Assembly: GCA_944385575.1 (NCBI GenBank)
Contig: CALWXT010000014.1
Location: 1 to 36,026 of the forward strand
Reading direction: 5' to 3'
DNA length: 36,026 nucleotides
Source: an uncultured Flavonifractor sp.
GTDB taxonomy: Bacteria; Bacillota; Clostridia; Oscillospirales; Oscillospiraceae
Numbering within the stretch: position 1 is the first letter of the stretch; each line of letters begins with the position of its first letter. A model generated the notes under the pieces. It was not told the origin of the DNA, searched no databases, and worked only from the letters and a program-made list of their open reading frames with translations. A program made the position numbers and the translations under genes. Of this stretch, positions 1-36,026 are shown piece by piece.

Positions 1-240
1 CGGCAGGACCTGTCCCCCTGGATGGCGACTCTGTATGTGAAGGACGAGTACCGCAACCTGCACATTGGCCAGCTGCTACAGCGGGCCAGCATCGAGGCGG
101 TGCGGGCCCTGAACCGGTACCCCTGTCTCTACCTCATCACCAAGCTGGACAACTACTACGAGAAGCTGGGCTGGCAGTTTGTGGAGAAGGCGCCCGAGGG
201 TGGCGGAGTGATGGAGAAGATCTACCGCTACGATTTCTGA
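1..240 (+). CDS. GNAT family N-acetyltransferase, C-terminal part (gene enters from the left edge)
   Basis: The reading frame is open from the first base of the window, so the gene starts outside it and the ATG at 22 is probably internal. The frame reads LSPWMATLYV, then EYRNLHIGQLL, which corresponds to beta4 and the acetyl-CoA-binding motif A (V-x-x-x-x-R-x-x-x-I-G-x-x-L) of the Gcn5-related acetyltransferase fold. A later Y-Y-E-K-L-G-W segment matches the usual end of the fold. About 79 residues are visible. The substrate cannot be told from this fragment. A strong hairpin follows directly and separates the gene from the convergent operon on its right. Fold assignment is good; specific function is unknown. 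Confidence 0.8.
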   Translation, partial: RQDLSPWMATLYVKDEYRNLHIGQLLQRASIEAVRALNRYPCLYLITKLDNYYEKLGWQFVEKAPEGGGVMEKIYRYDF

Positions 241-247
241 GCAAATA

Positions 248-288
248 AAAAGCACGGGGTACGGCGAGATGCCGTACCCCGTGTTTTT
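248..288. terminator. Bidirectional intrinsic terminator
   Basis: A perfect 13-bp stem, 253-265 with 271-283, has a 5-base loop. It is flanked by an A run on the left and TTTTT on the right, so it can stop transcription on both strands. It lies between the convergent GNAT gene and the zinc-ribbon operon. Confidence 0.9.
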
Positions 289-291
289 CTG

Positions 292-1554
292 TTACTCAAA
301 GATGGCCTTGGAGACGTCAATGGGATGGTCACACTGATTGTCGATGTCGGTGCCATTGCCGGAGAAGGTGCTGCCGTCGAAGTACATTACCAGGTCGGTG
401 GGCACGTTCATCAGCAGTACGGCGGTGCCGTTGCCGATGAAGGTATTGTCGAAGAAGCGGTCGTCGGTGGCGGACTGGCCGGTGCTGTTGTAGAACAGGC
501 CCACTTCGTTGTCGGCAAAGGTACACTCGGTGACGTTTACCCAGGCACCTCCCTGGGTCAGCAGGCCGTTTTTGTAGCCGGTGAAGGAGCAGCCGATGGC
601 CCACACCTTGGACAGGGCGGTGATGCCCGTGTTGGAGCCGTCTCCCACAAAGTCCATGTCATAGAAGTAGTTGATCCAGTAGTATCTGCCGGTCTCCAGC
701 ATGGTGAGGCTGCCCTTCAGGGTGGTGCGCTGGTCTCCTTCGGTGCTGCCGTGGAACTCAAAGGCGCGCTGCAGCTCCAGATCCCCCTCGTAGGTCACCG
801 GCGGCAGGTAGAGGATTACCTCGTCGAAGGGATTGACCTGGGCGGAGATGTCGTTCATCAGGCTTTGCAGCTCTTCCAGAGTATTCATGGGATAGTCCTG
901 CCAGTGGTACTCATGGGTGAGGATGAGGCTGATGTGGATGTTCTGCCGCACCCGGATCATATCCCCGTTCTTCATCTGAATCGTCCACACCACCTGGGGC
1001 TCCCCGGAATTGCCGGTGAAGTCCAGGGAGGACACCATGGCGGCGTCGGGGGAGTAGTCCTCCCGGTGGCTGGGCTCTCCGGCCACCAAGGGGTCAGCGG
1101 CGTTCTCGTCCTGCACCACCTCTACCGTGACCTGCTCGACCAGAGGCTCAAACTCCGGCCAGGCGTCCTGGCCGGTGGCGGCGTCGTTGACGTACCACCG
1201 GGAGGGCCAGCGGTACTGCTCGTCCGGCGCACCCTGCTGGTAGATGTCGGGGGCGGGGGCGCACCGGTCGTTGGGCCAGGCCACCAGCAGCTGGTAGGTC
1301 TTGTCCCCGGCCTCATAGTACACCTCGCCTACACCGTCGTATTCCCGGGGCACATAGGGACGGTTCAGGTGCCAGATCCCCACTCCGGCGGCGATCACCA
1401 CCGCCAGGGCCAGCAGGCCCAGCAGCAGCTTTTTCCGCAGCGGTACGGGATTTCCCGTGCCCTTCCGGGGATGGACGTCTTTGGCGCAGTGGGGACAGAA
1501 GGCGGCGTCTTCCGGCAGGTTCGCGCCGCAGTGGGGACAGAGCTGTTGGTGCAA
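292..1554 (-). CDS. Zinc-ribbon, single-TM protein with extracellular beta-helix-like domain (paralogue 1)
   Basis: The 420-residue product starts at a TTG with an AAGGAG ribosome site 7 bases upstream; no ATG fits. Residues 6-23 form a CPHC-x10-CPHC zinc ribbon. A short basic linker follows, then one hydrophobic helix at about 43-63, giving a predicted N-in, C-out topology. The large outer part has a middle domain (about 70-250, holding the conserved phrase QMKNGD). It ends in a repetitive region (about 255-420) with rung-like units such as CSFTGY and NTFIGNGTAV, which suggest a right-handed parallel beta-helix. It is the last gene of the operon led by the kinase-like gene and is homologous to two other members over its full length. 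The function is not known; sensing or display of a surface ligand is a guess. Confidence 0.8.
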   Translation of the reverse strand: MHQQLCPHCGANLPEDAAFCPHCAKDVHPRKGTGNPVPLRKKLLLGLLALAVVIAAGVGIWHLNRPYVPREYDGVGEVYYEAGDKTYQLLVAWPNDRCAPAPDIYQQGAPDEQYRWPSRWYVNDAATGQDAWPEFEPLVEQVTVEVVQDENAADPLVAGEPSHREDYSPDAAMVSSLDFTGNSGEPQVVWTIQMKNGDMIRVRQNIHISLILTHEYHWQDYPMNTLEELQSLMNDISAQVNPFDEVILYLPPVTYEGDLELQRAFEFHGSTEGDQRTTLKGSLTMLETGRYYWINYFYDMDFVGDGSNTGITALSKVWAIGCSFTGYKNGLLTQGGAWVNVTECTFADNEVGLFYNSTGQSATDDRFFDNTFIGNGTAVLLMNVPTDLVMYFDGSTFSGNGTDIDNQCDHPIDVSKAIFE

Positions 1555-1571
1555 GATAATCTCTCCTTATG

Positions 1572-2807
1572 TTAGTCCAGGGTGGCCTGGGACAGATCCG
1601 TTGGCTGGCTGCAGCGGTTGTCAATGCTCGTCCGGTTGCCCTGGAACACCGAGCCCTGGAAGTTGAGCTTCACGTCGGTAGGCACGTTGTCCAGCTGCAC
1701 GCCCACATCGTTGCCGATAAACTGGTTATCGTTGAACATGGAGTGGTTGGCGTACTCGCCGCTGCTGTCGAAGCGGAAGCCGATGCGGTTGTACTGGAAG
1801 GAGCAGCCGATGACGTTGGCCCAGCTGGTGCCGTAGGCAAATACCCCGGTGTCCCAGCCGGTGAAGGTGCAGTTGGTAGCCCGGAAGGAGGCGGAGCCGG
1901 ACAGACCGGTGCCGCTGCCGTCGCCCACAAAGTCCATGTCATAGAAATAGGTGATGGCGCCGTAATGGGTCAGAACCTGGACGGGGCCGGTGAAGGTGGT
2001 GCGGTTCCCGTCAGCGTCGGTGGAGCCGTACAGGTTCATACTCTGATCCTGGAGCATGATGCCATCCTCATAGGTGACGGGAGGCAGATGGAGATTGATG
2101 ATGGCCTCGTCGTTTCCAAACTGCGTGCCAATGCTGTCAATGAGGGCCTGCAGCTCCTCGGAGGTGTCCATGGGGTACTCCTCCGGGTAGTAGTCGTACA
2201 CCGGGATGGGGATGATCTCATAGGTCTGACGGAGATGGATGGTATCCCCGTTTTTCATTTGGAACGTCCACACCAGCTCCGCCGTGCCGCTCTCCCCGGT
2301 ATAGTCGATGAGGGAAATGAGAGGACACTCCGGTACGCCGGGATTGTAGGCGGGCTGGGAGCACACCATGGGGGAGGGGCTGTCCTCCTGGCCGATAAAA
2401 GCCGCCGATACCGTCTCCACTTCTTCCAGAAACGACTCAGAGGCGTCCTGGCCGTCCCTGCTGTTGACAAACAGCCTGGCGGGCTGCCGGTACTGGCCCT
2501 CCGGCTCTCCCTGAGCCGAGACCGTGGGGGAGGGAGTGAAGCGGTCGGCACCTTGGCTTAGCAGAACCTGATAGTCCCCGTAGCGAACCTCACCATAGCC
2601 GTCAAAGGTCTTTGGGGAAAAGGCCAGCCACAGTCCAGTCCCCAGGGCGATGACCACCGCCAGGATCAAAAGACCCAGCAGCACCTGTTTTCGCCGGGGA
2701 CTGGGAACTGCCGCCTCCTTCCGGGGACGGACAAACTTTGCGCAGTGGGGACAGAAAGAGGCGTTTTCAGGCAGATCCCCTCCGCACCATGGGCGCTTGT
2801 GTTCCAT
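1572..2807 (-). CDS. Zinc-ribbon-like, single-TM protein with beta-helix-like domain (paralogue 2, degenerate ribbon)
   Basis: The 411-residue product starts at an ATG with GGAGG 7 bases upstream; that ribosome site overlaps the stop of the preceding gene. It has the same plan as its neighbours: an N-terminal ribbon, a membrane helix at about 41-61, a middle domain with QMKNGD, and a C-terminal region of beta-helix-like rungs (CTFTGWDTGV, CSFQYNRIGF, NQFIGNDVGV). The first ribbon cysteine is missing: where paralogues have CPHC this one reads RPWC at residues 5-8. Only Cys8, Cys19 and Cys22 remain, so metal binding is doubtful. The linker and membrane helix are closest to paralogue 1, which suggests the two arose by tandem duplication. 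Function unknown. Confidence 0.8.
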   Translation of the reverse strand: MEHKRPWCGGDLPENASFCPHCAKFVRPRKEAAVPSPRRKQVLLGLLILAVVIALGTGLWLAFSPKTFDGYGEVRYGDYQVLLSQGADRFTPSPTVSAQGEPEGQYRQPARLFVNSRDGQDASESFLEEVETVSAAFIGQEDSPSPMVCSQPAYNPGVPECPLISLIDYTGESGTAELVWTFQMKNGDTIHLRQTYEIIPIPVYDYYPEEYPMDTSEELQALIDSIGTQFGNDEAIINLHLPPVTYEDGIMLQDQSMNLYGSTDADGNRTTFTGPVQVLTHYGAITYFYDMDFVGDGSGTGLSGSASFRATNCTFTGWDTGVFAYGTSWANVIGCSFQYNRIGFRFDSSGEYANHSMFNDNQFIGNDVGVQLDNVPTDVKLNFQGSVFQGNRTSIDNRCSQPTDLSQATLD

Positions 2808-2810
2808 CGG

Positions 2811-3734
2811 TTATCCTCCGTTCCCCTGATAATCCAGCATGGTGTAGCCCAGCAGGTTATAGTCCTTATCCAGCAGCAGATAGCACCGCCACCGGCCTTC
2901 CCGGGGCAGGAATTCCTCCAGCCGTTCGATCTCCCGGCACTGGCGCTCCGGCTCCGGGGAGTGGAGCAGAGCCCACAGGTGGTAGATCTGGGCGTCGTCC
3001 GCCCGGAGCACCGGGCCCTTTCCAGTGTCGTAGCCGCTCAAAAACCATACTGCTCCGGAACTTTCGATCTCCTCCGGCGGGATGTAGGTGGAAAAGTCCG
3101 CCTCCCAGTTGCCCTCAAAGGCGGCCAGCTGCTCCTCGTAGAGCTCCGTGAAGTCGTAGTCGCAGGATACCACGTCGATCTGCCATTTCCTCTCCTCGAT
3201 CTGGACGGGCTCCCCGATGAAGTAACCCATCAGGTGGGTGTTGCGGTCAAACATCAACAGGCATACCCGGGTGCCGGAGCTGCGGGCGTAGAACATGCCC
3301 CGCTCCTCGTCGGTGCCGTAGGCCCCACGGGAGGCCACCAGGTTAGCCAGCTGGAGGTTTTCCATCAGATAGTCGTCGATGTTGTCGCTGGTGGTGGAGG
3401 TGGTGGAGAAGTTGAGGCCGGCCAGCAGGGGGAAATACTCCCGCAGCAGGTCGGGGGTGACGGTAACCATACCGCTCTCGTCCTCCTCCAGGATCACCGC
3501 CGTGGTGTCTCCGGCGGGGAGACCGGCGGAGGGAGTTTCCCGCCCGAACCAGGCGTAAAGTCCTCCGGCCACAGCCAGGATCAGTACCAGCGCCAGCACC
3601 CATTTCAGCCCCTTCCGCCACAGGTGGGAGGGGATCTTTACCGGCTGGCGTTCCCGGATGCTTTGTGTACAGTGGGGGCAGAAGGAGGTGTCCTCAGGCA
3701 GAGGCGCGCCGCAATGAGGGCAGTTGTGTTCCAT
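2811..3734 (-). CDS. Zinc-ribbon, single-TM protein with a different extracellular domain (paralogue 3)
   Basis: An upstream in-frame ATG at 3752 overlaps the previous stop (ATGA) but has no ribosome site. The ATG at 3734 follows AAAGGG and gives MEHNCPHCG, matching paralogue 2, so it is preferred (307 residues). Cys5, Cys8, Cys19 and Cys22 form an intact zinc ribbon, and a hydrophobic helix spans about 44-62. The linker phrase PSHLWRK is shared with the upstream paralogue. From about residue 70 on it is unlike the other three: acidic, rich in W, Y and E, with no beta-helix-like rungs and no QMKNGD phrase. This looks like one anchor module fused to a different outer domain. The outer domain is not recognised. 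Confidence 0.78.
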   Translation of the reverse strand: MEHNCPHCGAPLPEDTSFCPHCTQSIRERQPVKIPSHLWRKGLKWVLALVLILAVAGGLYAWFGRETPSAGLPAGDTTAVILEEDESGMVTVTPDLLREYFPLLAGLNFSTTSTTSDNIDDYLMENLQLANLVASRGAYGTDEERGMFYARSSGTRVCLLMFDRNTHLMGYFIGEPVQIEERKWQIDVVSCDYDFTELYEEQLAAFEGNWEADFSTYIPPEEIESSGAVWFLSGYDTGKGPVLRADDAQIYHLWALLHSPEPERQCREIERLEEFLPREGRWRCYLLLDKDYNLLGYTMLDYQGNGG

Positions 3735-3748
3735 AGAGCTCGTCCCTT

Positions 3749-5008
3749 TCATTCAAAGGTAGCATAGGAGATGTTGACGGGGTGGTTGGCGGGGTTGGAG
3801 AGATCCGTGTTGTTGCCCGCAAACCGGCAGCCGTCGAAATAGAGGGTCTTGGCTCCCGGCACCCGGAGTAGCTCCACGGCGGTGCCGTTGCGGAGAAAGG
3901 CGTTGCCTTCAAAGCGGTTGGCGTTGACATAGCTGCCGCCGCTGTCGAAGCGGAAGCCCACGCTGTTGTCCTCGAAGAGGCAGCCTATCGGGTCAGCCCA
4001 GTCCTCCGCGCCGACCAGGAGGCCGGTGTCCCAGCCGGAGAAGCCGCAGTCCTCCACATGGCAGTCGGCCTCCACTGTGAGGCCCGTACCGGTGCCGCCG
4101 CCCCGGAAGTCGATGTACTCGATAAATCCCTGGGGGTCCTCCTCCGGCCTGTACACCACTGGGCCCAGGAAAGTGGTGCGCATGTTGTTCTCACCCAGGG
4201 AGCCGTAAAGGTTGATGGTGCGCTTGTCGATGGTAAGGCCCCCCTCATAGGCCACCGGGGGCAGATGGAGATGTACCACCGTGGGCAGGGGTACCTCCGC
4301 CTGGATCTGATCCACCAGAGCCTGAAGCTCTTCGATGGTATCCATGGGCCAGTCCTCCGGGTAGTAGTGGATGCTGTCCACCGGCTGGAAGTCCAGCTCC
4401 TGCCGCAGGAGGATGGTGTCCCCGTTTTTCATGTTGATATGCCATACAAGCTCCGCCGGGCCCTGGCTCTCTCCGGTGAAAGTGAGAACGGAGTGGAGCA
4501 GGCCCTCCGTGGCGGGATCGTTGGCGAACTCCGGCTGGAGCCAGGTGATGGGGGAAGGACTGTCCGACGGCTGGGTCATCTGAATGTAGGCAGAGTCGAT
4601 CTGCTGGTTGAACATCTGTCCCGCGTCCACCCCGGTGCTCACATGGGTGATAAACAGCTTGGCGTCCCGATCGTAGCGTCCGTCTGCCTCCACCTGAACG
4701 GTGTACTCTGGCTCCGGGGTGGGATCGTTGCGGAAGGTAACGGCCAGGTGGTAGTCGTTGCCGTCCAAAGTATAGGTCAGTTCGCCCCAGGCGTCATACA
4801 CATGGGGGGTAAAGTGGTGATACAGCCCCACCGCCAGCAAAATCAGCACCACCAGGATCACAGCGGGCTTCAGCCATTTGCGCCACAGGTGGGAAGGTAC
4901 CTTTACCGATTGCCGGGACCGGATGCTCTGGGCACAGAATGGACAAAAAGCGGCGTCCCCCGGCAGAGAGGCGCCGCAATATGGGCAGGGTTTGGTCTTG
5001 CCGGTCAC
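3749..5008 (-). CDS. Zinc-ribbon, single-TM protein with extracellular beta-helix-like domain (paralogue 4)
   Basis: The 419-residue product starts at GTG, one base after the kinase stop, with GGAGG 9 bases upstream inside the end of the kinase gene; translation is probably coupled. The ribbon is CPYC-x10-CPFC (residues 8-25), followed by the linker PSHLWRK and a helix at about 48-64. The outer part carries the middle domain (HINMKNGD is the variant here) and beta-helix-like rungs at the C-terminus (CGFSGWDTGL, CLFEDNSVGF, NAFLRNGTAV). It is the first of the four paralogues behind the kinase. The family is not one I can name. A zinc ribbon on the cytoplasmic side next to a kinase suggests the ribbon or its basic linker could be an interaction or phosphorylation site; this is inference. 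Confidence 0.8.
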   Translation of the reverse strand: MTGKTKPCPYCGASLPGDAAFCPFCAQSIRSRQSVKVPSHLWRKWLKPAVILVVLILLAVGLYHHFTPHVYDAWGELTYTLDGNDYHLAVTFRNDPTPEPEYTVQVEADGRYDRDAKLFITHVSTGVDAGQMFNQQIDSAYIQMTQPSDSPSPITWLQPEFANDPATEGLLHSVLTFTGESQGPAELVWHINMKNGDTILLRQELDFQPVDSIHYYPEDWPMDTIEELQALVDQIQAEVPLPTVVHLHLPPVAYEGGLTIDKRTINLYGSLGENNMRTTFLGPVVYRPEEDPQGFIEYIDFRGGGTGTGLTVEADCHVEDCGFSGWDTGLLVGAEDWADPIGCLFEDNSVGFRFDSGGSYVNANRFEGNAFLRNGTAVELLRVPGAKTLYFDGCRFAGNNTDLSNPANHPVNISYATFE

Positions 5009-5009
5009 G

Positions 5010-5684
5010 TTACAGGGCCTCCATCAGCCGCAGCACGTTTTTATAGCGGTGCTGGGGGTTGACGTGGGTGCACCGATCCACCACGCGGCCCATTTTCCCG
5101 TCGGCCAGCTTTTTGGAGGGATGCTCGCCGGTGAGCATCACATTGATGAGCACCCCCAGTGCGTAGATGTCGGTGCGGATGTCCGACTGGGACAGGCCGT
5201 ACTGCTCCGGCGCGGCGAAGCCGGTGGTGCCCAGGATCTGAGTGTCCATTTCGTGCTCAGGCTTATGTAACCGGGCGGCGTCAAAGTCAATGAGCACCGC
5301 CTCATCACCCCGCAGAATGATATTTTCCGGCTTTACGTCCCGGTGGACGGCCCCGATGGAGTGGAGCACCCACAGAGCCCGGCAGACCTGGAGCACGATC
5401 TTCCGGGTCTCGTCGGGGGAAAACAGTCCGCCCTTCAGTATGTATCCCAGGGTATCTCCCTGGATAAATTCCTCCAGCACCAGGTTCTGATCCCCCTGGC
5501 AGGCAACCTCAAACACGGTAGGCAAGTTGGGGCAGGTGTAATCCAGCAGCTTCTGGTAGACCTCCGGATTGCCGGTGAACTGCCGCAGAATGAACTGCCG
5601 TCCCGTGGTATTATGGCGAATCAGGCGCACGCTGCCTCGGGAACTTTCTTTGATGAGACGCACCTGCTCATATTCTTTCTGCAA
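5010..5684 (-). CDS. Eukaryotic-like Ser/Thr protein kinase-like protein, single domain, atypical N-lobe
   Basis: The C-lobe is clear: HRDVKPEN catalytic loop, an IDFD motif in place of DFG, GTTGFAAPEQYG activation-segment end, and SDIRTDIYALGVL helix F. The N-lobe is unusual. The glycine loop is reduced to SSRGSV, and the ATP-binding lysine of the VAIK motif appears to be arginine (FILRQF). There is no membrane helix and no PASTA or other sensor domain. No ATG fits the start. The TTG at 5813 lies in the promoter -35 box, so it is rejected. The TTG at 5684 begins just before the kinase fold and is used here. An ATT at 5708, 6 bases after a G6 tract, is an alternative. The gene heads the operon of four zinc-ribbon membrane proteins, which are its likely partners or substrates (inference). 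Activity is likely but unproven. Confidence 0.8.
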   Translation of the reverse strand: MQKEYEQVRLIKESSRGSVRLIRHNTTGRQFILRQFTGNPEVYQKLLDYTCPNLPTVFEVACQGDQNLVLEEFIQGDTLGYILKGGLFSPDETRKIVLQVCRALWVLHSIGAVHRDVKPENIILRGDEAVLIDFDAARLHKPEHEMDTQILGTTGFAAPEQYGLSQSDIRTDIYALGVLINVMLTGEHPSKKLADGKMGRVVDRCTHVNPQHRYKNVLRLMEAL

Positions 5685-5781
5685 GACATCGGAAAGCCAG
5701 GTATAAATAAAAATCCCCCCAAAAGCCTGTGCACTATGCAGTGGGCATATTGTATTGCGGCACAAAGTGTTGTAGATTAAG

Positions 5782-5813
5782 TATATAAAATTTAGAGAAA
5801 AAAGTAAAGTCAA
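5782..5813 (-). promoter_or_regulatory. Candidate promoter of the kinase/zinc-ribbon operon
   Basis: On the minus strand TTGACT (5813-5808) is followed after 18 bases by TTTATA, or after 20 by TATATA, in a strongly AT-rich stretch. It lies in the intergenic region shared with the divergent XRE-type gene. Confidence 0.5.
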
Positions 5814-5847
5814 GAAAGTGCAGGAAAAGAAAGGGGGATATGTTCCT

Positions 5848-6273
5848 GTGAAGGAAAAAACAACAGGCGACCTGAGCCAGGAACTGATGAATAAACCGGA
5901 TCTGGACTCCTATCTCAGGGAAAATCAGGAATACTTTTTTCATGAGGACATGACGGAGCTGCTGGCCGGTATTTTTGAAAAGAAGGGGATCTCCAAGGCG
6001 GCTCTGGCCCGGAAAGCGGGCATGAGCGAGGTGTATCTCCATCAGGTCTTTTCCGGACGGCGCAAGCCCTCCCGGGACAGATTGCTTTGTCTGTGCATCG
6101 GGCTGGAGGCGACGCTGGATGAGACACAGCAGCTGCTGAAGCAGGCGACCTACGCGCCCCTCCACCCCAAGGTGAAGCGGGACGCCATTGTCAGCTACGG
6201 AATCCTCCACAATGCGGAGCTGGGGCAGATCAACGACAAGCTGTTCGCAGAGAATGAAAAGACCCTGTTTTAG
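5848..6273 (+). CDS. XRE-type helix-turn-helix regulator
   Basis: GTG at 5848 is preferred because AAGGGGG lies about 10 bases upstream; an earlier in-frame GTG at 5818 has no such site. The product is about 141 residues. The central part (LLAGIFEKKGISKAALARKAGMS, split here as two helices, then YLHQVFSGRRKPSRDRLL) fits a Cro/C1-type DNA-binding domain. It is followed by a helix-rich tail containing YGILHNAELGQIND. The gene is divergent from the kinase operon, which makes it a candidate regulator of it. Its N-terminal 50 residues (D-L-S-Q-E-L...YFFHEDM) are acidic and may bind a partner. No metabolic ligand can be inferred. Confidence 0.8.
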   Translation: MKEKTTGDLSQELMNKPDLDSYLRENQEYFFHEDMTELLAGIFEKKGISKAALARKAGMSEVYLHQVFSGRRKPSRDRLLCLCIGLEATLDETQQLLKQATYAPLHPKVKRDAIVSYGILHNAELGQINDKLFAENEKTLF

Positions 6274-6280
6274 GGATAGG

Positions 6281-6314
6281 AACGGCCGGCGCATCCACGG
6301 ATGCGCCGGCCGTT
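6281..6314 (+). terminator. Hairpin after the XRE-type gene, probable terminator
   Basis: A 14-bp GC-rich stem, 6281-6294 with 6301-6314, has a 6-base loop and ends in only TTT. It lies 7 bases after the stop codon. The weak T tract lowers confidence. Confidence 0.6.
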
Positions 6315-6356
6315 TGTGTGACTATGAATAAATTATAAAAACTTTGGCCTAACCCC

Positions 6357-6385
6357 TAGGCAAATGTGGAAAACTATATTAAAAT
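6357..6385 (+). promoter_or_regulatory. Candidate promoter of the pyrH-polC operon
   Basis: TAGGCA (4 of 6 match to the -35 consensus), 17 bases, then TAAAAT (5 of 6). It lies 42 bases before the pyrH start, in the AT-rich gap after the preceding hairpin. Confidence 0.4.
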
Positions 6386-6427
6386 GAGGGGGACTGAAAT
6401 ACCATAACAGAAGAAGGGGTTGGAAGT

Positions 6428-7150
6428 ATGAGCAAACCGCAGTATAAGCGGGTGCTGTTGAAGCTCAGCGGCGAGGCTCTGGCTGGTGAAGCCAGCCGCG
6501 GGCTGGATTTTGACGTGATCGGAGACGTCTGCGACGTAATCAAGAAGTGCGTGGCCTGTGGTGTGCAGGTTGGCATCGTGGTGGGCGGCGGCAACTTCTG
6601 GCGCGGCCTGAAGGACGGCGGCGACCGGATGGAGCGCACCCGGGCCGACCACATGGGCATGCTGGCCACCACCATCAACGCCCTGGCCGTGGCTGATGTG
6701 CTGGAGCAGAAGGGTGTGGACGTGCGGGTGCAGACCGCCATCGAGATGCGTTCCATCGCCGAGCCCTATATCCGCTCCAAGGCTATCCGCCATATGGAGA
6801 AGGGGAGAGTGGTCATCTTCGGCTGCGGCACCGGCAACCCGTTCTTCTCCACCGATACCGCGGCGGTGCTGCGGGCGGCGGAGATCGACGCCGACGCTAT
6901 CCTGCTGGCCAAGAACATCGACGGTGTGTATTCCGCCGACCCGAAGAAAGACCCCAGCGCGGTCAAGTACGATACGATTACCTATGACGACGTGCTGGCC
7001 CAGCACCTGCAGGTGATGGACTCCACCGCCACGTCCCTGTCCATGGACAATAAGATCCCTGTGATCCTGTTTGCCCTGAAAGACCCGGAGAATATCCTGC
7101 GGGTGGTCATGGGCGAAAAAATTGGAACCATCGTCAAGGAGGAACCGTGA
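6428..7150 (+). CDS. pyrH: UMP kinase
   Basis: Bacterial UMP kinase phosphorylates UMP to UDP with ATP in pyrimidine nucleotide synthesis; it is a cytosolic hexamer of the amino-acid-kinase fold. The 240-residue length is normal. The N-terminal [12 protein letters not shown] is the phosphate-binding start, [12 protein letters not shown] is the glycine-rich loop, and [13 protein letters not shown] with [14 protein letters not shown] are family signatures. The ATG follows GAAGGGG. The stop overlaps the ribosome site of frr. It is the first gene of a rightward operon running to polC; pyrH-frr-uppS-cdsA-dxr-rseP is a widely conserved order. Confidence 0.97.
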
Positions 7151-7151
7151 A

Positions 7152-7706
7152 ATGAAGGAAGTCAACAAGGAATTCGACGCGAAAATGCAGAAAACCATTG
7201 ATGTCGTCATGAGCGATTTCGCCAGCGTCCGGGCGGGCCGGGCCAACGCCGCCGTGCTGGATAAGATCACGGTGGACTATTACGGCGCGCCCACCCCCCT
7301 GAACCAGGTGGCCGCCATCTCCTCTCCCGACCCCCGCTCCCTGATGATCCAGCCCTGGGACGGCACCCTGCTCAAGGCCATTGAGAAGGCCATCCAGTGT
7401 TCCGACCTGGGCATCAATCCTCAGAACGACGGCCGGGTGATCCGCCTGTCCTTCCCCCAGCTCACCGAGGAGCGCCGCAAGGAGCTGACCAAGCAGGTGC
7501 GCAAGTACGGCGAGAACGGCAAGGTGGCCATCCGCAACATCCGCCGGGACGCCATGGAGAAGTTCAAGGCCATGGAGAAGAAGTCTGAGATCACCGAGGA
7601 CGACCGGAAGGACTACGAGAAGGAGCTTCAGGACATCACCGAGAAGCGCTGCAAGCAGATCGACGAGCTCACCGCAAAGAAAGAGACTGAACTGATGGCG
7701 GTGTAA
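7152..7706 (+). CDS. frr: Ribosome recycling factor
   Basis: RRF works with EF-G to split post-termination ribosomes. The 184-residue product has the usual length. It contains the RAGRANAAVLDKITVDYYG segment and the PWDGTLLKAIEKAI segment of domain II, and the basic VRKYGENGKVAIRNIRRDA helix. The ATG at 7152 has AAGGAGG 9-10 bases upstream, inside the end of pyrH; an upstream in-frame start at 7122 would overlap pyrH further and is not needed. It is co-transcribed with pyrH. Confidence 0.97.
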   Translation: MKEVNKEFDAKMQKTIDVVMSDFASVRAGRANAAVLDKITVDYYGAPTPLNQVAAISSPDPRSLMIQPWDGTLLKAIEKAIQCSDLGINPQNDGRVIRLSFPQLTEERRKELTKQVRKYGENGKVAIRNIRRDAMEKFKAMEKKSEITEDDRKDYEKELQDITEKRCKQIDELTAKKETELMAV

Positions 7707-7726
7707 GCCAATCAACCATCATGATA

Positions 7727-7758
7727 CGGTGCGGGGCGCCCCAAGGTGTCCCGCACCG
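7727..7758 (+). other. Strong hairpin between frr and uppS without a T tract
   Basis: A 14-bp stem (7727-7740 with 7745-7758, two G-U pairs on the RNA) has a CCAA loop in the 92-base gap between two operon genes. There is no following T run, so it is unlikely to be a full terminator. It could be an mRNA processing or stability element, or a protein site. Confidence 0.5.
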
Positions 7759-7798
7759 GCATCTTAACTAGGAACGAGGATCGGATAGGAAACGAGCT

Positions 7799-8545
7799 AT
7801 GGCTTTTTTGAAACCAAAGGAGGACACGGCGGCGCAGGTGGATTTTGACCATCTGCCCCGGCACGTGGCCATTATTATGGACGGCAACGGCCGGTGGGCC
7901 AAGCGCCGGGGCCTGCCCCGGACGGCGGGCCACGCCGCCGGCGCGGAGAATTTCCGCACCATTGCCACGTATTGTCAGAAGATCGGGCTGGACTACCTGA
8001 CGGTGTACGCCTTCTCCACGGAGAACTGGAAGCGGCCGCTGGAGGAAGTGTCCGCCATCATGGGCCTGCTGAAGAAGTACCTGATAGAGTCCATTGAGAA
8101 AATGGAGCGGGATAAGATCAGACTCCACTTTTTCGGCGATCTTTCGCCCCTGCCTCAGGAGCTGCGTGAGATGTGCGACCGGACGGACGCCATTTCTAAG
8201 CGGTATGAGGGCATGCAGGTCAACGTATGCCTCAACTACGGCGGCCGGGACGAGATCGTGCGGGCGGCCCGTGCCTTTGCCGCCGACTGCGCGGCGGGGA
8301 AGAAGACGCCGGAGGAGCTGACGGAGGATGCCTTTTCCGGTTATCTCTACTCTGCCGGCGTACCCGACCCGGATCTGGTGATCCGGCCCAGCGGGGAGAT
8401 CCGGATCTCCAACTTCCTTCTGTGGCAGTCGGCCTACGCGGAATTTTATTACACCGATGTGCTGTGGCCTGACTTTTCCAAGGAAGAACTGCACAAGGCG
8501 CTGGCGGCCTATCAGGGTCGTTCCCGCCGTTTTGGAGGTGTCTGA
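7799..8545 (+). CDS. uppS: Undecaprenyl diphosphate synthase (cis-prenyltransferase)
   Basis: This enzyme adds isopentenyl units to farnesyl diphosphate to make the C55 carrier used for peptidoglycan. The 248-residue product has the expected length. HVAIIMDGNGRWAKRRG is the signature with the catalytic Asp and the phosphate-binding Asn-Gly-Arg. YAFSTENWKRP and the C-terminal IRPSGEIRISNFLLWQ, then YTDVLWPDF, are the other conserved blocks. The third block is more often RTSGE, so the IRPSGE variant is common but not universal. The ATG follows AGGAAAC. The stop abuts the GTG of cdsA. Confidence 0.96.
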   Translation: MAFLKPKEDTAAQVDFDHLPRHVAIIMDGNGRWAKRRGLPRTAGHAAGAENFRTIATYCQKIGLDYLTVYAFSTENWKRPLEEVSAIMGLLKKYLIESIEKMERDKIRLHFFGDLSPLPQELREMCDRTDAISKRYEGMQVNVCLNYGGRDEIVRAARAFAADCAAGKKTPEELTEDAFSGYLYSAGVPDPDLVIRPSGEIRISNFLLWQSAYAEFYYTDVLWPDFSKEELHKALAAYQGRSRRFGGV

Positions 8546-9370
8546 GTGGGTAAGCGAGTCATGGTGGCGGTGATTTTTATTCCGCTGCTGCTGGCGGCCA
8601 TCTATTGGGCCTCTCCGGCTTATCCGGTGGTGCTGCCCATCATCATTGCGGGCCTGTCCATGATCGCGGTGCACGAGGCACTCTGGTCCACCGGGTTTTT
8701 GAAGCACTCCCGCATTTCCGGTTATTCCATTGTGATCGCCGGGCTGATCCCCTTCTGGGTGTATTACAGCGGAAAGCCCATGCCGATGCTGTGCGGACTG
8801 TTTCTCTACGTGCTGCTCCTGTTCTGCGAGGCGATCGCCAGCCATAAGCGGGTGGGCCTGGAGAAGATGGGCGGGGCCTTTTTTCTGGCCGTGGTCATCC
8901 CATTTTTCCTGTCCTCCTTCCTGCGCCTGCGGCTGATGGAGCAGTGGCGGGCCCTGGTGATCCTGCCCCTGGTCATCGCCTTTGTCAGCGACGCCTTCGC
9001 CCTGTTTGCCGGCATGGCCTTCGGCAAGCACAAGCTGGCCCCGAAGCTCTCCCCCAAGAAGACGGTGGAGGGGGCTGTGGGCGGCTTCCTGGGCGCCGTG
9101 GTGTGCACGGTGCTCTACGGCCTGGTGCTGCACCTGGTGTTCCATTATGAGGTGAATTATCTGCTGCTGGCCCTGTACGGGGCCCTGGGCAGCGTGGTGT
9201 CCCAGCTGGGAGACCTGTCGTTTTCCTATATCAAGCGGGAGTATGGGCTGAAGGATTTCGGCAATATTTTCCCCGGCCACGGCGGCGTACTGGATCGGTT
9301 TGACAGCGTGATCTTCTGTGCGCCCCTGACCGAGCTGATGATCCATTTCCTGCCCGCTGTGGGGGGTTGA
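8546..9370 (+). CDS. cdsA: Phosphatidate cytidylyltransferase (CDP-diglyceride synthase)
   Basis: CdsA is an integral membrane enzyme that makes CDP-diacylglycerol from phosphatidic acid and CTP, the branch point of phospholipid synthesis. The 274-residue product has about eight hydrophobic segments. It ends with the family signature: [14 protein letters not shown], then [12 protein letters not shown], with the metal-binding aspartates. The [13 protein letters not shown] block is also typical. It starts with GTG immediately after the uppS stop, with GGAGG about 8 bases upstream, so translation is probably coupled. Confidence 0.96.
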
Positions 9371-9372
9371 CT

Positions 9373-10515
9373 ATGAGTAAGTGTATATCTTTATTGGGCT
9401 CCACAGGGTCGATCGGGCGGCAGTCACTGGATGTGATTGCCGCCTGTGGCATGACTGTGGCTGCCCTTACCGCCAACCGGGATGTGGAGCGGATGGAAGA
9501 ACAGTGCCGTCAGTTCCGCCCGGAGCTGGCGGTGATGATGGACCCCGCCGCTGCTGCCGACCTGCGCGTGCGGCTGGCCGATACCGGCATCCGGGTGGGG
9601 TCAGGGATGGACGGCCTCATTGAGGCGGCCAGCCTGGAGCAGGCGGACACGGTGCTCACCGCTGTGGTGGGTATGGTGGGCCTGCGTCCCACCCTGGCGG
9701 CCATCCGTCAGGGTAAGCGCATCGCCCTGGCCAACAAGGAGACCCTGGTGTGCGCCGGGGAACTGGTGATGGAGGCTGCTGACACCTATGGCGCGGAGAT
9801 CGTGCCGGTGGATTCCGAGCACTCCGCTATCTTCCAGTGCCTTCAGGGCAGCCGGGACAGGGGAGAGGTACGCCGCCTGATCCTCACCGCCTCCGGCGGC
9901 CCCTTCTGGGGCTGGGAGAAGGAAAAGGTGGCCTCCGCCACGGTGGAGCAGGCCCTGAAGCATCCCAACTGGTCCATGGGGGCCAAGATCACCGTGGACT
10001 CCGCCAGCCTGATGAACAAGGGCCTGGAATTTATTGAGGCCATGCGGCTCTACCGCCTGCCGCCGGAGAAAATTTCCATTGTGATCCACCGGGAGAGTAT
10101 TGTACACTCCCTGGTGGAATACTGTGATAATGCCATCCTGGCCCAGCTGGGGGTACCCGACATGCGTCTGCCCATCCAGTACGCGCTCACCTGGCCCGCA
10201 CGGACAGAGGCGGTGGCAAAGCCTCTGGACCTGCTGACCTGTCCGCCCCTGACCTTCCACGCGCCGGACTATGACACGTTCCCCTGCCTCTCCCTGGCCC
10301 TGGGTGCCGCCCGTACCGGCGGAACTGCCACGGCGGCCCTGAATGGCGCCAACGAGGCGGCGGTGGGTCTGTTCCTGGCAGGGAAGATCTCCTTTGGGGA
10401 GATTGCTCAGAGGGTGGAACACGCGCTGGCTTCGGTGCCTGTGGTGCAGAAGCCCGATCTGGAGGCCGTGCTGGCCGCCGATGCCGCCGCGCGGGCGGCA
10501 GTGGAAACCCACTAA
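9373..10515 (+). CDS. dxr: 1-deoxy-D-xylulose 5-phosphate reductoisomerase
   Basis: Dxr converts DXP to 2-C-methylerythritol 4-phosphate with NADPH, the first committed step of the MEP pathway. The 380-residue product shows the GSTGSIGRQSLDVI dinucleotide-binding loop, ALANKETLV, the metal-binding PVDSEHSAIFQCL, SLMNKGLEFIEA and GVPDMRLPIQYAL. The ATG at 9373 follows a G-rich site and overlaps the end of cdsA's ribosome context; an upstream TTG at 9367 is less likely. Its presence beside uppS and ispG groups isoprenoid genes in one operon. Confidence 0.97.
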   Translation: MSKCISLLGSTGSIGRQSLDVIAACGMTVAALTANRDVERMEEQCRQFRPELAVMMDPAAAADLRVRLADTGIRVGSGMDGLIEAASLEQADTVLTAVVGMVGLRPTLAAIRQGKRIALANKETLVCAGELVMEAADTYGAEIVPVDSEHSAIFQCLQGSRDRGEVRRLILTASGGPFWGWEKEKVASATVEQALKHPNWSMGAKITVDSASLMNKGLEFIEAMRLYRLPPEKISIVIHRESIVHSLVEYCDNAILAQLGVPDMRLPIQYALTWPARTEAVAKPLDLLTCPPLTFHAPDYDTFPCLSLALGAARTGGTATAALNGANEAAVGLFLAGKISFGEIAQRVEHALASVPVVQKPDLEAVLAADAAARAAVETH

Positions 10516-10529
10516 TTTATGAGGTGCCT

Positions 10530-11606
10530 ATGAACGTCTTTTCCATCGTGCTCATCATCCTGTTTTTCGGCTTTCTCATCGCCATCCACGAGCTGGGGCA
10601 TTTTATTGCGGCCAAAGCCCTGGGGGTACGGGTAAATGAATTTGCCATCGGCATGGGCCCCGCCCTCATTTCCCGGGAAAAAGGGGAGACCCTCTATTCT
10701 CTCCGTGCCTTTCCCATCGGCGGCTTCTGTGCCATGGAAGGGGAGGAGGAGAGCTCCGACGATCCCCGCTCCTTCCACAACAAGCCCTTTTGGAAAAAGT
10801 TCATCATCCTGGTAGCCGGCGCTTTTATGAACTTTGTGGCCGGCCTGGCCATCATCCTGGTGATCTTCTTCCTGGTGGGCAGCCCCGCCGCCCCGGTGTT
10901 CACCGGTGTGATGGAGGGTGCGGAGGCCGTGCTGGACACCGGCCTGCAGCCCGGCGACCAGTTTTACACCATTGACGGCCACCGCATCTACTTCCAGAGC
11001 GACGCGATGATCTACCTCCAGCGGGCGGGAGAGGATGTGGACGTAACGGTGCTCCGGGACGGGGAGAAGGTGGATCTGGGCACCATTTCCCTGCCTTACC
11101 GCCAGCTCACCGATGAGAGCGGGGCACAGGTGGAGAAGCGCGGCATCTATGTGGGCCAGTATTTTGAAGATACCATCTTCACCCGCTTACAGAACAGCTG
11201 GTACCAGGCCATCGACTATGTGCGCATGGTGTGGATGGGCCTGGGCGATATCGTTACCGGCACGATGGGCCTGCGGGATATGTCGGGCGTCATTGGCATC
11301 GTGGCCATGGCCGGCGACGTGGGTGAAGCAGGCGCGGCGGCAGCGGGCCTGTTCGGCGCGGTGGTCAACATCCTGGACTTTACCGCCCTCATCGCCATCA
11401 ACCTGGCGGTGATGAACCTGCTGCCCATCCCCGCCCTGGATGGCGGGCAGATCTTCCTGCTCATCGTGGATGGGATCTACCGCCTGTTCAGCAAAAAGCA
11501 TATCGACCAAAAATATCTGGGCTATGTCAATATGGTGGGCTTTATCTGCCTGATGGCCCTGATGGTGCTGGTGGCCATCAATGACGTGAGCAAATTCATT
11601 TTGTAG
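10530..11606 (+). CDS. rseP: RseP-family site-2 zinc metalloprotease
   Basis: Intramembrane protease of the S2P family; in Gram-positives relatives cut anti-sigma factors and signal-peptide remnants. The 358-residue product has the zinc motif HELGH in the first membrane helix, a PDZ-like region in the middle (around [13 protein letters not shown]), and the third-ligand motif [11 protein letters not shown] near the C-terminus. The ATG at 10530 with GAGG upstream is preferred over a GTG at 10524. It lies 14 bases after dxr, in the common dxr-rseP-ispG order. Substrates cannot be inferred here. Confidence 0.95.
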
Positions 11607-11620
11607 GAGGCGTATCCGAA

Positions 11621-12658
11621 ATGACCAGACAGATTTTGGTGGGAGGCGTCCCTGTCGGCGGGGGCGCCCCCGTCACCATACAGTCCATGACCAATACCCG
11701 TACCGACGACGTGGCGGCCACTGTGGAGCAGATCAAGCGGCTGGAGACCGCCGGCTGCCAGATCATCCGGGTGGCGGTGCCCGATCAGGCCGCCGCCAAG
11801 GCGGTGGGCGCCATCCGGGAGCGCATCCATATCCCCCTGGTGGTGGATATCCACTTCGACTACAAGCTGGCCCTCACCTGCATTGACGCCGGCTGCGACG
11901 CAGTGCGCATCAATCCGGGCAACATCGGCGGGGAGGACCGGGTGAAAGCGGTGGCGGAAGCCTGTAAAGCAAAAGGACTTCCCATCCGTATCGGGGTCAA
12001 CGGCGGCTCCCTGGAGAAGCCTCTGCTGGCCAAATACGGCGGCGTGACCCCGGAAGCCCTGGTGGAGTCGGCCTTTGGCCACATTGCCCTGCTGGAAAAG
12101 TACGACTTTCACGATATCTGCGTGTCCCTCAAATCCTCTCATGTGCCGGTGACCATGGCGGCCTATAAGCTCATGAGTGCGAAAAGTGATTATCCTTTAC
12201 ATCTGGGCGTGACTGAGACGGGCACCATCCGCATGGGCACCCTGAAATCCGCCATCGGCATCGGGGGCCTGCTGGCCCTGGGTATCGGCGATACCATGCG
12301 GGTCTCCCTGTCTGCCGACCCGGTGGAGGAGGTGCTGGCGGCCAAGGACATCCTGAAAGCCGCCGGCCTGCGGAAGGACGGGCCCGACCTGGTGTCCTGC
12401 CCCACCTGCGGCCGCACCCGCATCGACCTGATCGGTCTGGCCAGCGAGGTGGAGGAGCGGCTCAAGACCGTGGACAAGCCCATTACCGTGGCGGTGATGG
12501 GCTGCGTGGTCAACGGCCCCGGCGAGGCCTCCGCCGCCGATGTGGGCATTGCCGGCGGCAACGGAGAGGGCCTGCTGTTCCGCAAGGGGGAGATCGTGAA
12601 AAAGGTGCCCCAGGAGCAGCTGGTGGACGAGCTGTTTGCGCTGATCGAGCAGTTGTGA
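11621..12658 (+). CDS. ispG: 4-hydroxy-3-methylbut-2-en-1-yl diphosphate synthase (IspG/GcpE)
   Basis: IspG is a [4Fe-4S] enzyme that reduces MEcPP to HMBPP, the penultimate MEP-pathway step. The 345-residue product has the TIM-barrel start [15 protein letters not shown] and the cluster-binding cysteines in [12 protein letters not shown] and [10 protein letters not shown]. The length fits the short bacterial form without the insert found in plants. The ATG follows TAGGAGG. With dxr it gives two of the MEP genes in this operon. Confidence 0.97.
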
Positions 12659-12677
12659 TACAGGAGCGATTCAAACT

Positions 12678-15600
12678 ATGCCGCAAGCACAGAAGATCCC
12701 ATTTTTAAAACTGTTTTCCGCCTGGAAGCCGGGTGAGGAGCTGGCCGCGCTGGTGTCCGGCTATCTGGTGACCCGGGCGGTGATCGACAAGAATACCCGC
12801 TCCATCAAGGCCAGCGTGGAGTGTGAAGCCCCTCCGGACGAGGGGCTGCGCCGCACCATCGAGCGCAGCCTGGCCCTCACCTACCGGGTGGAGCAGGTGG
12901 CGCTGGAGGTGGCGGCCTCCGCCGGAGAAGAAAAACCTGCTCCTGCGCCCATTCCCGTGCCGGAACCCACGCCCGCACCCGTGCAGGCCCCTCCCGTGGA
13001 GGATGAGGCGGCGGCGGCTTTCCGCCGGACAGAGGAGATCCGCCGCAAGGCTCTGGCCAGCCTCAAGACCCCAAAGCCTACGGAAAAGAAGGGAAGCAAA
13101 GGCTCCGCCCCCAAGGGCAAGATGATCTACGGCAAGCATGAGGTGCGCAGGACGCCCACTCCCATGCGGGAGCTGGAGCTGGACATGGGCACGGTGATTG
13201 TGGAGGGCGACGTGTTTGCCCTGGACCACCGGGAGCTGAAGAAGCGGGGGGCCTGGGTGGTGTCCTTTGACGTCACCGACTATACCGGGTCCGTGCGCAT
13301 CAACAAGTTCTTCCCCGGGGACGAGGGCAAGGGCATCGTGGATGGGGTGAAGAAGGGGCAGCGTCTGCTCATCCAGGGCAAGCTGAACATCGACCGCTTC
13401 ACCGGCGACATGGTGCTGGAGCCCTACGCCATCATGGAGGCCAGCCGCACCGAGCGTGTGGACGACGCCCCCGAGAAGCGGGTGGAGCTCCACTTACATA
13501 CCAACATGTCCGCCATGGACGCCCTTACCGCCGTGGGCTCCAAGATGGATTCCCCCATCGGCACCGACAAGAACGTGGTCAAGCGGGCGGAGCGGTGGGG
13601 CCACCGGGCCATCGCCATCACCGACCACGGCGTGGCCCATTCCTTTCCCAACGCCTGGCACTCCGCCAAGAAGATCAAGATTCTCTACGGGGTGGAGGCC
13701 TACTTCATCAACGACGTGGACGACCGGGTGGCCGTCCACGGGGAGAAGGAGCAGGACCTGAGCGGCGACATCGTCTGCTTCGACATTGAGACCACCGGCC
13801 TGGATAACCGCCGGGACGTGATCACCGAGATCGGCGCCGTGGTGCTGCGCAATGGGGAAGTGGTGGAGCAGTTCTCCACCTTTGCCGACCCGGAACGGCC
13901 CCTGACCCGGGAGATCACCGAGCTCACCGGCATCACTGACCAGATGCTGGAGGGGGCCCCCTCCCAGGCGGAGGCCATCAATGCCTTTCTGGATTTCGTG
14001 GGGGACCGGCCCCTGGCCGCCCACAATGCTGAGTTCGACATCGGCTTCATCGCCGCCGGCTGCCGCAAGATGGGCCGGCCCTTTGAGAATACCTACATCG
14101 ACAGCCTGATCCTGGCCCAGAACCTGCTGCCTGATCTGGGCAAATATAAGCTGAATATCGTGGCGGAGCACCTGAACCTGCCCGCCTTCAATCACCACCG
14201 GGCCTACGACGACGCGGCCACGGTGGGCTATATGCTGGTGCCCTTTTTCGACATGCTGCGGGACAAGGGCGTGCACACCCTCCAGCAGATCAATCCCGCC
14301 ATGCGCAAGCTGCGTTCCGGCGGCAAGGCCAAGCGGCACCCCAAGCACCTGATCGTGCTGGCCAAGAACCAGCTGGGCCTGCGCAACCTGTACAAGCTGA
14401 TCTCCGCCTCCTACCTGGACCACTTCAAGCGCTATCCCATCATGCCCAAGAGCCTGATCGACCAGAACCGGGAGGGGCTCATTATCGGCTCGGCCTGTGA
14501 GGCCGGAGAGCTGTTCCAGGCCATCGTCAAGCGAAAGGACTTTAAGGAGCTCAAGCGCATCGCCTCCTGGTACGATTTTCTGGAGATCCAGCCCCTGTGC
14601 AACAATGCCTTTATGCTGCGCAAGGGCATGGTACACAGCGAGGAGGAGCTGCGGGATTTCAACCGTACCGTGGTGGCCCTGGGTGAGGAGCTGGACAAGC
14701 CGGTGTGCGCCACCGGCGACGTCCACTTCCTGGACCCGGAGGACGAGATCTACCGCCACATCCTGCTGGCCTCCAAGGGCTTTGAGGACGCCGACTCGCC
14801 CCTGCCGCTCTACTTCAAGACCACCCAGGAGATGCTGGACGAGTTTGCCTATCTGGGCAAGGATAAGGCCTATGAGGTGGTGGTGCGCAACACCAACCTG
14901 GTGGCCGACTGGTGCGAGGACGTGGTACCTCTGCCCCAGGGACTGTTCGCCCCCAAGATCGAGAACTCCGCCGAGGAGCTGACGCGGCTGGTGTGGGACA
15001 AGGCCCATGCCCTCTATGGCGAGGAGCCGCCCCAGATCGTGGTGGACCGCATCAACGCGGAGCTGGGCGATATTATTAAATGTAAGTACGACGTGATTTA
15101 CATGTCCGCCCAGAAACTGGTGCAGGACTCCCTGGATCACGGCTATCTGGTTGGCTCCCGTGGCTCGGTGGGCTCCTCCCTGGTGGCCTTCATGTCGGGC
15201 ATCACCGAGGTAAACTCCCTGCCGCCCCACTACCGCTGCCCCAAGTGCAAGCACTCCGACTTTGAGGCGGCCAAGGAGCTGGGCATCGGCTGCGGCGCCG
15301 ACATGCCAGATGCGGTCTGTCCTATCTGCGGCACGCCCTACGACAAGGATGGCTTCAACATCCCCTTCGAGACCTTCCTGGGCTTCGGCGGCGACAAGGT
15401 GCCCGATATCGACCTGAACTTCTCCGGTGAGTACCAGTCCAACGCCCACAGGTACACCTTCGAGCTGTTCGGCCAGACCCACGTGTTCCGGGCGGGCACC
15501 ATCGGCACCGTGAAGGACAAGATCGCCTTCGGCTACGTGAAGCATTACCTGGACGACCACGGCCTCCACGGTACCCGGGCGGAGGAAAACCGCCTGTCTC

Positions 15601-16838
15601 TGGGGTGCAGCGGCGTCAAGCGCACCACCGGCCAGCACCCTGGCGGCATGGTGGTCATCCCCCAGAACCGGGAGATCTACGACTTCTGCCCGGTGCAGCA
15701 CCCCGCCGATGACCCCAACAGCGATATCATTACCACCCACTTTGAATATCACTCCATGGAGTCCAACCTGCTGAAGCTGGACATGCTGGGCCACGATGAC
15801 CCCACCATGATCCGCATGCTCCAGGACCTGACCGGGGTGGACCCCCAAAAGATCCCCCTGGACGACAAGGACACCATGAGCATCTTCACCTCCTCCAAGG
15901 TGCTGGGCTTTGAGAATGACCCCATCCTAGGCCCCACCGGCGCCGTGGCCATCCCGGAGTTCAACACCAAGTTTACCCGGGGCATGCTGATGGACACCCA
16001 GCCCCATGAGTTTGATATCCTGCTCCGCCTGTCCGGCTTCTCCCACGGCACCGACGTGTGGCTGGGCAACGCCCGGGACCTGGTGGTGGAGCAGGGCATC
16101 CCCGTCGGCCAGGCTATCGGGTGTCGTGACGATATCATGATCTTCCTCATCTCCTGCGGCATGCCGGAGAAGCGCTCCTTTAAGATCATGGAGGCGGTGC
16201 GTAAGGGCAGAGGCCTGCCCGAAGGCGCCGAGGAGGAGATGAAGGCCGCCGGTGTGCCCGACTGGTACATCGGCTCCTGCAAGAAGATCAAGTATCTGTT
16301 CCCCAAGGCCCATGCCGTGGCCTATGTTATGATGGCCTTCCGCATCGCCTGGTTCAAGGTCCACCGGCCCCTGGCCTTCTACGCCGCCTTCTTCTCCATC
16401 CGCGCCAAGGCCTTTGATGCCACCTGCATGTGCATGGGCATGGATGTGTGCAAGGCCAAGATGAAGGAGATCGAGAGCAAGGAGAAGCCTACCCCCGTGG
16501 AGGAGGATATGCTGGTCACCCTGGAAGTGGTGTACGAGTTCTACCTCCGGGGCTTCACCTTTGAGACTATGGACCTGTACCGCTCCCACGCGGTCAACTT
16601 CCTGCCCGATATGGAGAAGGGTACCCTGCTGCCCCCCTTCACCTCTATCCCAGGCCTGGGCGAGACTGCCGCCTGGTCCATCATGGAGCAGCGGGGGGAC
16701 AAGAAATTTATCTCCATCGAGGAGTTCTCCGCCGCCTGCCCCAAGGTGTCCAAGACCCACATTGAGCAGCTCAAGGCGGTAGGGGCTCTGGACGACATGC
16801 CCGATACCAGCCAAATCACGCTATTTGACAGATTTTAA
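12678..16838 (+). CDS. polC: DNA polymerase III alpha subunit, Gram-positive PolC type
   Basis: The replicative polymerase of low-GC-type Gram-positive bacteria, with its own 3'-5' proofreading exonuclease. The 1386-residue length is near the family norm. In order there are: an N-terminal domain with a Pro/Ala/Glu-rich linker (about 95-115), an OB-fold region (about 155-250), and a PHP domain starting at ELHLHTNMSAMDALT. The DEDDh exonuclease begins with CFDIETTGL at about 366 and is inserted in the PHP domain, as in other PolC proteins. A zinc site is formed by CPKCKH and CPICG at about 853-885. The polymerase core includes KVPDIDLNFSGEYQ. The last gene of the operon; a terminator follows. 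Confidence 0.98.
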   Translation: MPQAQKIPFLKLFSAWKPGEELAALVSGYLVTRAVIDKNTRSIKASVECEAPPDEGLRRTIERSLALTYRVEQVALEVAASAGEEKPAPAPIPVPEPTPAPVQAPPVEDEAAAAFRRTEEIRRKALASLKTPKPTEKKGSKGSAPKGKMIYGKHEVRRTPTPMRELELDMGTVIVEGDVFALDHRELKKRGAWVVSFDVTDYTGSVRINKFFPGDEGKGIVDGVKKGQRLLIQGKLNIDRFTGDMVLEPYAIMEASRTERVDDAPEKRVELHLHTNMSAMDALTAVGSKMDSPIGTDKNVVKRAERWGHRAIAITDHGVAHSFPNAWHSAKKIKILYGVEAYFINDVDDRVAVHGEKEQDLSGDIVCFDIETTGLDNRRDVITEIGAVVLRNGEVVEQFSTFADPERPLTREITELTGITDQMLEGAPSQAEAINAFLDFVGDRPLAAHNAEFDIGFIAAGCRKMGRPFENTYIDSLILAQNLLPDLGKYKLNIVAEHLNLPAFNHHRAYDDAATVGYMLVPFFDMLRDKGVHTLQQINPAMRKLRSGGKAKRHPKHLIVLAKNQLGLRNLYKLISASYLDHFKRYPIMPKSLIDQNREGLIIGSACEAGELFQAIVKRKDFKELKRIASWYDFLEIQPLCNNAFMLRKGMVHSEEELRDFNRTVVALGEELDKPVCATGDVHFLDPEDEIYRHILLASKGFEDADSPLPLYFKTTQEMLDEFAYLGKDKAYEVVVRNTNLVADWCEDVVPLPQGLFAPKIENSAEELTRLVWDKAHALYGEEPPQIVVDRINAELGDIIKCKYDVIYMSAQKLVQDSLDHGYLVGSRGSVGSSLVAFMSGITEVNSLPPHYRCPKCKHSDFEAAKELGIGCGADMPDAVCPICGTPYDKDGFNIPFETFLGFGGDKVPDIDLNFSGEYQSNAHRYTFELFGQTHVFRAGTIGTVKDKIAFGYVKHYLDDHGLHGTRAEENRLSLGCSGVKRTTGQHPGGMVVIPQNREIYDFCPVQHPADDPNSDIITTHFEYHSMESNLLKLDMLGHDDPTMIRMLQDLTGVDPQKIPLDDKDTMSIFTSSKVLGFENDPILGPTGAVAIPEFNTKFTRGMLMDTQPHEFDILLRLSGFSHGTDVWLGNARDLVVEQGIPVGQAIGCRDDIMIFLISCGMPEKRSFKIMEAVRKGRGLPEGAEEEMKAAGVPDWYIGSCKKIKYLFPKAHAVAYVMMAFRIAWFKVHRPLAFYAAFFSIRAKAFDATCMCMGMDVCKAKMKEIESKEKPTPVEEDMLVTLEVVYEFYLRGFTFETMDLYRSHAVNFLPDMEKGTLLPPFTSIPGLGETAAWSIMEQRGDKKFISIEEFSAACPKVSKTHIEQLKAVGALDDMPDTSQITLFDRF

Positions 16839-16847
16839 CTGTCCGGA

Positions 16848-16874
16848 GGGCGGCCTGCGGGCCGCCCTTTTTTT
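16848..16874 (+). terminator. Intrinsic terminator of the pyrH-polC operon
   Basis: An 8-bp GC stem (GGGCGGCC, 16848-16855, with 16860-16867), a TGCG loop and seven Ts. It begins 9 bases after the polC stop. Confidence 0.92.
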
Positions 16875-16875
16875 C

Positions 16876-16904
16876 TTGACAAAAGCTGGCTGTTATAGTA
16901 TAGT
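16876..16904 (+). promoter_or_regulatory. Promoter of the histidine operon
   Basis: A perfect -35 box TTGACA (16876-16881), 17-base spacer and TATAGT (16899-16904). It lies directly behind the polC terminator. The leader to the hisZ start is only about 30 bases, which leaves no room for a T-box or attenuator. Confidence 0.88.
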
Positions 16905-16940
16905 AGCGTGGTAAAGTGTGAAAGCAAAGGGGGAACTCCC

Positions 16941-18110
16941 GTGAGCATTATCATCAACACCCCGGAAGGCACCCGGGACCGGCTGTTTGCCGAGTGTCAG
17001 GAGCGCCGCCAGGTGCAGGCCCGGCTTACCCGCCTGTTCCGGCAGCGGGGTTTTTTGGAGGTGTCCACCCCGGACACGGAATTTTATGATCTGTTTGCCC
17101 TGTCAGGCAGCGCCATCCCGCAGGAGCGGATGATCAAGGTGTGGGACCCCAGCGGCAAGTTCTGCGTCATGCGGCCCGACTCCACCACGCCTATCGCCCG
17201 GGTGGCGGCCACCAAGCTGAAGGCAGTGGCCCTGCCCCAGCGGCTGTACTACGACCAGACGGTGTACCGGGCAAATCCCGCCCACAATGGCGGCAGCCGG
17301 GAGATTCCACAGTGTGGGGTGGAGCTTATCGGAGCGGGTGGAAAGAAGGCGGATGTGGAGATCATCGTCACCGCCATCGACGCCCTGCGCTCCTGCGGGG
17401 CTGCCCGGTTCCATGTGGAGCTGGGCCACGCCGGGTACTTCCGGGAGCTGGCCGGCCGTCTGGAGCTGGGGGAGGAGGCGGTGGAGGAGATGCGCACCCT
17501 CATCGAGGGGAAGAACTTCGCCGCCCTCAACGCCTTCCTGGAACCCCACCGGGGCAACCCGGCCTGTGCCGCCCTGGAGCGGCTCAGCCGTCTGTTCGGC
17601 GGGGTGGAGGTGCTCTCCCAGGCGGAGAAGCTGGCGGGCAAAACCCCGGCGGTGGACTACCTGTCCGACCTGTATGACGAGCTGTCCGCCGCGGGCTACG
17701 GCGCCTATGTCCGCTTTGACCTGGGCATGGTCCACCAGATCGACTACTACACCGGCGTGGTCTTCCGGGGCTATGTAGAGGGGGCGGGAGACGCCGTCCT
17801 CTCCGGCGGTCGGTATGACAAGCTGGTCGGGGTCTTCGGACGGGAGGCCCAGGCCACCGGCTTTGCCGTGGACGTGGACGCGGTGGCCCGCACCCTGCCC
17901 GAGCTGGCACCGCCGGTGCTGCGCACCATCGTCCACTACGAGCCGGGCTACCTGGCTCAGGCTCTGGAGGCGGTGGACGGCCGACCCGCCGGAACCAGCG
18001 AGCTGTCCCCCTGCCGCACCCTGGAATCCAGCCTGAACCTGGCCCGGGACAAGGGGGCGGAGGCCGTGCTGGTCTTTGACAAGGACGGAGAAAGGACGGT
18101 GCGGGTATGA
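16941..18110 (+). CDS. hisZ: ATP phosphoribosyltransferase regulatory subunit
   Basis: HisZ is a class II aminoacyl-tRNA-synthetase-like protein without ligase activity; it forms an octamer with short HisG and makes it active and histidine-sensitive. The 389-residue product starts NTPEGTRDRLF and contains MRPDSTTPIARVAATK, RLYYDQTVYR and the late GGRYDKL. The GTG at 16941 follows AAAGGGGG, so the earlier in-frame GTG at 16908 is rejected. It overlaps hisG by 4 bases (ATGA). Confusion with HisS is excluded by the missing C-terminal anticodon domain and by its position next to hisG. Confidence 0.93.
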   Translation: MSIIINTPEGTRDRLFAECQERRQVQARLTRLFRQRGFLEVSTPDTEFYDLFALSGSAIPQERMIKVWDPSGKFCVMRPDSTTPIARVAATKLKAVALPQRLYYDQTVYRANPAHNGGSREIPQCGVELIGAGGKKADVEIIVTAIDALRSCGAARFHVELGHAGYFRELAGRLELGEEAVEEMRTLIEGKNFAALNAFLEPHRGNPACAALERLSRLFGGVEVLSQAEKLAGKTPAVDYLSDLYDELSAAGYGAYVRFDLGMVHQIDYYTGVVFRGYVEGAGDAVLSGGRYDKLVGVFGREAQATGFAVDVDAVARTLPELAPPVLRTIVHYEPGYLAQALEAVDGRPAGTSELSPCRTLESSLNLARDKGAEAVLVFDKDGERTVRV

Positions 18111-18748
18111 GCGAGCGTTTGAGAATTGCCATCACCAAGGGCCGCCTGCTGGACAAGAGCGTGGAGCTCTTTGAAGGGGCGGGGCTGGACTGCTCTCCCA
18201 TCAAGGACCCGGGCCGGCGGCTGGTCCACAGCCTGCCCAACTATCCTCTGGACGCGGTGCTGGCCAAGGCTCCCGACGTGATCACTTACGTGGAGCACGG
18301 AGTATGTGACCTGGGCATCGTGGGCAAGGACACCATTCTGGAGAAGGGCGGTTCCTTCTATGAGGTGCTGGATCTGGGCTTCGGCAAGTGCCGCTTTGCC
18401 CTGGCCGTCAAGCAGGGCAGCGACTTCTACGGCACCTACAAGACCCGGCGGGTGGCTTCCAAGTACCCGGAGGTGACAAAAGCCTTCTTTGCCAGGAAGG
18501 GCATGGACGTGGACATCATCAAGATCGAGGGCAGCGTGGAGCTGGCCCCCATCCTGAATCTCACCGACGCCATCGTGGACATCGTGGAGACGGGAGCCAC
18601 ATTGAAGGCCAACGGCCTGGTGCCCATTGAGGACGTGGCTCCGGTGTCCGCCCGGCTCATCGTCAACACCGCCAGCATGAAGCTGTATAAAGATCAGATC
18701 GCAGACTTTATCGCCCGCTGCGAGGGAGAATTGGAGAAGCGGAAATGA
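18107..18748 (+). CDS. hisG: ATP phosphoribosyltransferase catalytic subunit, short form
   Basis: First enzyme of histidine synthesis, joining ATP and PRPP. At 213 residues it is the short form that lacks the C-terminal ACT-like regulatory domain, which agrees with a HisZ gene just upstream. Seen: ITKGRLLDKSVELF at the N-terminus, CDLGIVGKDTI, and the PRPP-binding DAIVDIVETGATLKANGL. Both ends overlap neighbours by ATGA, suggesting coupled translation with hisZ and hisD. Confidence 0.97.
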   Translation: MSERLRIAITKGRLLDKSVELFEGAGLDCSPIKDPGRRLVHSLPNYPLDAVLAKAPDVITYVEHGVCDLGIVGKDTILEKGGSFYEVLDLGFGKCRFALAVKQGSDFYGTYKTRRVASKYPEVTKAFFARKGMDVDIIKIEGSVELAPILNLTDAIVDIVETGATLKANGLVPIEDVAPVSARLIVNTASMKLYKDQIADFIARCEGELEKRK

Positions 18749-20019
18749 TACAGATCGTAAAAGCGGACGGCGCCGCTGAGCGGGCGGTAATGGACGCCAT
18801 GAAGGCCCGTGCCGCCCAGGCCAACCAGGCCATTGACGCGGCGGCAGCCGAGATCATGGAGACCGTGAAGGAAAAGGGGTTTGAGGCGGTGCGGGACTAC
18901 TCCCTCCGTTTCGACAAGGCCGAACCCAGGGAGATCACCCCGGCCGAGCTGGATGCGGCTTATAGCCGCTGCCCCAAGGAGCTGATTGCCGCCCTGGAAC
19001 GGGCGGCGGCCAACATTCGGGACTATAACGAAAAGCTGCTTACCCGGACTATGGAGTGGACCTCCCCGGACGGAGGCGTGGTGGGCCGTGTGGTCCGTGG
19101 CCTCACCCGTGTGGGCATCTACGTCCCCGGCGGCACCGCCGCCTACCCCAGCAGCGTGCTGATGAACGCGGTGCCCGCCAAGGTGGCCGGGGTGGAGGAG
19201 ATCGTCATGGTGACCCCTCCTACCGAAAATTTGAACGACGCGGTTCTGGCTGCCGCCAAAATCGCCGGTGTGGACCGGGTGATCGCCGTGGGCGGCGCCC
19301 AGGCGGTGGCCGCTCTCACCTACGGGGCGGGCTTTATCCCTCGGGTGGATAAGCTGGTAGGCCCCGGCAACGCCTTTGTGGCCGCCGCCAAGCGGCAGGC
19401 CTACGGCAAGCTGGACATCGACATGGTGGCCGGTCCCTCCGAGGTGCTGGTCATCGCCGACGGCAAGGCCAACCCCAAGTTCGTGGCCGCCGACCTGCTG
19501 AGCCAGGCCGAGCACGACAAGCTGGCCTCTGCGGTGCTGCTTACCGATTCCATGGAACTGGCTCAGGCGGTGGACGCGGAGATCATCCGCCAGACCGGGT
19601 ACCTCAGCCGGTCCGAGATCATGGAGTGCTCTCTGCGGGACTTCGGCTGTGCCATCGTGTGCGACAGTCTGGCAGACTGCGCCGCCCTGGCCAATGAGAT
19701 CGCCCCGGAGCATTTGGAGATCGTCACGGAAGACCCCCGGGCCCTGCTGCCCGCCATCAAGAATGCAGGCGCGGTGTTCCTGGGCGCCTGGTCCCCGGAG
19801 CCCCTGGGGGACTATCTGGCCGGACCAGACCACGTGCTGCCCACCAGCGGCACTGCCCGGTTCTTCTCACCCCTCAGCGTGGACAGCTTCCTCAAGACCA
19901 TGAGCATCATCCAGTACGACCAGGCCAGCCTGGCCCCCATCAAGGACCAGATCATCACCCTGGCCCAGAGCGAAAAGCTCACCGCCCACGCCAACTCCAT
20001 TCAGGTGCGGTTTGAGTAA
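18745..20019 (+). CDS. hisD: Histidinol dehydrogenase
   Basis: HisD oxidises L-histidinol to histidine in two NAD-dependent steps with zinc. The 424-residue length is typical. Signatures seen: RVGIYVPGGTAAYPSSVLMN, VDKLVGPGNAFVAAAK, DMVAGPSEVLVIAD, the zinc-ligand region LLSQAEHDKLASAVL, and GPDHVLPTSGTARFFSPLS near the end. The start ATG overlaps the hisG stop. Confidence 0.97.
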   Translation: MIQIVKADGAAERAVMDAMKARAAQANQAIDAAAAEIMETVKEKGFEAVRDYSLRFDKAEPREITPAELDAAYSRCPKELIAALERAAANIRDYNEKLLTRTMEWTSPDGGVVGRVVRGLTRVGIYVPGGTAAYPSSVLMNAVPAKVAGVEEIVMVTPPTENLNDAVLAAAKIAGVDRVIAVGGAQAVAALTYGAGFIPRVDKLVGPGNAFVAAAKRQAYGKLDIDMVAGPSEVLVIADGKANPKFVAADLLSQAEHDKLASAVLLTDSMELAQAVDAEIIRQTGYLSRSEIMECSLRDFGCAIVCDSLADCAALANEIAPEHLEIVTEDPRALLPAIKNAGAVFLGAWSPEPLGDYLAGPDHVLPTSGTARFFSPLSVDSFLKTMSIIQYDQASLAPIKDQIITLAQSEKLTAHANSIQVRFE

Positions 20020-20031
20020 AGGAGAATGACC

Positions 20032-20607
20032 ATGAGAACAGCCCAACTGACCCGTACCACCAAGGAGACCGACATCCGCCTGACCCTCAGCCTGGAGGGC
20101 GGCCCGGTGGAGATCCACACCGGCATCGGGTTTTTCGACCACATGCTTACCGCCTTTGCTTTCTATGGCGGCCTGGGCCTGGAGGTGTATGCCAAGGGCG
20201 ACCTGGAGGTGGACGGCCACCACACCGTGGAGGACGCGGGCATCGTCCTGGGCCAGGCCATGCGGGAAGCTCTGGGGGACCGGAAGGGCATCCGCCGGTT
20301 CGCGTCCTGCTACATCCCTATGGACGAGGCCCTGTGCTTCACCGCCCTGGACTTCTCCAACCGGCCTTTCCTGGCGCTGGACGCCGAGATGCCCCAGCCC
20401 ATGATTGGCGCCTACGATTCCTGCCTCACGGAGGAGTTCCTGCGTGCTTTTGCGGTGAACAGTGGTTTAACTTTACATATGAAGTGCCTGTATGGAAAGA
20501 ACGCCCACCACATCACCGAGGCCCTGTTCAAGTCCCTGGGCGCGGCGGTACGTGAGGCCGTCCAGATCACCGGTACCGGCGTCACCTCCACCAAGGGGGT
20601 GCTGTGA
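20032..20607 (+). CDS. hisB: Imidazoleglycerol-phosphate dehydratase (monofunctional)
   Basis: Dehydrates imidazoleglycerol phosphate to imidazole acetol phosphate. The 191-residue product has the manganese-binding motifs GFFDHMLTAFA, DGHHTVEDAGI and KNAHHITEALFK. It is the monofunctional form without a histidinol-phosphatase domain. The ATG at 20032 lies 8 bases after AAAGGAGA; the in-frame ATG at 20026 would be too close to it. Its stop shares a base with the hisH start. Confidence 0.96.
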   Translation: MRTAQLTRTTKETDIRLTLSLEGGPVEIHTGIGFFDHMLTAFAFYGGLGLEVYAKGDLEVDGHHTVEDAGIVLGQAMREALGDRKGIRRFASCYIPMDEALCFTALDFSNRPFLALDAEMPQPMIGAYDSCLTEEFLRAFAVNSGLTLHMKCLYGKNAHHITEALFKSLGAAVREAVQITGTGVTSTKGVL

Positions 20608-21215
20608 TGGGACGCATCGCCATCGTGGACTACGGCGTGGGCAACCTGAAAAGTGTCACCAACGCCATGGACTACCTGGGACTAAAGACCTGCATCACCA
20701 GCGACCGGAAGGAGCTGGAGCTGGCTGACGCCGTTATCCTGCCCGGGGTAGGTGCTTTTCCCGACGCGGCGGACAAGCTGCGCTCCACCGGTCTGGATCG
20801 GGTCCTGCTTGCCCAGGCGGAACAGAAGCCCATCCTGGGCATCTGCCTGGGGATGCAGCTGCTGCTGGACCGGGGAGAGGAAGTGCGGGAGTGTGCCGGG
20901 CTGGGCCTGGTGCCCGGCTGTGTCCGGAGGATAGAGACCAGCCTGAAACTGCCCCATATCGGCTGGAACAGCCTGAGCTTCCCCAACCCCTCACCCCTGT
21001 TCGCCGGAGTGGAGGAGGGAAGCTATGTCTATTTCGTCCACTCCTTCTGCGCTGTGGCGGATGATCCCCAAACCGTCGCTGCACAGACCGACTACGGCGT
21101 ACCGGTGACGGCCGCGGTGCAGAAGGGCAATGTGTACGGCTGCCAGTTCCACCCGGAGAAAAGCGGCGAGGTGGGCTTACAGATCTTACGGAATTTCGGA
21201 GGGCTGAATCCATGA
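20607..21215 (+). CDS. hisH: Imidazole glycerol phosphate synthase, glutaminase subunit
   Basis: Class I glutamine amidotransferase that feeds ammonia to HisF. The product has 202 residues from the ATG of the TGATG junction with hisB. The nucleophile Cys is in GICLGMQLLL, and the His and Glu of the triad are in CQFHPEKSGEVG. The N-terminal IAIVDYGVGNLKSV is typical of HisH. It overlaps hisA by 4 bases. Confidence 0.97.
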   Translation: MGRIAIVDYGVGNLKSVTNAMDYLGLKTCITSDRKELELADAVILPGVGAFPDAADKLRSTGLDRVLLAQAEQKPILGICLGMQLLLDRGEEVRECAGLGLVPGCVRRIETSLKLPHIGWNSLSFPNPSPLFAGVEEGSYVYFVHSFCAVADDPQTVAAQTDYGVPVTAAVQKGNVYGCQFHPEKSGEVGLQILRNFGGLNP

Positions 21216-21934
21216 TTTTGTTTCCGGCCATTGATTTGAAGAACGGCCAGGCGGTGCGCCTGTATAAGGGGGACTTCGCCACTGCCCATCAGGTGGCCTC
21301 CGACCCTCTGGCCGTAGCCAGGGATTTTTATGATGCCGGGGCCCGGTACATCCACATGGTGGACCTGGACGGGGCCCGCAGCGGTGAGCGGCAGAACGGT
21401 TCCATCGTGCAGGCGGTGGCGGAGCAGTCCGGCCTGAAGGTGGAGCTGGGAGGCGGCATCCGCTCCATGGCCGATCTGGAGGCGGTTTTTTCCCTGGGGG
21501 TGTGGCGGTGCGTCATCGGTTCCGCCGCCGTCAGTCATCCGGAATTTGTAAAAGAGGCGGTGGAAACGTACGGCGAGCGGGTGGCCGTGGGCATTGACGC
21601 CATGGACGGCATCGTCAAGACCGCCGGGTGGGAGCAGTCCTCGGGACTGGACTATCTGGATTTTGCCAAGTCCATGGAATCAATTGGTGTAAAGACAATT
21701 ATCTTTACGGATATTGCCACCGACGGTATGCTGTCCGGGCCCTCCTTTGAACGGCTGGCAGCCCTCCAAAAGGCAGTGGGCTGCCAGATCACCGCCTCCG
21801 GCGGGGTGTCCTCCAACGAGGACCTGTCCAGACTGAATGAGATGGGCCTGTACGGGGCCATCATCGGCAAAGCCTACTACGCCGGGACGATGGATTTGCC
21901 CCGGGCGGTAAAGGAGGCGGGCGAGCAGTGTTAG
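21212..21934 (+). CDS. hisA: ProFAR isomerase (HisA)
   Basis: A TIM-barrel isomerase that opens the ribose of ProFAR to give PRFAR. The 240-residue product shows [17 protein letters not shown] with the first catalytic Asp, [14 protein letters not shown], and [16 protein letters not shown] with the second catalytic Asp. [15 protein letters not shown] is the phosphate-side loop. Start ATG overlaps the hisH stop; the end overlaps hisF by 7 bases. Confidence 0.97.
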
Positions 21935-22683
21935 CCAAGCGTATCATCCCCTGCCTGGACGTGAAAGACGGCCGGGTGGTGAAAGGGGTCAACTTTGTCA
22001 ACATCCGGGATGCCGGCGACCCGGTGGAGCTGGCCAAATATTACTCTGACCAGGGCGCCGACGAGATCGTGTTCCTGGACATTACCGCCACCAGCGACGC
22101 CCGGGACACCGTGACCGACGTGGTGGAGCGCACCGCCGCCCAGGTATTCGTCCCCCTGACAGTGGGAGGCGGCATCCGTACTGTGGAGGACTTTCAGCGG
22201 CTGCTGCGGGCGGGGGCAGACAAGATCTCGGTGAACTCCGCCGCCGTGGCCCGGCCTGAATTGATTTCCGAGGCGGCGGAGCGGTTTGGTTCCCAGTGTG
22301 TGGTGTTGGCCGCCGATGCCCGTGCCCGGGGGGATGGGACCTGGGAAGTGGTGGTGGCCGGAGGCCGCAAGCCCACCGGTATGGACCTGATCGAATGGGT
22401 CAGGAAGGCGGAGTCCCTGGGAGCGGGGGAGATCCTTCTCACTTCCATGGACGCCGACGGCACCAAGGCGGGATTTGACCTGGCCATGACAAAGGCAGTT
22501 ACCGAAGCGGTGTCCATCCCTGTTATCGCATCCGGCGGCTGCGGTTCCCTGGACCATTTTGCAGAGGTTTTCGAGGAAACCAACTGCGACGCCGCCCTGG
22601 CGGCATCCCTGTTTCACTTTGGGGAGCTGACGGTGCCCCAGGTGAAGGACTATCTCCGAACCCGGGCGATTCCGGTGCGCTGA
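21928..22683 (+). CDS. hisF: Imidazole glycerol phosphate synthase, cyclase subunit
   Basis: Uses ammonia from HisH and PRFAR to make imidazole glycerol phosphate and AICAR. The 251-residue product has [18 protein letters not shown] with the catalytic Asp, [24 protein letters not shown] and [15 protein letters not shown] with the second Asp. It starts with GTG, 9 bases after AGGAGG, inside the end of hisA. Confidence 0.97.
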
Positions 22684-22693
22684 GGAGGGAGAC

Positions 22694-22915
22694 ATGATGC
22701 TGGACGATTTGCTGGATCTGCTGGACCTGACCGGGGAGGCGGTGCCCAGCCTGTTCAACGCAGCAGGAAAGCAGAAGCGGCAGAAGAAACGGCCTGCCGC
22801 CGCTTCGGGCCGCCCGGTCGTGCAGACCACAGGCAAACTTACTGCCCGGCGGACCAAACACCAAGGGGAGGACCCCTGGGACTGGAAGGAGGAGAAGCCC
22901 CCCTGGGAGCTGTGA
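22694..22915 (+). CDS. Small unrecognised protein encoded inside the his operon
   Basis: A 73-codon gene with a strong site (GAGGAGGGAGAC) in front of tandem ATGs at 22694 and 22697, 10 bases after hisF and 7 before hisI. The product has three parts: an acidic, Leu-rich N-terminal helix (MLDDLLDLLDL), a Lys/Arg-rich centre (QKRQKKRP), and a Trp/Pro-rich acidic tail with two related units (DPWDW and PPWEL). It has no membrane helix or known domain. Position and ribosome site argue for a real gene. A role in tethering or tuning the pathway enzymes is only a guess. I do not recognise a family. Confidence 0.65.
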   Translation: MMLDDLLDLLDLTGEAVPSLFNAAGKQKRQKKRPAAASGRPVVQTTGKLTARRTKHQGEDPWDWKEEKPPWEL

Positions 22916-22922
22916 GAAACTT

Positions 22923-23255
22923 ATGAGCTTTGATTTGAATTTGTTGTTCCAGAAGTCTGATCTGATCCCCGTCATCATTCAGGACGCGGAGACCAGGGAC
23001 ATTCTGATGCTGGGCTTTACCAACCGGGAGGCGGTGAAGCTGACCCTGAAAACGAAAACAGCCTGGTTCTGGTCCCGCAGCCGGCAAAAGCTGTGGAACA
23101 AGGGGGAGAGCTCCGGCCACTTCCTCCATGTGAAGAAGGTGGTCACCGACTGTGACACCGATACCCTGCTCTATCTCTGTGTGCCGGAGGGTCCCACCTG
23201 CCACACCGGGGCCAGAAGCTGCTTTTTCAATGATATTTGGGAGGAGACCACATGA
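22923..23255 (+). CDS. hisI: Phosphoribosyl-AMP cyclohydrolase (monofunctional)
   Basis: Opens the adenine ring of PR-AMP in the third step of histidine synthesis. The 110-residue product contains ILMLGFTNREAV, the WFWSRSRQKLW segment, KGESSGH, the metal-binding DCDTDTLL, and the zinc cysteines of TCHTGARSCFF. The ribosome site is weak, so its translation may depend on the small gene just upstream. HisI and HisE are separate genes here and overlap by ATGA. Confidence 0.95.
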   Translation: MSFDLNLLFQKSDLIPVIIQDAETRDILMLGFTNREAVKLTLKTKTAWFWSRSRQKLWNKGESSGHFLHVKKVVTDCDTDTLLYLCVPEGPTCHTGARSCFFNDIWEETT

Positions 23256-23581
23256 ACGATACCGTATTGCAGGACCTGTATCAGGTGGTGCTGAACCGCA
23301 AAAGCGACCCTCAGGAGGGTTCCTACACCTGTTACCTGTTCGACAAGGGCCTGGACAAGATTTTGAAGAAGGTGGGGGAGGAGTGCTCCGAGACCATCAT
23401 TGCCGCCAAGAACGGCAAGCAGGAGGAGACGGTGGGTGAGATCTCCGATCTGATCTACCACCTGATGGTGATGATGGCCGATCAGAATATCCCCCTGGAC
23501 GCGGTGCTGGCTGAGCTGGAGCGCCGCAGCCATAAGATCGGCAATCTCAAGCAGATGAAGACCGTGGATCACGAGACCTGA
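23252..23581 (+). CDS. hisE: Phosphoribosyl-ATP pyrophosphatase
   Basis: Hydrolyses PR-ATP to PR-AMP, the second step of the pathway. The 109-residue product is an all-helical MazG-like protein: SYTCYLFDKGLDKILKKVGE with the EE(C)SE metal-binding motif, then EISDLIYHLMVMM. The ATG at 23252 lies behind GGGAGGAG inside hisI, so the earlier in-frame TTG is rejected. Last gene of the operon. hisC and a histidinol-phosphatase gene are not in the window. Confidence 0.96.
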   Translation: MNDTVLQDLYQVVLNRKSDPQEGSYTCYLFDKGLDKILKKVGEECSETIIAAKNGKQEETVGEISDLIYHLMVMMADQNIPLDAVLAELERRSHKIGNLKQMKTVDHET

Positions 23582-23583
23582 AA

Positions 23584-23613
23584 AAAGAGGCGCTGCTGCG
23601 GCAGCGCCTCTTT
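23584..23613. terminator. Bidirectional terminator between hisE and the germination cluster
   Basis: A perfect 13-bp stem, 23584-23596 with 23601-23613, has a TGCG loop, an A run on its left and TTTCATTT on the right. It serves the convergent his operon and the leftward peptidoglycan-binding gene. Confidence 0.88.
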
Positions 23614-23616
23614 CAT

Positions 23617-24150
23617 TTATGCCTGCCCGTAGGTGACGAACAGGGTATATAGCCGGCTGATGGTGTTCCAGCTGTCCTGATCCAGCACACCGGTCTCCGG
23701 ACGGCCGTCCAGCCGCTGGATCCAGCGGATATTGTGCGCAGTGGCGGCATCGTTGGAGCCGGAGACCGGAGCGGATTCCAGACCGTCCAGCAGGCGGGCC
23801 AGGGCGCGGAACATGGACTGCACCAGGTAGAGGTGTACGCTGTCCTGGCCGGGTTTGACGGAGAAGTCACAATAGGGATAGCCCCGGCAGGGGAGAGGCC
23901 CGGCCAGACGGGCCCTGGCCTGAAGGTAGAGGGCGACGATGGCGTCCCAGGTGGCCTGGTTCACTTGCCCGGTGACGGGCGGGAAAAACTCCCGCTGAAA
24001 CAGCATTACGGCTTCCAGGGTGCGTTCCCCGAACACGCCGTCCGGTGTGAGCCGCGGGAGAAAGTCGTAGAGAAAGGACAGCTCCCGCAGCATGGTCTGG
24101 AGGCTGCGGACGGGCTGGCCGATGAGGCGGATCTCTTGGGACGGGATCAT
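23617..24150 (-). CDS. Peptidoglycan-binding protein with two PG_binding_1-like repeats
   Basis: The 177-residue product has two repeats of the small helical peptidoglycan-binding fold. The first is at about 10-75, with PDGVFGERTLEAVMLFQREF and then GQVNQATWDAIVALY. The second, at about 105-175, is weaker, with the final QDSWNTISRLYTLF. There is no signal peptide, as is common for spore-layer proteins made in the mother cell. The ATG overlaps the stop of the upstream catalytic gene (ATGA) and has GAGGAG upstream, so it is the last gene of the cluster. It probably binds cortex peptidoglycan with its neighbours; the exact role is not known. Confidence 0.82.
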   Translation of the reverse strand: MIPSQEIRLIGQPVRSLQTMLRELSFLYDFLPRLTPDGVFGERTLEAVMLFQREFFPPVTGQVNQATWDAIVALYLQARARLAGPLPCRGYPYCDFSVKPGQDSVHLYLVQSMFRALARLLDGLESAPVSGSNDAATAHNIRWIQRLDGRPETGVLDQDSWNTISRLYTLFVTYGQA

Positions 24151-25367
24151 GCTGACGCTCCTCTCTCGTCGGCGGAGTCCAAAGTCATGGGCTGGCCGGG
24201 GTATTGGGTCAGGCCGGTGGCCTGGCTCTCAGGCAGGTCGGGCCGGAACTGCTCCGGGATCACGTTGGTGTAGGTGCTGACGGTGTCCACAATGCCGGCG
24301 TACAGCCGGTAGAGGGCGGCCCAGGTCTGGGGTCCCATAATGCCGTCCTGAGGCAGGCCGCTCATCCGCTGTACGGCGATAACGGCGTTTTTGGTGGCCG
24401 GGCCGTAGATGCCGTCAATGGCTACGGCGGGGACATTGTTGTAGAACTCGGCCACTACGGACAGGACGTACTGGATGACTTTCACCGATTCGCCCCTGTC
24501 GCCTTCCCGCAGCACGTTGGGGAAGGGCTGGTCGCCGCTGCCGGGGTAATAGGTCTGCCCCTGGCTGATGAGCTCGGCCAGGTCCAGCACCCCCACGTAG
24601 AGGAACACCATTTTATACCAGGTTCCGCTGCCCACAATGCCGTCGGGCGTCAGGTCAAAGATCTCCTGGAACTTTTTCACCGCCGCCTCGGTGGAGGGAC
24701 CGAAGATGCCGTCCACCGGATAGATTTTGGGGATAGCGGGGTAGTCCCGGGAAATCCGGTTGAGCATGACCTGGATGCGCTGCACCGCCTCTCCGCTGTC
24801 ATACCGGCGGATGGGATAGCCGGGATAGGAGTAGCGGATGCCCTGTACCGGGGCGTTGGTGACCAGTTCGATGTTGTCGCCATAGTAGTAGCGCAGGATG
24901 GACATGTAGTCCGCCCCTTCCTCTGCCATGGCCTGGCTGCCCCACTGGGACAGGCCGTCGCAGGTGACGGTGGTGCCATTGCAGAATTTGGCGGCCAGGG
25001 GCTCCACAAAGCCGATACGCCGTATGTAGGAGTTGAACATCTCATCCACCAGCTGACTGATATTTTCAAAGATGTTGCGGCCTTTGATGAATTTCTGGTC
25101 GTAGGCGGTGGAGGAGGTGATGTTGAAGGGATAACCCCGGCTGGGATAGAACTCGGTATATACCCGGTTCAGAGCGAAGGAGATGATGGCCAGGATATTG
25201 GCCTGGAGCGCGGCGGTCTCCCAGGTGGGATAGATCTCGCTGGAGGCTACATTTTTTACGTAGTCGGGGAAGGAGACGGTGACATTTTCCGCGCTGGAGC
25301 CGGGCGGTCCCAGGTGCACGGTGATGTACTGGGGGACATAAGGGGTAATGGGCAGAGATTCAGGCAT
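24147..25367 (-). CDS. SleC-like spore cortex-lytic enzyme, catalytic and peptidoglycan-binding part
   Basis: The 406-residue product closely follows the mature part of clostridial SleC, the germination-specific cortex-lytic enzyme. A SpoIID-like lytic domain covers about residues 10-190: DYVKNVASSEIYPTWE carries the likely catalytic Glu, and ILAIISFALNRVYTE, FNITSSTAYDQ and LSQWGSQ follow. Two peptidoglycan-binding repeats follow: VDGIFGPSTEAAVKKFQEIF (about 210-280) and IDGIYGPATKNAVIAVQR (about 300-370). Canonical SleC has one such repeat as I recall it. The pro-domain is missing here but is encoded just upstream as its own gene. The ATG has a perfect AAGGAGG behind the previous stop. Confidence 0.88.
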   Translation of the reverse strand: MPESLPITPYVPQYITVHLGPPGSSAENVTVSFPDYVKNVASSEIYPTWETAALQANILAIISFALNRVYTEFYPSRGYPFNITSSTAYDQKFIKGRNIFENISQLVDEMFNSYIRRIGFVEPLAAKFCNGTTVTCDGLSQWGSQAMAEEGADYMSILRYYYGDNIELVTNAPVQGIRYSYPGYPIRRYDSGEAVQRIQVMLNRISRDYPAIPKIYPVDGIFGPSTEAAVKKFQEIFDLTPDGIVGSGTWYKMVFLYVGVLDLAELISQGQTYYPGSGDQPFPNVLREGDRGESVKVIQYVLSVVAEFYNNVPAVAIDGIYGPATKNAVIAVQRMSGLPQDGIMGPQTWAALYRLYAGIVDTVSTYTNVIPEQFRPDLPESQATGLTQYPGQPMTLDSADERGASA

Positions 25368-25379
25368 GTTCTCCCTCCT

Positions 25380-25769
25380 TTACAGGTTCTGAGGCGGGAT
25401 ATTGACCGGATTTTCCGGCAGCAAAGCCGAGGTCTGCTCCGGCAGGGGGATGAGCTCCAGTTCCTGCAGGGTCTGGGTTCCGGGAAAGATCTGGACGTTT
25501 TCCACGACCAGCAGCTCATAGCCCGGAGATTCCGCCCAGATATCGCACACGGCGAAGGGTTCGGCTGTGCCGGGGTTTTCGCTGGCAGAGGCGTTTGGGG
25601 TGGCAACCTGCACAGGAGCCGTGCGGCCGCTGCCATCTGTTGTCCGTACGGCCAGCAGGACATGGCGCCCCTCCGTTCCGCGCTGAGTGAAGGCTACGGT
25701 GGCGCCTGCGACCGGGATCTGGGCTCGGGAGGCGTAAACTCGGGTCAAAATAGTTCCAACAGCTTCCAA
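25380..25769 (-). CDS. SleC pro-domain-like protein (separate gene)
   Basis: The 129-residue product starts with TTG, 8 bases after AAAAGGAGG. It resembles the N-terminal pro-region of clostridial SleC: a small beta-sandwich-like domain with ARAQIPVAGATVAFTQ, a Gly/Thr turn (TTDGSGRT), and SPGYELLVVENVQIFPGTQT followed by ELELIPLPEQ. In SleC this region is covalently attached and removed by Csp proteases at germination. Here it ends with a stop 12 bases before the catalytic gene. A regulatory or inhibitory role acting in trans is inferred. Confidence 0.75.
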   Translation of the reverse strand: MEAVGTILTRVYASRAQIPVAGATVAFTQRGTEGRHVLLAVRTTDGSGRTAPVQVATPNASASENPGTAEPFAVCDIWAESPGYELLVVENVQIFPGTQTLQELELIPLPEQTSALLPENPVNIPPQNL

Positions 25770-25791
25770 CTGACATTCCTCCTTTTACGGC

Positions 25792-25818
25792 ATCCTATGC
25801 GGCGGTCCGCCGGCCGGT
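25792..25818 (-). promoter_or_regulatory. Possible sporulation (sigma-K-like) promoter of the SleC cluster
   Basis: On the minus strand an AC (25818-25817), 17 bases, then CATAGGAT (25799-25792), resembling the late mother-cell pattern AC-N16-CATAnnnT. No vegetative-type promoter was seen. The match is short and could be chance. Confidence 0.35.
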
Positions 25819-25841
25819 GCCCGCAGAATTGTCCGGAGACG

Positions 25842-25870
25842 TTGACATCGTACGCCGTTTCGAGTAAACT
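25842..25870 (+). promoter_or_regulatory. Promoter of rex
   Basis: TTGACA (25842-25847), 17 bases, TAAACT (25865-25870). It lies 48 bases before the rex ATG. Confidence 0.8.
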
Positions 25871-25891
25871 GAAAAGGAGCGAGTAGCAGTT

Positions 25892-25921
25892 ATGCTCTGG
25901 AAAGAGTGTGGTTTGACATGA
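25892..25921 (+). CDS. Nine-codon leader ORF overlapping the rex start
   Basis: An ATG (25892) about 12 bases after AAAAGGAG opens nine codons (MLWKECGLT) and stops in TGA, which overlaps the rex ATG as ATGA. rex itself has only a weak site (GGAAAGAG at distance), so ribosomes could reach it by reinitiation. Too short to be sure. Confidence 0.35.
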   Translation: MLWKECGLT

Positions 25922-26550
25922 AAAAGCAAAAGGTATCCAGTGCGGTGATCCGCCGTCTGCCGCGCTATTACCGGCATTTGAACGACCTGCATCAGGCCGG
26001 CGTGGAGCGCATATCCTCCAACGCCCTGGGCAATTCCCTGGGCCTGACCGCCTCCCAGATCCGCCAGGACCTGTCCTGCTTCGGTGAGTTTGGTCAGCAG
26101 GGTTACGGCTATAATGTGAGCACGCTGCGGGATGAAGTGGCCGATATTCTGGGCATGAACCGGGGCCATACCGCGGTGATCCTGGGTGTAGGTAACCTGG
26201 GCCGTGCTCTGATGGAAAACTTCCATTTTGACCGCTCCGGCGTGGCGCTGGCCGCCGCTTTTGATGTGGCGCCGGAGGTGGTAGGACGTCAGGTTTCCGG
26301 CATCCCTGTCTACCATGTGGACCAGCTGGAGGAATATCTGTCCCGTCAGCCTGCCAGCATTGGTGTGCTCACGGTCCCCGGTCGGGTGGCGCCCGGCATT
26401 GCCAATCGGCTGGTGCAGGCCGGCGTAAAGGGGATTTGGAATTTTACCAATATTGAGCTGTCTCTGGATGCGCCCGATGTGGTGGTGGAAGACGTCCATT
26501 TTGCGGACAGCCTGCTTGCATTGAGTTATATGATCTCGGAGGCGCCATGA
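25918..26550 (+). CDS. rex: Redox-sensing transcriptional repressor Rex
   Basis: Rex is a dimeric repressor that senses the NADH/NAD ratio and controls fermentation and respiratory genes. The 210-residue product has an N-terminal winged helix (VIRRLPRYYRHLNDL, SNALGNSLGLTASQIRQDLS, FGEFGQQGYGYNV) and a Rossmann domain with VILGVGNLGRAL. A C-terminal helix (MISEAP end) completes the domain-swapped dimer. ATG at 25918 is chosen over a GTG at 25906. Its stop overlaps the start of the downstream SLH-protein gene. No clear Rex box (TTGTnAn..nTnACAA) was seen upstream. Confidence 0.95.
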   Translation: MKKQKVSSAVIRRLPRYYRHLNDLHQAGVERISSNALGNSLGLTASQIRQDLSCFGEFGQQGYGYNVSTLRDEVADILGMNRGHTAVILGVGNLGRALMENFHFDRSGVALAAAFDVAPEVVGRQVSGIPVYHVDQLEEYLSRQPASIGVLTVPGRVAPGIANRLVQAGVKGIWNFTNIELSLDAPDVVVEDVHFADSLLALSYMISEAP

Positions 26551-27665
26551 AGAAACCCGCAGTTATCCTGCTTGCCGCGGCTATTCTGGTGAGCGCTGCT
26601 GCCGCCAGCGAGTCGCTGATTTCCAAAAGCTATTTGACCAATACTTACCTGCCGGACGTGGAAAAGCAGGTTTCCCAGCGGATCGAGGAAAAGACGGAGG
26701 ACACTTATCAGGCAGCGCTCAATGACCTGAACCAGAAGCACAGCACCTACCTGGCTCTGGCGGGCGGGGAGCAGAGCTATGCCGCCTCGCTGACCGATCT
26801 CCGCTTTAAGAAGGGGGACATGGTGACCCTGTCCACCGGCTCCGGCGGAATGCTGCTGGCGGGGAGCGCCAGCTGGTCGTTTACCGGCGGCGCGGTGGTG
26901 GATGTGACGGCGGGGCAGACAGTGGCTTCCGGGTCGGCCCTGACCATTCGGCACCGCTATCTGGCGGGAGAGAATACCACCGCCTCGGTGACCATCACCT
27001 CCGACACGGCGGTGCTCAGCGTGGAGGGGTACTATTCCGTGGCCTCCGGTTCCGGTGTGGATTACAATGCCATGGCCGACGCCCTGTTTGAGATGGGACT
27101 GTTCCAGGGCAGCGGTACCGCCTACGGCAGCGGCTATGACCTGGAGGTGCCCTCCACCCGGATCATGGGCGTGGTGATGTTTCTCCGTCTGATCGGGGAG
27201 GAGCAGGCGGCCCTGTCCAGCACGGCAGCCAACCCCTTTGCGGATACCCCCGCCTGGTGTGACCGCTATGTGGCCTATGCATTTGAGAAAGGCTACACCA
27301 ACGGCGTGGGCGAGAATGCCGCCGGGCAGCTTCTGTTTGCCCCTGACCGGCAAATCTCGGCCAACGAGTATATGACCCTGATCCTCCGCGCCCTGGGCTA
27401 TACCGACAGCGGAACCACGCCCGATTTCACCTGGGACACCGCTGTAAGCAAGAGTGTGGCCTACGGGGTACTCACCAGCGGGGAGCAGGCCATGCTGAAC
27501 CAGAGCAGCTTCCTGCGGGCGCAGGTGGTCTATCTGTCCTATTTCTCCCTGAATGCCTCCATGAAGAATGGCGGCATTCTGCTGGACCGGACGGCGGCCA
27601 GCAGCGGGCTGGGACGTAGTGAATTTGAACGGATCATGTCCGGGGTGACGGTGCCCCGGCTGTAA
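26547..27665 (+). CDS. Secreted S-layer-homology domain protein
   Basis: The 372-residue product has a signal peptide (KK, then a hydrophobic core ILLAAAILVSAAAA). A helical, probably coiled segment (about 35-70, EKQVSQRIEEKTEDTYQAAL) follows, then a small beta-rich domain (about 75-170). The C-terminal half has SLH-like units: NPFADTPAWCDRYVAYAFEKGY and NEYMTLILRALGY. SLH domains bind pyruvylated secondary cell-wall polymers. The start codon overlaps the rex stop (ATGA), so it is probably co-translated with rex. The link to redox control is not obvious. A strong terminator follows. Confidence 0.85.
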   Translation: MKKPAVILLAAAILVSAAAASESLISKSYLTNTYLPDVEKQVSQRIEEKTEDTYQAALNDLNQKHSTYLALAGGEQSYAASLTDLRFKKGDMVTLSTGSGGMLLAGSASWSFTGGAVVDVTAGQTVASGSALTIRHRYLAGENTTASVTITSDTAVLSVEGYYSVASGSGVDYNAMADALFEMGLFQGSGTAYGSGYDLEVPSTRIMGVVMFLRLIGEEQAALSSTAANPFADTPAWCDRYVAYAFEKGYTNGVGENAAGQLLFAPDRQISANEYMTLILRALGYTDSGTTPDFTWDTAVSKSVAYGVLTSGEQAMLNQSSFLRAQVVYLSYFSLNASMKNGGILLDRTAASSGLGRSEFERIMSGVTVPRL

Positions 27666-27676
27666 CGGACCGGCAG

Positions 27677-27712
27677 ACCGCCGCCGTGGAGCTTCCACGG
27701 CGGCGGTTTTTT
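27677..27712 (+). terminator. Intrinsic terminator after the rex-SLH operon
   Basis: A perfect 14-bp stem, 27677-27690 with 27694-27707, has a 3-base loop and is followed by TTTTT. Confidence 0.93.
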
Positions 27713-27758
27713 GTGCCTGTCAGAATGGACAGGTGGGAAAAGGTGGAGTTTTGTGGAT

Positions 27759-27795
27759 GTTGTGCATTGACAACAGTTAGCAATGCAACTAAAAT
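27759..27795 (+). promoter_or_regulatory. Promoter and candidate MarR operator of the ABC exporter operon
   Basis: TTGACA (27767-27772), 17 bases, TAAAAT (27790-27795). The -35 box sits in an imperfect palindrome, GTTGTGCATTGACAAC (27759-27774, 12 of 16 bases symmetric). A 7-bp inverted repeat (TGCATTG with CAATGCA, 27763-27787) fills the spacer. Autoregulation by the MarR protein is a natural inference. Confidence 0.75.
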
Positions 27796-27826
27796 AAGCG
27801 GTATCGTAAGGAAAGGAGATGGTCGG

Positions 27827-28264
27827 ATGCGTCAGGAGCACCACGTGGGATATGAGATCAAGGCGCTGGCCAACCTCTTGCGGCGCAAGGTACTGGAGAC
27901 TACCACGGGTTCGCCCGATGGGGACGACTTTACCGAGATGCAGGCGAAGATTCTGGGCTTTCTGTGCCATAACCGGGATCAGGAAGTATGCCAAAAGGAC
28001 ATTGAGGAAGCGTTTTATATCCGCAGATCCACGGCCTCCCGCCTGCTCAAGCGCCTGGAGACCGACGGGTTTATCGTGCGGCAGTCCGTATCCCGGGATG
28101 CCCGGCTCAAACAGGTGACCACCACGCCGAAGGCGGACGCGCTGCTTCAGGAGGTCACGGAGCGGATCTCCTGCGTAGAGCGGACGCTGACCAGGGGACT
28201 GTCCCAGCAGGAACTGGATCAGTTTCTGGCTACGGTGGAAAAACTGAAACAGAATCTGATGTAA
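27827..28264 (+). CDS. MarR family transcriptional regulator
   Basis: The ATG at 27827 follows GAAAGGAG at 9 bases and gives 145 residues; the longer upstream frame runs through the promoter and is rejected. The winged-helix core is QKDIEEAFYIRRSTASRLLKRLE with the wing GFIVRQSVSRDARLKQVTTT, flanked by dimerisation helices. It lies 35 bases before the first ABC exporter gene. MarR proteins often repress adjacent drug exporters and release DNA on binding a ligand. The ligand is unknown. Confidence 0.92.
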   Translation: MRQEHHVGYEIKALANLLRRKVLETTTGSPDGDDFTEMQAKILGFLCHNRDQEVCQKDIEEAFYIRRSTASRLLKRLETDGFIVRQSVSRDARLKQVTTTPKADALLQEVTERISCVERTLTRGLSQQELDQFLATVEKLKQNLM

Positions 28265-28299
28265 GAGCACAAGAACACAGCGATCCAAGGAGGAAACCT

Positions 28300-30039
28300 A
28301 TGAAGAAGAAACGAGGATTGACCAGCTGTATCAAGGAGTTTTGGCGGGACACCATCCTCACCCCCATTTTCGTCATCGGCGAAGTGGCGTTTGACGTACT
28401 CATCCCCATGATGACCGGCAAGCTGCTGGATGAAGGCGTAAAAGCAGGCAGCATGGGGCACATCGTACGCTATGGTGTGACGGTGGTGGCTATGGCGCTG
28501 GTTGCGCTGCTGCTGGGCGCCCTGTCCGGCCGGTTTGCCGCCCGTGCGTCTACCGGCTTTTCCCGCAATCTGCGCCGGGAGATGTACCAGAACGTACAGA
28601 AGTTTTCTTTTTCCAATATTGACAAATTTTCTACCGCCGGTATCATTACCCGCCTGACCACCGACGTGACCAATGTGCAGATGGCATTTATGATGATCAT
28701 TCGTATCGCGGTGCGCTGCCCCATCATGCTCGTCTGCGCCTGGGTGATGACCTTTACCATCAACCCCAAGCTGGCCCTGATTTTCCTGGTGGTCATCCCT
28801 GTCCTGGCGGGCGGCGTCCTGCTGATCATGAAGACGGCCCATCCCGTTTTCGAGCGGGTCATCAAAAAGTATGACTGGCTGAACAACGTGGTAGAGGAGA
28901 ACCTGCTGGGCATCCGCGTGGTAAAGTCCTTTGTCCGCGAGGACTATGAGAAGGAGAAGTTCGGCAAGGTCTCCCAGGAGATTTACACGGACTTCTCCAA
29001 GGCGGAGAAGATCGTCGCCTTCAATATGCCTCTGATGCAGATCTGCGTTTACGCCTGCATCCTGACCGTGTCCTGGATCGGCGCCAACCTGGTGGTGGGT
29101 GGCGACCTGACCACCGGCCAGCTGACCAGCATGTTCAGCTACATCATGATGATTCTGATGAGCCTGATGATGCTGTCCATGGTGCTGATGATGATTATTC
29201 TGGCCCGGGCTTCCGCCGAGCGGATCGTGGAGCTGCTCAACGAGGAGAGCGATCTGAAGAACGGTCCCAACCCCGTCTACGAGGTGAAGGACGGCTCCGT
29301 GGTCTTTGAGAACGTCAGCTTCAGCTATGCCAAGGACCCCACCAAGGAGTGCCTGAAGGATGTAAACCTCACCATCAACTCCGGCGAGACGGTGGGCATT
29401 CTGGGCGGTACCGGTACCTCCAAGACCACGCTGGTCCAGCTCATTCCCCGTCTGTACGACGTGACTGAGGGCCGTGTGCTGGTAGGCGGCGTGGATGTGC
29501 GGGACTACGACATGGACTCCCTGCGGGAGCAGGTGGCCATGGTGCTCCAGAAGAACGTACTCTTTTCCGGCTCTATCAAGGAAAACCTGCGCTGGGGCAA
29601 TAAGGAGGCCACCGACGAGGAGATGGTCCGGGTGTGCAAGCTGGCCCAGGCCGATCCCTTTATCCAGGAGTTCCCCGACAAGTACGACACCCACATCGAG
29701 CAGGGCGGTTCCAATGTGTCCGGCGGCCAGAAGCAGCGGCTGTGCATTGCCCGCGCCCTGTTGAAGAAGCCCAAGATCCTCATTCTGGATGACTCCACCT
29801 CCGCGGTGGACACCAAGACGGACGCCCTGATCCGCAAGGCGTTCCGGGAGGAGATCCCCGAGACCACCAAGTTCATCATCGCCCAGCGTATTTCCTCCAT
29901 TGAGGATGCCGACAAGATCCTGGTGATGGACGGCGGAAAGATCGCCGCCATGGGCAACCATGAGGAGCTGCTCCAGAGCTGTGACATTTACCGCGAGATC
30001 TATGAGTCCCAGACGAAGGGAGGCAGCGACGATGAATAA
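28300..30039 (+). CDS. ABC exporter half-transporter, degenerate-site subunit
   Basis: The 579-residue type IV half-transporter has six membrane helices (about 15-310) and a C-terminal ATPase domain. Walker A reads GGTGTSKTT (about 368-376), with Ser where the last Gly of GKS/T motifs is normal. The signature is VSGGQ (about 472). Walker B ends ILDDS, with Asp in place of the catalytic Glu. These features match the non-catalytic partner of heterodimeric exporters such as BmrC/BmrD or TM287/288. The ATG follows AAGGAGGAAACCT. It overlaps the next gene by 8 bases. Likely exports drugs or lipophilic compounds. Confidence 0.93.
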   Translation: MKKKRGLTSCIKEFWRDTILTPIFVIGEVAFDVLIPMMTGKLLDEGVKAGSMGHIVRYGVTVVAMALVALLLGALSGRFAARASTGFSRNLRREMYQNVQKFSFSNIDKFSTAGIITRLTTDVTNVQMAFMMIIRIAVRCPIMLVCAWVMTFTINPKLALIFLVVIPVLAGGVLLIMKTAHPVFERVIKKYDWLNNVVEENLLGIRVVKSFVREDYEKEKFGKVSQEIYTDFSKAEKIVAFNMPLMQICVYACILTVSWIGANLVVGGDLTTGQLTSMFSYIMMILMSLMMLSMVLMMIILARASAERIVELLNEESDLKNGPNPVYEVKDGSVVFENVSFSYAKDPTKECLKDVNLTINSGETVGILGGTGTSKTTLVQLIPRLYDVTEGRVLVGGVDVRDYDMDSLREQVAMVLQKNVLFSGSIKENLRWGNKEATDEEMVRVCKLAQADPFIQEFPDKYDTHIEQGGSNVSGGQKQRLCIARALLKKPKILILDDSTSAVDTKTDALIRKAFREEIPETTKFIIAQRISSIEDADKILVMDGGKIAAMGNHEELLQSCDIYREIYESQTKGGSDDE

Positions 30040-31918
30040 GAACATGAAGCGTTCCCATGTGAACCGATCCCATACGGTCCGCCGGCTGATGAGCTATGTG
30101 GGCCGGGGCTACGGCCTGCGGTTCCTGCTGGTGCTGGTGTGCATCCTGGTCAGCGCCATCGCCTCCGTGTCCGGCTCCCTGTTCCTGGGTTCCCTGATCG
30201 ACGACTATATCACCCCGTTGCTGGCCATGGATAACCCGGTATTCGACGGCCTGCTCCGTGCCATCATTATGATGGGCTGCCTGTACGTCACCGGCGCCCT
30301 GTGCGCGCTGGCCTATAACCGGATCATGGTGACCATCTCCCAGGGCGTACAGAAGAAGATCCGTGACGACCTGTTCGGCCACATGCAGTCCCTGCCCATC
30401 AAGTACTTTGACACCCACGCCCACGGCGACGTGATGAGCGTCTACACCAACGACGTGGACACCCTGCGCCAGATGTTCTCCCAGAGCATTCCCCAGGTCA
30501 TCAACTCCCTGATGATGATTGTGGTGGCCTTTGTCGGTATGCTGACTACCGATCTGCTGCTTACCGGCGTGGTCATCCTGTGCATCGTTGTCATGCTGTG
30601 TGTTACCCGGGTGCTGGCCGGACGCAGCGGCCGTTACTTTATCCGCCAGCAGGTGAAGCTGGGCGATCTGAACGGCTATATCGAGGAGATGATCAACGGC
30701 CAGAAGGTGGTCAAGGTTTTCTGCCACGAGAAGGAGGCCCAGGAGGGCTTTGACCGGGTGAACGACGCCCTGTGTGAGAGCGCCGACAAGGCCAACAAGT
30801 ATGCCAACATCCTTATGCCCATCCTCATCAACATCGGCAACATCCAGTATGTCATCATTGCCATGGCCGGCGGCGCCCTGGCCCTCAGCGGTGTGGGCCC
30901 CGGGATCACCCTGGGTGTTATCGCCACCTTCCTCCAGCTGTCCAAGAGCCTGACCAACCCCATCAGCCAGATCTCCCAGCAGCTCAACTCCGTGGTCATG
31001 GCCCTGGCCGGCGCCCAGCGGATCTTTGATCTGATGGATGAGCCTGTTGAGGAAGATCACGGCAAGGTGACCCTGGTGAACGTGAACTTTGACAAGGAGG
31101 GCAACCTCCATGAGACCGACCAGCGCACCAACATCTGGGCCTGGAAGGTTCCTCAGGAGGACGGCAGCTATGCCTATACCAAGCTGGCCGGCGATGTGCG
31201 CTTCGACCATGTGGACTTCGCCTACGAGGAGGGCAAGACCATCCTCCACGACATCAGCCTGTTCGCCAAGCCCGGCCAGAAGCTGGCCTTCGTAGGCGCC
31301 ACCGGTGCGGGCAAGACCACCATTACCAACCTCATCAACCGCTTCTATGATATCGCCGACGGCAAAATCCACTATGACGGTATCTCCATCAACGACATCC
31401 ACAAGCCCGATCTGCGGCGCTCCCTGGGCATCGTGCTTCAGGACACCAACCTGTTTACCGGTACCGTCCGGGAGAACATCCGCTACGGCAACCTGAGCGC
31501 CACCGATGAGGAGGTGGAGGCCGCCGCCGTCCTGGCCAACGCCGACGACTTCATCCGCCGCCTGCCCCAGGGTTACGATACCATGCTGACCGGCAACGGT
31601 GCCAACCTGTCCCAGGGCCAGCGGCAGCTGATTGCCATTGCCCGGGCCGCTGTGGCCGATCCCCCGGTGATGATTCTGGACGAGGCGACCTCCTCCATTG
31701 ATACCCGCACCGAGGCCATTGTTCAGCAGGGTATGGACGCCCTGATGAGCGGCCGCACCGTGTTCGTCATCGCCCACCGGCTGTCCACCGTCCGCAACTC
31801 CGACGCCATCATGGTGCTGGATCACGGACGTATCGTGGAGCGGGGCAGCCATGAGGATCTGATCGCCCAGCACGGCCTTTACTACCAGCTCTATACCGGC
31901 GCTTTTGAGCTGGAATAA
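30032..31918 (+). CDS. ABC exporter half-transporter, catalytic subunit
   Basis: The 628-residue partner of the preceding protein. Six membrane helices span about 25-340. An insert of about 50 residues (about 350-400, containing NIWAWKVPQ) joins them to the ATPase domain, as in many clostridial members. Walker A is GATGAGKTT (about 421), the signature is LSQGQ (about 526), and Walker B is ILDEATSSID with an intact catalytic Glu. The switch His is in IAHRLST. The ATG at 30032 follows GGGAGG and overlaps the stop of the first gene. No clear terminator follows. Confidence 0.94.
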   Translation: MNKNMKRSHVNRSHTVRRLMSYVGRGYGLRFLLVLVCILVSAIASVSGSLFLGSLIDDYITPLLAMDNPVFDGLLRAIIMMGCLYVTGALCALAYNRIMVTISQGVQKKIRDDLFGHMQSLPIKYFDTHAHGDVMSVYTNDVDTLRQMFSQSIPQVINSLMMIVVAFVGMLTTDLLLTGVVILCIVVMLCVTRVLAGRSGRYFIRQQVKLGDLNGYIEEMINGQKVVKVFCHEKEAQEGFDRVNDALCESADKANKYANILMPILINIGNIQYVIIAMAGGALALSGVGPGITLGVIATFLQLSKSLTNPISQISQQLNSVVMALAGAQRIFDLMDEPVEEDHGKVTLVNVNFDKEGNLHETDQRTNIWAWKVPQEDGSYAYTKLAGDVRFDHVDFAYEEGKTILHDISLFAKPGQKLAFVGATGAGKTTITNLINRFYDIADGKIHYDGISINDIHKPDLRRSLGIVLQDTNLFTGTVRENIRYGNLSATDEEVEAAAVLANADDFIRRLPQGYDTMLTGNGANLSQGQRQLIAIARAAVADPPVMILDEATSSIDTRTEAIVQQGMDALMSGRTVFVIAHRLSTVRNSDAIMVLDHGRIVERGSHEDLIAQHGLYYQLYTGAFELE

Positions 31919-31938
31919 AAAAATGACCTTCTCTCTGC

Positions 31939-31964
31939 ACCCCTCCGCCGGCCCGGCATAGTAT
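31939..31964 (+). promoter_or_regulatory. Possible sporulation (sigma-K-like) promoter of the cysteine-rich gene
   Basis: AC (31939-31940), 16 bases, CATAGTAT (31957-31964). This resembles the late mother-cell promoter pattern and the candidate before the SleC cluster. The -10 box sits in the loop of a 9-bp inverted repeat (31948-31956 with 31974-31982). Confidence 0.35.
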
Positions 31965-32042
31965 GGAATGAGACCGGGCCGGACAGCGGGAAGCCCCGCC
32001 GCCAGTTCCAGGTTTCCATTTTTCAACCAGGAGGTACTTCTT

Positions 32043-32180
32043 ATGGGGTGCAATAACGGCTGTGGCTTTGGCGGCGGGAGCTGCCTGTGGATCGTCCTGA
32101 TTATCATTCTGCTGTGCTGCTGCTGCGGCGGCGGTGCCGGCCAGAGCAACGGCTGTGGCTGCGGCAACAGCTGCTGCTGA
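32043..32180 (+). CDS. Tiny cysteine- and glycine-rich membrane protein
   Basis: The 45-residue product starts at an ATG behind CCAGGAGG, 8-9 bases away. It has 11 Cys and 12 or so Gly. A Gly/Cys head (NNGCGFGGGSC) is followed by a short hydrophobic stretch (LWIVLIIILL), a CCCC run and a Gly/Cys tail ending in CC. The layout recalls small Gly-rich sporulation proteins of the YjcZ type and Cys-rich spore coat or exosporium proteins, but no family match can be claimed. A strong hairpin follows, so it is a single-gene unit. Confidence 0.75.
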   Translation: MGCNNGCGFGGGSCLWIVLIIILLCCCCGGGAGQSNGCGCGNSCC

Positions 32181-32210
32181 GTTTACCGTACCATAGCCGC
32201 GAGGCGGCAG

Positions 32211-32246
32211 CAGAAAGGGCCGGGGCAGATGCCCCGGCCCTTTCTG
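32211..32246. terminator. Hairpin after the cysteine-rich gene, probable terminator
   Basis: A perfect 16-bp stem, 32211-32226 with 32231-32246, has an AGAT loop. The lower stem holds AAA/TTT, but no long T run follows. Confidence 0.7.
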
Positions 32247-32281
32247 ACAGAATGGGTCCTGTGAGGAACAGGGGAAAGCGG

Positions 32282-32310
32282 TTGAATGGGGGCTTTGGGC
32301 GTATTATAAT
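32282..32310 (+). promoter_or_regulatory. Promoter of the second GNAT acetyltransferase gene
   Basis: TTGAAT (32282-32287), 17 bases, and a perfect TATAAT (32305-32310). It lies about 65 bases before the gene. Confidence 0.85.
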
Positions 32311-32374
32311 AAAGAAACGGACAACCCTGTTTTACCCTGGCGATTCAAAAATGCGGGAAGGGAGCGCATGCGGT

Positions 32375-32902
32375 ATGGCATGGATGGAGACTGCGGATCT
32401 TTGGATCCGGCCGTCGGAGGAGAGCGATCTGGAACTGTTCTATCAATGGGAACGGCTGCCTGAGGTGACGCAATTTTTCAGCATTGGAGACGATCAGAGC
32501 CGCGAGGAAGTGGAAGCGGTCTATCGCCGGGACGAGGCGGACCCCGGCCGGAGGCAGTATACCATTCTGCTCAAGCCGGAGGGAAGGCCCATCGGCCGCA
32601 TTGTGCTGGCTGACCGGATTGAGGGCTGGAAGGTGGAGATCTTCCGTATTTACATTGCGGACCTGGCGCTGCGGGGAAAAGGCTATGGAAAGCAGGCCAT
32701 GCAGGCTATACTGGCCCTGTGCTTTCAAGACTGGGGAATGGAGCGGGTCTATCTGGACCACTATACCGGCAACCCGGCTGCGGCGCTCTATCTGGCGCTG
32801 GGCTTTCAATATGAGGGGGTCCTCAGAAAGAACTGCCGAAAAAACGGCAAGCTGTATGACGTACATCTGATGTCCATGCTGAAAGAGGAGTACAAGCCAT
32901 AA
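32375..32902 (+). CDS. GNAT family N-acetyltransferase (RimJ/RimL-like)
   Basis: Several in-frame ATGs exist (32351, 32375, 32384). The one at 32375 lies 10 bases after GGGAG and gives about 175 residues. The product begins LWIRPSEESDLELFYQWE, typical of the Acetyltransf_3 group. The acetyl-CoA site is IADLALRGKGYGKQAMQAIL (R-G-K-G-Y-G-K), and the fold ends NPAAALYLALGFQYEGVLRK. Members acetylate ribosomal proteins, amines or antibiotics. The substrate is unknown. It has its own promoter and terminator. Confidence 0.9.
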   Translation: MAWMETADLWIRPSEESDLELFYQWERLPEVTQFFSIGDDQSREEVEAVYRRDEADPGRRQYTILLKPEGRPIGRIVLADRIEGWKVEIFRIYIADLALRGKGYGKQAMQAILALCFQDWGMERVYLDHYTGNPAAALYLALGFQYEGVLRKNCRKNGKLYDVHLMSMLKEEYKP

Positions 32903-32911
32903 AAGCGAACA

Positions 32912-32942
32912 GGACGCACGGCATTCCGTGCGTCCCGCTTTT
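32912..32942 (+). terminator. Intrinsic terminator after the acetyltransferase gene
   Basis: A 10-bp stem (32912-32921 with 32926-32935) has a CATT loop. An outer AAGCG/CGCTT pairing extends it, and it ends in TTTT. Confidence 0.85.
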
Positions 32943-32966
32943 CAAAACAGATAAGGAGATGGCATT

Positions 32967-33737
32967 ATGGCAGAGCATATAAAGGTAACAGCCGCTTATT
33001 TCAGCCCCACCGGCGGGACCCGGGCCTATGTGAAGGAGATCGCCGGGGCCATGTCGGCCGCTGTGGAGGAGCTGGATCTGACCCGCCCGGAGGTGCGGCG
33101 GCAGAAGCGGCAGTTCGGGCCGGATGAGGTGCTGGTGCTGGGTGTGCCGGTTTACTATGGCCGGGTACCCGAGGTGCCCGATCTGCTGGACGGCCTGGAA
33201 GGGAAGGACACTCCCGTGGTGCTGGCGGCGGTCTACGGCAACCGGGCCATTGATGACGCCCTGCTGGAGCTGTCTGACCTGTGCGCCGCCCGGGGCTTCC
33301 GCACGGCGGCGGCAGGGGAGTTTATCGCGCCTCATACCTTTTCGGCCAGGATCGGGGCAGGACGTCCCGACGCATCCGACAAGGAAAGCGCCCGGGAGCT
33401 GGGCCGCCGGGCCCTGGACAAGCTGGCCCAGCCGGACTGGCAGCCGGCTGAGCTGCCCGGAAAGCGGCCCTACCGGGAATTCCAGCGGGCGCCCTTCTAT
33501 CCGGAAGGGGAGGAGTCCTGCGTGAGCTGCGGCGCCTGTGTCCGCGCCTGCCCGGTGGAAGCCATTTTCGCCTCTAACCCCAAGCAGACCGACGCGGAGC
33601 GCTGTCTGCGCTGCCTGGCCTGTGTCAAGGCCTGCCCCACCGGCAGCCGGGCGGTGCGAGGGATGGCCTTTGAGGCCACCAGACAAAGGCTGGAGCAGCT
33701 TCTCCAGCAGCCCCGTCAGCCTGTGCTCTATCTCTGA
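32967..33737 (+). CDS. Flavodoxin-like / two-cluster ferredoxin fusion protein (EFR1-like)
   Basis: The 256-residue product joins a flavodoxin-type domain to a bacterial ferredoxin domain. The flavodoxin part starts AAYFSPTGGTRAYVKEIA with the FMN-phosphate loop SPTGGT, then VLGVPVYYGRVP and AAVYGNRAIDDAL. The ferredoxin domain (about 180-225) has CVSCGACVRACP and CLRCLACVKACP, enough for two [4Fe-4S] clusters. It is cytosolic and probably shuttles electrons in anaerobic metabolism. The ATG follows AAGGAGATGG. No promoter was recognised; it converges on the MATE gene with only 5 bases between the stops. Confidence 0.9.
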   Translation: MAEHIKVTAAYFSPTGGTRAYVKEIAGAMSAAVEELDLTRPEVRRQKRQFGPDEVLVLGVPVYYGRVPEVPDLLDGLEGKDTPVVLAAVYGNRAIDDALLELSDLCAARGFRTAAAGEFIAPHTFSARIGAGRPDASDKESARELGRRALDKLAQPDWQPAELPGKRPYREFQRAPFYPEGEESCVSCGACVRACPVEAIFASNPKQTDAERCLRCLACVKACPTGSRAVRGMAFEATRQRLEQLLQQPRQPVLYL

Positions 33738-33742
33738 GTGGT

Positions 33743-35131
33743 TCAGGCCGCCTGGAGCCTGTCCTGAGCGGGCATCCGCTTCATCTCCCGCCGGGTGAGC
33801 GGAAAGGCAACCGCCAGCGCCGCACTGTCGGCGATGGGCCCGGCGTACATGACGCCGTCAATCCCCCAGAACAGCGGGAAAATCAGGATCAGAGGGATGA
33901 GGAAGATCACCTGGCGGGTGAGGGAGATGAGAATGCCCTTTTTGGCCTTGCCGATGGAGGTAAAGAAGTTGGAGGTAATGGGCTGTACTGCGTTGACAAA
34001 GGTCATCAGCATAAAGATGCGGAAATAGCGCTCAGAGAACTGGAAATACAGCTCTGAGCCGGAGGCATCAAAAATGCCCGCGATCTGCCGGGGGAACAGC
34101 TGGAAGCACAGGAAGGCCGCGCAGCAGATAAGGGTAGCCACGATGATGGCTTTCCGGTAGGTTTCCCGCACACGGCTGTACTTGCCCGCGCCGTAGTTGT
34201 AGCTGAAAATGGGCTGGCAGCCCTGGGAGATGCCGATGGTGAAGCCCAGCACCAGAATGTTGACCTTGGAGATAACGCCCACGCAGGCCAGGGGAATGTC
34301 GGAGCCGTACTGAGACTGGGCGCCGTAATAGGTCAGGGTGTTGTTGAGCACCACCTGGACCAGCAGCATGGCGATCTGGTTGAAGAATGGCGCCATGCCC
34401 AGGGCGAAAATAGCCTTGAGCAGCCGGGGCTGGGGGTGCAGGTCGGCCTGGGTGAGGGGCAGGGTACGCAGCCTGGTACGCAGCAGGTAGGCCAGCACCA
34501 GCACCAGGGACAGGGCCTGTCCGATGACGGTGGCCAGTGCGCCGCCCGCCACCCCCATGTCCAGGGGAAAGATGAAGATGGGGTCCAGAATGGTGTTGAG
34601 GATTGCCCCCGACAGCGTGCAGAACATGGAGTAGGCCGGGCTGCCGTCGGCGCGGATCATGGTGCTGGCTCCCGTGGTAAAGGTGACCATAGGCAGGCCG
34701 AAGGCGATGATGCCGGTGTAGGTCATGGCGTAGGGGAACACATCGGGGGTGGCGGCGAAAAAGGTGAGCAGCGGCGCCCGGAGGAAATAGGCGGCCAGAC
34801 CCAGGAGCACTCCCATCCCCGCCAGTACGGTCAGCCCGGTGCCTGCCACCTGGCGGGCCGCGTCCTGCCGCCCGGCGCCCAGATTCAGGTTGAAGTTGGC
34901 CGCCGTGCCGATGCCCATGAGCAGGGCAATGGCGGTGGAGGCGGTAACGAAGGGAAAGGCCACCGTGGTGGCCGCGTTGCCCAGGTAGCCGACGCCCTGT
35001 CCAATAAAGATCTGATCCACAATGTTGTACAGGGAAGTCACCAGAAAGGCAATGACCGACGGGACGGCAAATTTGGGCAGCAGCCTGCCGATGGGTGCGG
35101 TGCCCAGAGGATTGGCATGTGTGGGTTCCAT
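33743..35131 (-). CDS. MATE family multidrug/cation antiporter
   Basis: The 462-residue product has about 12 hydrophobic segments. It contains PSVIAFLVTSLYNIVDQIFIG at the start (the first helix plus the family's N-Y-x-V-D-x-x-F-I-G motif) and the repeat of the pattern in the second half (GFTIGISQGCQPIFSYNYGAG). MATE proteins export cationic drugs in exchange for Na+ or H+. The ATG follows GAGGCGAG. Its promoter overlaps a perfect palindrome, so it is probably regulated by a dimeric repressor not obvious in the window. Confidence 0.93.
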   Translation of the reverse strand: MEPTHANPLGTAPIGRLLPKFAVPSVIAFLVTSLYNIVDQIFIGQGVGYLGNAATTVAFPFVTASTAIALLMGIGTAANFNLNLGAGRQDAARQVAGTGLTVLAGMGVLLGLAAYFLRAPLLTFFAATPDVFPYAMTYTGIIAFGLPMVTFTTGASTMIRADGSPAYSMFCTLSGAILNTILDPIFIFPLDMGVAGGALATVIGQALSLVLVLAYLLRTRLRTLPLTQADLHPQPRLLKAIFALGMAPFFNQIAMLLVQVVLNNTLTYYGAQSQYGSDIPLACVGVISKVNILVLGFTIGISQGCQPIFSYNYGAGKYSRVRETYRKAIIVATLICCAAFLCFQLFPRQIAGIFDASGSELYFQFSERYFRIFMLMTFVNAVQPITSNFFTSIGKAKKGILISLTRQVIFLIPLILIFPLFWGIDGVMYAGPIADSAALAVAFPLTRREMKRMPAQDRLQAA

Positions 35132-35165
35132 GTTGCTCGCCTCGCTTCAGAAGAATTACAAAACC

Positions 35166-35196
35166 ATTTTAATATAGGAATGTTGACATGTCAACA
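35166..35196 (-). promoter_or_regulatory. MATE promoter overlapping a perfect 16-bp palindrome (operator candidate)
   Basis: On the minus strand TTGACA (35194-35189), 17 bases, TAAAAT (35171-35166). The -35 box is inside TGTTGACATGTCAACA (35181-35196), perfectly symmetric. Such placement suits a dimeric repressor of the MarR or TetR kind. Confidence 0.85.
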
Positions 35197-35204
35197 AAGC
35201 GGAA

Positions 35205-35246
35205 ATAAAAGCAGCAGCCCCATTCGAAATACGAATGGGGCTGCTG
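35205..35246 (-). terminator. Intrinsic terminator behind the truncated minus-strand gene
   Basis: A 15-bp perfect stem, 35212-35226 with 35232-35246, has a 5-base loop. On the minus strand it is followed by CTTTTATTT and begins 10 bases after the TAA of the gene remnant. Confidence 0.82.
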
Positions 35247-35256
35247 TTTCTATTCC

Positions 35257-35349
35257 TTATATGGCTGGAAGTTCTTCTGCCGGACGCTGATCGGTAAGCG
35301 GGAAGGAAACCTGCACGGTGAACAGATCCGCCTCCATCTTGAGGGTACG
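35257..35349 (-). pseudogene. C-terminal remnant of a protein, probably a GHKL-type sensor kinase
   Basis: Minus-strand codons ending in TAA at 35257-35259 read TLKMEADLFTVQVSFPLTDQ and then about ten more residues. The F-T-V-Q-V-x-F-P-L pattern resembles the last beta strand of GHKL ATPase domains of AgrC/VirS-like sensor kinases. Codon third positions are GC-rich, and a proper terminator follows. Upstream of about 35349 the frame runs into the antisense of the holin gene, so the rest of the gene is gone. About 30 codons remain. Identification from so short a piece is tentative. Confidence 0.4.
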
Positions 35350-35361
35350 GTCATTTGCTAT

Positions 35362-35577
35362 ATGGTAGGCCTGATTGTCAAGGCCACACCCTACAACAAC
35401 GACAAGTATATCCCCATCGCTTGCGGCGTGGCTGGCGGCCTGCTTGGCATCGCCGGATTGTATCTGTGCCTGCCTGATTTCCCCGCCAGTGATCCCCTTA
35501 CCGCTGTCGCGGTCGGCATCGTTTCCGGCCTGGCTGCCACCGGCATCAATCAGGCCGCAAAGCAGCTCCGCCAGTAA
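35362..35577 (+). CDS. Phage holin-like protein, probably truncated at the 5' end
   Basis: The 71-residue product reads GLIVKATP..DKYIPI, then GVAGGLLGIAGLYLCLP and AVAVGIVSGLAATGINQAAKQ. This is the pattern of small clostridial phage holins with two or three membrane helices that release endolysin. Those normally have about 15-20 more residues including the start of the first helix. In-frame holin-like sequence (VICYMVGL) precedes the ATG at 35362, and no ribosome site is present. Together with the adjoining gene remnant, this suggests the 5' end was lost. A gene with a good ribosome site follows 11 bases later. Confidence 0.65.
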   Translation: MVGLIVKATPYNNDKYIPIACGVAGGLLGIAGLYLCLPDFPASDPLTAVAVGIVSGLAATGINQAAKQLRQ

Positions 35578-35588
35578 GGAGGCACAAA

Positions 35589-35951
35589 ATGGAAGTCTTG
35601 GCCAGTGTGCTTTCCTCCGTGCTCTCCAGCAGCGTGGTCCTCTTTTTCGTCCAGCGGTATTTCAGCCACAGGGATAAAAAAGAAGCTGAGGCCCTGGAGG
35701 AACGGGAGGATTTGATCGAACGGGTGAACACCGGGCTCGAAACCATTCGCCTGCTGTCCTATCACCGCATGAGCCAGGAGATCGAGAGGCTCCTTGACAA
35801 GGGCTTTGCCACACCGGCCGAGCGCAGGGTCCTGGACGAAATGTTTGCCAACTATAAAAAACACGGCTGGAACGGCGATATGGACGCACGGCTGAAGAAA
35901 GTATATGCCCTGCGGACTGACCGGCCGGATAAGGGAAGCACAGTAAAATAA
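35589..35951 (+). CDS. Phage lysis-module-like membrane/coiled-coil protein
   Basis: The 120-residue product starts at an ATG behind TAAGGAGG. An N-terminal hydrophobic helix (LASVLSSVLSSSVVLFFVQ) is followed by a charged helix (HRDKKEAEALEEREDLIERV, likely coiled coil). The C-terminal part has SYHRMSQEIERLLDKGFAT, then ERRVLDEMFANYKKHGWNGD. The L-x-x-x-Y-x-x-Y-x-x-x-G-x-N-G-like ending is common in small phage proteins encoded between holin and endolysin. No endolysin gene follows inside the window. Function unknown. Confidence 0.65.
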   Translation: MEVLASVLSSVLSSSVVLFFVQRYFSHRDKKEAEALEEREDLIERVNTGLETIRLLSYHRMSQEIERLLDKGFATPAERRVLDEMFANYKKHGWNGDMDARLKKVYALRTDRPDKGSTVK

Positions 35952-36026
35952 GTCTCTGTCCGAGATGAGTATTGGTGAGCAAAAATATACATTTTCACAG
36001 AAAATTATGCATAAACAGAATTGTAG
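35952..36026. other. AT-rich end of window, no gene seen
   Basis: The last 75 bases are clearly AT-richer than the rest and contain the 10-base palindrome TTATGCATAA (about 36006-36015). No start codon with a ribosome site leads into an open frame here. Confidence 0.4.

What the first reader, a model, noticed from the sequence alone, without database searches (positions are those of the whole stretch)
292..5813. Kinase-led operon of four zinc-ribbon membrane proteins with beta-helix-like outer domains
One promoter appears to drive a soluble Ser/Thr-kinase-like protein followed by four tandem paralogues (zinc ribbon, basic linker, one membrane helix, large outer domain). Stops and starts are 1 to about 17 bases apart. 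Three outer domains look like right-handed beta-helices. Bacterial Hanks-type kinases usually carry their own membrane helix and PASTA sensor. Here sensor-like parts and kinase are separate proteins, so the ribbon/linker may dock on or be phosphorylated by the kinase. I know of no described system with this layout.
Basis: partly seen in the sequence, partly recalled or inferred. Interest (0 to 1): 0.75.

Follow-up and report, generated by a model that had tools for sequence, protein, structure and literature searches.

The report
Split receptor kinase controlling surface proteins
A gut-type bacterium carries an undescribed signalling locus in which separate membrane proteins, a small unusual protein kinase and a DNA-binding switch probably work together to turn on genes for cell-surface proteins.

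Summary
The operon is real and part of something larger. On the minus strand are a short soluble kinase and four zinc-ribbon/membrane-helix proteins (three beta-helix-like, one different). Ribbon genes adjoin the kinase in 36 of 39, and one relative fuses kinase, ribbon and helix in one chain. The kinase has Arg (or His) for the beta3 Lys but keeps both catalytic Asp and Asn in 52 of 52 relatives; it resembles "DYD" (pseudo)kinases of a 2025 review. An operator, CAATATGC-N5-GCATA, lies between regulator and kinase in 33 of 41. Exact copies elsewhere occur in 10 of 41 family genomes with the system and 1 of 209 without. Most copies overlap a -35 with a -10 about 17 bp on, upstream of genes for S-layer-homology proteins, lipoproteins and other exported proteins. 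Best model: ribbon proteins sense outside, engage the kinase, and the kinase switches the XRE activator of a surface-protein regulon. Phosphorylation is inferred, not shown; a pseudokinase scaffold is the main rival.

The parts
5010..5708 (-). soluble Hanks-type kinase (P0001 begins at 5726), probable ATT start at 5708; beta3 Lys replaced by Arg, DFG is DFD
3749..5008 (-). ribbon protein A (P0002): zinc ribbon, basic linker, one membrane helix, beta domain, beta-helix-like domain
2811..3734 (-). ribbon protein B (P0003): same kind of ribbon/linker/helix as A, different outer domain
1572..2807 (-). ribbon protein C (P0004): beta-helix outer domain; ribbon lacks its first Cys
292..1554 (-). ribbon protein D (P0005): beta-helix-like outer domain, TTG start
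253..283 (-). intrinsic-terminator-like stem at the operon's end
5848..6273 (+). divergent XRE-type regulator (P0006; conserved start GTG 5848, longer frame from 5818), conserved Thr6 (T16 of P0006)
5732..5752 (.). operator: minus strand CAATATGCCCACTGCATAGTG; overlaps the -35-like TTGTAT (5750-5755) of the regulator and lies in the presumed kinase leader
5773..5778 (+). -10-like TAGATT (4 of 6) of the regulator promoter, 17 bp from TTGTAT
5780..5808 (-). kinase-operon promoter-like TTTACT-17-TATACT, interlocked with the regulator promoter

Best explanation
A three-part transmembrane signalling system, in effect a receptor Ser/Thr kinase split into separate proteins plus its own transcription factor. 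(1) Ribbon proteins A-D sit in the membrane with outer domains outside and zinc ribbon inside; several sensors share one kinase through the conserved ribbon/linker (inferred). (2) A ligand or a surface change alters kinase recruitment or activity (inferred). (3) The kinase, using Arg with the second Asp of DFD in place of the usual Lys-Glu pair, phosphorylates the XRE regulator, perhaps at its conserved N-terminal Thr (inferred, weakest step). (4) The regulator binds TATGC-N5-GCATA sites (supported by comparison, binding not tested). At its own promoter and at genes for exported surface proteins the site overlaps a -35 as for an activator; at the kinase promoter it lies downstream of the presumed start, so the same binding should damp kinase and sensors and make a feedback switch (geometry seen, sign inferred).
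For: Divergent regulator within 144 bp of the kinase frame in 39 of 39 fetched kinase loci; ribbon/helix gene beside it in 36 of 39. Searching by the regulator instead (class and phylum): kinase within 1.7 kb for 17 of 20 full-length hits, 0 of 20 partial hits. Fusion kinase-ribbon-helix L208; elsewhere the same kind of regulator adjoins kinases carrying their own helix. Ribbon-to-helix segment of A and B 35/62 identical, the rest 43/222. HRD Asp, Asn and DFG Asp 52 of 52; Arg/His at beta3 goes with Asp/Asn at DFG position 3 in 53 of 56, Lys in 18 of 30. CAATATGC-N5-GCATA in 33 of 41 intergenic regions. Exact site in 250 genomes: 27 hits in 21 genomes, reversed control 0; extra-locus sites in 10 of 41 genomes with the system, 1 of 209 without. 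Of 22 extra-locus sites kept, 17 have a -10 of 5/6 or better at 16-18 bp (local background 1.2%) and 19 precede a gene with a hydrophobic N-terminus (42 of 286 in a rough background); with five examined but dropped sites put back, 17 and 19 of 27.
Against: No activity of any part was measured. Lys-to-Arg at beta3 usually kills kinases (recalled), and about 60% of the similar DYD family is called pseudokinase. The conserved Thr is predicted at the start of a helix, so it may be structural; it is also kept in regulators with no kinase found nearby (8 of 8 with a residue there). The 22 sites include orthologues and were chosen partly after seeing the hits; the five dropped ones have neither a good -10 nor a hydrophobic N-terminus. 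The window's own genome has only two kept sites, both at 2 mismatches to the first pattern. 31 of 41 genomes with the system show no exact extra-locus site. One ribbon protein has no kinase in its fetched stretch (L061) and one kinase no ribbon gene (L059). Foldseek gave no convincing solved relative of ribbon A.
Confidence: 0.5

Rival explanations
1. Pseudokinase scaffold: the kinase-like protein binds nucleotide but does not phosphorylate. It holds the XRE regulator at the membrane through the ribbon proteins and releases it on a signal, like an anti-activator.
For: Arg or His at beta3 in 52 of 52, no conserved Glu at the usual distance after it, and about 60% of the similar DYD family described as pseudokinases.
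Against: HRD Asp, catalytic-loop Asn and DFG Asp are kept in 52 of 52, which a pure scaffold would not need; related kinases with Lys adjoin the same kind of regulator.
Confidence: 0.3
2. Ribbon proteins are outputs, not sensors: the kinase and regulator answer to another signal, and the beta-helix proteins are envelope proteins made or modified as part of the response.
For: They are in the operon next to the operator; most other site-linked genes also encode exported proteins; deleting zinc-ribbon membrane protein Llmg_0524 or its Cys motif changes stress or lysozyme sensitivity in Lactococcus (abstract of PMC4628341).
Against: Constant ribbon/linker under unrelated outer domains, the kinase-ribbon-helix fusion L208, and regulator-linked kinases with their own membrane helix put the membrane part on the input side.
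Confidence: 0.17
3. Anti-phage defence kinase locus.
For: PADLOC kinase models match the kinase domain (PD-T4-6 2.2e-30, Stk2 2.4e-18) and the regulator weakly matches HTH models (HTH_VI 1.4e-4, capH 0.0094).
Against: The kinase matches lie in the general kinase domain; the four ribbon proteins have no PADLOC match below E 0.04; the linked sites point to surface proteins.
Confidence: 0.03

Closest known systems
DYD kinases/pseudokinases of actinobacteria and firmicutes (PMC12599244: sections 12 and 14 read in full, other passages)
   Same: beta3 Lys replaced by Arg, no usual C-helix Glu, second Asp in the DFG position (DFD here), catalytic-loop Asn, firmicutes
   Different: Described as membrane-associated; here the kinase chain has no membrane helix and the membrane part is a separate protein. 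In the text held, 'helix-turn-helix' and 'zinc' occur 0 times. Direct sequence comparison with a DYD kinase was not made.
PASTA receptor kinases (PrkC/PknB/StkP)
   Same: Hanks-type kinase domain; best-scoring solved relatives are PknB and StkP among others; extracytoplasmic sensing (passages)
   Different: No membrane helix, no PASTA, no beta3 Lys; sensor is a separate protein
PknH-EmbR of Mycobacterium tuberculosis (PMC9239209 and PMC6213207, passages)
   Same: Ser/Thr kinase encoded in one operon with its transcription factor; phosphorylation of that regulator of envelope genes reported in vitro
   Different: PknH is a single-chain membrane kinase (recalled); EmbR is an OmpR/SARP-type protein with an FHA domain, not XRE. 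The 2022 paper did not detect EmbR phosphorylation in the cell under normal growth, so even this parallel is debated.
TcaA (NCBIfam NF053815) and lactococcal Llmg_0524/0526 zinc membrane proteins (PMC4628341, outline and abstract)
   Same: CX2C zinc motif in a membrane protein; in Lactococcus an operon of two such proteins
   Different: TcaA model far below cut-off (11.4 of 550 bits); no linked kinase or XRE regulator mentioned in the abstract read

Membership tests
DYD kinase family | beta3 Lys replaced by Arg | tested here: met
   R in 49 and H in 3 of 52; R48 in P0001
DYD kinase family | no C-helix Glu | tested here: met
   by sequence only: at 8 to 24 residues after beta3 no column has Glu in more than 16% of 52; Glu in 71% at +7 and 81% at +25, outside the usual distance (recalled)
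DYD kinase family | Asp-Tyr-Asp motif | tested here: inconclusive
   window has DFD; second Asp 42 of 52, no Tyr in the 52, DYD in 3 helix-bearing relatives
DYD kinase family | membrane association in the kinase chain | tested here: not met
   no hydrophobic helix in P0001
PASTA receptor kinase | membrane helix and PASTA repeats in the kinase chain | tested here: not met
   NF033483 matched only over the kinase domain, 99.6 of 450 bits
PASTA receptor kinase | canonical ATP-binding Lys | tested here: not met
   Arg
Hanks-type kinase superfamily | HRD Asp, catalytic Asn, DFG Asp | tested here: met
   52 of 52 each; Pfam Pkinase 4.6e-27
Hanks-type kinase superfamily | phosphotransfer activity | not testable with these tools
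   needs an in vitro assay
XRE regulator | HTH_3/HTH_31 domain | tested here: met
   HTH_31 5.5e-8 (33.4 of 27 bits), HTH_3 7.1e-7 (29.6 of 23 bits); AlphaFold2 mean pLDDT 89
TcaA | NCBIfam TcaA cut-off | tested here: not met
   11.4 (P0003) and 9.9 (P0005) bits against 550
right-handed beta-helix outer domain | Pfam Beta_helix above cut-off | tested here: met
   P0004 26.4 against 25.9 bits; P0005 16.9 below; P0002 none listed, but 42% identical to P0004
right-handed beta-helix outer domain | fold match to a solved beta-helix | tested here: inconclusive
   model pLDDT 82 with repeated short strands 244-397; one match with E <= 0.001 and not a beta-helix; pectin methylesterase 8tne_C is weak (E 0.012, TMq 0.25)
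anti-phage kinase (PD-T4-6, Stk2) | match beyond the kinase domain | tested here: not met
   listed matches lie within the kinase domain of P0001; PADLOC system rules themselves were not run

The most novel reading that the evidence does not exclude
A new class of bacterial transmembrane signalling: interchangeable zinc-ribbon membrane sensors share one soluble Arg-type Ser/Thr kinase that is genuinely active and phosphorylates a dedicated XRE activator, with interlocked promoters making a lambda-like switch over a surface-protein regulon; the single-chain XRE-linked membrane kinases found in other Clostridia would be its unsplit form.
Probability: 0.4. Interest if true: 0.88.

Novelty: new variant of a known kind. 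Interest (0 to 1): 0.74.

Why it matters
Bacterial Ser/Thr kinases are usually seen as single-chain receptors with many loose targets. Here a kinase has a dedicated regulator, a readable operator and a candidate regulon, with sensors as separate modular proteins. It gives a little-studied (pseudo)kinase type a testable role and lets surface-protein control in gut-type anaerobes be predicted from sequence. The natural Lys-to-Arg change with the other catalytic residues kept is a direct test of what that lysine is needed for.

Tried and rejected
Defence system: rejected as main reading. PASTA-type kinase: defining features not met. Fold searches of ribbon A and of the regulator gave weak or generic matches. 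Thr6 as a proven phosphosite: not claimed, since the model puts it at a helix start.

Sites dropped before the count of 22: fetched and examined, L279 and L281 (inside a coding frame), L269 and L278 (inside open frames), L293 (exact site in G225, a genome without the system); all five lack a -10 of 5/6 and a hydrophobic N-terminus downstream. Not fetched and not examined: hits in G251, G252, G256, G182, G810, G812 C63, G817 C50 and G814 C56. Sites at the kinase-regulator loci were also left out. L262, L263 and L264 repeat L287, L305 and L306 and were counted once.

Limits: the second pattern was written after seeing the first hits, the -10 background comes from the same 22 regions, and the cut-off for 'has the system' (kinase E <= 1e-55, 41 of 250 genomes) was set afterwards, so p-values are descriptive; the reversed-pattern control and the 209 other genomes are the cleaner controls. 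The signal-peptide background uses mechanically chosen long frames. Tree support values were not examined and the set of 52 was defined by architecture plus six loci added by hand.
Full report
The observation. The kinase matches Pfam Pkinase (4.6e-27); the ribbon proteins match Zn_Ribbon_1, two of four above the curated cut-off; ribbon C matches Beta_helix just above its cut-off. C and D are 42% and 37% identical to A along nearly the whole chain. B shares with A mainly the ribbon, linker and helix (35 of 62 identical there, 43 of 222 elsewhere). AlphaFold2 of A, from four sequences, gives mean pLDDT 82, a helix at 41-66, a beta domain at about 70-215 and repeated short strands from 244 on; Foldseek found no convincing solved relative. 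The beta-helix reading therefore rests on Pfam, homology and the strand pattern.

The locus in other genomes. In 250 genomes of the family, 36 have a ribbon-protein match (E <= 1e-8), and 35 of these have a close kinase (E <= 1e-79); the exception, G242, has a weak match in a 1333-residue frame. I fetched 40 stretches. In the 39 with the kinase, an XRE gene matching P0006 lies on the opposite strand within 144 bp of the kinase frame in 39, and a zinc-ribbon/helix gene lies next to the kinase in 36. The three others are L059 (none found), L063 (a ribbon-protein relative whose frame lacks the ribbon) and L079 (kinase fused to a helix and a tail). L061 has a ribbon protein but no kinase in the stretch. 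The stretches were picked by kinase or ribbon, so the regulator count is the informative one. Loci hold up to five tandem ribbon genes.

Wider family. Searching by the regulator in order, class and phylum gives matches in 28 of 245, 31 of 196 and 9 of 149 genomes, partial matches included. In the class and phylum loci, 17 of 20 full-length regulators (over 100 bits) have a kinase within 1.7 kb, against 0 of 20 partial ones; two of the three misses are in one short locus that ends in a ribbon gene, the third has a weak kinase match next door. Partner kinases come in four builds: soluble with a separate ribbon protein; with one helix and a tail; with three helices; and, in L208, kinase, zinc ribbon and helix in one 515-residue frame.

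The kinase. In the 52 soluble or ribbon-type kinases the beta3 Lys is Arg (49) or His (3), while HRD Asp, catalytic Asn and DFG Asp are kept in 52 of 52; the HRD Arg and the following Lys differ in one each. Among the 41 others beta3 is Lys in 30. Arg/His goes with Asp or Asn at the third DFG position in 53 of 56, Lys in 18 of 30. In a FastTree tree of 93 kinases the ribbon-type ones fall together (support not examined). A 2025 review describes DYD kinases with the same Lys-to-Arg change, no C-helix Glu, and a modelled salt bridge between the Arg and the second Asp, and calls for their functions to be found (PMC12599244, sections 12 and 14 in full, other passages). The window kinase fits most of that description but has no membrane helix and has DFD. 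I therefore call it DYD-like, not a proven member.

The regulator. Its N-terminal segment, with a conserved Thr (T16 of P0006, Thr6 from the likely start at 5848), is present in 96 kinase-adjacent and 10 other members; 103 of 103 with an aligned residue there have Thr; partial XRE matches without the segment are kinase-adjacent in 1 of 22. That set is biased because many loci were fetched by kinase. AlphaFold2 starts a helix at that Thr (mean pLDDT 89 overall, 71 for the first ten residues), so a structural role is equally possible.

Operator. Between regulator and kinase, 33 of 41 regions, the window's included, hold CAATATGC-N5-GCATA (23 continue as G[T/G]G); the eight without it are L048, L057, L059, L066, L067, L069, L080, L081. 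In the window it is 5752-5732 on the minus strand. Read towards the regulator the site is CACTATGC-N5-GCATATTG; its TTG begins TTGTAT, with TAGATT (4 of 6) 17 bp on. The kinase promoter (TTTACT-17-TATACT) is interlocked with it, and the site falls in the presumed kinase leader. So a bound regulator would sit as an activator on its own promoter and as a roadblock for the kinase operon. This is inference from position; no start site was mapped.

Candidate regulon. Sites with up to 2 mismatches turned up elsewhere in genus genomes (13 of 20 genomes searched have some match, the kinase locus included; reversed control hits in 1 of 13 genus genomes and 5 of 7 more distant ones), and the exact second pattern in 21 of 250 family genomes with a reversed control of 0. 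Extra-locus exact sites occur in 10 of 41 genomes with the system and 1 of 209 without (groups read; one of the ten, G237, is a site before a second regulator gene). Of 22 extra-locus sites kept, 17 have a -10 with 5 or 6 of 6 matches at 16-18 bp, 14 at exactly 17, with a local background of 1.2%. 19 of 22 precede a gene with a hydrophobic N-terminus against 42 of 286 in a rough background. Counting five examined but dropped sites as failures the figures are 17 and 19 of 27. Of the three kept sites that miss, two (L292, L298) precede a signal-peptide-like start whose frame breaks just after, and one (L295) a second copy of the regulator gene. In the 17 target proteins scanned, Pfam finds SLH, Big_2, RCC1, InlB-type repeats, WG repeats, a GH26-like and a copper-amine-oxidase-N-like domain; six have no Pfam match at E <= 0.001 and one only a CHASE3 match below its cut-off. 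In the window's own genome the two sites are at C17 (RCC1 plus InlB-type repeats, L273) and C74 (SLH plus WG, L274). Several sites are orthologous, so independent cases are fewer than 22.

Mechanism and doubts. The comparative data tie regulator, operator and exported-protein genes together, regulator to kinase, and kinase to ribbon proteins. What flows between them is inferred. A scaffold without phosphorylation explains nearly the same facts; the preserved catalytic residues are the main reason to prefer activity. That the outer domains sense glycans is a guess from the beta-helix.

Known or not. Paper searches showed no description of this layout in their listings; subscription papers are mostly not in that library. 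Nearest parallels are PknH-EmbR as a kinase-regulator pair (passages), PASTA kinases as receptors (passages), DYD kinases, and zinc membrane proteins of Lactococcus (abstract).

Noticed in passing
window 5708-5706 (minus strand): The kinase probably starts at an ATT codon: GGGGGG lies six bases before it, and L055, L056, L058, L060, L062 and L067 have ATG at the aligned place. Of 41 relatives examined, ATT was read there in 14 (one, L081, mis-anchored), 6 had no anchor.
   Followed up: partly
window 2807-2740 (minus strand): Ribbon C has lost the first of its four zinc-ligand cysteines, so it may bind zinc differently from its three paralogues.
   Followed up: no
L298 minus strand and L292 plus strand, just after the operator-like site: Two operator-linked surface-protein genes have a frame break right after the signal peptide, L298 close to an A run; assembly error or phase variation.
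   Followed up: no
L055, L056, L172: Two copies of the XRE regulator in one locus, one lying between ribbon genes on the opposite strand.
   Followed up: no
L208:3320-4867: Kinase, zinc ribbon and membrane helix in one 515-residue frame beside a divergent XRE gene.
   Followed up: partly
L190, L193: In two XRE-linked membrane kinases the aligned beta3 position is Thr or Ile with Lys one residue before it; probably an alignment shift.
   Followed up: no
intergenic regions, e.g. L045: A second inverted repeat (GTACAA-N4-TTGTAC in L045, weaker elsewhere) lies near the presumed kinase transcription start; a possible second regulator site.
   Followed up: no
window 6428-20016 (plus strand): Downstream of the regulator lie ordinary housekeeping genes: amino-acid-kinase family, CTP transferase, DXP reductoisomerase, M50 protease, GcpE, DNA polymerase III alpha, histidyl-tRNA-synthetase family, histidinol dehydrogenase.
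   Followed up: partly
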